Part shown: one piece after another, positions 1-64,000 of the stretch
Layout of the letters: each line of letters begins with the position of its first letter
Numbering within the stretch: the first letter of the stretch is position 1
Origin: an uncultured Carboxylicivirga sp.
Lineage (GTDB): Bacteria > Bacteroidota > Bacteroidia > Bacteroidales > Marinilabiliaceae
DNA length: 64,000 bases
Assembly (NCBI GenBank): GCA_947503525.1
Contig: CANNEA010000008.1
Location: 62,001 to 126,000 of the forward strand
Direction of reading: 5' to 3'
The notes under the pieces: generated by a model
Databases searched by the model: none
Seen by the model: the letters and a program-made list of their open reading frames with translations, nothing else
Told to the model about the DNA's origin: nothing
Program-made: the position numbers and the translations under genes

Positions 1-2
1 AT

Positions 3-353
3 AATTTACCGGGATACGAGTCGGTATATGTTTTGGATTACCTGAAGACAAAGGTGAATTTAGGATTAGATCTTCGATTAATTAGTAAGTTGAATGCCGT
101 TATTAATGTGAACTATCAAGATAGAAATGGTGCTTATAACAAATATATTCCAACGGATGATGGGTACATTGAAGTGCCTACAGATTATAAACCATTTTGG
201 TTAACCGATTTGAGATTACAATGGACTGAGCAGAACTATAAAATATATGTTGATGCCAATAACTTATTTGATACTACCTATTACGATTTAGGAAATGTCC
301 CACAGCCTGGCCTGTGGCTTAAGGCAGGAGTTCAAGTTAGTTTGGACTGGTAA
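3..353 (+). CDS. TonB-dependent receptor, C-terminal fragment
   Basis: The reading frame is open to the left edge of the window, so this is the 3' end of a larger gene. The visible part of about 116 residues shows alternating hydrophobic beta-strands and the late-barrel signature NLFDTTYYDLGNVPQPG followed by a terminal strand ending in Val-Ser-Leu-Asp-Trp. A final aromatic residue is typical of outer-membrane barrels. The NLFD motif and the terminal 'P.PG..  .G' strand match TonB-dependent siderophore/cobalamin-type receptors more than SusC, but the substrate cannot be read from this fragment. A TTG at 33 could be mistaken for a start, but upstream codons are equally protein-like. A strong terminator follows immediately. 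Confidence 0.85.
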   Translation, partial: NLPGYESVYVLDYLKTKVNLGLDLRLISKLNAVINVNYQDRNGAYNKYIPTDDGYIEVPTDYKPFWLTDLRLQWTEQNYKIYVDANNLFDTTYYDLGNVPQPGLWLKAGVQVSLDW

Positions 354-361
354 GAATGTAC

Positions 362-396
362 AATGCGATCTATAATTATAGATCGCATTTTTTATT
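362..396 (+). terminator. Rho-independent terminator after the TonB receptor
   Basis: The hairpin ATGCGATCTAT-aatt-ATAGATCGCAT is a perfect 11-bp stem and is followed by a T-rich run. It lies 9 bases after the receptor stop codon. A nearly identical stem recurs at 39505-39543. Confidence 0.9.
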
Positions 397-527
397 TTGA
401 TAGCAATATTGATTAATATTCAATTCATACGCAAACGCACACCGTAATTTAAGTCTGATTTTAGAAAGTAATGTCGTGTGCAATGTTAAAACCTTGAAGC
501 AAATATTATTATTGAAGCAAGCGAATT

Positions 528-2138
528 TTACATTCCTGATAAGTAGTTTACTAAATTAGTATCGGTATTGGTTAAATTTAATTTTTTACGGAGTCTTCCA
601 CGTGCAACATCAACACCTCTTGGGCTTTGGTGAGTAATACTAGCTATCTCTTTAGTGTTAAGGTTTAGCCTTAAAAATGCTGCTAAACGTTCTTCAGATG
701 GACTTAGATCGGGATGTGCCTTTCTAAGGTTTTCATAAAAAGTGGTATGTACCTGTTGAAACCGCAATTCAAATTCTTTCCATACCTCATTATCCACTTC
801 TGACTGTAAGTCAAAAATAGCCGACTTCACAATTGGTAAGTTCTCTGACTTTAATTTTTCTTTAAGCGTAAGGAGCTTTTTGGCTACGCTATTAATCAAT
901 TCGTTTTTACGAACCAGGTACATTACATTAGTTGTGAGTTCTTTATTTTTTAACTCAACATCCAGTTCAAGGTTTTCTTTTTCCAGTTGAACTTTATTCT
1001 TTTGCGCTTTTAAAAGCACGGTTAAGGCAATTGATAACAAAATAATAAAGGATAGAATAATTATATACAAGGTATACTTTAAGGTAAGTGCTTGTTTCTC
1101 AGCTAATGCCTCCTGATCATACTTCTCCATAGCAAAGCCGGTCTGAAGATTTGATAGTTGACTGATTTTTTGTTTGTTAAGTATGCTGTCGCTTAGTGTT
1201 TTAAAAGTTTTATAATGCGCCAAAGCTGAGGCATAATTATTTTCCATTTCATCTAAGGATGAAAGAACACTATATGAATGTTGCTGTACCTCGAGTAAAC
1301 CTGCCGACTTGGCGAGTTTAATTGCTTTATCTATATAGTAACGAGAACTATCTTTTTTAGAATTAGCATCACGAAAGAAGTAGCTCAGATATAGATATGA
1401 CTTAGCTATGCCATGAACATCATTCGCCTGTTGCCGAATTTTTAATGATGCTTTAAAAAAGTTATATGCCTCCAGCGTATCACCTTGTTCAAGTTTAATA
1501 AATCCCAGGTTGTTATATAAATTGGAGGCAGCTGTGCCGTCATAGTTGATCTCTTCCAAGCCTTTATTAAAGTATTCAATACTTTTATCAATTTGGTCTA
1601 ACCTATCGTATATTGATCCAATGTTATTCAGTAAGATTCCAATATGTTGCTTATCTGTTACAATTTCTGGATTAAGAATGTATAAGGAATAGGCATCTTG
1701 AAAATAAGACAGGGATTTATCGTTGTCGTTCAATTTAAAGTATAATGTACCAAGGTTAAGAGCTGAACGAAATTGCTTTCCAAAATTTTTGGTTTCTACA
1801 AAATAATCATAAGCAATACGAGAATGTTTTAGTCCTAATTCGTAAACACCTAGGTTTATATATTGTCTGCCAATCAACGAGTTTAGGTCTGCCATTAACT
1901 CATCATCTTTAAGGGTGCTGGCAATAACGTAGCCATCTTTGGCATCTTTAAGAGCTTGTTTTAAATCATATGATTGGTGTAATTCACTAAGCTCAATATA
2001 TAATTCGGCTTTTTTCTTTTCACTGGAAGTGTTATTAATTAACACGTTTAAGCTATCAGTTTTTAAAGGTTGTTGAGCGATTACCACTAAATTACTACAC
2101 CAAATGGCAGTTAATAATAATGCAGAAAAATGCTTCAT
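528..2138 (-). CDS. TPR-containing membrane regulator with LuxR-like HTH
   Basis: The 536-residue protein begins with a signal peptide (about residues 1-21). It then has tetratricopeptide-type helical repeats to about residue 340, one transmembrane segment near 355-377 (YTLYIIILSFIILLSIALTV), a charged coiled coil, and a C-terminal helix-turn-helix (LSPSEERLAAFLRLNLNTKE followed by IASITHQSPRGVDVARGRLR). This periplasmic TPR, membrane anchor and cytoplasmic LuxR-like layout is common in Bacteroidota and is thought to couple an envelope signal to transcription. No receiver or kinase domain is visible, so a phosphorelay is not indicated. It converges on the TonB receptor and diverges from the first giant protease, with 392 bp between. 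Its targets are unknown; either neighbour is possible. Confidence 0.85.
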   Translation of the reverse strand: MKHFSALLLTAIWCSNLVVIAQQPLKTDSLNVLINNTSSEKKKAELYIELSELHQSYDLKQALKDAKDGYVIASTLKDDELMADLNSLIGRQYINLGVYELGLKHSRIAYDYFVETKNFGKQFRSALNLGTLYFKLNDNDKSLSYFQDAYSLYILNPEIVTDKQHIGILLNNIGSIYDRLDQIDKSIEYFNKGLEEINYDGTAASNLYNNLGFIKLEQGDTLEAYNFFKASLKIRQQANDVHGIAKSYLYLSYFFRDANSKKDSSRYYIDKAIKLAKSAGLLEVQQHSYSVLSSLDEMENNYASALAHYKTFKTLSDSILNKQKISQLSNLQTGFAMEKYDQEALAEKQALTLKYTLYIIILSFIILLSIALTVLLKAQKNKVQLEKENLELDVELKNKELTTNVMYLVRKNELINSVAKKLLTLKEKLKSENLPIVKSAIFDLQSEVDNEVWKEFELRFQQVHTTFYENLRKAHPDLSPSEERLAAFLRLNLNTKEIASITHQSPRGVDVARGRLRKKLNLTNTDTNLVNYLSGM

Positions 2139-2530
2139 TTATTTCAGTTTGTAATGGTAAATAAAATGACTCAAAGCCTATATCTCAATCGCACGCATTT
2201 AAAGATAATAAAACTATCCATTTGCGTGCATATTAGTTGTCATTTATATATACGGCAAATGTATAATAATAGAACTGTAAGTATAATAGCATTGAAAGTT
2301 TTTTTTACTCATCACAAAAGGGGCTTAAGTGTTGTTGCGAGATATTAAAGTGTACTGGTAATGAAGTCAATAAAGTGCTGGTGCTGATATGCTGTTGATA
2401 TGCTTTTCAACTCTGATGATATTTTATATCATAGCGTTGACTTTTTGTTAGGCTTGTTATTTATGATTCTGGTTGGACTTATACTTAATTGCTATCCAAT
2501 TAAAATATTTCAACTAATCAAGTCAAAACA
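2139..2530. other. Intergenic region between divergent regulator and protease
   Basis: This 392-bp stretch separates two divergent genes and must carry both promoters. I see no good TAnnTTTG element for the protease gene, no RNA gene and no convincing ORF. A 72-codon + strand frame at 2130-2348 has no protein-like composition. Confidence 0.5.
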
Positions 2531-5500
2531 ATGATAAAATTATACGCTGATTTGTTAAGAAGGCAAGCACTAAAAATAAGGGCTTTCTTTCTATTAACAC
2601 TATTTTTGCTTATTTCAATAAGTATTGTAGAGGCTCAACAATTTAAGGATGGTTTACTTCAAGGAAGTATTCGTGTGAAATTTGTGCCCGAACTTGTTGA
2701 AAAAGCGCCTAAGCTTAAGTCTGTTGGTGGAGTAGTGCGAATGGGAAATGTCAATATTGATGTTTTAAATGCTCAGAATAAAGTTAATGAATTAAAAAGA
2801 GTCATTCCATATTCTGAAAAATTTGATGCACGGCATCGTAAATATGGCTTACATCAGTGGTATGAGGTTCGTTTTGATAAGAGTCAAGATGTAAGTAAGA
2901 TAGTTAAAGCCTATAATCATCTGGCAGAGGTGGAAATGGCAGAACCCATCTATGAGAAAATGATTGTTCCTTATACTGTTGGTGAAATAAGAAGTGATAA
3001 TGCATCTGAATTAAAAAATACTACTCAAGACATTTTTAACGATCCATTACTGGACAAGCAATGGCATTATATTAATAGCGGCCAAAGTGGAGGTAAACCA
3101 GGAGCTGATATTAATGTAAAAGATGTTTGGCAGCAACATGCAGGCTCTTCAAATATAATCGTGTCTATTCATGACCAGGGTGTTGATTACAACCACATTG
3201 ATCTAAAGAACAATATGTGGGTAAATGAAGCCGAATTAAATGGTGAAGAAGGCGTTGATGATGATGGCAATGGATTTGAAGATGATATTTATGGATATAA
3301 TTTTGGAGATAATAAACCTGATATCTTAATTGGATATCATGGAACACATGTGGCAGGTACCGTTTCTGCCGAAAATAATAATGGAATCGGTGTTGTTGGT
3401 ATAGCCGGTGGAACAGGTAATAACGATGGCGTTCGATTAATGACTCTCGATATTTTCGGAAATTTCTCGGTAAGTAATATCGCTGGTTCATTTGTATATG
3501 CTGCCGATAATGGGGCTGTTATTTCACAAAATAGCTGGGGATTTAGTAGCCCGGGAGTTTATGAACAATTGATTCATGATGCCATTGATTATTTTATTGC
3601 TGAGGCCGGAAACTATCAGGGAAGTCCCATGAAAGGAGGTGTGGTGATATTTGCATCAGGTAATGATAACTCTGACGAAACGTATTACCCAAATGCTTAT
3701 GAGAAGGTTTTGAATGTTTCTTCAGTAGACCATAATGACATAAAAGCAGAATACTCCAATTATCATGAATCAGTTAATTTATCAGCTCATGGTGGTGAAA
3801 CAAGTTATTCTTCTCATGAAGGGGTTTTTAGTACCATGCCTGAAGATAATTATGGCTTTTTACATGGTACATCAATGGCCTGTCCGCATGTGAGTGGTGT
3901 TGCTGCTTTGATTGTCTCAAAATTTCAAGGGGAAGAATTTAAAAATACGGATCTGGTTCATCGTTTGATTACAGGAACAAGAGATATCTATTCCATCAAA
4001 GGAAATGAAGAATTTACAGGTATGATGGGCGTTGGGATTATTGATGCAGATTTGGGCATGAAAACCAATGAAGAGATTGCACCTGATGACATCTCAGACC
4101 TTGAATTGATTGGGATAGGCCAGGATTTTGCCAGTTTGCGATGGACTGTACCTGCTGATGAAGACAATGGACAACCTGATAAATTTATAGTTTATTTTAG
4201 TGAATATCCGATAGATGAGAATGATATAGCTAAAGCCAGTAAGGTCACTATTGATAATGCCAGTTTAGCAGGTACTGTTTTTGAATATGAATTAACCGGA
4301 CTAAATCCTACCACAACATACAATATAGTAGTCGTAAGTGAAGATCGTTGGTTTATTCAATCAGGTTATTCTAATGTGGTTAGTGGTACAACAAATGACG
4401 GCCCCGAAGTCTATGTTTCGGCTGATAAGCTGGATATAGGTATACTAGGTGTTAGCGAACAACATAAAGGTGAATCTGAATTTATAATCGGAAATTCAGG
4501 CGACGGGTTATTAAAATGGAGTATGGAATATTTTCACTCAAAGAGTGAGGATACCTATAAAATTAACTCTGCAATGGTTAATACAACGGTATACCATGAT
4601 AATCTCTTGGGAGCCAGTGTAAGTAAAAGTGAAATTAAATCGCTTGATATTATTACCTATGAGCAAGAGGCTGATGAGCATAACTGGAAAACTTATTTTG
4701 ATCCATATATGCCTGCTTACACAATGGGAGAAGATGATTTAACAGTTAGCAACTCCAGTGCTACAAGGTTTGTTGTAGAGGATGAAGAAGGATTTAACCT
4801 GACGACAGTTGAGTTCGGGTTAAATATAATGGACATAGATAATTTACTTGAATCTCTGGTTATTGAAGTTTTCAGAGGGAAAGAAATTACTACAGCTCAA
4901 AAAGTATTATATCAGGAGTTTGCACCAGCTGTAGAAGGTTTCCATTACGAGACGATTCATCTAAATGATCAAATATTCTTCAATGAGGGTGATTATTTTT
5001 GGGTTGTTATTCATGTTCCGGCAGGTCCTTTGTATCCATTAGTGATTGGTTTCGAGGAAAGTCCTGAGTATTCTGATAACTGCTTAATGAGTTTTGATAA
5101 AGGAAGTAGCTGGCATGCCCTTGAAGCAGTAATTAGTGATGATAGGTTGGTTTGGGATGTTGGTGTTGGTGCTTTGCTAAAACCATTGCATAAATACATA
5201 AGCATAACACCTGAAAAAGGTGCGGTTACCAGCAATGGTGAACAAGTTGTTAAAGTTGAAGTTGATGCATCTGAATTGATTAATGGATATTACGATGCAG
5301 CACTACTGATTGCGACTAACGAGTCGAAAGATACATTGCGAAGAATTGAAGTAGATTTCGAAGTTCACGAGCATAAACCTTTATTGAAAAGCGTGGATAT
5401 ATTAGATTTTGGCACGGTGTTTCATGGTGAGTCAAAATTATTACACATGGAGTTGGCTAATCGAGGTTTGGGAGCTTTTGTTGCTGAAAATGAAGCGAAT

Positions 5501-8500
5501 TTCGATGTGCAGATTTCTGATCCACAGTTTAAAATTGAAAATGAAGTTAAAAGCCCAATTAAGGGGATGCAGAGTACAATTTTAAGTATTCGCTACACAC
5601 CTGATAAAGTTGGTAATACGAGTGCGACTGTTACCTTTAATGATAAGTATGGGAATACCTATGTTTTTAATGTGTATGGAGCTGGTGTTGAGGCTGCTAA
5701 AGCCGTTGTGACACCACCATCAAATGATTTCACAGGCCTGACCTTGGGCGATGAAGCAAGTGGTTCATTTACAATTAGTAATGAAGGTGGTTTCCCATTG
5801 AAATATTACGTGCCTGGTTTTGCCGATGGCACAAATCTGGGCGGAGTAAGTGATAGCTTATCATGTAAATCCGGATACGTGTTTACCATGACAGAAGGTA
5901 ATAAAGACAATCCAGGATTTGTATGGGAAGATATTTCTCAAACAGGGACTCCCTTGTTCGATCGGTTTGTGGAAGATTCCAGATTAAATCATATCCCTGT
6001 AGCAATGGATTTTATTTTTCCATTTTTTGGAGAGTTTTATGATACATTATATATAACACGTCGAGGCGGCTTGTTATCATTTGATCAAGAGAGTCGCTTT
6101 AACACATCCCCAACCTTTTACCATTATGAGTATAATCATGATCGTTATATATGTGCATGGGGCCGTGAAATTAATTTCGCAGATAATAAATTTAACGGAG
6201 ATGTTTATTATCAGCAATTTCCAGACAGATTAATTATACAATATCATAATCTGAATCAGTCTTTAACCTCTGTGGACCATGAGTATAATTACAACTATTG
6301 GGACGAACCAATATCATATCAAATCATTATTTATGATAACGGCGATATTGATTTTCAGTATTTAAATCTGGGAGATTACCCAGCTATTGAGATTGAGCTT
6401 AATTCTTATTATTCTTTACTGGCAATAGAAGATTATATTTTAGGTGATGGTTTGTATATGAATGGTATTATTCATGGTTTTCAAAATTACAATGATCAGT
6501 CATTGAAAAAATACCCGCCAAAAACAGGTTATAAATACTCTATTAAGAGTCCGGGTTTAGGTGTTATAGAATCAGTGTCGCCTGCTTTTGGTACATTACA
6601 GGTCGGAGAGACTGTTAATATTGATTACACCATGAATACAAGTGATTTGTTCGTAGGTGATTTCACAGAACGTATGACCATTGTAACCAACGATCCTTTT
6701 AATAATCCTTCGTTCCATGAGGCAAATATTAATATTGTTGATGGAGGCACTGCCGATATAGAATTAAGTACAACAGAATTAGACTTTGGCGAAGTTTTCC
6801 AAAGAGATATGGTTTCCTTAGATGTCCTAATCAGGAATATTGGTAAGGCTAAGGTTGATTTCGTATCCGTTAATTCTCAAAATGGTTATTACAGTGTTGA
6901 AGGTTACATGCCAGTAGTGCTTAAACCACGAAACAAATCTAACTATACAATAACCATTCTGTCCGATGAGATGGGGATGAAGAATGATGTGATTACTTTT
7001 ACTGACAGTGAGGGAAATACCTATACTGTAAATATTACAGGTGAAGTGATAGAAGCTCCTGTAATTACTTCAGATCCTACCAGTTTTAATGAAGCCCAAG
7101 GGTATGGTTCAACACAGATAAAACCTTTAAGCATTATTAATACAGGTTTGAGCCCAATGGAGTTTTCTGTTTCAGGAGAAGAATGGTTATCAGTTTACCC
7201 TATAGGTCAGTCGTCATATAGTAAAGATGTAGGTTATGAAGTTGACAAATTAGTTGATAAGGAAACCAAACTGTTTAACTGGGAAGATATTAGTTCAATT
7301 GGCGATACTCTGGATTATACTGGAGATATTTTTACAGCTGAAGTTTATTGGGAAACTGTGGAGCTACCATTTAAGTTTTCTTTTTATGGCGAAGAATATG
7401 ACACCTTATATGTTGGATATAATGGGGTGGTATCTTTTACAGGAGATCAGGATGAATTTGCATGGGGATATGCAGAGTTTGCCCCTGCTGAAGGTGGCCT
7501 AACCAATTATATTGCTCCTTTCTTTGGGTTTATAAGCATGTCTGATCGTCGATATTTTCCGAATACCAATGTATATGTGCACGGTAATGAAGAACGCGTG
7601 ATTATTCAGTACCATGATTATATTAATGCATTTGGTATGGGTGATCCTATGAGTTTTCAGGTTGTTCTTTTTCGAAATGGCACATTTAAGTTTATGTATG
7701 ATTTTTATACAGAAGATGCCTGGATGACTTCAGAATGGGGATCCATTGGATTCGAAAATCACGATGGTACAGAAGGAAAGCAAATAACATATAGACAGTT
7801 AGGTTTGGAGGATGGCACTATATATACCATAACTCCTAAGGAAAAATATTCGCTTGCTGCCAGTTCAACTGCCGAATTTGATGTGATTTTTGATTCACGT
7901 ACGCTGTTTGATGGGGACTATACAGGGCATATCCATATTAATAATAATACACCGGATGCACCGGAGTATAAGGTGCCGGTCGATTTTACCATTCAGGGAA
8001 CCGCTGAATATACGATAGAAGGCTCTTTGGAGCTGGATAGCCTGATGATTATACCTGAAGAAGGCGATTATCGTACGTATGATCAATTGTTTACATTTCA
8101 TAACTCTGGCACAAAAGATATTACACTTAATGCGGCTCGTTTAATGAGTGCAGGTTCATATGGTGGTGCCATTTATGCCGATGATAGCAAGTATGGTACA
8201 GGAACTGCAGAAGATGGCTGGTTTAATGTATCGCGTCGTCCATTAAATTCCACCCTTCGTCCGCAGCAGTCGGAAAAATTAAATTTAAGATTACGTCCAA
8301 CAGTTGAAGGTTTTTATCGTGATACGCTGCTGATTTATTCTGATATGACTGAAGTCATTAAAATACCAATTGAAGTCACATACTATGGTGCCCCAGAGAT
8401 TTCGATTAGTAATGACGATATGTATGTATATGCTAATGCGGATACCGAAGAGGCAATCCGAAACATTACCATCAGTAATGCCAATGGATTGACCAATCTT

Positions 8501-10201
8501 CACTATAGCATTAACATGGATTACAAACGTGAAGTGACAACTGAATCATATTCGATGTCCACTTCAGAAAGTACATTAAAATCTCAGGGTACGAAGGGTG
8601 ACGTTCAGACCTTAATGGGAAAAGATGTTGTGAATACCGATTTAAAATCGACTAAAGCACAGAGTGGAGAATATAATCGCATATTATCTTATACCGATAA
8701 ACGAGAAATTGATGGTCAGATTGGTTATAATAGCAATGGTACATTCCATGCTGTGGTTGGATATACTGCACCATCAGATGGATTTAATTTAACACATGTT
8801 CAAACGCATTATGCATGGTTCGATCTTTTACAGTCGGATTTAACAGTACAAATTCGCCGAGGTTCAGAAATTCTGGAAGAAACCAGCGTTGTTTATTCGC
8901 AGGGATTTAAACATGTGGCCGAGGAAGAATCAGAAGATGGCGAGCTTATTACTATTGAGTTGGATGATAGTCAATTGATTTATCCGAACGAACGTTTTTT
9001 CATTGTGATTAAATACCCTCAGCTTGTACCATTCCCTCAGGGGTATGTATTTATAGATGAAGTGTTGGAAAATACTTTCTACCATGGTAATGGAGTTGAG
9101 TTTGCTGAAACACGCTTGTCTTCTGGTTTTGAAAAAGCAGCCAACCTAATCATTGCTTGTGAAGATGAATATAAACTATCAGGCTGGGCACAACCGGATG
9201 TTGAAGCTAATGGCATTATAGCCAGGGGCGAAGAATTAGTCATTCCGGTGACCTACATTGCCGACCAGGCAGAGCAAGGTCTTAACCAGGCGATGTTTAT
9301 TATTGAAACCAATGATCCAAAGGCATTAATCAGTGAAGTACCTTTGACATTGGAGCGCAATAAAGGGCCACAGATTCAAGGTGAGTTGGAAAAAGAGCTC
9401 ACAATTTATGAAGGTTTAGAGCATCAGATTGAAATTCATGCAGTGGATGATGAGGGGGATGCTTTTGAATTTGCCTTGGATGCCAATTTCGATTTTGTAA
9501 GTACTGAGTTGGTTAATGGTAAATACCAGATAAAACTATTACCCGGTTATGAAGATGAAGGTTATTATTCAATGAAGGTAATAATGACTGATAGTTTTGA
9601 TAATACCACCTGGACCAGATTTGATATTAATGTGGTGCATGTTAACCGTGCCCCTTCAATGCAACAAGAAATTGCTGACCAGTATTTTGTGCTTGAAGAA
9701 GAAGAAGCTTATCAAATTGACTTTAGTGATTACATTGTTGATGAAGATGGGGATGTGGTTAATTTTAGCATTAACTATGATGATAAATCAGTTGTAAAAG
9801 TCTTCCAAAGTGGATCGTCGATTATGATTCACCCCTTAGAGATTGGCAAGTTCAATTTGATTATTACTGCCACAGATCCCTATTTTGCTACTTATAATAA
9901 GACCGTTAAGTGTCGCATAGATCACCGCACAGGAATAAGTGGAGCAGGCCTGACCAAAGTGAAAATATATCCTAATCCGGTGAAGAGTGAGATGTATATC
10001 CATTGTTCAGAACAGCAATCAGAATTGTCGCACATACGGATTATTTCCATGGGAGGTAACTTGATAAAAGAAATTGAGACTGGCGATGCTTCTGTTAATA
10101 CTGCCTTGAAAGTAAATTTAGCTGAGCTGACACCGGGTATCTATTTTGTTGAATTGGTTTCGGACAATGATACTCTTGTTCAAAAATTCGTGAAAGAATA
10201 A
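2531..10201 (+). CDS. Giant S8 subtilisin-like protease with T9SS signal, copy 1
   Basis: This 2,556-residue secreted protease has a signal peptide (1-36), an N-terminal prodomain-like part (about 44-150) and a complete S8 catalytic domain (about 168-510). Asp215 lies in IHDQGVDYNH, His270 in HGTHVAGT, the oxyanion Asn334 in ISQNSWG and Ser448 in HGTSMACPHVSG. A fibronectin type III domain follows (about 520-610). The rest is a long array of beta-rich modules: DGFNLT modules, choice-of-anchor-D-like domains, two modules with a WEDIS...YDTLY pattern, and cadherin-like domains. The C-terminus is a T9SS type A domain with IYPNP, so the protein is probably displayed on or released from the cell surface. 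It is far longer than ordinary subtilases and is the first of three tandem paralogues. Only 67 bp and no clear terminator separate it from copy 2, which suggests co-transcription. Substrate unknown. Confidence 0.93.
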   Translation: MIKLYADLLRRQALKIRAFFLLTLFLLISISIVEAQQFKDGLLQGSIRVKFVPELVEKAPKLKSVGGVVRMGNVNIDVLNAQNKVNELKRVIPYSEKFDARHRKYGLHQWYEVRFDKSQDVSKIVKAYNHLAEVEMAEPIYEKMIVPYTVGEIRSDNASELKNTTQDIFNDPLLDKQWHYINSGQSGGKPGADINVKDVWQQHAGSSNIIVSIHDQGVDYNHIDLKNNMWVNEAELNGEEGVDDDGNGFEDDIYGYNFGDNKPDILIGYHGTHVAGTVSAENNNGIGVVGIAGGTGNNDGVRLMTLDIFGNFSVSNIAGSFVYAADNGAVISQNSWGFSSPGVYEQLIHDAIDYFIAEAGNYQGSPMKGGVVIFASGNDNSDETYYPNAYEKVLNVSSVDHNDIKAEYSNYHESVNLSAHGGETSYSSHEGVFSTMPEDNYGFLHGTSMACPHVSGVAALIVSKFQGEEFKNTDLVHRLITGTRDIYSIKGNEEFTGMMGVGIIDADLGMKTNEEIAPDDISDLELIGIGQDFASLRWTVPADEDNGQPDKFIVYFSEYPIDENDIAKASKVTIDNASLAGTVFEYELTGLNPTTTYNIVVVSEDRWFIQSGYSNVVSGTTNDGPEVYVSADKLDIGILGVSEQHKGESEFIIGNSGDGLLKWSMEYFHSKSEDTYKINSAMVNTTVYHDNLLGASVSKSEIKSLDIITYEQEADEHNWKTYFDPYMPAYTMGEDDLTVSNSSATRFVVEDEEGFNLTTVEFGLNIMDIDNLLESLVIEVFRGKEITTAQKVLYQEFAPAVEGFHYETIHLNDQIFFNEGDYFWVVIHVPAGPLYPLVIGFEESPEYSDNCLMSFDKGSSWHALEAVISDDRLVWDVGVGALLKPLHKYISITPEKGAVTSNGEQVVKVEVDASELINGYYDAALLIATNESKDTLRRIEVDFEVHEHKPLLKSVDILDFGTVFHGESKLLHMELANRGLGAFVAENEANFDVQISDPQFKIENEVKSPIKGMQSTILSIRYTPDKVGNTSATVTFNDKYGNTYVFNVYGAGVEAAKAVVTPPSNDFTGLTLGDEASGSFTISNEGGFPLKYYVPGFADGTNLGGVSDSLSCKSGYVFTMTEGNKDNPGFVWEDISQTGTPLFDRFVEDSRLNHIPVAMDFIFPFFGEFYDTLYITRRGGLLSFDQESRFNTSPTFYHYEYNHDRYICAWGREINFADNKFNGDVYYQQFPDRLIIQYHNLNQSLTSVDHEYNYNYWDEPISYQIIIYDNGDIDFQYLNLGDYPAIEIELNSYYSLLAIEDYILGDGLYMNGIIHGFQNYNDQSLKKYPPKTGYKYSIKSPGLGVIESVSPAFGTLQVGETVNIDYTMNTSDLFVGDFTERMTIVTNDPFNNPSFHEANINIVDGGTADIELSTTELDFGEVFQRDMVSLDVLIRNIGKAKVDFVSVNSQNGYYSVEGYMPVVLKPRNKSNYTITILSDEMGMKNDVITFTDSEGNTYTVNITGEVIEAPVITSDPTSFNEAQGYGSTQIKPLSIINTGLSPMEFSVSGEEWLSVYPIGQSSYSKDVGYEVDKLVDKETKLFNWEDISSIGDTLDYTGDIFTAEVYWETVELPFKFSFYGEEYDTLYVGYNGVVSFTGDQDEFAWGYAEFAPAEGGLTNYIAPFFGFISMSDRRYFPNTNVYVHGNEERVIIQYHDYINAFGMGDPMSFQVVLFRNGTFKFMYDFYTEDAWMTSEWGSIGFENHDGTEGKQITYRQLGLEDGTIYTITPKEKYSLAASSTAEFDVIFDSRTLFDGDYTGHIHINNNTPDAPEYKVPVDFTIQGTAEYTIEGSLELDSLMIIPEEGDYRTYDQLFTFHNSGTKDITLNAARLMSAGSYGGAIYADDSKYGTGTAEDGWFNVSRRPLNSTLRPQQSEKLNLRLRPTVEGFYRDTLLIYSDMTEVIKIPIEVTYYGAPEISISNDDMYVYANADTEEAIRNITISNANGLTNLHYSINMDYKREVTTESYSMSTSESTLKSQGTKGDVQTLMGKDVVNTDLKSTKAQSGEYNRILSYTDKREIDGQIGYNSNGTFHAVVGYTAPSDGFNLTHVQTHYAWFDLLQSDLTVQIRRGSEILEETSVVYSQGFKHVAEEESEDGELITIELDDSQLIYPNERFFIVIKYPQLVPFPQGYVFIDEVLENTFYHGNGVEFAETRLSSGFEKAANLIIACEDEYKLSGWAQPDVEANGIIARGEELVIPVTYIADQAEQGLNQAMFIIETNDPKALISEVPLTLERNKGPQIQGELEKELTIYEGLEHQIEIHAVDDEGDAFEFALDANFDFVSTELVNGKYQIKLLPGYEDEGYYSMKVIMTDSFDNTTWTRFDINVVHVNRAPSMQQEIADQYFVLEEEEAYQIDFSDYIVDEDGDVVNFSINYDDKSVVKVFQSGSSIMIHPLEIGKFNLIITATDPYFATYNKTVKCRIDHRTGISGAGLTKVKIYPNPVKSEMYIHCSEQQSELSHIRIISMGGNLIKEIETGDASVNTALKVNLAELTPGIYFVELVSDNDTLVQKFVKE

Positions 10202-10268
10202 GTTTTCAGAAAATGAATAAGGAAGCATTGGTATAAATGCATTTTAACTGACAAAATAAAAGTGACTC

Positions 10269-13200
10269 ATGTTAATCAATATAATTAGTCTTAATAGTGA
10301 TAATTTGTCAGTAAAAAGATGGCTCTTCGGAGCTGTTTTTTTACTGCTTTTTACTTTCCCTTTTCAGTCAAATGCTCAAACTATAAATGTTGAATCAGGC
10401 ATTGTTCGAATAAAGCTTAAACCTGAATTGGTTGAGAAAGAACCAAAGCTTAAAAGTAGCAATGGTACAGTACAGATAGGGCTTGCTGCTATTGATGCTT
10501 TAAATCGTAATAACCGTGTACACACCCTTAGACGTGTTATTCCATATTCTCAAAAACTGGATACTAAACATCGTAAATATGGGCTTCATCAATGGTATGA
10601 AATCCAATTTGAAAACACTATGGACGTTAATAAGGTTGTGGCTGCTTATGCCAAGCTTCCGGAGGTAGAAATTGCCGAACCAATATATGAGAAAAAACTT
10701 ATTCCCTATAATACACTTGAACCCATAACTGTAAATCAATCAGCACTAAAAAATACCAATGCTATTTTTGATGATCCCTATTTAGAAAAGCAATGGCATT
10801 ATATTAATGATGGACAAACAGAAGGCAAAGTAGGAGCGGACATTAATATTAGAAATGTATGGACTGATTTTGGCGGCTCATCCGAAATTATTGTTTCGAT
10901 TCATGACGAAGGCGTTGACTATAATCATGAAGACCTTAAGAATAATATGTGGGTCAATACAGCCGAACTAAACGGTGAAATCGGTATTGATGATGATGGC
11001 AACGGTTATGTGGATGATATTCATGGCTATAACTTTGGCGCTGATATAGCTAAAATAGCTATAGGTGAACATGGTACGCATGTGGCCGGTACGGTAGCTG
11101 CCGAAAATAATAATGGTATTGGCGTTTGTGGTGTTGCCGGAGGAACTGGCAACAATGATGGTGTTAAAATGATTACCTGTGATATTTTTGGAGGTACTGT
11201 AATGAATACGGCTGCATCGTATGTCTACGCAGCAGATAATGGAGCTGTAATTTCTCAAAACAGCTGGACTTATATGTCACCAAATGTCTATCAGCAAAGT
11301 ATTCTTGATGCCATTGACTATTTCATAGCTGAAGCTGGAAGTGATCAAAATAGTCCAATGAAAGGAGGGGTGGTAATTTTCGCAGCAGGTAATGACGATT
11401 CAAATGAACCATTCTATCCTGGTGCATACGACAAAGTGATTAGTGTAGCTGCTTTAGATCACAAAAATATCAAAACAACTTATTCCAATTATCACCCAAG
11501 TGTAGATCTTTGTGCACCAGGAGGAGTAACACTTTATAATCAAGAGCAAGGCGTATTAAGTACATCTCCTCAGAATAATTATAAATACTTACAAGGCACA
11601 TCGATGGCCTGTCCTCACGTTAGTGGTATTGCTGCTTTAATTGCCTCAAAATATCGTGGTACTGACTTGACAAACGATGATCTGATACATCGTTTATTAA
11701 CGGGGGTTAGAGATGTTTATGATTTAGGAGGAAATGAAGATTATTCAGGACTTTTAGGCCTTGGTGCTATAGATGCTGAATTGACATTAGTAGAGGATGA
11801 AGGGGTAGCGCCAGCTATGATTACTGATTTATCACTAATTGGCGTGGGGCAGGACTTTGCCACTATATCATGGTCTGTTCCTTCTGATGAGGATAACGAT
11901 AAACCAAATTCATTTATCATTTACTATAGTGAATATCCTATTTCAGATGAAGAGATTGCGAAAGCACAAAAAGTTGAAATAAGCAATAATAATGACGCTG
12001 GGGAATTAATTACGTACGAATTGTTAGGATTAAAGCCTACAACGACATATAATATAGCGGTGGTTAGTGTTGACAGATGGTTTAACCATGCTGAATACTC
12101 CAATTTAGTTACGGGGACAACTAATGAAGGGCCTGTGGTTAGTGTATCAACAAATAAAATAGATCTGTCAATTATTCAGGTGAAAGACAATCCAATCGCT
12201 TCAGCTGATTTTGCCATCGCCAATAGTGGCGAAGGTTTGTTAAAATGGAGCGTCGAATACTTCCACTCGAAAAATGAAGATAGCTATAAAATTAATACAG
12301 CTGCTGTTTATCCTCAAATAGCAAATACAAGTGGGCACATTCCTAATGTTCAAAAACTGGAAGCCAACAAGCCTGAGATTATAACGCAGGAACAAAAACC
12401 TGATCCTTTTAATTGGATGGGTTTTTATGCAGAAGGTTCACTTGGCTACGCAATTGGTGACGTTGATTTGTCAATTCCTAATTCGAGCGCGACTAAGTTT
12501 TTCGTCCCATTTGAAGATGGCTTTAATCTAACAATGGTAGACCTTGGTCTTAATCTGAATGTTGACTTGATGACCAATAAACCGGTTATCGAAGTGTATC
12601 GTGGAGAAGATCTGGCTTCAGCTCAATTGTTACTTTCTCAGAATTTTGATGCGAAAGAAGAAGGATATAAATATTACAAAATAACCCTTAAAGATCAGTT
12701 ATTTTTTAGTGAAGGAGATTATTTCTGGGTTGTTATTCATATCCCACCGGGGCCACTCTATCCTTTAGGCATTAGTTTTGAGGGGCATTCAAGCTATTCA
12801 GATAACTGTTTCATGAGTTTTGATATGGGAGAAAGCTGGCAAGCGCTGGAAGCTGCCATTGAAGATGACCGTTTGGTTTGGGATATTGGTGTTGGAGCTT
12901 TGCTTAAACCATTGCATGAATACATTACCTTAATGCCTGAGGAGGGGCTCGTTCCTAATAATGAGGAACAAATAGTAAATGTAGAAGTAGATGCCTCAGA
13001 ATTGATTAATGGCGTTTATGATGCCGCTTTACTTATTGCTACCAATGAATCTAAGGATACATTAAGGCGAGTAGAAGTAGACTTTGAAGTACAAGGACAT
13101 CATCCTGAGCTTCTAACTATGGATATTATCAATTTTGGTAATGTGTTTTATGGCAAGTCCCGTTTGTTATTAATTGAGGTTGTAAATTTGGGATATGGAG

Positions 13201-16200
13201 CATTTGTAAGTGAAGGCAGTACACTGGATGTTCAGTTTTCGGATCCGCAGTTTGCATTGGAAAATCCTGTATCCAGTCCATTAAAAGGCTTAAGTAGCGA
13301 GCTACTCGAAATTCGTTATACGCCTTCCTCTGCAACAAATGTGAATGCAACAGTGACGCTTAATGATAAATACGGACATACGTATACCTTTAATTTATAT
13401 GGCTCAGCCATTGATCCGCCAAAAGCTGTTATAACGCCTCCTGAAAATACATTTTCAAATTTAACTCTAGGCGATAAGGTTAACGGTTCCTTTACACTTT
13501 CTAACGAAGGAGGTTTTCCATTAAAATACTATATGCCTGGTTTTGCCGATGGAACCAATTTGGGTGAAGAGGTAAATGACAGTTTATCTTGTAAATCGGG
13601 ATATATATTTACAGTAACGGAAGGTAATGAAGTGAATCCTGCTTTCGAATGGTTCGACATAGCGCAAACTGGTACACCTGTTTACCAGAATTTTATTGAT
13701 GATTCAAGAGTAAAGCATGTTCCTGTTGGATTGAACTTTGCTTTCCCATTTTTTGGAAACCATTACGATACATTATATGTGACTCGCCAGATTGGATTGT
13801 TATCATTTGACCAGGAAAGTACATTTAATACTGACCCTACTGTTTATCATCATAAATATAACCATCACAGATATATATGTGCCTGGGGTAGAAGACATGA
13901 TTACCACAACAATGTATATGACGGTGATATTTATTATGAGGAGTTTCCTGATCGTTTAATAATACAATACGACAAAATTAAAGAGTCATTTACTCATATC
14001 GACGAAACTCAATCGACCTCATGGGATGAACCAATTACATTTCAAATCATAATACACGCCAATGGAGACATTGATTATTTATATAAAAATCTAGGGGTAA
14101 TTCCTCCTCTAGGATATGAGGCAACAACTCAATTTTCCTTGTTGGCCATTGAGGATTACCTCTTAGGAGATGGTTTGTTTATGAGTGGTATCATCAGCGG
14201 TTTTTGGACGGGAGATGGACCATTATCGACTTACCCACCGCGAACCGGATATAAATATTCCATTAAAAATCCGGGTGTAGGAATGATTGAATCTGTCAGT
14301 CCGGCCTGGGGAACTATCCAGGTAGGCGAATCACTTAAAATTGATTACACTCTAAATACTGAAAAGTTGTATGTGGGTGATTTTAATGAAAGAATGAGTA
14401 TAGCTACTAACGACCATTTTAATAATCCAGCATATCATCATATGAATCTGAATATTATTGATGGAGGTAGTCCACGAATTGAAATGACTGATGAAGAACT
14501 CAATTTTGGAGAAGTTTTTCAGCGGGATTCAAAGACATTGAATGTTGGATTTCAAAATAATGGAAAAGCCATAATAGAAATTGTTACGGTTGAGTCACAA
14601 AATGGTTTTTATACCATTGATGGTTATATGCCAGTTGTTCTTAAACCAAAAAATAAGACCTACTATACAATTGATATCATCACAGATGAAATGGGGGTAA
14701 AGGATGACGTGCTTACCTTTACAGATAGTGATGGTAATACTTATGTAGTTATTGTAAGTGGTGAAGTGATTGATGCACCGGTAATAAGTACAGATCCTAT
14801 CAGCTTTAGCAGTGAAATTAGGCATGGCGAATCCTTGATTAAAAATTTAGAGGTCTTCAATACTGGCTTAAGCCCAATGCAGTTTTCTGTATCTGGAGAG
14901 GAGTGGTTATCCGTTTATCCTGAAGGAGAGGATACTTATTCCAGCAATATTGATTATCACGTATCTAGCATTACAGATAAAGATTCGCCTCTATTTAACT
15001 GGGAAGATATAACGGATGTAGGCGATACCATTTATCATACTGATCCATTGGGTAAGGATGAGGATTTCTGGAGAGCCATAAAATTGCCCTTTTCTTTTTC
15101 GTATTACGGAGTAGAGTATGATACTTTATATGTAGGCTATAGTGCTTTGATATCATTTACAGGAGGACAGCCTACCGGCTTTTTTGGACAAAAGGAATAT
15201 GCACCTTCAGTCGGCGGGTTTACTAACTTTATTGCACCTTTCCACGGTTTTATATCCAATGCAAGTTTAAAAACACATCCTGAAACCGGGGTTTATTACC
15301 ATATGAATGATGATCGGATCATCATTGAGTGGCATGAGTTTATTAATCTTTATTACATGGGTGATCCTTTGAACATCCAGTTAGTATTACATAAGAACGG
15401 CACGTTTAAATTCTTATATGATTTTGAAAGTCCTGAGTCTGCAGCAACAGCCATTTGGGGAGGAATTGCATTTGAGAATCAGGATGGTACCAATGGTGAA
15501 CAGATTGCTTTTTGGGACAATTACTTTAAAGACGGTATGGTTATTACTATGAAACCTAAAGAGTATTTCGATTTAGCTGCTCAATCAAGTAAAGATTTCA
15601 ATGTGGTATTTGATGCTAATAACTTGTTTGAAGCTGACTATTCAGGAAATATTCTGTTGCATAATAATACGCCTGATGCCCCTGAGTATGAAGTGCCGGT
15701 GGATTTGACAATACATGGAGAAGCAGCATACGAAATCGATGGCTCGCTTGAGATAGGTGAGGTAATGATTGTTCCCGAGGAAAATGATTTTCGAGAGTAT
15801 GATAAGTCATTTACATTTATAAATACGGGTACTAAGGGTATTCTAGTTAAGGCAGTCAGGTTGATGAACCCATCAGGATATGGTGGTAATACATTTGGTG
15901 ATGACAAGTTGTATGGTTCAGGTGATTCCGAGGATGGCTGGATTAATATTTCACGTAGGGCAATTAATTCTTCAATTCAGCCACGTGGCAGGGAAACTTT
16001 TAATCTCAGGATAAAACCTCAAAGTGTAGACGAATTCAAGGATAGTGTTATGATACTAACTGATATGGTAGATAACCCAATAATTAAAGTACCTATACAT
16101 GTAATTGCTTTTGGAGCTCCAAAGCTGGATATTGTGAACGATGACATGGATGTTTACGCAAATTCGGATTCGGAAGAGTTTGTACGTAACATTACTATTG

Positions 16201-17924
16201 ACAATACCAAGGGCTTGTCAGGACTTGATTACAGCCTGAGTATGGAGTATAGTCGATCGGTATTTATTCAATCATCCGCTTTTGAAGATAAAAAGGGAAG
16301 TTTAAAGAGCGCGGCTATTACTCAGGATAATGCTCCACAATTAAAAGGAACAGCACTTAACACGAATCAAATTATTCCGTCCACCTTCAATAGTAATTTG
16401 AATGAGGATTTTAACAGGATTTTATTTTATGCAGATGAAGTTGAGTTAGGCGGCTATCTGGGATATGGCGGCGGTTCGAATTTTTATGCCGGTATCGCTT
16501 ATACGGCTCCTAATAATGGTTTCAACCTTACGCATGTGCAAACCCACTATACCTGGGGAGAGCATCTTGAAACTGAATTACTGCTTGAGATTCGAAGAGG
16601 CAGTGATGATCTGTCAGAAAGCACGGTGGTATATCAACAGGAATATACTCATATTGCCGATGCTGCAAATGATGAGGGTGAACTAATTACCATAGAGCTG
16701 GATCAGAATCAGACAATTTTTCCCAATGAGCGTTTCTTTATCTTTATTAAATACCCATCGAATCTGGCATATCCACAAGCTTATATGTATATCGATGACA
16801 TATTGGAAAATACATTTTTCCATGGAAATGGAAGTGAGTTTGCGGAATTACGTGAAAGCTCAGGATTTGAATATGCAGCTAATATTATTAAGGCTTGTGA
16901 AGCAGTGTATGTGGAAGCAGGTTGGGCACAGTTTGAAGGTGATAAAGAAGGAGTGGTTGCTGCAGGTGAACAGATACTTATACCAATAAACTATTACTCG
17001 GAGCAGGCCGAACAAGGCTTTAATGAAGCAAAAGTTGTTATTGCCACCAATGATCCCGAAGCCTTGATTTCAGAAGTGCCTTTAAGCCTAAGCAGGAATA
17101 AAGGGCCACAGGTACAAGGGATAGTTGATACAGAACTTATTCTTTACGAGGGAGATACTACTGATATTGAAATTCATGCAATTGATTTAGAAGGAGATAA
17201 TTTTACTTTTGACTTACTGACTGACGGTTCTTTTGTTGAGGCAAACCTTGTGGAAGGAAAGTATCATCTTCAGCTGACACCTGGATATGAGGATGAAGGG
17301 TATTACTTAATGGAAGTTATCATGACGGATGAATATGAAAATACAACGACATTAAAACATTCTATTAATGTAGTACATGTAAACAGGGCTCCAGAGATGA
17401 TAAATGAATTGGGCGATCAGTTTATGGTGCTGGAACAGCTTGAACCATATAAAATTGATTTAAACGATTTCATCATGGATGAAGATGGTGATGCGGTTAA
17501 CTTTTCAATAAATCATACTAATAGCTCGGTGGCCGATATATATCAAAGTGGTTCGAGGCTTATCATCACGCCACTATCAATTGGAAAATTCAATCTTATA
17601 GTGAGTGCAACAGATCCTTACTTTTCAACTTTTACAAAAAATATAAAATGTCAAGTGGATCATCGTACTGGAATAGACGCAGCTATGGTGTCTGATATAA
17701 AAGTTTATCCTAATCCGATAAATGATATTCTAATGCTACATCTTCCAGAACAATTGAATGAGCTAAACCAGATACGTATTGTATCTTCTTCAGGTAATTT
17801 GATGCTCCTTACAAGTAAAATTAAAGATGGAAGAATGAATGTTAGCGCGTTCAATCCGGGTGTTTATTTTATTGAATTAAGCGGAGAGGATTTTAAGCAT
17901 GTTGTCAAATTTGTGAAGAAATAA
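10269..17924 (+). CDS. Giant S8 subtilisin-like protease with T9SS signal, copy 2
   Basis: This 2,551-residue paralogue of copy 1 has the same domain order throughout. The signal peptide covers about residues 1-37. The catalytic residues are Asp213 (IHDEGVDYNH), His268 (HGTHVAGT), Asn331 and Ser445 (GTSMACPHVSG). The FN3, DGFNLT, anchor-D-like, WEDI/YDTLY and cadherin-like modules line up one for one with copy 1. The T9SS type A domain begins at KVYPNPINDILM and ends in Lys-Lys. It resembles copy 1 more closely than copy 3; for example the segment after the FN3 domain reads EDSYKINTAAV here and EDTYKINSAMV in copy 1. A strong terminator ends the pair at about 18000. All catalytic residues are kept, so it is probably active. 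Confidence 0.93.
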   Translation: MLINIISLNSDNLSVKRWLFGAVFLLLFTFPFQSNAQTINVESGIVRIKLKPELVEKEPKLKSSNGTVQIGLAAIDALNRNNRVHTLRRVIPYSQKLDTKHRKYGLHQWYEIQFENTMDVNKVVAAYAKLPEVEIAEPIYEKKLIPYNTLEPITVNQSALKNTNAIFDDPYLEKQWHYINDGQTEGKVGADINIRNVWTDFGGSSEIIVSIHDEGVDYNHEDLKNNMWVNTAELNGEIGIDDDGNGYVDDIHGYNFGADIAKIAIGEHGTHVAGTVAAENNNGIGVCGVAGGTGNNDGVKMITCDIFGGTVMNTAASYVYAADNGAVISQNSWTYMSPNVYQQSILDAIDYFIAEAGSDQNSPMKGGVVIFAAGNDDSNEPFYPGAYDKVISVAALDHKNIKTTYSNYHPSVDLCAPGGVTLYNQEQGVLSTSPQNNYKYLQGTSMACPHVSGIAALIASKYRGTDLTNDDLIHRLLTGVRDVYDLGGNEDYSGLLGLGAIDAELTLVEDEGVAPAMITDLSLIGVGQDFATISWSVPSDEDNDKPNSFIIYYSEYPISDEEIAKAQKVEISNNNDAGELITYELLGLKPTTTYNIAVVSVDRWFNHAEYSNLVTGTTNEGPVVSVSTNKIDLSIIQVKDNPIASADFAIANSGEGLLKWSVEYFHSKNEDSYKINTAAVYPQIANTSGHIPNVQKLEANKPEIITQEQKPDPFNWMGFYAEGSLGYAIGDVDLSIPNSSATKFFVPFEDGFNLTMVDLGLNLNVDLMTNKPVIEVYRGEDLASAQLLLSQNFDAKEEGYKYYKITLKDQLFFSEGDYFWVVIHIPPGPLYPLGISFEGHSSYSDNCFMSFDMGESWQALEAAIEDDRLVWDIGVGALLKPLHEYITLMPEEGLVPNNEEQIVNVEVDASELINGVYDAALLIATNESKDTLRRVEVDFEVQGHHPELLTMDIINFGNVFYGKSRLLLIEVVNLGYGAFVSEGSTLDVQFSDPQFALENPVSSPLKGLSSELLEIRYTPSSATNVNATVTLNDKYGHTYTFNLYGSAIDPPKAVITPPENTFSNLTLGDKVNGSFTLSNEGGFPLKYYMPGFADGTNLGEEVNDSLSCKSGYIFTVTEGNEVNPAFEWFDIAQTGTPVYQNFIDDSRVKHVPVGLNFAFPFFGNHYDTLYVTRQIGLLSFDQESTFNTDPTVYHHKYNHHRYICAWGRRHDYHNNVYDGDIYYEEFPDRLIIQYDKIKESFTHIDETQSTSWDEPITFQIIIHANGDIDYLYKNLGVIPPLGYEATTQFSLLAIEDYLLGDGLFMSGIISGFWTGDGPLSTYPPRTGYKYSIKNPGVGMIESVSPAWGTIQVGESLKIDYTLNTEKLYVGDFNERMSIATNDHFNNPAYHHMNLNIIDGGSPRIEMTDEELNFGEVFQRDSKTLNVGFQNNGKAIIEIVTVESQNGFYTIDGYMPVVLKPKNKTYYTIDIITDEMGVKDDVLTFTDSDGNTYVVIVSGEVIDAPVISTDPISFSSEIRHGESLIKNLEVFNTGLSPMQFSVSGEEWLSVYPEGEDTYSSNIDYHVSSITDKDSPLFNWEDITDVGDTIYHTDPLGKDEDFWRAIKLPFSFSYYGVEYDTLYVGYSALISFTGGQPTGFFGQKEYAPSVGGFTNFIAPFHGFISNASLKTHPETGVYYHMNDDRIIIEWHEFINLYYMGDPLNIQLVLHKNGTFKFLYDFESPESAATAIWGGIAFENQDGTNGEQIAFWDNYFKDGMVITMKPKEYFDLAAQSSKDFNVVFDANNLFEADYSGNILLHNNTPDAPEYEVPVDLTIHGEAAYEIDGSLEIGEVMIVPEENDFREYDKSFTFINTGTKGILVKAVRLMNPSGYGGNTFGDDKLYGSGDSEDGWINISRRAINSSIQPRGRETFNLRIKPQSVDEFKDSVMILTDMVDNPIIKVPIHVIAFGAPKLDIVNDDMDVYANSDSEEFVRNITIDNTKGLSGLDYSLSMEYSRSVFIQSSAFEDKKGSLKSAAITQDNAPQLKGTALNTNQIIPSTFNSNLNEDFNRILFYADEVELGGYLGYGGGSNFYAGIAYTAPNNGFNLTHVQTHYTWGEHLETELLLEIRRGSDDLSESTVVYQQEYTHIADAANDEGELITIELDQNQTIFPNERFFIFIKYPSNLAYPQAYMYIDDILENTFFHGNGSEFAELRESSGFEYAANIIKACEAVYVEAGWAQFEGDKEGVVAAGEQILIPINYYSEQAEQGFNEAKVVIATNDPEALISEVPLSLSRNKGPQVQGIVDTELILYEGDTTDIEIHAIDLEGDNFTFDLLTDGSFVEANLVEGKYHLQLTPGYEDEGYYLMEVIMTDEYENTTTLKHSINVVHVNRAPEMINELGDQFMVLEQLEPYKIDLNDFIMDEDGDAVNFSINHTNSSVADIYQSGSRLIITPLSIGKFNLIVSATDPYFSTFTKNIKCQVDHRTGIDAAMVSDIKVYPNPINDILMLHLPEQLNELNQIRIVSSSGNLMLLTSKIKDGRMNVSAFNPGVYFIELSGEDFKHVVKFVKK

Positions 17925-17977
17925 TAACAATTTTTCATAGTAGTTAAAACCATTGGTTTTAATTGGTTTTTATTGTG

Positions 17978-18007
17978 AACCGCAGGTCCCATGCCTGCGG
18001 TTTTTTT
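17978..18007 (+). terminator. Rho-independent terminator after protease copy 2
   Basis: The stem AACCGCAGG/CCTGCGGTT with the short loop tcccatg runs into seven T residues at 18001-18007. It lies about 50 bases after the stop codon of copy 2. Confidence 0.92.
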
Positions 18008-18036
18008 ATAAAAAAGGGTCTTGTGTTGCTGCAGGA

Positions 18037-18651
18037 AACCAATCTCACCAAAGAATTGCTTCCTGCATCGTTCGACTTTCCAATCTCATCGCAGAATTTC
18101 TTCCTGTAGCGTGTGGTATTCCAATCTCACCAAAGAATTGCTTCCTGCATCGTTCGACTTTCCAATCTCATCGCAGAATTGCTTCCTGTAGCGTGTGGTA
18201 TTCCAATCTCACCAAAGAATTGCTTCCTGCAGCGTTCGGCATTCCAATCTGATCGCAGAATTGCTTCCTGTAGCGTGTGGTATTCCAATCTCACCAAAGA
18301 ATTGCTTCCTGTAACGTTTGGCATTCCAATCTGATCGCAGAATTGCTTCCTGTAGCGTGTGGTATTCCATTCTCACCAAAGAATTGCTTCCTGCATCGTT
18401 CCGCATTCCAATCTCATCGCAGAATTACTTCCTGTAGCGTGCAGTATTCCAATCTCATCAAAGAATTGCTTCCAGCAGCGTTCAGCATTCTAATCTCACC
18501 AAAGAATTGCTTCCTGCAACGTTCGACTTTCCAATCTCATCGCAGAATTACTTCCTGTAGCGTGCAGTATTCGAATCTCACCAAAGAATTGCTTCCAACA
18601 GCTTTCTGCATTCCAATCTTATCGAAGAATTGCTTCCTGCAGCGTGCAGCA
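18037..18651. repeat. 41-bp tandem repeat array, 15 units
   Basis: The core GAATT recurs at 18053, 18094, 18135 and so on to 18627, exactly every 41 bases over 15 units with no insertion or deletion. Two unit types alternate: one has TCTCACCAAA before the core, the other has TCTCATCGCA or TCTGATCGCA. The higher-order period is therefore 82 bp. The alternation breaks once: the unit with its core at 18504 joins the left half of one type to the right half of the other. Because 41 is not a multiple of 3, the frame cycles every three units; the ORFs on both strands here are by-products, not genes. The array sits between the terminator of protease copy 2 and the start of copy 3. Function unknown. 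Confidence 0.95.
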
Positions 18652-19209
18652 GTCTAAAGCAATCTAATTTTTCCATTCTTTACATCAAAAGGTGGTCGTC
18701 TGTTTAATCCTGGCCGCCACACAAGCCCGCAGGTTCATGGCGATTTTTACCGGCCAACAATTTCTGAATTAATTGACAAGCAAAAATCCTTAACACCATT
18801 TATCTCTCAAGCTCGAAAATCCTAAAACGGTGCATTCTAACTCCTTCTTTTCAAATACCCAGCACCCGCAACCAGCATCCAGCAGTCAATCACGCAGCAC
18901 ACCGTAATCTGCAACTAATAATTCATCAATTTTTACGCTCAAATCGAACTGATAATGACTTTCTGCCCGACTTAGAAAATACTCAAAATATTGCCTTTGT
19001 TGATATGAATTGCAGCACATAGTCAGGGTGTTAGCAATTGTGTGTTGATGTGTGTGAGATGTGTTTAATACCCCTGTTGATATTCCATTTTACCCTGTTG
19101 AGATATTGATGTGACCAGTAAATTTTTATCCCTGAATTGAATAACGTTCTTGCTTTCACCAATACACTCAGAGCAAAACTGAATAAAGTGACAACCATAA
19201 AGATTTGCA
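18652..19209. other. Non-coding stretch between repeat array and protease copy 3
   Basis: No protein-like ORF, RNA gene or transposase remnant was recognised. It must carry the promoter of the copy 3 gene run. A short imperfect direct repeat (CCCTGTTGATAT and CCCTGTTGAGATAT) lies near 19070-19110. The 100-codon minus-strand frame at 19065-19367 is antisense to the small ORF and the protease start, and looks spurious. Confidence 0.5.
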
Positions 19210-19356
19210 ATGCAACAAGAGAAAGAACAGGAAGATAAGAAGATCATAGAGATGATAAAGAGGCGTGAAGCGGAGACTCTTGCCTTAAAAAAACTCCTGT
19301 TGAATTTAGAACAGAAAGAAAAGGAGCAATCGGTTGAACAAACTAAGAAAAAATAG
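19210..19356 (+). CDS. Short charged peptide (48 aa) upstream of protease copy 3
   Basis: The ATG at 19210 opens a 48-codon frame ending at TAG 19354-19356. The product is very rich in Glu, Lys and Gln (it begins MQQEKEQEDKKIIEMIKRRE) and has heptad-like Ile/Leu spacing, so it would form an amphipathic helix or short coiled coil. It has no signal peptide. Its stop lies one base before the ATG at 19358 of the giant protease, so translation could be coupled. No clear Shine-Dalgarno precedes it. The strong protein-like composition and tight junction support a real leader or small protein, but no family is recognised and it may be fortuitous. Confidence 0.4.
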   Translation: MQQEKEQEDKKIIEMIKRREAETLALKKLLLNLEQKEKEQSVEQTKKK

Positions 19357-19357
19357 A

Positions 19358-22300
19358 ATGAAGTCATACGAGAAATCTTTTAAATTGAAAATACAAGGAG
19401 AATGGATTTTGACCTTGGTCATTATATTATTTTTGGCCTTGGGGCACATTGTTTCTGGACAATCACCAACAAATGGAGTACTGCCTGGGAAGGTTCATGT
19501 TAAGTTAATTCCGGAGTTAGTTAGTTCGCAAGCGCAGTTAAAATCAAGACTTAAAAACGGGAAGTTAAAAGTTGGTATCGATGCTCTCGACCGCCTTAAT
19601 CAACAAGTGGGAGCTGTTTCAATGCGTCGTTTAATTCCATTTGCCGAAAAGTTTGATGAGCGACACCGTAAGTATGGACTTCACCAATGGTATGAAATAA
19701 GCTTTGATACCTCATTGAATGTTCATACCGTTTTAAAAGCCTATGGTGGACTAAAGGAAGTATTAGTTGCAGAACCTAATTATGAAAAAGTATTGCTGAA
19801 TCATTCAGCTCCCGTTTTGTATAATGAGTCTTATAAGACTGCCACAACAAAATCAAGTTCAGCGACATTTAATGATCCAATGCTCGATGAGCAATGGCAT
19901 TATATAAATACAGGTCAGCAGGGTGGAACGCCTGGAGCTGATATTAATGTAAAAAATATTTGGCCTGAATTTGCTGGTGCACCTAACGTTGTAGTAGCCA
20001 TTCATGATATGGGAGTGGATTATAATCACGAAGACCTTAAGAATAACATGTGGGTGAATGAAGCCGAGTTGAATGGTGTTGAAGGTGAAGATGATGATAA
20101 CAATGGATATGTTGATGATATACATGGTTTTAATTTTGGTGATGGAAGTTCAAATATTAATATAGGTTTTCACGGTACGCATGTGGCCGGAACGATAGCT
20201 GCTGAAAATAATAATGGTATAGGTATAGCTGGTGTGGCAGGTGGTACCGGGAATAATGATGCCGTTAAATTAATGACCCTTGACATCTTTGGTGCAGATG
20301 GAAGTAATAGAAATTTACCTGCTTCTTATGTTTATGCCGCTGATCATGGAGCGGTCATCTCTCAAAACAGTTGGGGTTGGACTACCCCTGGTTTGTATGA
20401 ACAATTGGTACACGATGCCATTGATTACTTTATTGCTGAAGCTGGTAATTACACCGGTAGCCCTATGAAGGGTGGAGTCGTTATTTTTGCTGCGGGTAAT
20501 GATAATTCTGGTGAAGACTATTTCCCGGGAGCTTACCCACCTGTTATTAATGTGGCTGCCTTGGATCACGATGATATTAAAGCAGAGTATTCCAATTTTG
20601 GACCAAATATTGATATTTCGGGGCCGGGGGGAGATAATCTGGTAGGTACAAAGCAAGCTGTGTTAAGTACCTTTCCTGATAATCAATATGCTTGGTCAGA
20701 TGGTACGTCCATGGCCTGCCCTCATATATCAGGAGTGGCTGCTTTAGTGGTTTCAAAATATCAGGATGCAGCTTTTACCAACGAAGATTTAAAAAGACGA
20801 TTGCTGACTTCATACAGGGATGTCGATCACCTTGAGATGAATGCAGATTATAAAGATATGCTGGGAGTGGGTGCCATTGATGCTGAGGTGGCAATGGAAG
20901 TTAATTCAGGACAAGGTCCGGATGCAATCACTGATTTAAAACTTACCGGAATTGCTCAGGATTTTGCCAGTCTTACTTGGACCGTACCTGCTGATGACGG
21001 TATGAAAGGGATGCCAAACGATTTTCTGGTGTATTATTCAACAACACCTATCAGTGTAACTAATCTGGAGCAAGCGCCTATGGTAAGGATTAATAATAAG
21101 CTGGCTCCCGGAGAAGTATTTAGTTATGAATTACAAGGATTAAAGCCTCTGACGACATACCATATTGTTGTTACTTCGGCCGACCGTTGGGATAATCGTT
21201 CTGACCTGTCGAATGAGGTTACTGATACAACTAACGATGGACCTGTGGTGGCAGTAGCGCCTGATACCATTCGATTTAATATCGATGTAAGAGCTAACGC
21301 ACTCATCAACCAAAGTTTTAATATAAGTAATAGCGGAGATGGCTTATTAAAATGGACATCACAAGCAAGGCATTCATCCAATATTGATATATACAGCCGA
21401 CAGGCTTCCATTCAATATCCTGAGTTTACTACCTTATGGAATAGTCCTTCTTCAATTGAAACTTTTGATGTAGATGGAGTGGACCGGGGAACGTCAATTG
21501 AAACCTACGCGCAGGAAACAGCTGACGATTGGATGAAGCATTTCTTTGATAATTCGCCGGCAATGCTACTTGGAGAAACGGATTTGACGAAGCCCAATTC
21601 TTTGGCTGTACGTTTTCATGTAGAGCAGGAAGATGGGTTTAATTTGACCGATATTGAGGCTGGTTTAAAAATCTATTATAAAGAAGAACAGGAAAAACTA
21701 CCGGGAATTCTTGAGATTTATACGGGTTATGATTTGAAGACAGCCAGTTTAACCTATGCACAAGAGATTGAACCACACGAAGCAGATTTTGTTAATTACG
21801 AAAAAATTAGGTTAGAAGATCAACTCTTTTTTGAGACCGGTCAATATTTTTGGATTGTTATACATATCCCTCCGGGGCCTTTATATCCATTATTAGCAGC
21901 ACAGGAAGAAGAATTGCATGGCTCGGATCACTCATTTATGAGTAACGATATGGGTGCCACCTGGAATCTGCTTGGAGATTTGTTAGGAGATGACAGAGCT
22001 GTTTGGGATGTGTCTGCAGCCAGTTTATTAAAACCATTACACAAATACATTAAGTTAACTCCTGATAAAGGTAGTGTTGAAGGATTATCCACCAAGGAAA
22101 TTCAATTTGAAGTGGATGCAGCTGAGCTAATTAATGGTGAATACACCAGTTCTATTGCTATCTATACCAATGAGGCAACTGATACAGTGCACCGTGTAAT
22201 TCTTGATTTTACAGTGGATGGTCATGAGCCTGATTTAGAAAGTGATAAAGTATTGGATTTTGGTGTTCAGATGCTGGGTACATCAAAAGCATTAAAAATT

Positions 22301-25300
22301 GAAATTCAAAATACTGGCTTAGGAGCCTTTGCAGGGGAAAGTAATAAACCGGAGCTTGATATCTCCCATCCCGATTTTGAATATGTGATATCCGGTAGTT
22401 TTGGTAATATTATGGCCAAACGATCTGAAACCATTGAGATTAGATATACGCCTACACAGGTAGGTACAGCCAATGGTAATGTCACACTTACCGATAAACA
22501 GGGAAGAAAATATACCATTTTATTGTATGGTGTATGTGTGGAGCCGCCTGAGTTAACCATTGAACCAAAGGAATTAGCATATAGCGATCTTACTTTAGGG
22601 GATGAAGTAAATGGTTCGTTCAGCGTGAAAAACACCGGGAACTACCCATTGGATTTTTATCTGCCAAAGTTCAATAAATCAGAAAGTATTGACTTAGGAA
22701 TATATAGCTTAATAACAACTAAAACCGGATATACTTATACCTTATCTGAAGGTTCTCTTTCAAACCCGGCTTTTGACTGGGAAGATATTTCACAAACAGG
22801 TACTGAGGTCATCCACCAGTTTGTTAACGATACCCGACTTAAATATATACCAATTGACTTGAACTTTTCCTTCCCGTTTTTTGGAGAGGAAAAGGACACC
22901 ATTTACATAACACAATGGGCAGGGTTCTTGTCTTTTGATACCTATCATGCGATTTATCGCTCATCACCACCGCAATATAAAAATAAGTTTTATCCCGATT
23001 CTTATATCTCTTGTTTGGGACAGTGGACCGATTTTTCGGATGATGCCAAGGGAGCAAAAGTCTATTATCAGAAATTTCCGGATAAGATAATATTCCAATG
23101 GCAGGAAATTGAAACTGTTGTTGTGTTTGAGCTGGCCCCAGAAGTTTTTGACTATACCACAACTAAATTAACCTTCCAGGTGGTATTGATGGAAAATGGA
23201 GATATTGAATACCGCATCAAAGACATGGGTAATTATACCATGGATGCGATACATATTAGCGGCATGTTGCTTGCAGCCGAAAGTAAAAGTGCTAATGATG
23301 GTGTTTTTATAAGTGGTATGGTAAGGGAAGATCGTGAAGGTATATTGGGCAAAAATCCGAATCTATACCCTCAAAGTGGATTTAAATATTATATCAAATC
23401 ACCTGGTTTAGGATCAGTCAATTGGGTATCGGAAACCTCTGGTACAATTCAACCTGGTAATGAAGTACTCATTGATTACAAGGCCAATACAGATAACTTG
23501 TATGTTGGTGATTTCAGAGAAATTGTTTCAGTTGTGAGTAACGATCCGTTTACGCCATCTTCAGAGCATGTTGTTAATTTGAACATAGTAAATGGAGGAG
23601 CTAGTTCCTTACACATGAACGTGGATACTCTGGATTTTGGTGATGTTTTTCAGTATGGTTCGAAAGAACTGGTTGTTCACATTGATAATAAAGGCGGAAA
23701 AGCGGTTGGAGAACTCGTTTCGGCAACAGTTTTGAACAATTATTATACCGTTGAAGGTTATCTGCCTGTTTCGCTTAAACCCAATAATGTGTCTACTTAC
23801 AATATCGTTATAGATACACAAGAATTGGGCAATCATGATGATGTGGTAACTTTTACTGATGGCAAAGGCAATACTTTTGATTTATTCGTATTAGGTAAGG
23901 TTATTAATGCACCTGAAATTTCAACTGATCCATCCTCATTCTCGGCATCCATTCTTTATGGTAGTCAGTTGACTAAAAAATTAAACGTTTCCAATCCCGG
24001 AAATCATGCTTTAACATTAAGCACAATTGGTGAGGAGTGGGCGAATATCTATGAGAGCGGTGTGTCTGATTTGTCACCGAATGTTGATTATACATATCAA
24101 ATCATTGATGACCCGGAGGACCGTTCGCATACCTGGAATGATATTGATAAGATTGGTTCAAAAATTCAATTTACAAAGCCATTTCAAGATTGGGATTTTT
24201 GGCACAAGGTGCCTTTACCATTTAATTTTAATTTCTATGGTGTTGAATACGATAGCCTGTATATCGGACATAGTGGGATTGTTACTTTTTCAGAGCATGC
24301 AGAAGCATCACCCTGGGGTCAAAATCCTTTTGCCCCTGATAGTACAGGAGTAAATAACTTTATTGCGCCATATCACGCATTTATGGCATTTGCATCAGAG
24401 ACAGCTGGTGTATACTACCATGGCACCGAAGATAAGTTCGTGATTACTTTCAAGGACTTAATCGATATGTTTGGTATGGGCGACCCGATGAGTGTGCAGC
24501 TTGTTCTGTATAAGAATGGTACGTTTAAGTTTATGTACAAATTTCATGGCCCAAACAGTGCTTGGTCTTCTCAAGTTGGAGGTATAGCCTATGAAAATGC
24601 GGATGGTACCAAAGGAAAGCAGATTGCCTATTGGTATGATTTTATTAATGATGGCAAAACGATTGTAGTGACTCCGGTAGAGACGTATGAGATACCGGCT
24701 AATTCCAGCAAGGAGTTTGATGTGGTATTTGATGGTACCTACCTGAGTGGTGCGGATTATACAGGTACTATTAAATTGGAAAATAACTCAACATTAAATC
24801 CGGAATATGAAATTCCTGTTGCTCTAACCATCGTAGGTGAATCGGATTATGCACTTAACCCGGAGGAATTGAATTTGGGTGAGGTGATGATTGTTCAGGA
24901 AGAGGATGGATCCTACAGACATTACGACAACGAGTTTACCTTTATGAATACTGGTTCTCAAGATATCTTTGTGCAGGCTGTGATGTTAATGAATGCCATT
25001 CCTTATGGTGGTGTTACCATGGGCGACGATAACAAGTATGGAACAGGTACTGCACTGGATGGTTGGGCTTCCATTTCACGACGTCCTGTAAATGCGACTT
25101 ATCGACCAAATCAGGCTGAAACATTCAATTTACGAATTACACCTAAAAATCCGGGTGAATACAAGGATACCATTATGGTGAGAACCACTATTCCGGATTC
25201 ACCAATCATTAAGTTACCAGTATCAGTAACTTATTATAAGGCACCGAAAATAGGAATTGAGCACGATGACTTACATGTGTATGTCAACTCTGTTGAAGAA

Positions 25301-27049
25301 TCTGAACTAAGAAACATCACTTTAGATAATGAATCAGGATTCTCTGACTTAGACTATGAGTTAAGCATAGCCTATGAAAGAGAAACATCGTACGCAGCAA
25401 ACGCAACAAAAAATGCGCCGATAGTGCTTAAGAATTCTGCTGTTCAAAATTTAGAATCGCTTAGTACGGTATCGCTTGAAAAATCATTTTCACCAAATAC
25501 TTTCAGTGCAACTGAAATAGAAGAATACAATCGAGTGCTTCAATATGAAGATGTTGAAGAGGTGACATCGTTTATTGGATTTGGAGGGACCAGGTTCTAT
25601 GGAGCAACCCTATTTACAGCCCCTGAAGATGGGTTTAACCTGACTCATGTGAAGTTTTATTACCGTTGGGAAACTGTAGTGAATTCAAGCATAAAGGTTC
25701 AAATCAGATCATATGCTGATGATATTCATAATTCAGTAGTTCTATACTCTGAAACCTTTGAGTATAGTGGAGAAGGAGATGGTGAAACAGGTAGTTTTGT
25801 TGAGTTTGAACTAAGTAAAAACAGATTGTTTTACCCTAACGAGAAGTTCTTTATTGAATTAGGATTTGATGAAGGAATGAATGTTCCTTTAGGGACTACA
25901 AAACTTGAAGAACCTTTACCTGGAACTTTCTTCTATGGTAATGGAAAAGCCTGGGGCGATATTAGTGAAGCTGGTGGATATGAAGTAGCAGCCTTTGTAC
26001 TAAGAGCTTGTGAAGAAAACTATCAAATGGCTGGTTGGGCTGATATTAATGGCTCTTTATCAGGTACAATTGGAGTTGGTGATAAATTGGAGATTCCTGT
26101 ATTGTTTGATGCCCAACAATCTGAACAAGGCATAAACAAAGCCACCATAAGCGTTAAAACAAATGATCCATTAGCTGAAGAATCTGAGTTGAACTTATCA
26201 CTTACACGTAATAGGGGACCAATATTTACTGAGGAATCTCTGGCAGAGCTTGTTCTATACGAAGGACTTGAAAGCACTTATCGTTACCGGGCTGAAGATC
26301 AAGAAGGAGATACTTTTACCTACTCACATGAATCCGACGCAACGTTTGTGACTACTGAAGTAGTAGATGGCGATTTTGTTATTTCTTTCAAGCCCGGATA
26401 TGAAGATGAAGGCTTTTACGAGGCCAAAGTATATGCTGAGGATCAATATGGAAATAGAACAGAATATCCTTTAGTTATCAATGTTATTCATGTGAACAGA
26501 GCTCCGGAATTAGTTGCGGAATTGAGCGAGCTATTTCTGATTTTAGAGGAAGAAGAGCCATATGAGATTGATTTTTCCGAATACTTCACTGATGCGGATG
26601 GAGATAAAGTGAGTTTTTCGGTTAATCATAGTAATGCTCAAGTCGCAGATCTATTCTTTACGAATAGTACAACACTTCTGCGTCCATTGACAATAGGGTC
26701 ATTTAACCTGATTGTTACAGCTAGCGATCCATACATGGCCGTCATTACACATTCGCTAAAAGTTCAGGTTGACCATCGAACAGGTATTGATGATAAAGAG
26801 AAAGGAAAGACGATTGTATTATATCCAAACCCAACATATGAATTGCTTAATGTTGATTTGGCTAATGCAACAGAGTTGGAATCCATTCGCGTCGTTGGTA
26901 TGACAGGTGAAGTTATACAAGAACTGCACAATGTTAAACTTACCAATGTCGGTTTTCAAATTAATGTTTCAGCATTGCCAACAGGCATGTATATGCTTGA
27001 GGTGTCAGATGGCCAAAGTACATATATCGAACAATTTATAAAGAAATAA
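19358..27049 (+). CDS. Giant S8 subtilisin-like protease with T9SS signal, copy 3
   Basis: This third giant paralogue has about 2,563 residues from the ATG at 19358. A TTG at 19334, seven bases after AAGGAG, would add 8 residues. I prefer the ATG because it gives a normal N-terminus and avoids overlap with the 48-codon ORF. Counting from the ATG, the triad is Asp217 (IHDMGVDYNH), His272 (HGTHVAGT) and Ser451 (DGTSMACPHISG). FN3, anchor-D-like, WEDIS/YDTLY, DGFNLT and cadherin-like modules follow in the same order as copies 1 and 2, then a T9SS type A domain (VLYPNPTYELLN). The sequence is the most divergent of the three. Unlike copies 1 and 2 it is followed closely (19 bp) by a lipoprotein and two T9SS proteins, which may be functional partners. 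Confidence 0.92.
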   Translation: MKSYEKSFKLKIQGEWILTLVIILFLALGHIVSGQSPTNGVLPGKVHVKLIPELVSSQAQLKSRLKNGKLKVGIDALDRLNQQVGAVSMRRLIPFAEKFDERHRKYGLHQWYEISFDTSLNVHTVLKAYGGLKEVLVAEPNYEKVLLNHSAPVLYNESYKTATTKSSSATFNDPMLDEQWHYINTGQQGGTPGADINVKNIWPEFAGAPNVVVAIHDMGVDYNHEDLKNNMWVNEAELNGVEGEDDDNNGYVDDIHGFNFGDGSSNINIGFHGTHVAGTIAAENNNGIGIAGVAGGTGNNDAVKLMTLDIFGADGSNRNLPASYVYAADHGAVISQNSWGWTTPGLYEQLVHDAIDYFIAEAGNYTGSPMKGGVVIFAAGNDNSGEDYFPGAYPPVINVAALDHDDIKAEYSNFGPNIDISGPGGDNLVGTKQAVLSTFPDNQYAWSDGTSMACPHISGVAALVVSKYQDAAFTNEDLKRRLLTSYRDVDHLEMNADYKDMLGVGAIDAEVAMEVNSGQGPDAITDLKLTGIAQDFASLTWTVPADDGMKGMPNDFLVYYSTTPISVTNLEQAPMVRINNKLAPGEVFSYELQGLKPLTTYHIVVTSADRWDNRSDLSNEVTDTTNDGPVVAVAPDTIRFNIDVRANALINQSFNISNSGDGLLKWTSQARHSSNIDIYSRQASIQYPEFTTLWNSPSSIETFDVDGVDRGTSIETYAQETADDWMKHFFDNSPAMLLGETDLTKPNSLAVRFHVEQEDGFNLTDIEAGLKIYYKEEQEKLPGILEIYTGYDLKTASLTYAQEIEPHEADFVNYEKIRLEDQLFFETGQYFWIVIHIPPGPLYPLLAAQEEELHGSDHSFMSNDMGATWNLLGDLLGDDRAVWDVSAASLLKPLHKYIKLTPDKGSVEGLSTKEIQFEVDAAELINGEYTSSIAIYTNEATDTVHRVILDFTVDGHEPDLESDKVLDFGVQMLGTSKALKIEIQNTGLGAFAGESNKPELDISHPDFEYVISGSFGNIMAKRSETIEIRYTPTQVGTANGNVTLTDKQGRKYTILLYGVCVEPPELTIEPKELAYSDLTLGDEVNGSFSVKNTGNYPLDFYLPKFNKSESIDLGIYSLITTKTGYTYTLSEGSLSNPAFDWEDISQTGTEVIHQFVNDTRLKYIPIDLNFSFPFFGEEKDTIYITQWAGFLSFDTYHAIYRSSPPQYKNKFYPDSYISCLGQWTDFSDDAKGAKVYYQKFPDKIIFQWQEIETVVVFELAPEVFDYTTTKLTFQVVLMENGDIEYRIKDMGNYTMDAIHISGMLLAAESKSANDGVFISGMVREDREGILGKNPNLYPQSGFKYYIKSPGLGSVNWVSETSGTIQPGNEVLIDYKANTDNLYVGDFREIVSVVSNDPFTPSSEHVVNLNIVNGGASSLHMNVDTLDFGDVFQYGSKELVVHIDNKGGKAVGELVSATVLNNYYTVEGYLPVSLKPNNVSTYNIVIDTQELGNHDDVVTFTDGKGNTFDLFVLGKVINAPEISTDPSSFSASILYGSQLTKKLNVSNPGNHALTLSTIGEEWANIYESGVSDLSPNVDYTYQIIDDPEDRSHTWNDIDKIGSKIQFTKPFQDWDFWHKVPLPFNFNFYGVEYDSLYIGHSGIVTFSEHAEASPWGQNPFAPDSTGVNNFIAPYHAFMAFASETAGVYYHGTEDKFVITFKDLIDMFGMGDPMSVQLVLYKNGTFKFMYKFHGPNSAWSSQVGGIAYENADGTKGKQIAYWYDFINDGKTIVVTPVETYEIPANSSKEFDVVFDGTYLSGADYTGTIKLENNSTLNPEYEIPVALTIVGESDYALNPEELNLGEVMIVQEEDGSYRHYDNEFTFMNTGSQDIFVQAVMLMNAIPYGGVTMGDDNKYGTGTALDGWASISRRPVNATYRPNQAETFNLRITPKNPGEYKDTIMVRTTIPDSPIIKLPVSVTYYKAPKIGIEHDDLHVYVNSVEESELRNITLDNESGFSDLDYELSIAYERETSYAANATKNAPIVLKNSAVQNLESLSTVSLEKSFSPNTFSATEIEEYNRVLQYEDVEEVTSFIGFGGTRFYGATLFTAPEDGFNLTHVKFYYRWETVVNSSIKVQIRSYADDIHNSVVLYSETFEYSGEGDGETGSFVEFELSKNRLFYPNEKFFIELGFDEGMNVPLGTTKLEEPLPGTFFYGNGKAWGDISEAGGYEVAAFVLRACEENYQMAGWADINGSLSGTIGVGDKLEIPVLFDAQQSEQGINKATISVKTNDPLAEESELNLSLTRNRGPIFTEESLAELVLYEGLESTYRYRAEDQEGDTFTYSHESDATFVTTEVVDGDFVISFKPGYEDEGFYEAKVYAEDQYGNRTEYPLVINVIHVNRAPELVAELSELFLILEEEEPYEIDFSEYFTDADGDKVSFSVNHSNAQVADLFFTNSTTLLRPLTIGSFNLIVTASDPYMAVITHSLKVQVDHRTGIDDKEKGKTIVLYPNPTYELLNVDLANATELESIRVVGMTGEVIQELHNVKLTNVGFQINVSALPTGMYMLEVSDGQSTYIEQFIKK

Positions 27050-27068
27050 ACTTAAAAAATACATCATT

Positions 27069-27485
27069 ATGAATAATATAAAATCAATTTTCCTAAGTCT
27101 AATGCTTTTGACGGCACTAGCCTGTTCCGAAGATGAAGATAGAATGAGTCCAATTGCTGAAGTTGTTACGCCAGCTAATGGTACGCATTATTACAGAGGT
27201 GAAAATATATTTCTGAATGCAGTATTTAGTGATGATAATTCTGGATTGAAAAAATGCAGCATAGATGTCGTTGGTCTAAAGGCTTTAAAAGGTTGGGATG
27301 ATCCATGGACACCAGAAACGGAAGTAATTGATTTAGCAGGTTTAAATAAAGAAGTGAAAGATCACATCATTTTTAACGGTGCGATTCCTCTCGATATTAT
27401 GTCAGGAAATTATGTGTTGAATTTTCGAGTAGAAGATCAGGAAGGCAACCTGGCTCAATTTTCAAGACAAATTTATATTGAGTAA
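27069..27485 (+). CDS. DUF4625-like lipoprotein
   Basis: The 138-residue protein has a lipoprotein signal ending at Cys19 (TALACSED) and then a single Ig-like beta-sandwich (PIAEVVTPANG ... DHIIFNGAIPLDIMSGNYVL ... VEDQEGN). This matches the DUF4625 type of Bacteroidota lipoprotein, whose function is not established. The acidic residues after the Cys (SEDED) resemble a lipoprotein surface-export signal, so it may face outward. It lies 19 bp after protease copy 3 and 29 bp before the next T9SS gene, consistent with one transcript. Confidence 0.7.
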   Translation: MNNIKSIFLSLMLLTALACSEDEDRMSPIAEVVTPANGTHYYRGENIFLNAVFSDDNSGLKKCSIDVVGLKALKGWDDPWTPETEVIDLAGLNKEVKDHIIFNGAIPLDIMSGNYVLNFRVEDQEGNLAQFSRQIYIE

Positions 27486-27514
27486 ACCCAAATATTAACC
27501 CTTAATAAATCACT

Positions 27515-29182
27515 ATGAAAAAGATATTCAATTTTATTTTACTTGTGTTAGTGGCAGGTACATTATCGGCACAGACAGCAAGTTTGGTGCATTCACAGTC
27601 TGGTAGTGTAAAAGCCATAAAGACCAATGGTATTGGTTTACTTGTGCTGATGCAAGACGATACCGGTGATCGTTTGGTGTATTCAGCTGATGGAATTTCA
27701 AATTATTCCAATATTCTTGATTTTGTGCAAGGTTCAGGAGAGCAGTTGACTTCATTTTCAGACGATGGAATGGCTATGATTCTGGGTGATAAAAATGATG
27801 GTTTAGGCACTGAACTCTATTCTGTAGATGATGGTGTAGCATCACTTGTTCTGGATCATTCGAATTTTTCGACAGGTAAACCGGATACCATCATGGGACG
27901 TATTTATGATGGCGTAGACTATCAGTTCTGTTATACTCTGCGAACAACGGAACAATATGGTGAAATTATAGCTGAACTAGGTAATGACCTATGGTATACC
28001 GATGGTACGGATTATGGGACTTGGGATTTGTCTTTGGCCAATATGCGTATTAATAATCATTCGGGTTTTATCGAATTTAATGGTCGTATATATTATGGAG
28101 GTAATTTATACAACCTGGGACGTAGTTGTGATACAAGAATTTATTCTTTACCTGTTAGTAATTTATTCGATGTTGCACAAGAAGATGTTGCCTTTTATAA
28201 TGTCGACTGTCTATTTTCTGAACCAGAAAATTTAGTCGCCACTGAAAGTGATATCTACTGTACATTTATAGAAGCTCACAATGGCCATAAATCCTTACAT
28301 CGAATGGAGGAGGTAAGTGTGGATGCCCCTGCAGGTTTATACCGAATGATAGACTTAGTGCAGGTTGGACGAGAGGATGTTGTAAGAGATCAGGTGTCAG
28401 TTAGTGACGGAATGGTTTCCATTGGTAATAAACTATACTGTATCATAAGTGAAAATACGCTGCTGGAATCAATAGTGAGTGATGTTGTAATTAGTGAAGT
28501 TGAGAAACTTTATGCAGTTGAGGGAAGACAATATACTGTTGTTAGTAATATAAAAGGCGACGGTATTTCCGATGAATTATCAGAGCTAATACAAAGCGGA
28601 GATTATTTGTACTTTTTCTCAGGAGAAGGAACTGATAAGAAGCTATTTCGATACGATGTAAACCTACAAGATGGAGCGCATTATATTGTTGATGCACCAT
28701 ATGCTACACACCTGACAGCTACTCACAATGGAGTGGTTTATACCACAGGTGAAGGTGACGATATGAATGTATTGTTGACCAATGGTGAAACAGTTAATGA
28801 AATAAGTATGCCCGTTGAATACAATGGGAAGGTAAGCCATTTGATAACTTCAGGCAACAATGTATTTGCAGTACATACTGAAGGTGCTGATACGCACATC
28901 AGTTATTTTATTGCTGATATTACAGCTTCTGCTGAACAGATAAGTCGTTATAAAACAAATATTACACTTTCACCCAATCCTGTAGAATCGTTACTGAACA
29001 TTCATAGTACAAGTGCTATAACACAAATTGATTTATATAGTGTTACGGGTGTCAATGTTCTTGTAAAACGATCTGGTGATTTATCAAAGCTTGATATGAG
29101 TGCGCTTACCAGAGGAATTTATATTATAAAAATAACTGACATACAGGGGAATACTATAATTCAAAAAGTCAATAAACTATAA
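27515..29182 (+). CDS. T9SS-exported propeller-like protein, paralogue A
   Basis: The 555-residue protein has a signal peptide (about 1-19) and a C-terminal T9SS type A domain starting near TLSPNPVESLLN. The central part consists of repeated four-stranded-looking blocks, with motifs such as GTELYSVDDG, NDLWYTDGT and SGDYLYFFSGEGTDKKLFRYD. These recall ELWxxDGT-type repeats of surface beta-propellers. No catalytic motif is seen. It is a clear paralogue of the next gene. The context suggests a surface or secreted partner of protease copy 3, but the function is unknown. Confidence 0.7.
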   Translation: MKKIFNFILLVLVAGTLSAQTASLVHSQSGSVKAIKTNGIGLLVLMQDDTGDRLVYSADGISNYSNILDFVQGSGEQLTSFSDDGMAMILGDKNDGLGTELYSVDDGVASLVLDHSNFSTGKPDTIMGRIYDGVDYQFCYTLRTTEQYGEIIAELGNDLWYTDGTDYGTWDLSLANMRINNHSGFIEFNGRIYYGGNLYNLGRSCDTRIYSLPVSNLFDVAQEDVAFYNVDCLFSEPENLVATESDIYCTFIEAHNGHKSLHRMEEVSVDAPAGLYRMIDLVQVGREDVVRDQVSVSDGMVSIGNKLYCIISENTLLESIVSDVVISEVEKLYAVEGRQYTVVSNIKGDGISDELSELIQSGDYLYFFSGEGTDKKLFRYDVNLQDGAHYIVDAPYATHLTATHNGVVYTTGEGDDMNVLLTNGETVNEISMPVEYNGKVSHLITSGNNVFAVHTEGADTHISYFIADITASAEQISRYKTNITLSPNPVESLLNIHSTSAITQIDLYSVTGVNVLVKRSGDLSKLDMSALTRGIYIIKITDIQGNTIIQKVNKL

Positions 29183-29193
29183 ACTTGATTGAT

Positions 29194-30879
29194 ATGAAAA
29201 TATTTACACTTATAATTGGATTGAGCCTGCTTATCAGCTCAATAGTTGCTCAAACAGCAACAAAAGTACACACCCAAAGTGGTGTTGTGAAAGAACTTAT
29301 GCCATACAGTGCGGGTCTCATTTTTATTAGTGAAGATGATAGCGGTGATAGGTTGGTCTATTCAATGGATGGCTTAACAGGGTACACAACTAGTAGTAAT
29401 CTCGTCAAAGGTTCTGCGAAAGAGCTAACAGCATTCAACGATGATGATTTGGCCATGATTATCGGGGATGCGAATGATGGATTGGGCATTGAAATTCATA
29501 AAGTAAGCAATGGTGTTGCTTCGAGTATTATCGATCATAATGGAGAAGGTTTTGAAGGTGAACCAGGTAAAATCTTAGGTCGATTCAATGATGGTTCTAG
29601 TAATATGTTCTTTTATTCGTTCCAGATTCTGACTGATATTAATGGAGAAATGGTAGTCAGTGGTAATGATTTATGGTATACCGACGGTGAGAATTGGAAT
29701 ACAGGAAGTATCTCAAAACCAGATGCAAACTTTTCTTTGGAGAATGTTGCTGGAATGACTGAAAATCAAGGTCGTATCTATTTTGGGGGAGCGATAAGAC
29801 CATCTATGGGGTTTAGAGTGGATCAGACCATTTATTCTTTACCATTAAACAATTTGTGGGATACGCCACGTAAAGAATTTTTCTATACGGATGAAACCGG
29901 ACTGACTGATAATATTGAACATTTGGTTTCTAATGATAATGATGTGTATTGTTTGTTTGACCCTATTTATTCTGGTTATCATTCACTATACCGAAACGAA
30001 GAAATTAGCGGAGATGCTCCTGAAGGAATATATCGCATGGTTCCTTTTGTAACTGTGAATAGAGTGGATGTACCACGTGATAACATTTCTGCGCAGGATG
30101 GTATGATTAGCATTGGATCAAAACTATATGCAGTAATGAGTATAAATACCACTTTTGTGCAGGATCAAACAAATTATGAATATGTAGTTGATCATGAGGA
30201 GGAAAAACTATATTCATTCGAAGGCCGTACAGCAACACAATTAACTAATATCAATGGAGATGGAGTTAGTGATGAGATTTCTGAATTAACCCATAGTGGA
30301 GACTATATTTTCTTTTTCTCAGGTCTAAATGCGGACATGAAGCTTCATTATTACAATGTCGTTAGTGGAGGGAGTTCTGTATTGGTTGGGAATACACCAT
30401 ACGGGAGTAATATGACTGCAATTACTAATGGAGTAGTATTCACAACAGGTGAAGGTGCATCGATGGAAGTTAAATTGTCCAATGGAGGAAGCATTAGTTC
30501 AGTTGCTATGCCTGCTGAATATGTTGGAGATGTGAGTCATATCATGGTTAATAATGATGCTGTTTATGTGACACACCTTAATGGAACCGATAGTCATGTA
30601 AGTCGTTTTGTTGCGGATGTACCCGCATCGATAGAAAAAGATAGGGAAGTAAGCAATGTGCATATTGGTCCCAATCCGGTAAGCAATTATCTGAATATAA
30701 ATAGCCCATCAAAAATTGTACAGGTTGATGTCTTTAACATGCAAGGTAGTCAGGTGCTTAAAGAGGTAGGAGACGATATTGATAAAATTGATATGACTGG
30801 TATAAGTAAGGGTTTATACCTGATACAAATAAAAGACATTGAAGGAACTGTTCGCTCTTTAAAGGTTTATAAGAGTTAA
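29194..30879 (+). CDS. T9SS-exported propeller-like protein, paralogue B
   Basis: About 561 residues from the ATG at 29194. A TTG nine bases upstream would only add three residues before MKIFTLIIGLSLL. It parallels paralogue A throughout: a signal peptide, LVYSMDGLTGY, NDLWYTDGENWNT, SISIGSKLYAV-type blocks, SGDYIFFFSGLNADMKLHYY, and a T9SS type A C-terminal domain (HIGPNPVSNYLN, ending VYKS). It starts 11 bases after the stop of paralogue A, and a hairpin with a short T-run follows its stop, so it is probably the last gene of the transcript. The fold prediction is by repeat pattern only and no function is known. Confidence 0.7.
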   Translation: MKIFTLIIGLSLLISSIVAQTATKVHTQSGVVKELMPYSAGLIFISEDDSGDRLVYSMDGLTGYTTSSNLVKGSAKELTAFNDDDLAMIIGDANDGLGIEIHKVSNGVASSIIDHNGEGFEGEPGKILGRFNDGSSNMFFYSFQILTDINGEMVVSGNDLWYTDGENWNTGSISKPDANFSLENVAGMTENQGRIYFGGAIRPSMGFRVDQTIYSLPLNNLWDTPRKEFFYTDETGLTDNIEHLVSNDNDVYCLFDPIYSGYHSLYRNEEISGDAPEGIYRMVPFVTVNRVDVPRDNISAQDGMISIGSKLYAVMSINTTFVQDQTNYEYVVDHEEEKLYSFEGRTATQLTNINGDGVSDEISELTHSGDYIFFFSGLNADMKLHYYNVVSGGSSVLVGNTPYGSNMTAITNGVVFTTGEGASMEVKLSNGGSISSVAMPAEYVGDVSHIMVNNDAVYVTHLNGTDSHVSRFVADVPASIEKDREVSNVHIGPNPVSNYLNINSPSKIVQVDVFNMQGSQVLKEVGDDIDKIDMTGISKGLYLIQIKDIEGTVRSLKVYKS

Positions 30880-30909
30880 TTGTGTGTAAACAGTTTAAGT
30901 TAATTACCG

Positions 30910-30936
30910 AGGGTCTGAAACAAGGCCCTCACTTTT
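30910..30936 (+). terminator. Probable terminator after the protease 3 gene run
   Basis: The stem GAGGGTCT/AGGCCCTC contains one G-T wobble, has a GAAACA loop, and is followed by ACTTTT. It is weaker than the other terminators because the T-run is short. Confidence 0.65.
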
Positions 30937-31234
30937 AAAGACATTAAAAAAAATTAAACGTCGGCTGCCATAAACGTATTGGAGCAATTGCCGGAAATTT
31001 AACCAGTTTAGTGTGGTTCGCCGATGTTTAAGTGGCTCTTGTTTAAGGTTATAAGTTATGGCCGATGTAAGCAGGATTAGGTGGTCATAAATTTAAATTT
31101 AACGGATAAGATTAAAATCCAATTAATAATCGCAGGAAACGAACCGTGAGTAAATTCTTGACAAATAGAGAATTGGCTTTTACCGATAGTTATCGGGGGG
31201 TGAGTTTTGAGTGCTCATTGAAAAAAATAGACAC
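30937..31234. other. Upstream region of the susC operon
   Basis: About 300 bp lead into susC. I see no gene and no clear TAnnTTTG element. A small palindrome, CCGATA-gt-TATCGG, lies at 31183-31196, about 40 bases before the susC ATG. It could be a 5'-UTR hairpin or a binding site. Confidence 0.45.
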
Positions 31235-34200
31235 ATGAAAATCAGACTAACAGCTTTTCTGATATGGTTAATGCTTTGTGCAAGTAGTAGCTTGTTAGCA
31301 CAAACTCGATCCATCTCAGGAGTAGTGAAAGAAAAAGGTAATGGTATGCCTATTCCAGGTGCCACCGTTTTATTAAAAGGCACTACTATTGGTACAATTA
31401 CCAATATTGATGGTGTATATAGCCTGGAAGTGGAAGAAGGAAGTCAAATTCTTGTGTTTTCATTCATAGGGATGGAAACAGTGGAGGTAGTAGCAGATGC
31501 CCAATCAATTATTAATGTAGATTTAGGAAATGCTTCATTGGCTGTAGAAGAAGTTGTTGTTACAGCTTATGGAAGTAAAGGCAAAGTAGGATTAAAAGGA
31601 GCGATTACAACGGTCTCTGCCAAGGAGCTGGATCAAGTGCCTGTTGCATCATTCGATCAGATGTTGCAAGGTAAAACAACCGGATTGGCTATTGCTTCAG
31701 GTTCAGGTCAACCTGGTTCTGCTGCAAAAGTTCTCATCCGTGGAACATCATCTATTAGCGGTGGTAACACTCCGCTATACATTCTTGACGGAACACCTAT
31801 CGCAGCCGGTGATTTCGCCAATCTTAATGCCAATGATTTCGAAAATGTTGTGGTATTAAAAGATGCAGCTGCTACATCGGTGTATGGTTCCCGTGCATCA
31901 AATGGGGTTATCCTTATAACTACCAAACGCGGACAAGAAGGAGGTACTAGTGTCAACTACCGTTATCAGGCTGGTATTTCAGTTAAAACGCAGGATAACT
32001 TCGAAATGATGAATGCATCAGAGAAACTGTGGTTTGAAGAACTAACACAAAAAGGTGTAGGTTGGGATTTAAGCCTAAGAAATCCCCTTAACTCTGGATT
32101 GAGTTCAGATCTTTTAAATGCTCATGAATCTGAATTGAATCGACTACGTGGAATAAACACCAACTGGCAAGATGCCTTTGTTCGTAATGGTCAAACACAA
32201 AGCCACGAGGTAAATATGTCGGGAGGTAATGAGAATACCAAGTTTTATCTGGCGTATCAAAATTATTATCAAGAAGGATTGGCACAGCGTTCAGATTTAA
32301 ATCGCCATACCGGACGTTTAAACCTTGATCATAGTATATCGGACAAGATTCGTGTTGGAGTATCTACAACATTTAGTTATTCTAAAGACAATATCATTGA
32401 ATCAGAAGGAGGTATTGCTCTGGCCAATCCGTTTGCTGCCATGTATTTAGCAAATCCCTATGAGGAGTTGTATAATGCAGATGGTTCGTTAAACCGGGGT
32501 TTTTATAAGTATCCATCCAATGCTGAACGAAATGAGGACTTCAGCAATGATTATAGCTCGTTTTATTTAACCGGGCCCAATGCATACGATCGTATTGTAA
32601 ATATGTCTAATTCTGGTGAAAATACGAAGTTTGTTGGTGTTTTTAACGTAGAGTGGGATATTATTTCTGGTTTAACAGCCAAGACACAATATGGAATTGA
32701 TTACGGTTCTGGTATATACGAGCGTTGGTCTAGCCCTAATTCACTGGAAGCTGAATTGGCGCAAGAGGATGCTAACTATCGCGATGGTTCCATTTCGGAG
32801 AATACAAGTCGCAGGGTTGAAACCAACTGGACAAATACATTAGACTACAAAAAACAGATTCGTGAAAAGCACATATTAGGTGTTTTGATTGGTTCGGAAT
32901 ATACCAGTAGGTATAATCAGTCATTTGGCTTTACTGGCTATGGATTAAACAGTAAGTTGCCCAAGTCAATGGCAGGAATTACACCAGGAACCAGCACCAA
33001 CAATTATATACCATCAGTAGGAGGAGGAGAGAGTCAACGTCGCTTATTCTCATTATTTACCATCTTAAATTATACGTTTAGCGAAAAGTACAGCTTTAGT
33101 GGAAGTTTACGTCGTGATGGTTCTTCTGCCTTCGGACAAAACAACAAATTCGCAATACTCTATTCGGGTGGGTTCATTTGGGATATTTCACGCGAAGGAT
33201 TCATGGATAATCTTAGTTGGGTAAATAATTTAAAATTACGAACCAGCTATGGAACAACAGGTAACCAAGGGGTTAGTGATTTTGAATCTTTAACCTTGTG
33301 GGGAACAACCTCTTATAATGGAGAATCCGGATTGGGTCTGTCACATTCCGGAGATCCAGATATTAAATGGGAGATTACGCATAAATTTAACATTGGTTTA
33401 GATTATAACCTGTTTAATAATCGTTTAAATGGTTCAATCGATGTGTATAACGATATGACTTCTGACCTGTTTCTGGTTCAGAGTTTGTCATCTACAGCAG
33501 GTGTTCCGGGTAATGCTAAACGTGTAAATACCGGGGAACTACGTAACCGAGGAATTGAATTCCTTGTTAATTATGATTTAATCCGTAATAAAACCTTTAG
33601 GTGGACCATCAATGCAAATATTTCATACAATGATAATGAGGTACTGTCCTTGGGCCAGGTTGATGAATTCGAAAGTGGAACTTCGATTGTACGTGTCGGT
33701 TTACCATTGAATTCTCATTACATAGTTGAATGGGCAGGAGTAAACCCAGCTACAGGTGATCCAATGTATTACGCTGAAGATGGTTCTGTTTCAAATAACT
33801 TTAATGATGGTTATCGTGTTACAAAATTCGGTACTTCCGATGCACCTATTAATGGCGGTTTTGGATCCTCCTTTCAATGGAAAGGTTTTGATTTGAGCGC
33901 TGCCTTTACCTATGCGTATGGTTACTCACGTTTAAACAATGAATCATTCTTTCAGGAGAATCACAACTTTGCTCAATATAACATGTCACGCAAGATGCTG
34001 AATATTTGGCAAAAGCCAGGTGATGTGACAGAAATTCAGAGGTTGGGAACTGAACGACAATTCTCATCAAAAGATATTGAGGATTCATCATTCCTGCGTC
34101 TGCGTAATGTACAATTATCCTATAGTGTTCCAAGTCCCGTACTAAAGCGCTCTGGTTTTATTAAGAATGTGAGGATTTATGGTCAGGCTCAAAATTTATT

Positions 34201-34309
34201 AACCTGGACAAGCTGGTCTGGTTTCGATCCTGAAGACAGTAATAACATTGCAACATATGAATATCCGGCTGCCAGAACTTTTTCTGTTGGTATTGATGTG
34301 TCTTTTTAA
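31235..34309 (+). CDS. susC: SusC/RagA-family TonB-linked outer membrane transporter
   Basis: About 1,024 residues from the ATG at 31235. A GTG at 31211 would add eight residues before an otherwise normal signal peptide (MKIRLTAFLIWLMLCASSSL). The layout is canonical: a carboxypeptidase-regulatory-like N-terminal domain (ISGVVKEKGNGMPIPGATVL), a TonB box region (VEEVVVTAYG), a plug domain with VLIRGTSSISGGNTPLYILDG, and a beta-barrel ending in SVGIDVSF. It imports oligosaccharides across the outer membrane with the SusD-like lipoprotein that follows 21 bp later. It opens the polysaccharide utilisation locus. The oligosaccharide cannot be read from the sequence. Confidence 0.96.
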   Translation: MKIRLTAFLIWLMLCASSSLLAQTRSISGVVKEKGNGMPIPGATVLLKGTTIGTITNIDGVYSLEVEEGSQILVFSFIGMETVEVVADAQSIINVDLGNASLAVEEVVVTAYGSKGKVGLKGAITTVSAKELDQVPVASFDQMLQGKTTGLAIASGSGQPGSAAKVLIRGTSSISGGNTPLYILDGTPIAAGDFANLNANDFENVVVLKDAAATSVYGSRASNGVILITTKRGQEGGTSVNYRYQAGISVKTQDNFEMMNASEKLWFEELTQKGVGWDLSLRNPLNSGLSSDLLNAHESELNRLRGINTNWQDAFVRNGQTQSHEVNMSGGNENTKFYLAYQNYYQEGLAQRSDLNRHTGRLNLDHSISDKIRVGVSTTFSYSKDNIIESEGGIALANPFAAMYLANPYEELYNADGSLNRGFYKYPSNAERNEDFSNDYSSFYLTGPNAYDRIVNMSNSGENTKFVGVFNVEWDIISGLTAKTQYGIDYGSGIYERWSSPNSLEAELAQEDANYRDGSISENTSRRVETNWTNTLDYKKQIREKHILGVLIGSEYTSRYNQSFGFTGYGLNSKLPKSMAGITPGTSTNNYIPSVGGGESQRRLFSLFTILNYTFSEKYSFSGSLRRDGSSAFGQNNKFAILYSGGFIWDISREGFMDNLSWVNNLKLRTSYGTTGNQGVSDFESLTLWGTTSYNGESGLGLSHSGDPDIKWEITHKFNIGLDYNLFNNRLNGSIDVYNDMTSDLFLVQSLSSTAGVPGNAKRVNTGELRNRGIEFLVNYDLIRNKTFRWTINANISYNDNEVLSLGQVDEFESGTSIVRVGLPLNSHYIVEWAGVNPATGDPMYYAEDGSVSNNFNDGYRVTKFGTSDAPINGGFGSSFQWKGFDLSAAFTYAYGYSRLNNESFFQENHNFAQYNMSRKMLNIWQKPGDVTEIQRLGTERQFSSKDIEDSSFLRLRNVQLSYSVPSPVLKRSGFIKNVRIYGQAQNLLTWTSWSGFDPEDSNNIATYEYPAARTFSVGIDVSF

Positions 34310-34330
34310 ATATAAATTGGAGGAATAGAG

Positions 34331-35707
34331 ATGATTAATAGATATATATTGTTAATAATAATGGCTTTTTCAATGGTAGCTTGCGACAGCTATTTAGAGC
34401 TGAATCCGAAGGATTCTATCATTGATGAAGATGCCTTTAAGTCAATAGAGGATGTTCAGGAAGGAATGATAGGCGTGTACGCTACTTTAAATACTCAAGC
34501 AATGGTTGCCATTTCATCGAGAGCAAGTGATGACGTACGCTTAAGTGAACAGAATCGAGGACAGGGAATTGCTAATCATAACTGGGAATTTACGTCCTCA
34601 AATGGTGAGTTTTATACAATGTGGATGTACATGTATCATGCCATTGATAGGGCAAATCGTATGATTGAAATTTCAAAAGCTTTTGATGCGGAAGATGTTC
34701 GTATTAAGCAGGTCATAGGGGAATGTTTGTTTATTCGTGCCTACTGCCACTCTGAATTACTTCGGGGCTATTGCGATAACCTTAATGGCGATAGTGACTT
34801 AGGGATCCCTTATATGAAACAATCTCAGATTGGTCAACCCCAGAGGGCTAATCAAGCTGCTATATATGCCGATATACATGCTGACCTTGCAGAAGCAATT
34901 AATTTAATGTCTGGCGATTTTGTTTCTAACACAGCTAATAAAATTGCAGCTCATGCCTTACGAGCTCGTGTTGCTATATATCAACAAAATTATGATTTAG
35001 CCATTGAGGCAGCTTCAGAAGTAATTGATAATTCTGGTTTTACCCTGGCCGACACCAGCGAAGTGAATGATGTATGGAACGATGTTTTTGAGTTAGATGA
35101 AAAAATCGAAGTTCTCTTTAAACGTTCTCGTGTTGAAAATGAATCAGCACTAGGTAATATTTACATTGATCCGGCCAACGGCGAGATCTACTTCTCTCCA
35201 AGTCATGATTTAATGAACCAGTACACCAATGATGATTATAGAAAAGATGCTTATTTCGGTCTTAACTCGCAAGGAAACGATGTGGTGGCAAAACATGATG
35301 GAAAGGGTGTTGGACCCAATATCGTGGATGAAAAAATTCTACGTCTATCAGAGCAATACCTGATACGTGCTGAAGCCTACATCATGAAGAATATGATGAC
35401 TGAAGCAAAACAGGATCTTGATTTATTGCGAAAATGTCGGATCGAAAATCCAGTACCTGTTCCTATTGGTGACCAAACAGCTATGATGAAAGCATTGCAG
35501 GATGAGCGACGCCGTGAGATGCCTTATGAAGGCCATCGATTTATCGACTTAAGAAGATGGGGGCAAGGTATAAAGCGTTTGCCTGAAGATTCAGAATTAG
35601 CATCGGGTGTGGAATTACCTGCTGGTGACTACCGTTTTATTTTCCCTATCCCTCAGAACGAGATGTTTGCCAACGATAATATGGTACAAAACAAGGGGTA
35701 TAATTAG
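34331..35707 (+). CDS. susD: SusD/RagB-family glycan-binding lipoprotein
   Basis: The 458-residue lipoprotein has its lipidation Cys at residue 18 (FSMVACDSYLEL). It shows the usual SusD start (YLELNPKDSI), TPR-like helices (HALRARVAIYQQNYDLAIEA), and a conserved C-terminal section (LRLSEQYLIRAEAYI, DERRREMPYEGHRFIDLRRW). It forms the lid on SusC and binds the released oligosaccharide outside the cell. It follows susC by 21 bp and is surely co-transcribed with it. Confidence 0.96.
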   Translation: MINRYILLIIMAFSMVACDSYLELNPKDSIIDEDAFKSIEDVQEGMIGVYATLNTQAMVAISSRASDDVRLSEQNRGQGIANHNWEFTSSNGEFYTMWMYMYHAIDRANRMIEISKAFDAEDVRIKQVIGECLFIRAYCHSELLRGYCDNLNGDSDLGIPYMKQSQIGQPQRANQAAIYADIHADLAEAINLMSGDFVSNTANKIAAHALRARVAIYQQNYDLAIEAASEVIDNSGFTLADTSEVNDVWNDVFELDEKIEVLFKRSRVENESALGNIYIDPANGEIYFSPSHDLMNQYTNDDYRKDAYFGLNSQGNDVVAKHDGKGVGPNIVDEKILRLSEQYLIRAEAYIMKNMMTEAKQDLDLLRKCRIENPVPVPIGDQTAMMKALQDERRREMPYEGHRFIDLRRWGQGIKRLPEDSELASGVELPAGDYRFIFPIPQNEMFANDNMVQNKGYN

Positions 35708-35730
35708 TGTTAAACCGATAATTGAAAAAT

Positions 35731-36714
35731 ATGAAAAGTTTAATTAATATAGGTTTTCTGATAGGTTTTGTGCTTGCATTTACGGCATGTGGCGAGGAAG
35801 AAAACCATTTGTTTGATGATAAGAATGCGTATTTCGCATTTACCAATACTCGTGAGTCAGTTCTGGAAGATGAATCACAAGCTTTAATGGTACCGGTGCA
35901 TTTGGCTCGAACTCAATATGCTGGAAAGGTTAGTTTCTCAATTGATGTGGAAGGATTCGATAATCCGGCAATTGAGGGAGTAGATTATCAATTGGTCAAT
36001 GAATCGAATGAGTTAAGTTACACAGATGGGCTTACACAACATATCATGATTCAGCCCATTGATAACGAAGAGAAAGATGGGGCACGTAAGTTTCGTATAA
36101 ATCTGGAAAGTAATGGATCAACATTCAATATTGGAATGACCGGTGGTGCAGGAAGTACAATTGAAGTAACCATTGGTGATAATGATGTAACATTGGATGA
36201 TTTGCCTGGTGTTTTCTTCTTATATGAAGAAACGCTTGAACCTGCTTCATATACCTATGAAGTAAAAATACTGCCTCATGAAGATGAAAATACCTTAATA
36301 CTAAACAATCTATGGGCATTGGAAAAGGATCTGATCTTAAAGTTCGATCCGGAAATAGAAGAGGTGCGCATACCAGCTGGTCAGACTTGGTCATCTGTTG
36401 ATATTGGAATTGGCGAAATTGTAGATGTACAGATAGTATATGTCAATATAGGAGAACAGAGGTTAGATACCAATGAAGATATTGTTGGTGAATACAGCCT
36501 GGGAGAAGGATTAATCACATTCCCTATGGGTTATGCTTTACTTGTCGTTTCTCCGGGGAGTGAGTTTTATGGGCTTGCTTTTTATTCTACAATTCAAACC
36601 TATTGTAGCATGACGCGAACGGGTGATTTGCCAAATGAAACTAATGCCTTAAAGAAAAGCTCTACTAGTTTCGAGCGGCCAATGTCTAGCCTTTCTTACT
36701 TTACTGTTAACTAA
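35731..36714 (+). CDS. Calx-beta-like surface lipoprotein downstream of susD
   Basis: About 327 residues from the ATG at 35731; the lipid-attachment Cys is residue 20 (LAFTACGEEE). A TTG at 35722 is possible but adds nothing useful. The first 130 residues resemble a Calx-beta sandwich (SVLEDESQALMVPVHL ... GVDYQL ... IQPIDNEEKDGARKFRI ... IGDND). The rest is beta-rich and unrecognised. The position after susCD is that of SusE/SusF-type surface glycan-binding proteins, so glycan binding is a reasonable inference. It is 23 bp from susD and likely in the same operon. Confidence 0.65.
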   Translation: MKSLINIGFLIGFVLAFTACGEEENHLFDDKNAYFAFTNTRESVLEDESQALMVPVHLARTQYAGKVSFSIDVEGFDNPAIEGVDYQLVNESNELSYTDGLTQHIMIQPIDNEEKDGARKFRINLESNGSTFNIGMTGGAGSTIEVTIGDNDVTLDDLPGVFFLYEETLEPASYTYEVKILPHEDENTLILNNLWALEKDLILKFDPEIEEVRIPAGQTWSSVDIGIGEIVDVQIVYVNIGEQRLDTNEDIVGEYSLGEGLITFPMGYALLVVSPGSEFYGLAFYSTIQTYCSMTRTGDLPNETNALKKSSTSFERPMSSLSYFTVN

Positions 36715-36733
36715 AAAAATAAGGAAATAAAAG

Positions 36734-36763
36734 GTTTGAGGATGCCATGTTGTATCCTCAAAC
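36734..36763 (+). other. Intercistronic hairpin
   Basis: A perfect 10-bp inverted repeat, GTTTGAGGAT / ATCCTCAAAC, with a 10-base loop lies between the Calx-beta lipoprotein gene and the next gene. No T-run follows, so it is more likely an RNA-processing or stabilising structure, or a partial attenuator, than a complete terminator. Confidence 0.7.
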
Positions 36764-36838
36764 ATCAATAAATACCAATACATCATGAGGGTTTAAATGA
36801 CACTAAACGCTCTAATTATTAATCTAAATATTAATATC

Positions 36839-38866
36839 ATGAAAAGATTTACTTTTTTATTAATGACCATGTTGGTTTCATTAAGTGCAGCATTTGCACA
36901 AACCGATGTAACATTTATCGTAAAAGATGATGCAGGTAATGCAATGGAAGGAGCGAATGTGTTTTTTGCCTACAGCAATGTAAGCACTGATGCCAATGGA
37001 GAAGCAACTTTTGAAGCATGGGGCAATGGAGATTATGAGGTGACGATTACGGGTTATGTGGATAATACTGGCTTTGTTGATTTGGCTACTTACACCGATC
37101 CTATTGAGGTAACTATGGTGGCTGGTTATGATGTTACCTTTAGTGTTAAAGATGGAGCAGATGCTGACCTTGAGTACTGGAAAGTCACTTTAGATGGCAA
37201 AGAAAAGGGAAATGAGTACTGGAGAGATGGAAACATAGTTCGTTATGGTAAGCTTGCAGGCACTTATGACTATGAGGTTTATAAAGATCAATTTGTAAAA
37301 GAAACAGGAAGTGTTACTGTTGTAGATCAAAATATGCACATTGACGTTGTATTAACCGAGAACATGGTCACTTTTACAGTTTATAATGCTGATATGTCTT
37401 CTACTTTGGAAGGCATAGATATTAAATTTAATGGTGTAACCCAGTCAAGTGATGTAGATGGTAAAGTTTCGTTTACAAAGCATTATAATGGATGGAAAAG
37501 TTACGAAGTACATGGAACAGGATATGCTTCTAAGAAAGTAAACAGTGCCTTTGAGATTAACTATAATAATGTAGAGGTAGATGCGACTGCTGAAGAAGGT
37601 GTTGCAGTAACCATTAATGCCTTTGATGAAGATGGAACTACAGCTGTAAATCCTTATGTTACTTTTAATGGTTTTTCTAAGGATCTGGAAAATGGTACAG
37701 GTGAATGGTGGGTAAACAAATCAGTGACTCCTGTCGACTATGATTTGTATATGAGTCTTAGCGGATACGTTTCCATTAATGAAACTGCCACTGTAACAGT
37801 TGCGGATGCTGCTGTTAATGCAGACAGAACAATGGAAATGTACAGTATCACTCTTACCATTGAGGATGATATGGGAGTTCCAATTGAGGGTGCTACCTTT
37901 CAAATGGAAAGTTGGGAGGCATACACTTCTGATGTTAATGGTGTTATTGAACTAAGTGCCAAGACTGGTAAAGCTCTTTATGCTGGTAACTTTACTGGAA
38001 AACAAGTTTGGGCTGTTGGTTATGCTGATCAATTTATCGATATTGACTTAACCACACAAACTGACGTTGATCAAACTGTAACAATGAGTGCTGGTTCTGA
38101 AGTGAAATTTATAATCAAAGATCAATATGGTGCTGCTGTACCTGAAGGCATTGCTTTAACAGTTGATGGAAACACATTCAGAACTACTGGAACAACAGGT
38201 ACTATTTATGTTGGTTTGGCTGATGGGACATATACATATGATGCTTTTGATGACTGGGGATTAGGATATGAATCTGCTAGCGAAGAATTCACGGTTGCAG
38301 GTGCTGATATGGAAGTTAATATTGAAATGTATAAGCCAATAAAATATACCGTTGTAACATGGGATGATCCTACTTTCTTAGGATTCCCAATTACGGGTGT
38401 TGATGTGACCATTGTTGGAACGGGAGATAACGATGGTTACTCAGAAACATTAACGACAATGCCGGGATTCTGGGGTTCACCAGGTGGTGCTGTCTTTACT
38501 TTACCAGCTACTGGGACATACCAAATTCAGATAGCTTATGATGGTTTTGACTCTTATACTGAAGATATCGATGTAACTGGAGATGCAACTAATAATGTAA
38601 TTCTTACCCCAGTTGCCACGAGTATAGAAGATGCCAAAGTATTTGACGTAAAAGTATATCCAAATCCAGTAGTTGATTTATTAAGAGTCAATTCTGTCAC
38701 TAGAGTGAGTGCTATTACTGTTTATAACATGTCTGGTAAGCAGGTGAAAGTACTGAAGGGTATTGATCTACAATCTATTGATATGTCAGGTCTTTCTAAA
38801 GGAATTTACCTTGTGCAGATCATAGGTGACAATGGAAATATTAAAACCGTAAAAGTTAAGAAATAG
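36839..38866 (+). CDS. T9SS-exported multi-repeat surface protein
   Basis: About 675 residues from the ATG at 36839, which gives a clean signal peptide (MKRFTFLLMTMLVSLSAAFA); an upstream ATG at 36797 would add 14 residues before it. The body consists of about seven consecutive beta-sandwich repeats of 75-85 residues, each starting with a pattern like VTFxVKDxxGxxxEGAxV and ending in a gly-rich turn. These resemble carboxypeptidase-regulatory/SpaA-like folds. A T9SS type A domain (VKVYPNPVVDLLRVN) ends the protein. Several repeats carry Trp, as in carbohydrate-binding surfaces. It is the fourth gene after susC, so it may be a surface glycan-binding protein; no enzyme motif is present. Confidence 0.65.
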   Translation: MKRFTFLLMTMLVSLSAAFAQTDVTFIVKDDAGNAMEGANVFFAYSNVSTDANGEATFEAWGNGDYEVTITGYVDNTGFVDLATYTDPIEVTMVAGYDVTFSVKDGADADLEYWKVTLDGKEKGNEYWRDGNIVRYGKLAGTYDYEVYKDQFVKETGSVTVVDQNMHIDVVLTENMVTFTVYNADMSSTLEGIDIKFNGVTQSSDVDGKVSFTKHYNGWKSYEVHGTGYASKKVNSAFEINYNNVEVDATAEEGVAVTINAFDEDGTTAVNPYVTFNGFSKDLENGTGEWWVNKSVTPVDYDLYMSLSGYVSINETATVTVADAAVNADRTMEMYSITLTIEDDMGVPIEGATFQMESWEAYTSDVNGVIELSAKTGKALYAGNFTGKQVWAVGYADQFIDIDLTTQTDVDQTVTMSAGSEVKFIIKDQYGAAVPEGIALTVDGNTFRTTGTTGTIYVGLADGTYTYDAFDDWGLGYESASEEFTVAGADMEVNIEMYKPIKYTVVTWDDPTFLGFPITGVDVTIVGTGDNDGYSETLTTMPGFWGSPGGAVFTLPATGTYQIQIAYDGFDSYTEDIDVTGDATNNVILTPVATSIEDAKVFDVKVYPNPVVDLLRVNSVTRVSAITVYNMSGKQVKVLKGIDLQSIDMSGLSKGIYLVQIIGDNGNIKTVKVKK

Positions 38867-38898
38867 TTTATTGTTGATTGTGGTCAATAATTTGATAA

Positions 38899-38935
38899 TA
38901 ATTCTTCCGGGATTTGTCCTGGAAGAATTTTTATT
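38899..38935 (+). terminator. Rho-independent terminator of the susCD operon
   Basis: The stem AATTCTTCC/GGAAGAATT continues inward with further pairing around a short loop, and runs into TTTTTATT. It lies about 30 bases after the stop of the repeat protein gene. Confidence 0.9.
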
Positions 38936-38974
38936 AAATAATCGACGAGAACAATTGACTAGCAGTTAGTTCAT

Positions 38975-39355
38975 TTGAAGGGTATAGAATTTAGGACAAT
39001 GAATGAGGGAGTTAATTGCCTGCATATTTGCTGGGAAGGAAGGATTACGACGAAACAAATTCTGCGATCTTTTCAAGAATTTGTATCGCAAAAAAGGAGT
39101 GGCGTATCATATATCTTAATTGACGCTCGTAAATGTTTACTTACTTTTGATAGTAAAGAATTATATGTTTTCTTAAGGTATTTATTTAAAAAGCATAAAG
39201 ACCATTTGTTGCACGTTGTATTTGTAACTGATTCTCCGAGTAATACGGCAAAGGCAATGATGTTTAATGAGAAGTGTAATATTTCAAATATCATCTTTCA
39301 ACTTTTTTCCTCTAAGAAGGTAGCCTCTAATTATTTAAAACTGGTTTCGTCTTAG
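38975..39355 (+). CDS. Small STAS/SpoIIAA-like protein
   Basis: The 126-residue cytoplasmic protein alternates strands and helices in the order seen in STAS and SpoIIAA-like domains: IEFRTMNEGVNCLHICWEGR, then RITTKQILRSFQEF, then VSYILIDARKC, then a helix and LHVVFVTDS. I keep the TTG start at 38975 because it supplies the first strand (GIEFRTM); an ATG at 38999 would remove it. The residue after the third strand is in IDARKC, without a clear phosphorylatable Ser/Thr. It has no kinase, phosphatase or transporter partner nearby. It may have its own promoter just after the susCD terminator. The fold call is tentative. Confidence 0.5.
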   Translation: MKGIEFRTMNEGVNCLHICWEGRITTKQILRSFQEFVSQKRSGVSYILIDARKCLLTFDSKELYVFLRYLFKKHKDHLLHVVFVTDSPSNTAKAMMFNEKCNISNIIFQLFSSKKVASNYLKLVSS

Positions 39356-39504
39356 TTCTACTTCATCAAAGTAATACTCTGCTAAGCTTAGAATTCAGGA
39401 TATATTTTTTCTTGTTTAGATTCTGCCTATGAAGATCTAGGTAATGTAATATAATCTGGATTGTGGATAAAAGTTAGGGTTCAATTTTGCTTAGGTTGGT
39501 AAAT

Positions 39505-39543
39505 AAAAAATGCGATCTCAAATTAGAGATCGCATTTTTTATT
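39505..39543. terminator. Bidirectional terminator between convergent genes
   Basis: The hairpin TGCGATCTC-aaatta-GAGATCGCA has an A-run on the left and a T-run on the right, so it can end transcripts from both sides. It lies between the STAS-like gene and the convergent ferredoxin-like gene. Its stem nearly matches the terminator at 362-396. Confidence 0.9.
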
Positions 39544-39590
39544 ATTAGTACTTATAATTCTGTTTTGTAAAAATTCCTTATCTGTTCTAC

Positions 39591-39827
39591 TTATAAACCG
39601 CAACAACTGCACTTTGGCCCTTCTATATCGCCATGAATCTCAACAATCATCTTTTTAATCTCGTGCTCGCAACATTCTCCTTTGGGATGTGTCTCTTTAC
39701 ACTTATTGTCTTTACAGGCATTGGTACTCCAGCGAATATCGTCTAATGATTTAGCTCCTTTTTTTATTGCGTTTTCTATGGTTTCCCGATTGACATTACC
39801 GCAGTAGCAAATGATATCTTCTTGCAT
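39591..39827 (-). CDS. BFD-like [2Fe-2S]-binding protein
   Basis: The 78-residue protein starts IICYCGNVNRETIENAIKKG and continues to ACKDNKC, the pattern of bacterioferritin-associated-ferredoxin-like domains. Cys7, Cys9, Cys38 and Cys43 are the likely cluster ligands; the second pair is spaced CxxxxC, unlike the CxxC of classical Bfd. Five further cysteines (52, 53, 73, 75, 76) lie in a C-terminal tail (GECCEH and KCSCCGL). Members of this family carry a redox or iron-handling [2Fe-2S] cluster. It is a single-gene transcript unrelated to the surrounding polysaccharide locus. A promoter-like element lies 17 bases upstream. Confidence 0.85.
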   Translation of the reverse strand: MQEDIICYCGNVNRETIENAIKKGAKSLDDIRWSTNACKDNKCKETHPKGECCEHEIKKMIVEIHGDIEGPKCSCCGL

Positions 39828-39844
39828 CTTATTATTATTTGATG

Positions 39845-39852
39845 CAAATATA
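39845..39852 (-). promoter_or_regulatory. Promoter -7 element of the BFD-like gene
   Basis: On the minus strand the sequence is TATATTTG, a full match to the Bacteroidota -7 consensus TAnnTTTG, and it sits 17 bases before the ATG. No convincing TTG -33 element was found at the expected distance. Confidence 0.5.
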
Positions 39853-40106
39853 ATACAATACTACTCCTTCGTTTCATTTTTTGTTACTCAAATAACTTGA
39901 ACCACATCTTTTATTATAACCATAAATGACCTGATTGTGGTCGTTAAGGATAAACTTAAAGATATGATGGATGCATTTACCATATTAACAGTTACAGACT
40001 AAACTAAAACACAAATGCTTGATTTGAATAAGGTACTGTGCCTTAATTGTTGTAGAATTGCTTTGATGATAAGTAATTCGTTTAGCCGATTGAATATTAA
40101 AAATTG

Positions 40107-40141
40107 AAGCTGCCGATTACAATAGCGTAAGCGGCTTTTTT
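40107..40141 (+). terminator. Orphan Rho-independent terminator
   Basis: The stem AAGCTGC/GCGGCTT (one wobble) with an inner TTAC/GTAA stem and AATAGC loop is followed by TTTTTT. No recognised + strand gene ends upstream; the nearest gene on the left is on the minus strand and points away. Confidence 0.75.
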
Positions 40142-40545
40142 GTGCCCAGAGTGAGGCAATTATGATGATCCTCAATACTAAATATTTTAGTGGCTTACTT
40201 GTGTTAAAAACAATTGATTTAATTTAATTGCTCTAGAATCAAGGCAAAAAACATCTCCTACATTATTTCAATAGATTAATTAATGGTATCAGCACTTATT
40301 TGAATTTACTATATTAATCCTATATAATTCGTCATTGACCATTTTTACACAACTGGTAAGATCTGGTGTTATATCATTCTGTATTTTATGTTGCTAAGGT
40401 TTTATTAACTATTTACTCAGTAGGTCAATGTGATATGAAAGTTGATGAATGTTTATTCATAAGATCTGATGAATAGTTGAGAGTGTGTAATTGTTTAAAT
40501 AGACTGATTGATTATTACCTTTTAAAAGGCGAGAATAATATAAGA

Positions 40546-40553
40546 TAGCTTTG
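40546..40553 (+). promoter_or_regulatory. Promoter -7 element of the enzyme block
   Basis: TAGCTTTG matches the Bacteroidota -7 consensus TAnnTTTG and lies 27 bases before the ATG at 40581. A clear TTG -33 element is not seen, so this is tentative. Confidence 0.45.
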
Positions 40554-40580
40554 TTTTAATTATTAAAAGCTATCAATATT

Positions 40581-43172
40581 ATGCAGTTCAAGTTTATGTG
40601 CCTTACATTCCTGATATTCTTTTCAGGGTGTAATGAATTAACTAAATCTTCAAGTAATAAAATTATAATTGATACCACTAAAGGTCATTCTATTCAGGAA
40701 GGAGCAAGTGGCTTTAATGTGCGTATTGCAGATAAGGTCTGGAGTTATTCTCATCCTGATTTCAGAAAAGCTGTTCATGGTTTAAAGCCTGGATGGTTAC
40801 GGTATTTTTCGGGTACAATGGGTGATGCTTTTAATAGTGCAACAGGCTTGTATGATAAGGACTATGTCATGATGTTTGATCATACTAAGCAATTCTATAC
40901 CGGATATGAGTTTACACAGGTTAAAGGACCACATCGACTGATTGATTTATATGAACTCTTAGGTGAAGTTGGAGGTAAACTTATTGTTACCATCAATGGT
41001 TTCTCAGAAACCCCTCAAGTAGCCCGCGAATTAGCACGTTTTTGTAAAAACAATAATATCATTGTTGAAACTTGGCAATTTTGTAATGAACCTTATTTTT
41101 ATGTGCCACATCGTGAGCGCTATTGGTGGAATGATGGTTATGACTATGCAGTTAAGATGAAACCATATGCGGATGCCATAAAAGAGGTTTTTCCGGATGC
41201 AAAGTTGGCACTCAATTGCACTTGGGATGGTATATGGGGTTTCATGAAAGAGATTCATAAATATCAGGAAGAGCATGGTGCATATTGGAATGTGTTTTCA
41301 AAGCACTCCTACGCTCCGCATGTTGGAGGTAAAGAATCTTTTGATAAGGCTCTTCGCAGAGCCAATACTAAAGTTATTGAAGCCACATCAGCTAAGGCCA
41401 TGCAACAAATTGAGGATTATACATGGGATGGTGTTCCGTTAATGATTACTGAATTTGGTGTTTGGAACAGACCGTTGAATGGTATTATATCTGCCATTTA
41501 TAATGCAGAATACACTTTACGACAATTAGCTCACCCAAATGCATTTTATATTGGTAGCCATGAAATTAGCAATAAATATAAGCCTGCCAAAAATCTGAAT
41601 CAAGAGATTAAAAAAGCCTATAGGACGGGCAAGTCAATTAATACTAATGAATTGCTAACTGGTATTGTTAAGGATGATGAAGGTAAAGCAATTGAGTTGG
41701 TCCATGAAGCTACCAATAATAGTGTGTTTACCTGTAGTGCTGAAATTGAAAACAATTTTAAAGTTAAAGGCTTAAAAGGTCAAATGGTTGATGGTTTGTA
41801 TGCTCGGGCATTCAAAGGAATAAATGGTTTTGATTACTTGGTGCTTACAAATCGTTCTGCTGAAGAGTCAAGTTTTCAAATTGTATTTGACGGAGAGAGC
41901 TTAAATAAAAAGGTGCAACACAAATATATGTTCTCTGCTGAGGCAGAAAACAAAAATATACCTGTACATGAAGAAACGAGTGCTTCTAATAATGTTTTGA
42001 TTCGCCCCTATTCGGTTAACCTTATAAAATGGATTTCAAATGAGAAATATGCACCTAAGGCACCTCGGATTTATAAAACCAGAGTTACAAATGAAGGAGT
42101 AGAGTTAAGTTGGTGGAAAAGGGAAATTGCTAATGGATATAAAGTTTTATATGGAACTGAAAAGGATAGGCTTAATAATGAGTTGGATGTAAAAGGTCAG
42201 GAAACCGTAGTTATATCGGCTGATAAATTTACTGGAGGACAAAGCTATTATTTTGCTGTAAAGGCCTATAACGATCAAGGCGAAAGTTACTTCTCAGAAC
42301 TTGTTACTAGAAAATGGTCTTCTCCTGGAAAAGCTCAGATATTTAAGACTGCCAGACGCGATACCACGATTACTATAATGTGGGAAAGTGTTGCAAATGC
42401 AGATGGTTACAAGGTGTTTGTTAATGATGGAAAGACTACCAGTACCTATGATGCAAAGAATGTTTTCGGGTATCGGATTGAAGGATTGAAATATGATGTT
42501 CCATATAATGTATCTGTTACAGCTTATAACGGACTTGGTTTAGGAGCAAAGTCTGAAGTGCAAAAGCTTGTTTGTAAAGCAAACCTGCCTTATCCACCTC
42601 GCAATATTTCAGCTAAAGAGAATGCTAAAGCTCAGGTTAATTTAGAGTGGGTGAATCAGGATACCATAAATTCAGAGATTAAATACCGTATTTATAGGGG
42701 TAAGAAACTTCATGAATTCGAAGTTCTAGCTGAAGGAATAACTACGAATACTTATTTGGATAAGACAGTTAATAAAGGAGACGAATATTACTACACCGTT
42801 AAGTCATATAATGAGGCCGGAGAATGTAATTTCTACCCAAATATTGCTACTGTAATACATCGAAATAAGCAACTTAGTATTGATGTAAAAAGTATTACTT
42901 CAAACGAAAATGATTATCAGGTTGTGGTAGCGTATAGTAATATCAAACTTGATGGAGACATCCGATTTGGAGTATCGCTTAGCGACATATCATATCTCAC
43001 TGTTGAAGAGAAACTGTTTGAAACAAAAGAATCGGAGAAAGGAGAGTTTGTTATTCATATTCCAAAAGCGGAATTTAAGAAAGGGCGAACTTATGCGATA
43101 AAAGGATTTGTGAATACCAATGGCAAATCAATCTATAGTTTACCTCCACATAAAAACCTTAAAGCTAAGTAA
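40581..43172 (+). CDS. Clan GH-A-like glycoside hydrolase lipoprotein with FN3 domains
   Basis: The 863-residue lipoprotein is lipidated at Cys17 (LIFFSGCNEL). Residues about 25-350 form a probable (beta/alpha)8 hydrolase. It has GWLRYFSGTMGDAFN after the first strands, the likely acid/base Glu170 in FCNEPYF, and the likely nucleophile Glu291 in MITEFGVWN, as in clan GH-A retaining enzymes. A beta-rich part follows, then three fibronectin type III domains (about 485-770) and a short beta-rich tail. The catalytic half is paralogous to the next gene. The LRYxSG and NEP pattern resembles GH51/GH79/GH86-type enzymes, but I cannot assign a family. A lipid anchor suggests action at the cell surface or on the periplasmic side. 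It opens the enzyme block with its own likely promoter. Confidence 0.82.
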   Translation: MQFKFMCLTFLIFFSGCNELTKSSSNKIIIDTTKGHSIQEGASGFNVRIADKVWSYSHPDFRKAVHGLKPGWLRYFSGTMGDAFNSATGLYDKDYVMMFDHTKQFYTGYEFTQVKGPHRLIDLYELLGEVGGKLIVTINGFSETPQVARELARFCKNNNIIVETWQFCNEPYFYVPHRERYWWNDGYDYAVKMKPYADAIKEVFPDAKLALNCTWDGIWGFMKEIHKYQEEHGAYWNVFSKHSYAPHVGGKESFDKALRRANTKVIEATSAKAMQQIEDYTWDGVPLMITEFGVWNRPLNGIISAIYNAEYTLRQLAHPNAFYIGSHEISNKYKPAKNLNQEIKKAYRTGKSINTNELLTGIVKDDEGKAIELVHEATNNSVFTCSAEIENNFKVKGLKGQMVDGLYARAFKGINGFDYLVLTNRSAEESSFQIVFDGESLNKKVQHKYMFSAEAENKNIPVHEETSASNNVLIRPYSVNLIKWISNEKYAPKAPRIYKTRVTNEGVELSWWKREIANGYKVLYGTEKDRLNNELDVKGQETVVISADKFTGGQSYYFAVKAYNDQGESYFSELVTRKWSSPGKAQIFKTARRDTTITIMWESVANADGYKVFVNDGKTTSTYDAKNVFGYRIEGLKYDVPYNVSVTAYNGLGLGAKSEVQKLVCKANLPYPPRNISAKENAKAQVNLEWVNQDTINSEIKYRIYRGKKLHEFEVLAEGITTNTYLDKTVNKGDEYYYTVKSYNEAGECNFYPNIATVIHRNKQLSIDVKSITSNENDYQVVVAYSNIKLDGDIRFGVSLSDISYLTVEEKLFETKESEKGEFVIHIPKAEFKKGRTYAIKGFVNTNGKSIYSLPPHKNLKAK

Positions 43173-43337
43173 GATGAGGTTTTGGAGAGTCAATATTGGA
43201 AACGTAAGTGCTGTTTCGTGAAAACTTAAGTATTTGTGTCTGTAACCTTCTAAAAAAAACATCATGAAACGACCATGTAAATTTGATTAACCAAATTTTC
43301 ACACAGGAGGATGATCAAATTTACTTAAGAGTTACAT

Positions 43338-43369
43338 CCCGATAGCCCCGATAGCTATCGAGGGTCGGG
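43338..43369. promoter_or_regulatory. Nested palindrome just upstream of a start codon
   Basis: CGATAGCTATCG is a perfect 12-bp palindrome at 43349-43360, flanked by CCCGA and TCGGG that can also pair. It ends six bases before the ATG at 43376 and would bury the GGGAGG translation signal in a hairpin. A related core is found at 31183-31196 upstream of susC. Confidence 0.55.
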
Positions 43370-43375
43370 AGGCAA

Positions 43376-46300
43376 ATGAAAGCAAATTATAATCATATGA
43401 AATTATTCTTATTATCGATAGTGGTAATGTTACCATTACTATCTGTTTCTCAGTCCACTTTTAAAGTCACTTATGATTTTAATGAAAATATGTCTGCTAA
43501 TGTAAGTGGTGCAAGTGTTGTAACTTCTGATAATGCTGTGTTTGGAGGAAATAAATTGAGTGCGATTGGCATTGTTGATGATGGTGGTGTATCAGCTCAT
43601 CAAAGTACAATAAGTAATAATAATGCGACGAACTATACCAATACCAGTATGCTGATTAATGTATATCCGAATGCAGGTGAGAAGGTTAAGGTTACAAAAA
43701 TTAAGGTGACTCAGAGAAGTACGAAGGCAGGTGTTGCAGGTCAGTCGCAGACTTATCTTTTTAGAATGGGTTGTACACAAAATGGAGTTACACCAATAAC
43801 TTCAAATTCTGATGAATCAAGCTCTAATACTCTTTTTAATGACACATATAATAGTTCTTCATTTGTTCCAGGCGAATCTGTAAATAGCGCTTCAGGAGAA
43901 GATTATTTATCTATTTGGCTAACGGCTCGAGGACAGTCTACTACTAATGATGTGTTCGATTGGTATGTAGATCAGGTGGAGATCGAAGGACAATATGAAA
44001 CCGTGTTGCAATTACCGGAATTCAAGATTAATTATGATTTTAATAACAATAGTAAATCTCCTATAATAAGCGGTGAAAATAAGCTTATTGCTTCTGATAT
44101 TACAGTGAGTGCAGCTTCATCAGGAATGAGTTCTGGAGGAGGAATATGGATTAAGACCAATTCAAATACTAATTCAATAGGGTATAAGTCAATGGGCTTA
44201 TATAGCGATATAACGCCCAATTCGGGTTATGAAGTTGTATTAAAACAGTACCGTTACATACATGCAGGAAGTGGTGTTGCAGGAGAATCGCGGGCCAATA
44301 GAGTTGGGATCTATCGTGATGTCTTACGAAGTAATGCTGGAGTATTAGTTGCGAAAGATGACTTTACTGCCTATTGTGGTCGAGATGTTTATGGAGATGC
44401 CGTTGATGCTTCTGATTTGAAAATATCGGAAATTAGTGATGACTTTAGTTTCGATGCACAGCATTTCTTTACTTTTAGTTTTAATCGTGTTGGGCCAGAT
44501 AACGCAGAATATTGGACTGTTGACGAGATGGCCATTTATGGGTATGTGATTCCAGTAGGTTGTAGTGCCTTGCTCCTAGAATTGGTTAAGGGGCAAGAAC
44601 AGCTGTCTTTAGCTACTATTGGAAACGAAACAGGTGAATACTCGGAGGTTATTTACAACGATTACCAAAGTTTATTGCTTAATGCAACTACCATTTTAAA
44701 TGATGTATCATCCACGCAAGTGTTAATTGATGAAACGGAATTACAGGTACGTGAAGCCAATGCGCAGTTTATATTGGATGCTAATTTGCAGGTGGCAACA
44801 TTAACCGTTGATGAAGCGGATGGCCATGAATTGATTGAGGGCTTAAGTGGATATAATAGTCGTTTAGCTGATAGCGGTTGGAGTTTTAAAAATCCAGAAT
44901 GGCGCCGGGCCATGAAAGATATTGGGGGCGGATGGTTAAGGTATATGTCAGGTACACGTAACAATGCTTTTAATATGAATATAGGTTTTTACGAGCATGA
45001 AGACCTGGATCAATTAATTGAAGATGGTGAGGTGGCAAGTGGTAATGTAACTTGCCATAAACGGGTTGAAGCTAAAGGGCCTCAAACCGTTTACGATTTG
45101 TATCAGGGCTTGGGTGAAATCAATGCAAGGTTGGTTGTGACTTGGTCTGGTTTTATAGGTGAACCTTGGGAGGCTGCTTTATTCGCTAAATTCTGTAAAG
45201 ACAATCATATTGAAGTGGATCTGTGGCAATTTGTGAATGAGCCCTACTTCCATGTTCCAAGCCGCGATTCTTACTTTTGGAATGATGGAACTGATTTTGC
45301 ACGAAAGATGCACCCTATTGCAGATTCCATAAAAGCCTATTTTCCAGAAGCAATTATGGCTCCAAATGCCAGTTGGGATGACCCTGGAAATGGTTTCTCA
45401 ACAGGTATAGCTAATTATACACCGCGATTTTTTAATGCCTTTTCAAAGCATTCCTATGCCGCCTATAATACCGACATGAGTAATCCCTTGGATGAAGCGG
45501 TTAAGGAATTGGTGGGAGGTGTGTATTTCGGTGGAACCGAATCGTATCAGCGTATCTTAGATAACTACGGAAATGATATGCCTGTTTATGTTACTGAGTA
45601 TCAAACATGGAACTCTGCATCACATGATATTATGATGACCGGCATATACATGGCTGAGTATATTTTACGAATGACCGAGTTTTCTAACACTAAATTATTA
45701 GGCAAACACAGTAATGTTTCTACGGCTAAACCGGTTAATAGTTATTCTTCTGAGCTTGATGCGGCATATAATAATGGGAATGTTTTAGAAGGTGTTGATG
45801 ACTTGGTTTGTGGATATAACTTAAATATTGAAGGGAAAGCACACCGAATTATAAATAAGGGGATCAATTTGTGCGATTATCGTTTTACTTCATCTATAAG
45901 TGGAGATGTATTGGTAGAGGCTGATAATAAAAATACCACAGTTACCAGTGTGCCTGCCCTATGTGGAGGCGTATATCTTGGAACAAATGGTAAACGATAC
46001 ATTATCGTAACCAATAAATCAAATGTGCCCCACCAGTTAAATGTACAAGGCATGACTTTACCTTCAGAGGTAACGAACACTTATATTGCTTCCACTTATG
46101 CAACGACTGTTAATTCAGAAGTTCAAGAACTTGTTGAAGAACAAAGTAGCGACAAGCTTACTATTCGCCCCTATAGTGTGAACCGTATTGAATGGTTCGA
46201 AGCGGAAGTGGCACCATCAGCACCGCGAATTTATGATATTAAAGTTGAAGATGGGCAGGTTGAGCTTAGGTGGTGGACAAAAGATAATGCTGATGACTAT

Positions 46301-47335
46301 GTGGTTCATTATGGTACAGACGCATCTAATTTAAATCAGTCAATTGAATTTAATGGACAAAGTACTAATGGGGGAACTGTAAGTGGATTAAGTACTGGTG
46401 TTACCTATTATTTTGCTGTGGCAGGAAAGAATAGTGCCGGTGAAGGATCGATGTCAAAAGTGGTGGATGCAAAACTGTCAATGCCCGAGACGCCAGTTCT
46501 TGTTTCAGTCAATGGTCGTACAGAGTCGCGTTTAGATGGTATTGTTACTCTTTTATGGCGAAGTGTATCGGATGCGCATGGCTACAAGGTGAAGTATGGG
46601 CTTACTTCAGGTGTTTATACTGAGGAGGTTGATGCTGCTAATGTATCAGGTTTTCGTTTAAGTCATCTTGATATAAATGAGACCTATTATTTAGCAATCG
46701 TGGCCTATAATGGTTATGGAGAAAGTCAGGTGTCGAATGAAATGGTGGTAACTACCAATGACCAGCGGCCGGTAGCTCCTCATCAGGTGCGATTAACAGA
46801 AAATACGAACAACGGTAATTTAAGTATACAATGGGAAAACTCTTTGGACTATGCCTATGGAGCTACCTATGATATTTATAGAAGTAATAAGGTTTATACA
46901 GAGTATGAATTAGTTGAAGAAGGAATCAGTGGGAGTTCTTTTACATTTAACCCTAAACAGAAACCTGGTATTTGGTTTTACACCTTAAAGGCTAAAAATC
47001 CAAATGGAGAAAGCTTTTATTCATCTAATAAATATACAATTACGACAGCTGTGGATACGTGGGTTGAAGATACAGGAATTCATGATGCAGATGCATTTAA
47101 ATATCCCGTTAAGATTTATCCAATACCGGCAAGGGATCTTTTGAATGTAGAGATAAATGGATATGATAGGGATGTTAAATATCAATTAATTGATATCTCA
47201 GGAGCAACTGTTAAGCAAGGCAATTTTAATGGTTCAGCTCAGATTTCGGTCGCTAATCTTTCTGGAGGGATTTACATCTTAGTTTTAAAAACCTCCGAAG
47301 GTTTATATCAACGGAAGATTCATATTAAGATATAG
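43376..47335 (+). CDS. Multimodular GH-A-like glycoside hydrolase with T9SS signal
   Basis: The 1,319-residue protein starts at ATG 43376, preceded by GGGAGG; a second ATG at 43397 is possible. After the signal peptide come two related beta-sandwich domains (about 28-207 and 214-392, each with YDFN near its start and a DxWxVDxxxIxG end) that look carbohydrate-binding. A helical FIVAR-like segment (about 400-465) follows. The catalytic domain (about 475-780) is paralogous to the previous gene: GGGWLRYMSGTRNNAFN, acid/base Glu622 in FVNEPYF, nucleophile Glu741 in YVTEYQTWN. Three FN3 domains and a T9SS type A domain (VKIYPIPARDLLNV) end the protein. It is probably a surface-displayed endo-acting enzyme that works with the lipoprotein paralogue. 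Confidence 0.82.
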   Translation: MKANYNHMKLFLLSIVVMLPLLSVSQSTFKVTYDFNENMSANVSGASVVTSDNAVFGGNKLSAIGIVDDGGVSAHQSTISNNNATNYTNTSMLINVYPNAGEKVKVTKIKVTQRSTKAGVAGQSQTYLFRMGCTQNGVTPITSNSDESSSNTLFNDTYNSSSFVPGESVNSASGEDYLSIWLTARGQSTTNDVFDWYVDQVEIEGQYETVLQLPEFKINYDFNNNSKSPIISGENKLIASDITVSAASSGMSSGGGIWIKTNSNTNSIGYKSMGLYSDITPNSGYEVVLKQYRYIHAGSGVAGESRANRVGIYRDVLRSNAGVLVAKDDFTAYCGRDVYGDAVDASDLKISEISDDFSFDAQHFFTFSFNRVGPDNAEYWTVDEMAIYGYVIPVGCSALLLELVKGQEQLSLATIGNETGEYSEVIYNDYQSLLLNATTILNDVSSTQVLIDETELQVREANAQFILDANLQVATLTVDEADGHELIEGLSGYNSRLADSGWSFKNPEWRRAMKDIGGGWLRYMSGTRNNAFNMNIGFYEHEDLDQLIEDGEVASGNVTCHKRVEAKGPQTVYDLYQGLGEINARLVVTWSGFIGEPWEAALFAKFCKDNHIEVDLWQFVNEPYFHVPSRDSYFWNDGTDFARKMHPIADSIKAYFPEAIMAPNASWDDPGNGFSTGIANYTPRFFNAFSKHSYAAYNTDMSNPLDEAVKELVGGVYFGGTESYQRILDNYGNDMPVYVTEYQTWNSASHDIMMTGIYMAEYILRMTEFSNTKLLGKHSNVSTAKPVNSYSSELDAAYNNGNVLEGVDDLVCGYNLNIEGKAHRIINKGINLCDYRFTSSISGDVLVEADNKNTTVTSVPALCGGVYLGTNGKRYIIVTNKSNVPHQLNVQGMTLPSEVTNTYIASTYATTVNSEVQELVEEQSSDKLTIRPYSVNRIEWFEAEVAPSAPRIYDIKVEDGQVELRWWTKDNADDYVVHYGTDASNLNQSIEFNGQSTNGGTVSGLSTGVTYYFAVAGKNSAGEGSMSKVVDAKLSMPETPVLVSVNGRTESRLDGIVTLLWRSVSDAHGYKVKYGLTSGVYTEEVDAANVSGFRLSHLDINETYYLAIVAYNGYGESQVSNEMVVTTNDQRPVAPHQVRLTENTNNGNLSIQWENSLDYAYGATYDIYRSNKVYTEYELVEEGISGSSFTFNPKQKPGIWFYTLKAKNPNGESFYSSNKYTITTAVDTWVEDTGIHDADAFKYPVKIYPIPARDLLNVEINGYDRDVKYQLIDISGATVKQGNFNGSAQISVANLSGGIYILVLKTSEGLYQRKIHIKI

Positions 47336-47411
47336 TTTGATAAAGTGTAAATGTGTTTCGCCTTTGGTGAAACCAGTAGGCAAAACAAGTTTTATGAAAA
47401 TTTAATCCGTT

Positions 47412-49229
47412 GTGAAGAAAAGAAAAAGATCGTTTAATAATTTATCTGTAAGAAAGAAGCTTCTTTTGGGCTTTATGGTATCATCTGTTTTCATTGTAGG
47501 AGTTGGCTTAATAAGTTTAACGGCAATTCATAAGTCGCAGGAAACGGCGCATGTTAGAGCAGAATTAGAAAATCAGGTAGCCTTGGTTCGCAATGTAAGA
47601 ATGCATCTGATTGCTTACAGGCTTGATCACGTGGCATACAGAAGGGGAATTATTCGTAATGAGTTTAAGGGCCTACTTAAGAAGAATCAAGCATTAGTGG
47701 GTTTACTTAATGGTGAAGAAAAAAGAAAGATGGATTCCATTCAAACTGATCTTAAACGAAGGGCAAAGAATGTGAACTTATATATTGAGAACTCAATCCA
47801 GTACGATAGTTTGGTCGGAAGTATGTTTAATCAGGTCAACCAATTGAATGTACTCATAAATAAGAAGCATAAAGGTATTGTGGTTTCAGGAAATGTGAAT
47901 GATAAATTGCAATGGTTAAAAACTCGTATGGCATTCGTTAAACTGCGCCCAGGAAATGGTAAGTTTAATGACCTTTTGTCGCCAGTTACTCTCTTATCAA
48001 GTGCTTTGTTAAAGGATAAGCATATGCCTGCTTATGAATTAAGTACAAAGTTACTTGAAAACTTGGCTGCATTTGAAGATATTTATAACAATGATAAGAT
48101 TCTATATAGAAATTCTGATGGTAAATTCCCTGATATTGTTAGTTATACGAATAATTTAATAAAGGAACACAGTGCCAGAAATGATAAAGTCTTAAATTTT
48201 ATATGGTACTCGATTATATTGCTAACTGTTTTAGGTTCTGTGTTTGTATATGCCATTTCAAGGTTTACGTCTAATTCGACTATAAAGGGCATTACCAGTT
48301 TAGATAATATATCAAATGAAGTTAGTAATGGTAAGATCGGAATTATTATTCCTATTACACTACTGGAGCGAAAGGATGAGATAGGTTCCCTTGCTAGATC
48401 ATATCATAGGATGTTAGAACAAATTAATAAAGTGGTTAAAGAGATTACTGAGAGTGCAACCCAAATTCTAACAACAGGACAGGAATTAAGTGATAACTCA
48501 CAATCCATATCCGTATCAGCTAATCAGCAGGCGTCATCTTTGGAAGAGATATCCAGTACGGTAGAGGAAATTGTTGCTAATATTCAGCAGAATACTAATA
48601 ATGCTATATCATCAAAGGAAAAGGCTCAAATATCGGCTAAGGGCTTAATGCAGTTAAAGGAACAAAATGACAAAGTTTTTAAGTCATCATTGGATATTGA
48701 TGATAAAACAAAAATCATTAGTGACATGGCCTTTCAAACGAATATCCTATCATTGAATGCTGCAGTTGAGGCTGCTGTGGCAGGTTCTCACGGTAAGAGC
48801 TTTGGGGTGGTTGCAGCTGAGGTGAAAAAGTTGGCTGATAGAAGTACGGAAGCGGCCAAAATAATTGTTAAGCTAACCAAAGAAGGCATTGAGTTAACAA
48901 AAAAGGGAAGTGAATTGGCAGAGCTGGTTTTACCTGAGATGGAAAGTACGAATCATCTGGTAAATGAAATTGCTGTGGCTAGTCAAGAGCAACAGGACGG
49001 GGTTGAGCAAATTAACACATCAATTGGAATTCTAAACCAAGTGTCACAAGAAAATTCGATAAGAGCAGATCGTTTATCTGAAAATGCTGTTAGCTTAAAT
49101 CAAATGTCTGATAAACTAACATCTGCTATTGATTTCTTTTCTATTGAGTCATTTGAACATCAGGAGAATAAGAAGAACACCATGAAAAATATTGCCATTA
49201 AATTTAGGTTGATTAAACAAGCTAACTAA
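47412..49229 (+). CDS. Methyl-accepting chemotaxis protein
   Basis: The 605-residue membrane receptor starts at GTG 47412. Transmembrane helices lie at about 17-38 and 263-282 around a helical periplasmic sensor of about 220 residues. A HAMP linker (about 283-340) and the cytoplasmic signalling hairpin follow; the tip reads FQTNILSLNAAVEAAVAGSH and then GKSFGVVAAEVKKLADRS. The tip is well conserved and should bind CheA/CheW, although the usual AARAGE reads AAVAGS here. No che or flagellar gene is in the window. It lies between a glycoside hydrolase (76 bp upstream) and another (41 bp downstream), so co-expression with the degradation enzymes is likely. The ligand is unknown; a sugar or oligosaccharide signal is inference. 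Confidence 0.93.
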   Translation: MKKRKRSFNNLSVRKKLLLGFMVSSVFIVGVGLISLTAIHKSQETAHVRAELENQVALVRNVRMHLIAYRLDHVAYRRGIIRNEFKGLLKKNQALVGLLNGEEKRKMDSIQTDLKRRAKNVNLYIENSIQYDSLVGSMFNQVNQLNVLINKKHKGIVVSGNVNDKLQWLKTRMAFVKLRPGNGKFNDLLSPVTLLSSALLKDKHMPAYELSTKLLENLAAFEDIYNNDKILYRNSDGKFPDIVSYTNNLIKEHSARNDKVLNFIWYSIILLTVLGSVFVYAISRFTSNSTIKGITSLDNISNEVSNGKIGIIIPITLLERKDEIGSLARSYHRMLEQINKVVKEITESATQILTTGQELSDNSQSISVSANQQASSLEEISSTVEEIVANIQQNTNNAISSKEKAQISAKGLMQLKEQNDKVFKSSLDIDDKTKIISDMAFQTNILSLNAAVEAAVAGSHGKSFGVVAAEVKKLADRSTEAAKIIVKLTKEGIELTKKGSELAELVLPEMESTNHLVNEIAVASQEQQDGVEQINTSIGILNQVSQENSIRADRLSENAVSLNQMSDKLTSAIDFFSIESFEHQENKKNTMKNIAIKFRLIKQAN

Positions 49230-49270
49230 TTAGAATATAAGATTAAACCCTATCGAAAATTTACATTGCT

Positions 49271-51439
49271 ATGAAAAAAATATTGACACTTATTACTTTG
49301 AATTTTGTACTCTTGATTACCTATGCTCAGAGCACAATATATACTAATGATATGGAGTATGTAGTAGGTGATGTAAAACAGGCATTTATTCAAAATAAAA
49401 TAACAACAGAAACTCAAGCTCAATACTTGCTAATTGGACTTAAAAATCTAGGTGTCAATGCTGTTCGTGTTCCAATCTTTGCAGAAGGTATGGATCCTAA
49501 TAAACCTATGTTTGATTACTTCTATAACTTAGTTGTTTCAGAGGGGTTACCAGTTTTTGCCAATCCAGCACAACATTCAGGCGGACAGAGGATTGCAAAT
49601 GGTATATTAGAAGGTGTTGGAGGAAGTGTACTGGATAATCCTCTGAAAACTAATGTTCTGATTAATCGAATAAAAGATTTTGCGGCCGAGTATGAGTGTA
49701 AGTGGATTAATCCATTTAACGAAGATGGCGCTCCTGGTGGAGCATGGAGTACGAGTCAAATGAACACTATTTTTTCAAGCCTGTACGGAAATGTAAATGG
49801 TGCAGAACTCATAGGACCATGTGTTTGGGGAATTCCTGCCAGCATAAGTGTTTTAGAGCAAACCACATTACCTGTTTATATTACAGTGGCAAGTACTCAT
49901 AATTTGGGTTACAATCATGATAAGTGGCTTGATTTTATAAATGTGGCGAAAGCGAATGGCCTTCCTGTGTGGGATTCAGAAGTGAATCACAATATTTCAG
50001 AATCAGACAATAAGGGAACTCGTCTGGAAGTTGCGATAGCTTCTGGGGTAGATGGATTGGTAATGTATAATATATGGAATACAGTTAACCTTAGTAATGG
50101 AGCTATAAGTAATTGGGGTAAAATACACATGGGCATGTACTTGAAAAATATGCCTCTTTTAACTTCTAATTATCAGATAAATGGTGGTTCTTGGGCGGAA
50201 GGCTCTATTGTTTCTGCCGATGCATGGAATACTATAAATCTTGCACCTCTGCCTAATAATGGTTCATGGTCGTGGACCGGACCCAATGGATTTAGTGCAA
50301 GCACTCGTGAAATTTCTATTAGCAATTTAGCTTCAAGTGATGCAGGAAATTACGTAGCATCATATACCAGTCCTGATGGAGATGTCAATCACATTGTTAT
50401 AACAGTTGGTTTAAATTGTATAGTATCTCCTTCAATTACGCCATATTATCGAATTAATGAGGTGTCATGGAAAAGTAATACCTCCATTAATTTGGATGAG
50501 GGTGATCAATTGGAAATTGGACCTCAATCTTCTTCTGCGGGCACCTGGATATGGAGTGGTCCCAATGATTTTACATCAACAGCTCGTGAAATTACCATTT
50601 CAGACATATCAAAGAGTGATGAAGGTGAATATACTGTAACAAGAATAGGAAGCGATGGTTGCACTGCCAGTAAGGCGTTTAATGTTACAGTCAATGATGT
50701 TCAAGTGCCATTTCCAGATCCTGATGCCAGGTATTATATCGATTGTCCGGAATGGGACTTGCGCTTGGGTGCAGATGGGCAAAATGCTTTTACAACAACT
50801 ACTTCAGAAACAGATTTTAATGTGCAGTGGACCGTAAAGGAATCTACTACTACGGGATATTATTATCTTGACTGTATAGGAAGTGTATACCGTCCAAGAA
50901 TTAGAACGGATAGAAGTAGCGTGCCTAATATGACAACAAGAGGTTCAACGGGTAATCAAGCCAAATGGCTCCTGACTGAAAGTGCCAATAATACTTATGT
51001 TTTGTCTACATCATTAGATTACACATCGATGCCTAACTTACAAGTTAACTCTGCAGGAGAGGTGCTTATGACTTCTGCTTCCACTGTTGATAATACCGTT
51101 AAATTCACATTTACTGATATTGAAAAGGGGCTTGTTGAAAATACTGTTACTGCCATTAGCCCAAATCATCCGGATGCCTTTATTGATATTAAATTTCCAG
51201 GTGTTTTAACGTCGACAATGAAAGAATTTAAACCACTAAATATTACTGGTGAAATAACAAATTACCAATTAGAAATCTACTCGGTTCAAGGTAAACACCT
51301 GTTTACCACGAATGACATGGAAACAGCATGGATCCCCTCAGGAGTTCAAAATGGACTATATGTATATGTAGTTAGTTATAAGGGTGAGAATGGAACTTCC
51401 CGCTCAGCTAATGGTAAGGTGTTGTGTATTATTCAGTAA
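49271..51439 (+). CDS. Hydrolase of unassigned family with Ig-like and trefoil-like modules
   Basis: The 722-residue secreted protein has a signal peptide (1-20) and a compact catalytic-looking domain (about 21-297) nearly the same as that of the gene at 60726. Two conserved acids fit a retaining clan GH-A enzyme: Glu151 in WINPFNEDG and Glu237 in VWDSEVNH. The order (NE motif, GPCVWG, THNLG, then WDSE) resembles small TIM-barrel families such as GH128, but I cannot place it. Two Ig-like repeats follow (GSWSWTGPNGF and GTWIWSGPNDF; about 298-475). Then comes a domain resembling a beta-trefoil (about 480-625), and a C-terminal beta-domain of T9SS type (about 645-722). It is 41 bp from the chemoreceptor gene and 18 bp from the sulfatase. 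Substrate unknown; likely a polysaccharide. Confidence 0.72.
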   Translation: MKKILTLITLNFVLLITYAQSTIYTNDMEYVVGDVKQAFIQNKITTETQAQYLLIGLKNLGVNAVRVPIFAEGMDPNKPMFDYFYNLVVSEGLPVFANPAQHSGGQRIANGILEGVGGSVLDNPLKTNVLINRIKDFAAEYECKWINPFNEDGAPGGAWSTSQMNTIFSSLYGNVNGAELIGPCVWGIPASISVLEQTTLPVYITVASTHNLGYNHDKWLDFINVAKANGLPVWDSEVNHNISESDNKGTRLEVAIASGVDGLVMYNIWNTVNLSNGAISNWGKIHMGMYLKNMPLLTSNYQINGGSWAEGSIVSADAWNTINLAPLPNNGSWSWTGPNGFSASTREISISNLASSDAGNYVASYTSPDGDVNHIVITVGLNCIVSPSITPYYRINEVSWKSNTSINLDEGDQLEIGPQSSSAGTWIWSGPNDFTSTAREITISDISKSDEGEYTVTRIGSDGCTASKAFNVTVNDVQVPFPDPDARYYIDCPEWDLRLGADGQNAFTTTTSETDFNVQWTVKESTTTGYYYLDCIGSVYRPRIRTDRSSVPNMTTRGSTGNQAKWLLTESANNTYVLSTSLDYTSMPNLQVNSAGEVLMTSASTVDNTVKFTFTDIEKGLVENTVTAISPNHPDAFIDIKFPGVLTSTMKEFKPLNITGEITNYQLEIYSVQGKHLFTTNDMETAWIPSGVQNGLYVYVVSYKGENGTSRSANGKVLCIIQ

Positions 51440-51457
51440 AACTTAATATGTGTTTTT

Positions 51458-52900
51458 ATGATACTTAAAAAAGTAAGCTTGCTGTCAATTGGTCTGTTAT
51501 TGGTATTTTTTAATTGCGTTGCTTCTGATACAGGTCGAAAGAACCATACTCAGCCTAATATTATTTTTATTATGGCCGATGATCTGGGTTATGGTGATTT
51601 AGCATGTTATGGGCAAACGAAAATTAAAACACCAAATCTGGATAGAATGGCAGCTGAAGGGATTCGATTCACCGATCATTATTCAGGTTCAACAGTCTGT
51701 ATGCCATCACGTGCCAGCCTGTTAACAGGTTATGACCAAGGGCATGCTTCGGTAAGAGGAAACCCGGTTTGGACTCAGAGTGGTAAGCCGGTGAACCTTC
51801 TACCCAATGAGCTAACGGTAGCCAATGAGTTAAAAAGTGCGGGATATCGAACAGCAGTAATTGGTAAATGGGGCTTGGCAGAAGGAAACACGATTGGTAA
51901 TATGCCGTCTGAACATGGTTTTGATTACTTTTTGGGATATAAAAGACATGGCCATGCGCATCATTATTATTGGGATACTTTATATCAGAATAATGAAGTC
52001 TACTTACTTGAAGGTAATGATTTTAAGACCAAAAAGGGAAAGTATACGCATGATGTGTTTGTAAATGAAGCATTGAATTTTATTGCGAAAGAAAAGGAAA
52101 AACCTTTCTTCTTATACTTAGCATTAACTATTCCTCATTTAGAACTCACAGTTCCTCAAGAATCAAAAGAGCCATATTTAAGTTTAGGCTGGCCTGAACG
52201 TAAGATGAACACTAAAGGTCATTATAAAAATGATGCAGAAGGTAATACTACTTTTGCCGGTATGATTTCTCGCATGGATAGAGATATTGGAGTTTTGTTT
52301 GAAAAACTAAAAGAGTTTGGTATTGATGAAAATACAATAGTGTTTTTTACCAGTGATAATGGCCCTGAATACGAAAAGAAAGATCGTTTTTTTAATAGTA
52401 ATGGAGATCTTAGAGGCGGGAAGCGTGATTTATACGAAGGTGGTATTCGCATACCATTTATTGCCCGATATCCTGGAAAGATTAAAGCCGGTTCTGTAAG
52501 TAACCATATTTCTGCATTTTGGGATTTTTTACCAACAGCCTGTGACTTGGCCGGTATAACTCCTAGTCATAAAGATATTAATGGTATTTCGTTTTATCCG
52601 GAATTAATAGGAAATAAGGATGAACAACAAGAACACGATTATTTATACTGGGAGTTTAACGAGCGCCAAGGGCCTATACAGGCCATTAGACAAGGGGATT
52701 GGAAATTGGTTTATAAGCTGGAAGGGAAGCCGGAATTATACAATCTGTCTAAGGACTTATCTGAGACAAATAACCTAGCATTACAAGAAACAGAAAAGTT
52801 AAATGTGATGTTGGAAATTTTGAAAAGAGTAAGAACGGAACATTCAGAATTTCCACTTGAAACAAGAGAATTAGCTATAAAGAAACGGAAGCAGAATTAG
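51458..52900 (+). CDS. Family S1 sulfatase
   Basis: The 480-residue exported sulfatase has the formylglycine motif VCMPSRASLLTG with Cys81 as the residue to be matured. Metal ligands are seen in IMADDLGYGD (Asp41, Asp42) and FFTSDNGPE. GKWGLAEGN and the late GDWKLVYK motif also fit family S1. A signal peptide covers about residues 1-22; whether Cys20 is lipidated is uncertain because the preceding residues FFN are not a typical lipobox. It removes sulfate esters from glycan or oligosaccharide. The subfamily is not assigned. The maturation enzyme (FGE or anSME) is not in this window. It lies 18 bp after the previous gene. Confidence 0.93.
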   Translation: MILKKVSLLSIGLLLVFFNCVASDTGRKNHTQPNIIFIMADDLGYGDLACYGQTKIKTPNLDRMAAEGIRFTDHYSGSTVCMPSRASLLTGYDQGHASVRGNPVWTQSGKPVNLLPNELTVANELKSAGYRTAVIGKWGLAEGNTIGNMPSEHGFDYFLGYKRHGHAHHYYWDTLYQNNEVYLLEGNDFKTKKGKYTHDVFVNEALNFIAKEKEKPFFLYLALTIPHLELTVPQESKEPYLSLGWPERKMNTKGHYKNDAEGNTTFAGMISRMDRDIGVLFEKLKEFGIDENTIVFFTSDNGPEYEKKDRFFNSNGDLRGGKRDLYEGGIRIPFIARYPGKIKAGSVSNHISAFWDFLPTACDLAGITPSHKDINGISFYPELIGNKDEQQEHDYLYWEFNERQGPIQAIRQGDWKLVYKLEGKPELYNLSKDLSETNNLALQETEKLNVMLEILKRVRTEHSEFPLETRELAIKKRKQN

Positions 52901-52952
52901 CTAATTTCCTAGTGCTATTTTTATGTAGTAAATTACAATTAACCAAACAAAT

Positions 52953-55502
52953 ATGAAGTCACTGCAGAGAAGTTTACTATTTATTTCAAGTTTGTTATTT
53001 CTTACGTTTTGCTCAAACCCAAAGGAACTGCCAGAAATTAATTATGACTTTGAAAATGCATCAGTTAAAACCAAAGGTAATAAACTAATTGTTTCTACCG
53101 GTAGGGTTGAACGCGTGTGGGAATTAACAGATGCTGGATTATTAACGGTCAATTTTCGGGATTTGAAGAGTGGTGGGATAACTAGTCATAAGCCAAAAAA
53201 CATTGCTGCTGATTGGGCTTACTTTGGCTTAATTGATGAACATACAAAAGGAAAGTTAAAAAGTCTGACTGCTGTTGAATCAAACGATCAGAATTTTACA
53301 TCGAATCATATTGAAATAATAGCTGAGTTTGATTATCCAGAAGTAGAAAGTGCAGTTAAATATGTAATATGGGCCTATCCAGATGCTCTTGGCATAAGAA
53401 CCCAACTTAATATTAAAGGTGAGGCTGAAAAGTACATCAATAATCCTGATTTAATAAAAAGGGAAGACATTCAATTTGATCTTATAGGTGGTAAGAACAA
53501 AAATGATTATGGTGCTGGTGCCCATGCCGAGAGATATATTACTACAATAACTCAAAGTGAACAGACTGTTCAGTTTCATGCAAAAGGTCTGGATTCAAAA
53601 AAGCAGTATAAACTAGGTTTTACCTGGTGGGATTTCTCGGGTAAAGGAATTGTTCAGGATGTGTGTATAAGTAGTGTCGATGGAGAAACTAATGTAAAAG
53701 TTCTATCATCTGCGAAGCTGCCTGACTTTAAAAATAAGGGTGAAAAGTATGAAACCATTGTTGTTGATCTTCCCTCGGAAACATTAATGGATGGAACATG
53801 CCGTATCTTCTTTGATAAGTTAGAAGGAGATAAGGCACAGGTATCGGAGTTATTCATCTATGAAAAAGGGGGCCGTGAAATAGAAATGACAAATGGTACT
53901 TTAGAACGTGTCAATGAACTTAGATCAGATAAACCCAACGGGTATTCTTTAGTCGGTTATTTAGATTGTGGCGAACCTATACAAGGCGAAAAAATGATAG
54001 CCACAGGACGAGTTGACTATCTACCTGTCAATACTTCGGGAACCCAACGCACTTACATTGGGTATTATAACGATACACAGCATAGAAATAAGCCGGAGAC
54101 ACCCATATTAAAAGAAGCGTCTGTTGTTGAGTTTGTAGCGAATAAGGAAAAAATTAACTGGTCTAACATTATTTGTGTAAACAAAGAAGGCAATGGCTTG
54201 ATGATGGTTAAAGAATCGCATAAGTGCGTCAACCAATATGGAGTCGAAACCGGAGAATTCATACTTGATCAAAATGGGCTGAGTAATACGGGAACATCTT
54301 TGTTTCCATCTGAAATTTCAGCTGATGAATACAAATGGTGCTGGGCTTCATGGAGCATTCTTTATTCAGGTGGTCAGGATGAATGTGAATTAGCATTGAA
54401 GCAATTCGATCGCTTGCGTTACCCTGTCGATCCGGATCGTGATATTTATGTACAAGCCAATACATGGGGCTCAGGTAATGGCAAAGAAGCTTCAAAAGAG
54501 TTAAATGTATTACGTGAACTGGAAAGTCAGGCAGATTTAGGAATTGATATCCAACAAATAGACGATGGTTGGCAAACTAAACAATGGAACTTGCGCGACG
54601 ACTGGTTTCCTGAGGGATGGGAAAATGTAGTTGCTAAATCCAAAGAAACAGGAGTGAAAATAGGCTTGTGGGCTGCCGCAATGCCAGTAACCTACGAATC
54701 CCTAAAATGGAATTATGATGAGGCTGGATTTGTAACATACAAACTTGACTTTGCCAGCTTGGGCAACCATGCTAATATGGAAAAGTTAATAGGTAAGGTC
54801 AGGAAGTTTATTGATTATTCTGATCATAATGTACGTGTAAACTGGGATTTAACAGAAAATGCTCCCCGCTTTGGATTTTTCTGGGCACGAGAATACGGAT
54901 GTATCTATCTAGAGAACCGAAAGCCAGATAAACCAGACAATGTTGTGTATATACCTCATTTGGTTTTGCGTGACATTTGGCATGTGTCAAAGTATACAAA
55001 CATCAATAAATTTCAAACTACTATTCAAAACATTGATCGTACTAATAAAAGAGTAAGTGATGCCTATTTGCATAACCACCCTTATTCAGTTGCTATTGGT
55101 TTGGTTGGGACGCCATTGTTCTTTCAGGAGACTCAGCATTATTCTGAAGAGGCTAGAGCGCAAATAAAGCCATTATTGGCTACTTATAAAAAACATCGTG
55201 CAGAGATGTACGAAAGCTATGTCTTTCCTATTGGGGATGAGCCAAATAATAAAAACTGGACTGGGTTTCAATGGGTGAATCCTAAAGAAAACTCTGGTTA
55301 TTTATTGGTTTTTAGAGAGTTAGATAATAAGGACTCAAGAATGGAAATTGGCTTAAGGTTCTTCAAAAATAAAACGATAGAACTTACAAATATTGAGACA
55401 GGTGAAGTTTGGCAAGAAACCATTAATCAGAATGGAGAATTGAACATAGAACTTGGGCAACCTGCAAGTTATAAGTATATGCGTTATAAATTGATTAATT
55501 AA
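52953..55502 (+). CDS. GH36-like (clan GH-D) exo-glycosidase lipoprotein
   Basis: The 849-residue lipoprotein is lipidated at Cys20 (LFLTFCSNPK). An N-terminal beta-sandwich contains an inserted galactose-binding-like domain (about 165-310). The TIM barrel begins near residue 495 and shows IQQIDDGWQ (533-541), typical of GH36/GH27 alpha-galactosidases. The nucleophile is probably Asp599 in YKLDFASLG, which replaces the usual KWD-type motif. The acid/base may lie in NWDLTENAPRFG (Asp632 or Glu635), where GH36 usually has a Cys/Gly-rich motif. A small C-terminal beta-domain ends the protein. Alpha-galactosidase is the best guess, but these motif changes suggest a different sugar or a new subfamily. 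It lies between the sulfatase and esterase genes, with 10 bp to the latter. Confidence 0.75.
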   Translation: MKSLQRSLLFISSLLFLTFCSNPKELPEINYDFENASVKTKGNKLIVSTGRVERVWELTDAGLLTVNFRDLKSGGITSHKPKNIAADWAYFGLIDEHTKGKLKSLTAVESNDQNFTSNHIEIIAEFDYPEVESAVKYVIWAYPDALGIRTQLNIKGEAEKYINNPDLIKREDIQFDLIGGKNKNDYGAGAHAERYITTITQSEQTVQFHAKGLDSKKQYKLGFTWWDFSGKGIVQDVCISSVDGETNVKVLSSAKLPDFKNKGEKYETIVVDLPSETLMDGTCRIFFDKLEGDKAQVSELFIYEKGGREIEMTNGTLERVNELRSDKPNGYSLVGYLDCGEPIQGEKMIATGRVDYLPVNTSGTQRTYIGYYNDTQHRNKPETPILKEASVVEFVANKEKINWSNIICVNKEGNGLMMVKESHKCVNQYGVETGEFILDQNGLSNTGTSLFPSEISADEYKWCWASWSILYSGGQDECELALKQFDRLRYPVDPDRDIYVQANTWGSGNGKEASKELNVLRELESQADLGIDIQQIDDGWQTKQWNLRDDWFPEGWENVVAKSKETGVKIGLWAAAMPVTYESLKWNYDEAGFVTYKLDFASLGNHANMEKLIGKVRKFIDYSDHNVRVNWDLTENAPRFGFFWAREYGCIYLENRKPDKPDNVVYIPHLVLRDIWHVSKYTNINKFQTTIQNIDRTNKRVSDAYLHNHPYSVAIGLVGTPLFFQETQHYSEEARAQIKPLLATYKKHRAEMYESYVFPIGDEPNNKNWTGFQWVNPKENSGYLLVFRELDNKDSRMEIGLRFFKNKTIELTNIETGEVWQETINQNGELNIELGQPASYKYMRYKLIN

Positions 55503-55512
55503 TATATATTCT

Positions 55513-57657
55513 ATGAAACTATTTGTTGTCTTTTTCTCTGTGTTAATACTTACAATATCCGGTGTTTATGCTCAGGAAACTATTGTATGGCTGAAGAATA
55601 ATCAAGGCATTATTGAAGACGATAATGGATCGGTAATCTTGTGGGAAAATCAAATAGATGTTTATGGTGATGCTACGCAAAGTAATTCAGCACTAGGTGG
55701 CGAACAATTACAAGAAACCTACCCGGGAAAAGTGAATGTAGGTTTTAGTGCAGATGGATCATTTCTTGAACTTGAAGAATCAGGTGCTTATTTTTCAGAT
55801 AATTCGTTTAGTGTTTTTTATGTAGGAAAAGTTGGCGATGTAGGGTCAGTTGCCGGTCTTTTTGGCAACTTTAGAGTAGATAGCAGTAATAATTGGGATA
55901 GCTGCTCGGGGCTACGTTTTGTGCATAAATCCAATGGCGATTTAGCTTTTCAATATGGTAAACCTGCTTATAAGCACATTGTCTTAAATAAGCTGCCCGA
56001 AGATGAGTTTTTCTTTTTTGGCTTTAGTCTTGATGAAGAAGGTAATTATATCTATTTCGATAATAGTACTATTTTGTTAAAAACCGGACAAATAGATGGT
56101 GAAATATTTCACAATACTGACAATCTGGTTATTAATTTATTGCACCAAATGGGAGGTTCATATACCTATGATCATACAGAAGTGGCTGAGCTGGTAATTG
56201 TGGATGGAGCTTTTAGTACAGACCAATTTGCAGAGATGCAGACGCGCTTGTCAAACGATTATCCTGAACTCGTAAAATCTGATTTTGCAGTTGAAGCGGT
56301 TCTTCCTGATGATAGAACAAATTTATTAGCTAGCGATAACTTAAGTATAAGCTTTAGTCAAAATATCGACCCATCTTCAAAATATCCTAAAGTACTTATA
56401 AATAAGAGTGGAATAGAGGCGATAGGTAGTTGGAATTTGGTTGAAAATACAATGACATTTGAGAATAATGAGGATTGGCCTTTAGGCGCATTAGTAACAG
56501 TAAAACTAGATGATGGATTAACATCAACAGATGGTGTTGCTCTTGATATTGCATCTAGATCAGAATATAATTTTATTGTGAAAACTGGAGTTAGTTATGG
56601 CGTTGAAACTATTGAAATTGATCCCATGGCAACTGTTGATTTTCCGCAGGAAGGACATAAATTACCTCTTAAATTAGTTTTGCCTGTTCAAAGAGATACA
56701 AAAATACCTGTTCATATTTGGGTGCATGGTGGAGGATGGTCTGGAGGTACTGCCTCAACTTCAGCAGCAAGTCTTTCGCCCCATGGAAGCTATTTAGCTG
56801 ATAATTTAGGCATAGCCACATTGGGTATTTCTTATCGATGTAAAGGTTCAAGCGGAAACTTTACTTTGGCCATGGAAGATATTGATGCGGCTTACCAATG
56901 GGCTGTCGCCAATACTGAAACATATAATTTTGACATGAGCAAGGTGTTTTTTAGTGGCGGATCAGCAGGATCTCCACTAGCGTCATTAGCTGCTCAGCGT
57001 TATTTTTCAGTAATTGGTTTTATAGGCTTTAATGGTGTTTATGATTTTGTAAACGATCAGGGTAGTTTCGGACAATGGAATGGATATGGTCAGGAAGATC
57101 CAAGTGCAGAAGCTAATTCTGCCATCTTTCAACTCAGAAACAACCCTCCAGCAACAATTCTAATGCATGGCGATGAAGATACTACTATTCCATATACGCA
57201 AAGCACATTGTTTGCTGATAAAATCAATTCCTCGGGAGGTGAGGCCATCACCGTTATTTATCCCGGACAGGTACATGCCTTCTTTAACTTAGGTAAAGAA
57301 GAATACGAAGATGTTTTATATGAGATGGTCAACTTTATGACTAAGGTGCTTAATAATGAAGATGTAAACACAAGTATAATAGCTGAAAATAATCAAACCT
57401 CGACGGCGCTTAAGGTATTTCCCAATCCTGTTAAAGAGGGTGCTGAAATTGAAGTCGTTTTCGACTCAGATCTTAAAAAATTAAATGTTGAGATTGTTAA
57501 TATGGCTGGCTTAATAGTTTTAAAAACAACTTTAAATGTCGCAAAGCAATCTGGATTGATTTCTTTGAATTCTAATGCACTTATGGCAGGTACTTATATA
57601 TTGAAATTATCAGGAGAGTCAATTTTAGAAACTCGGAAAATTGTAGTTCAGAAATAG
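55513..57657 (+). CDS. Modular carbohydrate esterase-like alpha/beta hydrolase, T9SS
   Basis: The 714-residue protein has a signal peptide (1-20). An N-terminal concanavalin-like sandwich (about 23-252) and an SbsA/Big_5-like Ig domain (about 258-357) precede an alpha/beta hydrolase (about 365-615). The hydrolase has an HGGGW oxyanion motif (405-409), nucleophile Ser484 in SGGSAGS, an acid Asp in HGDEDTTIP (554 or 556) and His588 in GQVHAFF. A T9SS type A domain (VFPNPVKEGAEI) ends the protein. Deacetylation of an acetylated polysaccharide at the cell surface is the likely role. Clear match to the alpha/beta-hydrolase family; the ester is not known. It follows the GH36-like gene by 10 bp. Confidence 0.82.
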   Translation: MKLFVVFFSVLILTISGVYAQETIVWLKNNQGIIEDDNGSVILWENQIDVYGDATQSNSALGGEQLQETYPGKVNVGFSADGSFLELEESGAYFSDNSFSVFYVGKVGDVGSVAGLFGNFRVDSSNNWDSCSGLRFVHKSNGDLAFQYGKPAYKHIVLNKLPEDEFFFFGFSLDEEGNYIYFDNSTILLKTGQIDGEIFHNTDNLVINLLHQMGGSYTYDHTEVAELVIVDGAFSTDQFAEMQTRLSNDYPELVKSDFAVEAVLPDDRTNLLASDNLSISFSQNIDPSSKYPKVLINKSGIEAIGSWNLVENTMTFENNEDWPLGALVTVKLDDGLTSTDGVALDIASRSEYNFIVKTGVSYGVETIEIDPMATVDFPQEGHKLPLKLVLPVQRDTKIPVHIWVHGGGWSGGTASTSAASLSPHGSYLADNLGIATLGISYRCKGSSGNFTLAMEDIDAAYQWAVANTETYNFDMSKVFFSGGSAGSPLASLAAQRYFSVIGFIGFNGVYDFVNDQGSFGQWNGYGQEDPSAEANSAIFQLRNNPPATILMHGDEDTTIPYTQSTLFADKINSSGGEAITVIYPGQVHAFFNLGKEEYEDVLYEMVNFMTKVLNNEDVNTSIIAENNQTSTALKVFPNPVKEGAEIEVVFDSDLKKLNVEIVNMAGLIVLKTTLNVAKQSGLISLNSNALMAGTYILKLSGESILETRKIVVQK

Positions 57658-57700
57658 ATTATTTGACAACCCCATCCACAACCAGGAAATTATTATAGAT

Positions 57701-59293
57701 ATGAAAAAATGTATATACTTCTTCGCAGCTTTATTAATCCTTTTGTCTTCGTGTCAGAATAAAGACAAAAAGAGCCTCATCAAGACACAACAAAAAAAAC
57801 CTAATGTACTTTTTATTCTTGTAGATGATTATGGCTACATGGATTGTAGTGTAATGGGTAGCAAATATTACGAAACACCTAATGTTGATCGTATCGCCAA
57901 AGAAGGGATGATTTTCACCGATGGATATGCTGCTTGCCAGGTTTGTAGCCCTTCACGTGCAAGTATTATTTCGGGCAAATTTCCGGCTCGCCATGGAATT
58001 ACCGATTGGATTGGTGCCAAAACGGGAGAAGCATGGAGTAAAAGAGGACGAGCAACTCAATTGCTTCCGCCAGAGTATGCTCACACATTAGCCACCGAAT
58101 ACACAACCCTTCCCGAGGCGATGAAAGAGGCGGGTTATAAAACATTTTTTGCGGGTAAATGGCACATCGGAGGTAAAGGGTCGTGGCCCGAAGACCATGG
58201 ATTTGACATTAACAAAGGAGGCTGGGATGCTGGCAGTCCAAAGGGTGGATACTTCTCTCCTTATCAGAACCCAAATTTAGAGAGTGGTCCAGATGGAGAG
58301 AATCTTTCCATGCGTTTGGCACAAGAAACTGTTGATTTCATTAGAAATAATAAGGATACCACTTTTTTCGCTTACTTATCATTTTATGCCGTTCATGGGC
58401 CTATCCAAACAACTCAAAATAAATGGGCTAAATATCGTAATAAGGCTGAAGCAATGGGAGTTGCTGAGACAGGTTTTGAAATGGGGCATTTCTTACCTAT
58501 ACGTCAAACTCAAGATAATCCGGTTTACGCCGGTTTAGTAGAGGCTATGGACGATGCAGTAGGTGTTGTTCTTACGGCATTAGAAGAAATGGGTTTGGAT
58601 GAGAATACAATTATCTGTTTTACTGGCGATAATGGTGGGGTTGCTGCAGGAGATGCGTTTGCAACATCAAACTTACCTCTACGTGCCGGAAAAGGTTATC
58701 AATTTGAAGGTGGTATTAGAGAACCATTTTTTATTAAAGTTCCGGGATTAGGGAATGGTAAAACATCTAATACTCCTGTAACAGGAACAGACTTTTACCC
58801 TACAATACTTGAGTTAGTTGGAGAACAATTAAAGCCAGAGGAGCATACTGATGGACTAAGCTTATTGCCACTTTTAAAAGGTGAAAATTTAAGTGAACGG
58901 GCGTTAATTTGGCATTACCCACATTACGGAAATCAAGGTGGTGAGCCATCATCGATTATACGTGAAGGTGATTGGAAACTGATCCATTATTACGAAGATG
59001 GCCATGAAGAATTGTACAATCTTAATAATGATTTGGGTGAGACAAACGACCTTGCTTCAGAAAATAGTGACCGTGTTAAGCAAATGAGCACGATATTATT
59101 TAAAATGCTTAATGAAATGGGAGCTTGTTACCCAGAAAAAGATCCAACATGGACAGCTGAACGCGAAAAGAAACATCGCGATAATGTGATTAATAAACAG
59201 TTGCCTAAACTTGAAAAACAACGCATGAAATTTTTATCCAAGGATTTTGATCCAGGTAATCAGTGGTGGGGCAGTATGGTGGTTGAAGATTAA
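57701..59293 (+). CDS. Family S1 sulfatase lipoprotein
   Basis: The 530-residue sulfatase is lipidated at Cys18 (LILLSSCQNK). The maturation motif is VCSPSRASIISG with Cys82. Metal ligands appear in LVDDYGYMD (Asp42, Asp43) and FTGDNGG; AGKWHIGG and HGPIQ also fit family S1. The segment ARHGITDWIGA after the active site and the EDHGFD region differ from the first sulfatase, so the two are in different subfamilies and probably remove sulfate from different positions. It is 43 bp after the esterase and 23 bp before the GH29 gene. Confidence 0.93.
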   Translation: MKKCIYFFAALLILLSSCQNKDKKSLIKTQQKKPNVLFILVDDYGYMDCSVMGSKYYETPNVDRIAKEGMIFTDGYAACQVCSPSRASIISGKFPARHGITDWIGAKTGEAWSKRGRATQLLPPEYAHTLATEYTTLPEAMKEAGYKTFFAGKWHIGGKGSWPEDHGFDINKGGWDAGSPKGGYFSPYQNPNLESGPDGENLSMRLAQETVDFIRNNKDTTFFAYLSFYAVHGPIQTTQNKWAKYRNKAEAMGVAETGFEMGHFLPIRQTQDNPVYAGLVEAMDDAVGVVLTALEEMGLDENTIICFTGDNGGVAAGDAFATSNLPLRAGKGYQFEGGIREPFFIKVPGLGNGKTSNTPVTGTDFYPTILELVGEQLKPEEHTDGLSLLPLLKGENLSERALIWHYPHYGNQGGEPSSIIREGDWKLIHYYEDGHEELYNLNNDLGETNDLASENSDRVKQMSTILFKMLNEMGACYPEKDPTWTAEREKKHRDNVINKQLPKLEKQRMKFLSKDFDPGNQWWGSMVVED

Positions 59294-59316
59294 TAATGAC
59301 TTATAAACTAAATACA

Positions 59317-60693
59317 ATGAAGAAATTACTTATTTTATTAGTGTTGTTTTCTTATGTAATGAGTTCATTTGCGCAGCAGAAAACGATATGGAATGAAACC
59401 GAAGAGGAAAAAACTGAACGTATGTTGTGGTGGACAGAAGCTCGCTTTGGGATGTTTATACATTGGGGATTGTACGCACAAGCAGCACGTCACGAATGGG
59501 TGAAAAAGCGCGAGCATATTTCCACTGAAGATTACCAAAAGTATTTCGATGTTTTTGATCCAGACCTATTTGATCCTAGTGAATGGGCAAAGAAAGCTAA
59601 AGCGGCTGGTATGAAGTATGCTGTAATTACTACTAAGCATCACGAAGGTTTTAATATGTTTGAGTCGGAATTTACCGACTACAACGTGATGAACACCCCT
59701 TATGGTAAAGATATCATTAAAGAATGGGTGGATGCATTTCGCGCGGAAGGACTTAAAATAGGGTTTTATTACTCACTTATTGATTGGTATCACCCACATT
59801 TTACTATTGATACAAGGCATTCGATAAAAGTGAATAAGCAAAAGGACTTCGACAAGCTAAATAAAAACAGGGACATGGGTATTTACAGGGAATATCTAAA
59901 AAATAATGTTCGTGAAATCCTGACTAATTATGGAGAAGTAGATATACTGTGGTTAGATTTTTCATATCCTGGTAAAAATGGTAAAGATAAGGATGATTGG
60001 GGTTCGGTAGAACTACTTAAAATGGTGCGTGAACTTCAACCCAATATCTTAGTAAACGACCGTTTGGATTTAAAGGATTACAAGGGGGGCTGGGACTTTA
60101 CAACGCCTGAGCAATTTAAAGTTGATAAGTGGCCCGAAATAGATGGAAAGAAAATTCCATGGGAAACCTGTCAGACTTTCTCTGGTTCATGGGGCTATTA
60201 TCGCGATGAGCATACCTGGAAAGATAATAAGCAGCTTTTGACCTTATTGATAGAGTCAGTAAGCAAGGGGGGTAATGTGCTACTAAATGTAGGACCAACA
60301 GCCAGAGGTACATTTGATCACCGTGCTGATGACGCTTTGGAAGATATGGGAGAATGGATGAAGTATAATTCGAGATCAATATATGGTTGTACTCAAGCTC
60401 CTGAAGAATTACTTGCGCCAGCCAATACATTGTTTACTTTCAATCCTAAAACAAATAGATTGTATGTACATTTATTAGACTACCCTTTGCAAAATTTCTT
60501 AATGCCTGGTTTTGCGGGTAAAATAAAATATGCCCAGTTTTTACATGATGCTTCTGAAATAAAAGTAGGAAAGAAACATGGTGCATGGGGCAACGATGGC
60601 ACAAACGAAAATGATGTTAACCTTAAGCTGCCGGTAACAAAGCCAAATGTTGAAATTCCTGTGATTGAAATATTTCTTAAAGACAACAAATAG
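59317..60693 (+). CDS. GH29 alpha-L-fucosidase-type enzyme
   Basis: About 458 residues from the ATG at 59317, which gives a clean signal peptide (MKKLLILLVLFSYVMSSFA); an upstream ATG at 59296 would add seven residues. The GH29 signatures are all present: WWTEARFGMFIHWGLYA, YAVITTKHHEGFNMF, GLKIGFYYS, nucleophile Asp214 in ILWLDFSYPG (numbered from 59317), and GNVLLNVGPTARG. GH29 enzymes release alpha-L-fucose; some porphyran-locus members act on alpha-L-galactose instead. The surrounding sulfatases and galactosidase-like genes leave both open. It lacks an added carbohydrate-binding module and is probably periplasmic. Confidence 0.93.
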   Translation: MKKLLILLVLFSYVMSSFAQQKTIWNETEEEKTERMLWWTEARFGMFIHWGLYAQAARHEWVKKREHISTEDYQKYFDVFDPDLFDPSEWAKKAKAAGMKYAVITTKHHEGFNMFESEFTDYNVMNTPYGKDIIKEWVDAFRAEGLKIGFYYSLIDWYHPHFTIDTRHSIKVNKQKDFDKLNKNRDMGIYREYLKNNVREILTNYGEVDILWLDFSYPGKNGKDKDDWGSVELLKMVRELQPNILVNDRLDLKDYKGGWDFTTPEQFKVDKWPEIDGKKIPWETCQTFSGSWGYYRDEHTWKDNKQLLTLLIESVSKGGNVLLNVGPTARGTFDHRADDALEDMGEWMKYNSRSIYGCTQAPEELLAPANTLFTFNPKTNRLYVHLLDYPLQNFLMPGFAGKIKYAQFLHDASEIKVGKKHGAWGNDGTNENDVNLKLPVTKPNVEIPVIEIFLKDNK

Positions 60694-60725
60694 TTAGCAT
60701 TTTATTAAAGCATAAATGTATTGAA

Positions 60726-62279
60726 ATGAAACAATTGATATCAATGCTTTTTTTATTTGCATTACTTCCTGGTGCATTTGCACAAAGTTCCGTTTATACC
60801 AACGATATGGATTATGTATTGGGAGATGTAAAGCAAGCTTTTATTACAAATAAGATAACAACAGAAGCACAAGCTGACAACCTAATTATAGGGATGAAAA
60901 ATCTGGGTGTAAATGGGATCCGTATTCCTATTTATGCAGCAGGGCTTAATCCTAACAAAACCATGTTCGACTATTTCTACAACAAAGCAGTTGTAGAAGG
61001 CTTTTTAATATTTGCTAATCCGGCGCAATCAAGTGGTGGCCACCGAATAGCCAATGGTATTCTTAATGGAGAATTGACATCTGTTCTTAATGATGCTATT
61101 GCAACCAACAGGCTTGTCAATAGAATTAAGGATTTTGCCACAGAGTACCCTTGTAAATGGATCAATCCATTTAATGAAGATGGAAGGCCTGATGCCGCCT
61201 GGAGCACAAGTCAGATGAATACAATTTATTCTTCTCTCTATAATAATGTGAATGGAGCAGAATTAATAGGTCCTTGTGTTTGGGGGATACCAGCAAGTAT
61301 TGATGTTTTTAATAATACCGATATAAGCAATTATATTACGGTAGCTGCCACTCATAATTTAGGTTTCAATCATTCTTCATGGCCTACTTTTATTTCTGCT
61401 GCCACTGCTAAGAGTTTACCTGTTTGGGATTCTGAGGTTAATCATAATGATGCAAAGGATAATGGTACACGTTTAGAAAAGGCTTTAGAATATGGGGTAG
61501 ATGGTTTGGTTTTATACAACATATGGAATACAATCAGCTTAACGGATGGGTCAGTTAGTGCAGCAGGTGATGAAATCATGACTTTATGTTTAAAAAATTA
61601 TACTAAAGGTGTCAACCTTGCGCTTAACGGCACCGCTACGCAATCATCCACAAACTATAATTCGCCTGCTCCTTTGGCTATTGACGGAAATACCAATGGA
61701 AACTGGGGTAGTGGTTCGGTTACTGTTACAAATAGTGAGGCCAATGCCTGGTGGCAAGTGGACCTAGGGTCAGACAAGACAATAGGTGATATTAGGGTAT
61801 ACAATAGAACTGATGCCTGTTGCAAGGATCGAATGTCCAATTTTACGGTATCTGTTATTAATAGTAATGGTGCAGTAACGCATACCGAAACATTTACTAA
61901 TTATCCTGATTTTGCAGTAACAACTAATGCTGGAAATGTTAAGGGGCAGATTATCAAAGTACAACTTAATATTACCAGTGCGTTAACATTGGCAGAAGTT
62001 GAAGTATATCAAGGTGACGTAAGTAACGACATCTCTTCACCTCTGGGATCATTATCTGAAATCCTTATTTATCCGAATCCAGCATCTAACTTTATTACAA
62101 TACAAGGAGTCAATGGTGCTTTATTTGAGCTATATAATAGCCAGGGTGAATTAATGCTGCGCGGTCCTATTGAAAGTAATAAGCATAGAGTGAATATTAA
62201 TGATTTTAATGTAGGATTATATTTTGTGAAAATTAATGATGGAGGAGTGATTACAAATCACAAAATAATTAAAAAATAA
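60726..62279 (+). CDS. Hydrolase of unassigned family with F-type-lectin-like domain, T9SS
   Basis: The 517-residue protein has a signal peptide (1-19) and a catalytic-looking domain (about 20-293) nearly the same as that of the gene at 49271, with Glu151 (WINPFNEDG) and Glu237 (VWDSEVNH) at identical positions. It then has a discoidin-fold domain (about 296-436) that resembles F-type lectins/CBM47: NLALNGTATQSST, WWQVDLGS, then YNRTDACCKDRM. The NRTD and CC pattern is that of the fucose site, but the usual SCTHT histidine segment reads SVTVT here. A T9SS type A domain (ILIYPNPASNFITI) ends the protein. It is 32 bp after the GH29 gene. It probably attacks the same polymer as its paralogue while binding it through a different module. 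Confidence 0.75.
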   Translation: MKQLISMLFLFALLPGAFAQSSVYTNDMDYVLGDVKQAFITNKITTEAQADNLIIGMKNLGVNGIRIPIYAAGLNPNKTMFDYFYNKAVVEGFLIFANPAQSSGGHRIANGILNGELTSVLNDAIATNRLVNRIKDFATEYPCKWINPFNEDGRPDAAWSTSQMNTIYSSLYNNVNGAELIGPCVWGIPASIDVFNNTDISNYITVAATHNLGFNHSSWPTFISAATAKSLPVWDSEVNHNDAKDNGTRLEKALEYGVDGLVLYNIWNTISLTDGSVSAAGDEIMTLCLKNYTKGVNLALNGTATQSSTNYNSPAPLAIDGNTNGNWGSGSVTVTNSEANAWWQVDLGSDKTIGDIRVYNRTDACCKDRMSNFTVSVINSNGAVTHTETFTNYPDFAVTTNAGNVKGQIIKVQLNITSALTLAEVEVYQGDVSNDISSPLGSLSEILIYPNPASNFITIQGVNGALFELYNSQGELMLRGPIESNKHRVNINDFNVGLYFVKINDGGVITNHKIIKK

Positions 62280-62465
62280 ATAGGACTAGTATTTGATGGT
62301 GTGATGCGATTAATAATTTTTTATGCAAATCCAATTGGGCCATTAAAACAGAATATGAGATGTTTATCTGAACTTGAATAGTAATATCACATCTACTTGT
62401 TATTACATTTAAACTAATTCCTAGATTAGTATTGTATAAATTTAGCATGATGAAAAACTAAACAT

Positions 62466-64000
62466 ATGAGAAATCTAATTAATACAGTTGTATTGTTGAC
62501 AGCATTACAGCTTAGTGCTTGTACTTCGTACAAGGATTATAAGAATGTAAATTGGGAAGAGAAAAGTCCTGCTGATTGGGAAAATCCAGCTGTGTACGAA
62601 ATTAATAGGGAAGCTCCAAGAGCGTATTATATACCCTTTGCTTCAGAGCAGGAAGTTGATAGGGATAATGTTTGGGCATCTTCGCTTATTCAATCTTTGA
62701 ATGGAGAATGGGCATTCCATTTAGCACAAAATCCCTCGGAACGTCCCTATTACTTCTTTAAAGATGATTTTGATACACGCGAATGGGGAAGCATCCAAGT
62801 TCCGGGTAATTGGGAATGTGAAGGGTATGATTATCCGATTTATACCAATTCAAAGTATCCTCATGAAAAAACGCCTCCAACTATTCAAAAGCACTATAAT
62901 CCGGTAGGTTCCTACAAAAGAACATTTGAAATCCCTGAGAGCTGGACAAATAAAGATGTTTTCTTACATTTTGGAGCTGCAGGTTCAGCTGTTTATGTTT
63001 GGGTTAATGAGCAACAAGTTGGTTATTTCGAAGATTCAAAAACACCCTCAGAATTTAATATTAGCAAATATTTAAAAGAAGGCCTTAACACTTTGGCTGT
63101 TGAAGTTTATAAATGGAGTGATGCCAGTTATCTAGAGGATCAGGATTTTTGGCGATTAGCTGGAATCACTAGAGATGTGTTTTTGATGGCGCGTAATCCT
63201 CAGTATATAAGAGATTTTAAGGTGAAAACTGGCTTGGCTGATGATTATTCTACAGGTACTTTCTCTTTAACTACTGAAGTACCTGGAGAAGGTGTGGCTA
63301 CTGTTGAAGTTAAATTATTAGAAGGAACAACCGTTGTTAAAGAATTCACCGCGGAAGTAGAAAATGGCTTAGCTGAATTTACTGCCGAGTTAGCTAATGT
63401 GAAAAAGTGGACTGCAGAAACACCACACCTTTATGAGCTTTTAATCACATTGAAAAATAAAGAAGGTGAAGTAAGTGAAGTGTTGCGTCAGGATGTTGGT
63501 TTCCGACGCATCGAAATCAAAGATGCTCAATTACTGGTTAATGGTCAGTATATTTACTTAAAAGGTGCTAATCTACACGAACATCATGAGGTCAACGGCC
63601 ATGTTGTGGATGAAGCAACCATGTTGAAAGATATTCAGGTGATGAAGAGTCATAATCTGAATGCGGTCCGCACTTCTCATTATCCACAGCCGGAGCGTTG
63701 GTACGAACTCTGCAACCAATATGGTTTGTATTTGGTAGATGAAGCCAATATTGAGTCGCACGGTATGGGCTATGGTAAGGCCTCTCTTGCTAAAGATCCT
63801 AAGTGGGGTGAAGCCCATTTATATCGCACCAAAAACTTGTTTGAACGTGATAAGAACCAACCGTCTGTGATCATTTGGTCCTTAGGAAACGAAGCTGGTA
63901 ATGGCATTAACTTTAATGCGACCTACGATTATTTAAAATCAGTTGATAGTACTCGTCCTGTGCAATATGAACAAGCGCATGGGGGTAGAAATACTGACAT
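62466..64000 (+). CDS. GH2 beta-galactosidase-type lipoprotein (3' end outside window)
   Basis: The frame opens at ATG 62466 and runs off the right edge, giving about 511 residues. A lipoprotein signal ends at Cys19 (LQLSACTSYK). The GH2 order is clear: a jelly-roll sugar-binding domain (VPGNWECEGYDYPIYTN, VGSYKRTFEIP), an Ig-like domain, and the start of the TIM barrel (GANLHEHHEVNG, NAVRTSHYPQPERWYELC, VDEANIESHG). The acid/base Glu is visible in WSLGNEAGNG; the nucleophile lies outside the window. LacZ-like beta-galactosidase is the best call, though other GH2 activities occur. It starts 186 bp after the previous gene and may have its own promoter. Confidence 0.93.
   Translation, partial: MRNLINTVVLLTALQLSACTSYKDYKNVNWEEKSPADWENPAVYEINREAPRAYYIPFASEQEVDRDNVWASSLIQSLNGEWAFHLAQNPSERPYYFFKDDFDTREWGSIQVPGNWECEGYDYPIYTNSKYPHEKTPPTIQKHYNPVGSYKRTFEIPESWTNKDVFLHFGAAGSAVYVWVNEQQVGYFEDSKTPSEFNISKYLKEGLNTLAVEVYKWSDASYLEDQDFWRLAGITRDVFLMARNPQYIRDFKVKTGLADDYSTGTFSLTTEVPGEGVATVEVKLLEGTTVVKEFTAEVENGLAEFTAELANVKKWTAETPHLYELLITLKNKEGEVSEVLRQDVGFRRIEIKDAQLLVNGQYIYLKGANLHEHHEVNGHVVDEATMLKDIQVMKSHNLNAVRTSHYPQPERWYELCNQYGLYLVDEANIESHGMGYGKASLAKDPKWGEAHLYRTKNLFERDKNQPSVIIWSLGNEAGNGINFNATYDYLKSVDSTRPVQYEQAHGGRNTD

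Follow-up and report, generated by a model that had tools for sequence, protein, structure and literature searches.

Two predicted secreted Carboxylicivirga proteins share a compact predicted clan GH-A barrel, probably a distant relative of GH30

Results

Two related genes enclose a cluster of sulfatase and glycosidase genes

The window, a 64,000-nucleotide stretch of a contig from an uncultured Carboxylicivirga sp., contains the features collected in Table 1. The genes of proteins A and B lie on the strand and at the coordinates originally assigned to them, and the signal peptides of both products were called by eye. BLASTP aligned the two proteins from residue 1 with 190 of 293 residues identical (65%), two gaps and an E-value of 4e-135, a similarity that, judged by this alignment, is far beyond chance. 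Glu151 (in FNED) and Glu237 (in DSEV) have identical residue numbers in both, which bears out the near-colinear shared domain with matching glutamates reported in the preliminary description. That description also had the pair bracketing sulfatase, GH36-like, esterase and GH29 genes. The genes at 51458-60693 were so assigned, with the qualifications that the GH36-like match is weak and that a second sulfatase gene lies among them as well.

Table 1. Positions of genes, domains and proposed catalytic codons in the window
Feature	Position	Strand	Evidence or remarks
SusC/SusD pair, same cluster	31211..35707 (31211-34309, 34331-35707)	+	
A3, two proteins without assigned catalytic domain	40581..47335 (40581-43172, 43376-47335)	+	
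Protein A, 722 aa	49271..51439	+	Predicted secreted: signal peptide, compact GH-A-like putative catalytic domain, two Ig-like modules, unassigned module, weak T9SS tail
Putative catalytic domain of A, residues 20-293	49328..50149	+	30-member alignment; identity with protein B
Glu151 codon of A, proposed acid/base just past strand 4	49721..49723	+	Model, conservation, XynC QNEP Glu via A4
Glu237 codon of A, proposed nucleophile in strand 7	49979..49981	+	Model, conservation, XynC MTEV Glu via A4
Two Ig-like modules of A, limits approximate	50159..50695	+	Sub-threshold Pfam Ig matches; repeat in alignment with L005 and L011
Unassigned module of A (earlier "trefoil-like")	50714..51208	+	Common to L005 and L011
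Sulfatase	51458..52900	+	PF00884 2e-62; closest solved chains 7an1 (1.6e-96), 7ana (1.6e-89)
GH36-like, weak Melibiase match	52953..55502	+	PF02065 E 0.013, below Pfam cut-off
Predicted secreted esterase (BD-FAE) with T9SS tail	55513..57657	+	BD-FAE 6e-25
Second sulfatase	57701..59293	+	PF00884 4e-53; closest solved 6ust (1.1e-117), kappa-carrageenan S1_16 sulfatase 9fo1 (1.7e-112)
GH29 alpha-L-fucosidase family	59296..60693	+	PF01120, 2.8e-90
Protein B, 517 aa	60726..62279	+	Predicted secreted: signal peptide, compact GH-A-like putative catalytic domain, F-type-lectin-like module, T9SS tail
Putative catalytic domain of B, residues 20-291	60783..61598	+	AlphaFold model
Glu151 codon of B, proposed acid/base	61176..61178	+	Model, conservation
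Glu237 codon of B, proposed nucleophile	61434..61436	+	Model, conservation
F-type-lectin-like module of B, residues 296-430	61611..62015	+	Pfam and PDB matches; Val in place of the canonical motif His
Type IX secretion sorting tail of B	62067..62276	+	TIGR04183, 4.1e-12
GH2, continues past window end	62466..63998	+	PF02836, PF02837

The shared domain belongs to a small family

The shared domain represents a real but rare family of 30 distinct complete domains, the two of the window included, with carriers among Flavobacteriaceae, Marinilabilia and Pontiellaceae; Flavivirga jejuensis is a carrier that exists in culture. The plasmid collection yielded no relatives at an E-value of 1e-5. Both glutamates are invariant in all 30 aligned members; as D15, D133 and D216 (domain numbering) never vary either, the catalytic pair cannot be picked out by conservation alone. 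One homologue, at L004:9944-10825, is a stand-alone form of 293 aa in total, and in L025, L026 and L027 the barrel extends to a few residues short of the protein end. Matches to the domain beyond chance were absent from Pfam (21 members scanned), from NCBIfam (the two window proteins scanned) and from the PDB sequences, and we found no description of the family in the titles, abstract openings and some passages of the open literature searched.

At the 15 related loci a sulfatase was always encoded nearby, while GH128-like proteins (PF11790) and homologues of A3 were each present at 7; GH97 also occurs among the neighbours of family loci. No GH16, GH82 or GH127 was detected in the 21 window ORFs of at least 200 aa or in the 20 neighbour proteins scanned.

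A clan GH-A barrel is predicted

Clan GH-A enzymes are defined by an Asn-Glu pair ending strand 4 and a Glu ending strand 7. AlphaFold folded the putative catalytic domain of protein B into a confident (beta/alpha)8 barrel (pLDDT 93.6, pTM 0.91), in which N131-E132 (domain numbering) follows the short strand 126-127 and E218 falls within strand 214-219, these residues being invariant in 30/30 members. In the model, a Glu just past strand 4 paired with a Glu in strand 7 is the clan GH-A arrangement, and the assignment to this clan comes from the predicted (not solved) structure together with the fold matches. When the domain model was compared using Foldseek, GH30 enzymes ranked at the top. The preliminary description had considered the FNE and DSE acids suited to retaining clan GH-A catalysis and had named structure prediction as a check; the barrel, the positions of the two glutamates and their invariance speak for the clan, and we infer the retaining mechanism.

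Profile comparison links the family to GH30-like proteins

None of the 21 members scanned matched the Pfam models of GH30 (PF02055 and PF14587, at E <= 10 within HMMER filters), GH113 (PF22612), GH5 (PF00150) or GH128 (PF11790). The family is nevertheless not without kin, since profile comparison links its putative catalytic domain to A4, a GH30-like family from the same loci (e.g. L004:18376-20457 and L017:15179-17338). With 30 rows, hhalign gave an E-value of 6.9e-11 over 194 columns, compared with 0.025 for the best of 20 shuffles; six invariant columns are common to both families, and identity is about 14% over 197 columns. HMMER alone picked up only two of 12 A4-cluster proteins (E 4e-7 to 1e-6), and its match to L023 had an E-value of 6.4e-4. 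The preliminary description had put the domain forward as the best candidate in the window for an undescribed enzyme family; the lack of a Pfam, NCBIfam or PDB sequence match agrees with this, with the correction that the family has kin in A4.

The link to GH30 proper appears indirect at the profile level. With 21 rows, hhalign scored GH30_2 (4.5e-4) and GH5 (4.4e-4) alike; with 30 rows GH30_2 reached a weak 2.1e-5 and GH5 5.6e-4 (best shuffle 0.011), and PF02055-type GH30 gave no match (0.061). A4, unlike the compact family, aligns with the GH30 xylanase XynC over its full length (3-390). Like the barrel predicted here, XynC (3gtn) and Xyn30D (4qaw) belong to clan GH-A, and their Glu past strand 4, Glu in strand 7, strand 2 Arg and strand 6 His align with the family via A4. 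They differ from our 272-residue domain, which has neither a fused side beta domain nor a Pfam GH30 match; the absence of the side domain from the family follows from the length of L004 and the ends of L025, L026 and L027. For GH30-8 the side domain is described as obligatory (PMC7285738).

Other compact barrels were also compared. GH113 mannanases (5ylh) are comparably compact and gave the top VIA-align score (Z 19.5, rmsd 3.3, 239 aligned), but identity was 10%, there was no Pfam match and the Z-score lay near the GH5 and GH30 rows; 20 relatives examined with a view to a GH113 set gave one sub-threshold match. GH128-like proteins (PF11790) likewise have a compact glycosidase barrel, with a TEYN motif resembling the DSEVN of the family, but their hhalign matches were weak (E 0.11 over 14 columns; 0.0034 with 30 rows, best of 20 shuffles 0.058). 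Profile comparison did not support kinship with the GH128-like family A2, nor with A3.

The C-terminal modules differ

The preliminary description had assigned Ig-like and trefoil-like modules to protein A and an F-type-lectin-like one to protein B, and these assignments fared unequally. The Ig-like matches stay below the Pfam cut-off (Ig_2, 21.7 bits vs 27). For the trefoil-like part the best Pfam match had an E-value of only 0.41, and the structural model, built from three rows, was useless (pLDDT 29.9), so this label is unconfirmed. The module of protein B, by contrast, matches six solved lectin chains in the PDB (E 9.7e-25 to 2.8e-11). F-type lectins bind fucose through a His plus an R-x-D...R motif. 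Protein B resembles them in sequence (3cqo, 3le0 and 2j22; best E 9.7e-25) and retains the R-x-D portion, but set against two reference chains the His is Val, Ile or Leu in all 13 module-bearing family members, and two of these 13 have Asn in place of the Asp. By its sequence, then, the module matches F-type lectins overall but departs from the fucose-binding motif.

The two proteins stem from separate lineages

Proteins A and B are the only two copies in the source genome at E <= 0.001, and their genes start about 11 kb apart, as a recent local duplication in that genome would leave them. In the tree, however, the domain of protein A joins those of L004, L005 and L011, all from Flavobacteriaceae (support 100/98), away from that of protein B, whose own position is poorly resolved; moreover, L005 and L011 share the entire architecture of protein A. 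Since A thus sides with flavobacterial proteins, the two are, on this phylogeny, old lineages; the notion of a duplicated gene pair has to be given up, and a local duplication is highly improbable.

Discussion

We think it likely that the shared domain is a minimal clan GH-A barrel of about 272 residues, GH30-related and lacking a side domain, which acts as a retaining beta-glycosidase, probably on a sulfated galactan. Glu151 would most likely be the acid/base and Glu237 the nucleophile of a double displacement at a beta-linked sugar. The two secreted versions, with their differing C-terminal modules, would probably cleave the galactan in its main chain or in its branches; the sulfatases, the esterase and the GH29, GH36-like and GH2 proteins encoded nearby would strip it of sulfates, of esters and of side chains of fucose or galactose, and import would fall to the SusC/D pair. 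The substrate is read from the neighbours, among which GH97, the GH128-like proteins and A3 do not fix it; taken together, the neighbours probably suit a sulfated galactan better than they suit a fucan backbone. The GH29 protein and the lectin-like module had brought the latter into consideration. Known GH-A families cleave mostly equatorial bonds, and for this reason, together with the broken lectin motif, that substrate was set aside.

That the barrel has no catalytic role or a different one, for instance as a glycan-binding scaffold, is in keeping with the lectin-like modules on the copies. We nevertheless regard this as very unlikely, because both glutamates, and the residues around them at the strand ends, are the same in 30/30 members, the stand-alone L004 included. 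A closer competitor is an extreme, shortened GH30 (or GH113 or GH5) enzyme that should be filed in that family. The Foldseek ranking and the best profile match, to GH30-like A4 of the same loci, favour such a filing; we consider it unlikely. The family may also already stand in CAZy, as a subfamily of GH30 or among the marine GH families of recent date, while absent from Pfam, NCBIfam and PDB; the marine endo-fucanase families GH168, GH174 and GH187 were founded only recently. No PDB chain matched by sequence, and the critical residues reported (D206 and E264 in FunA of GH168; D119, E120 and E218 in Fun174A of GH174; not determined for GH187) differ from E151/E237 in kind or spacing, a comparison of descriptions and not of aligned sequences. 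On balance we find a prior CAZy listing rather doubtful.

With no match in the family libraries searched, a predicted glycosidase fold and paired glutamates, proteins A and B make good candidate members of a new family of enzymes that act on the sulfated polysaccharides of seaweeds. More tentatively, and as a proposal we rate somewhat short of even, the domain may be the founder of a family new to clan GH-A, with a minimal barrel related to GH30 that needs no side domain for activity, is dedicated to a sulfated galactan that has no described endo-hydrolase, and is deployed as paired, differently targeted secreted forms in unrelated marine bacteria that share the cluster by transfer. If so, it would add a catalytic family to the toolkit for dismantling the sulfated polysaccharides of algae, the slow degradation of which has a bearing on carbon storage in the sea. 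It would also mean that a barrel related to GH30 can function in the absence of the side domain deemed obligatory for GH30-8, a claim that the stand-alone 293-residue L004 homologue opens to direct testing.

The predicted catalytic domain of proteins A and B

Proteins A (722 aa) and B (517 aa) had been described in a preliminary description as a duplicated hydrolase of unassigned family with a colinear domain. Both open reading frames were confirmed, residues 1–293 being 65% identical (E 4e-135), with Glu151 and Glu237 carrying the same residue numbers in both proteins. Neither Pfam nor NCBIfam gave a match to the catalytic part of either protein. When 21 family members were scanned singly against Pfam, isolated hits appeared, none of them shared by more than two members (best E 0.049). 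PDB sequences, searched with the catalytic domain both as a single sequence and as a profile, likewise held no meaningful match (best E 0.69, 0.59 and 1.1). The claim of an unassigned family, genuine and rare, is thus borne out with respect to these libraries. The catalytic logic originally proposed, retaining clan GH-A catalysis by the two Glu, is probably correct.

With regard to the remaining modules of protein A, two Ig-like modules were found as described, albeit weakly recognised, whereas the supposed trefoil-like part is an unassigned module; a weak T9SS tail follows. The F-type-lectin-like domain of protein B was confirmed by sequence match, and a T9SS tail is also present. This lectin-like domain may tether the putative enzyme to its target. 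However, since its canonical His is lost in all 13 family members carrying the module, fucose binding is not to be assumed.

Relationship to GH30

The family is best regarded as putative clan GH-A enzymes of minimal form, related to GH30. A4, a GH30-like neighbour family in 6 of the 15 loci containing the family, matches GH30 structures (the xylanase XynC, 2e-17) with a profile built on 10 of its cluster's 12 proteins, although the Pfam GH30 models gave no match at E ≤ 0.01 to the three A4 members scanned. Compared with the family, the A4 profile gave E 3.9e-10, and 6.9e-11 with 30 rows, while the best of 20 column-shuffled control versions reached 0.025. D15, R47, A78, E132, H191 and E218 of the family (catalytic-domain numbering; E132 and E218 are Glu151 and Glu237) align with six of the twelve invariant A4 columns. 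Control comparisons with the GH128-like neighbours (0.11, and 0.0034 with 30 rows; best shuffle 0.058) and with A3, a second neighbour family (0.42 and 0.38), were unconvincing.

GH30_2, GH5 and PF02055-type GH30 sets drawn from 20 relatives gave 4.5e-4, 4.4e-4 and 0.047, respectively, against 21 family rows, and 2.1e-5, 5.6e-4 and 0.061 against 30. A4 matched both GH30 sets (3e-16 and 6e-15) but not GH5 (0.033). The bridge to GH30 proper therefore runs via A4. With HMMER alone, the family matched two A4-cluster proteins and L023. The family lacks the GH30 side domain, its L004 member comprising 293 residues in total, whereas this side domain is termed obligatory for GH30-8 enzymes in PMC7285738.

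Distribution and phylogeny

The 15 loci come from a single scan across bacterial and archaeal genomes and lie in 13 of them, with carriers in Flavivirga, Flavicella, Polaribacter, Mariniflexile, Flavobacterium algicola, Algibacter, Marinilabilia rubra and two Pontiellaceae. In whole-genome samples (presence counted at E ≤ 0.001), the family occurred in 1 of 395 genomes of the phylum (the window's own), 3 of 295 of the order and 2 of 60 relatives (own genome counted in both), 4 of 299 genomes from the family to which G021 belongs (the Flavicella genome among them, judging by contig coordinates), and 2 of 3 genomes from a small family. Within the window's genus it was absent from the 13 other species searched. 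By its contig coordinates, the second carrier within the window's family corresponds to M. rubra, in which a short remnant containing a stop codon also lies some 4 kb from the intact copy.

The maximum-likelihood tree included 30 domains, all distinct complete ones then fetched; it omitted exact duplicates, fragments at the ends of loci, weak A4-type matches and a remnant of 47 residues. The protein A domain clusters with L004, L005 and L011 (support 100/98), and its whole architecture is common to L005 and L011, whereas the protein B domain lies outside this group, on a branch of poor resolution. The four module types can be placed on the tree with 4 changes, and none of 200 label shuffles needed so few (10 unlabelled rows uncounted). 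The two proteins are therefore two old lineages and did not arise by local duplication. Patchy distribution and tree together point to spread by horizontal transfer.

Neighbours and probable substrate

Neighbours were counted in the 15 loci, among which two pairs overlap, each on one contig, by BLASTP (E < 1e-20 across 100 residues or more). Every locus had a sulfatase of the type seen in the window; esterase and GH97 were present in nine each, GH128-like and A3 proteins in seven each, and GH2, GH29 and window-type SusC in four each. The window sulfatases carry CxPSR, which we take to be the sulfatase motif. For the second, the nearest matches are 6ust and a kappa-carrageenan S1_16 sulfatase; for the first, they are 7an1/7ana, presumably galactose-3-sulfate sulfatases of subfamily S1_20. 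Together with the GH2 and GH36-like partners, these likenesses favour a sulfated galactan as the predicted substrate.

According to PMC7356697, the carrier Pontiella sulfatireligans can use kappa- and iota-carrageenan, chondroitin sulfate and a number of fucoidans for growth, a range that does not decide the choice. A partial parallel is a second Zobellia cluster (GH2, GH29, two GH28, sulfatases, SusC/D), carrageenan-induced according to PMC5698469. Nothing points to a typical anhydrogalactose carrageenan cluster, since GH16, GH82 and GH127 were seen neither in the 21 window ORFs of at least 200 aa nor in the 20 scanned out of all the neighbour proteins in related loci.

Genomic setting

The sulfatase, GH36-like, esterase and GH29 genes reported between the two family genes were all found, plus a second sulfatase. 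With SusC/SusD upstream and GH2 downstream (incomplete, the window end falling inside the gene), the region has the look of a polysaccharide utilisation cluster. The chemotaxis protein inside it, immediately before the protein A gene, may couple sensing to movement. The A3 family has NE and TE motifs, as judged by eye, and neither Pfam nor the 60 PDB matches listed gave a recognised catalytic domain for it.

Positions of the features discussed (window unless a locus or species is named)
Feature	Position	Strand	Remarks
Giant subtilases	2531-27049		three, adjacent and homologous; 2551-2571 residues; HYDIN-like Ig repeats, T9SS tails
Secreted proteins	27515-30879		two in tandem, 44% identity; T9SS tail the sole clearly recognised part
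SusC/SusD pair	31211, 34331
A3, first	40581-43172		52-53% identity to six flavobacterial proteins of related loci
A3, second	43376-47335
Methyl-accepting chemotaxis protein	47412-49229		MCPsignal 3.8e-30
Protein A	49271-51439	+
Sulfatase, first	51458
Sulfatase, second	57701
Protein B	60726-62279	+
A4 members	L004:18376-20457, L003:15301-18555, L013:4664-6880		one weak GH59 match in Pfam
M. rubra remnant (L050/L147)	near 588240
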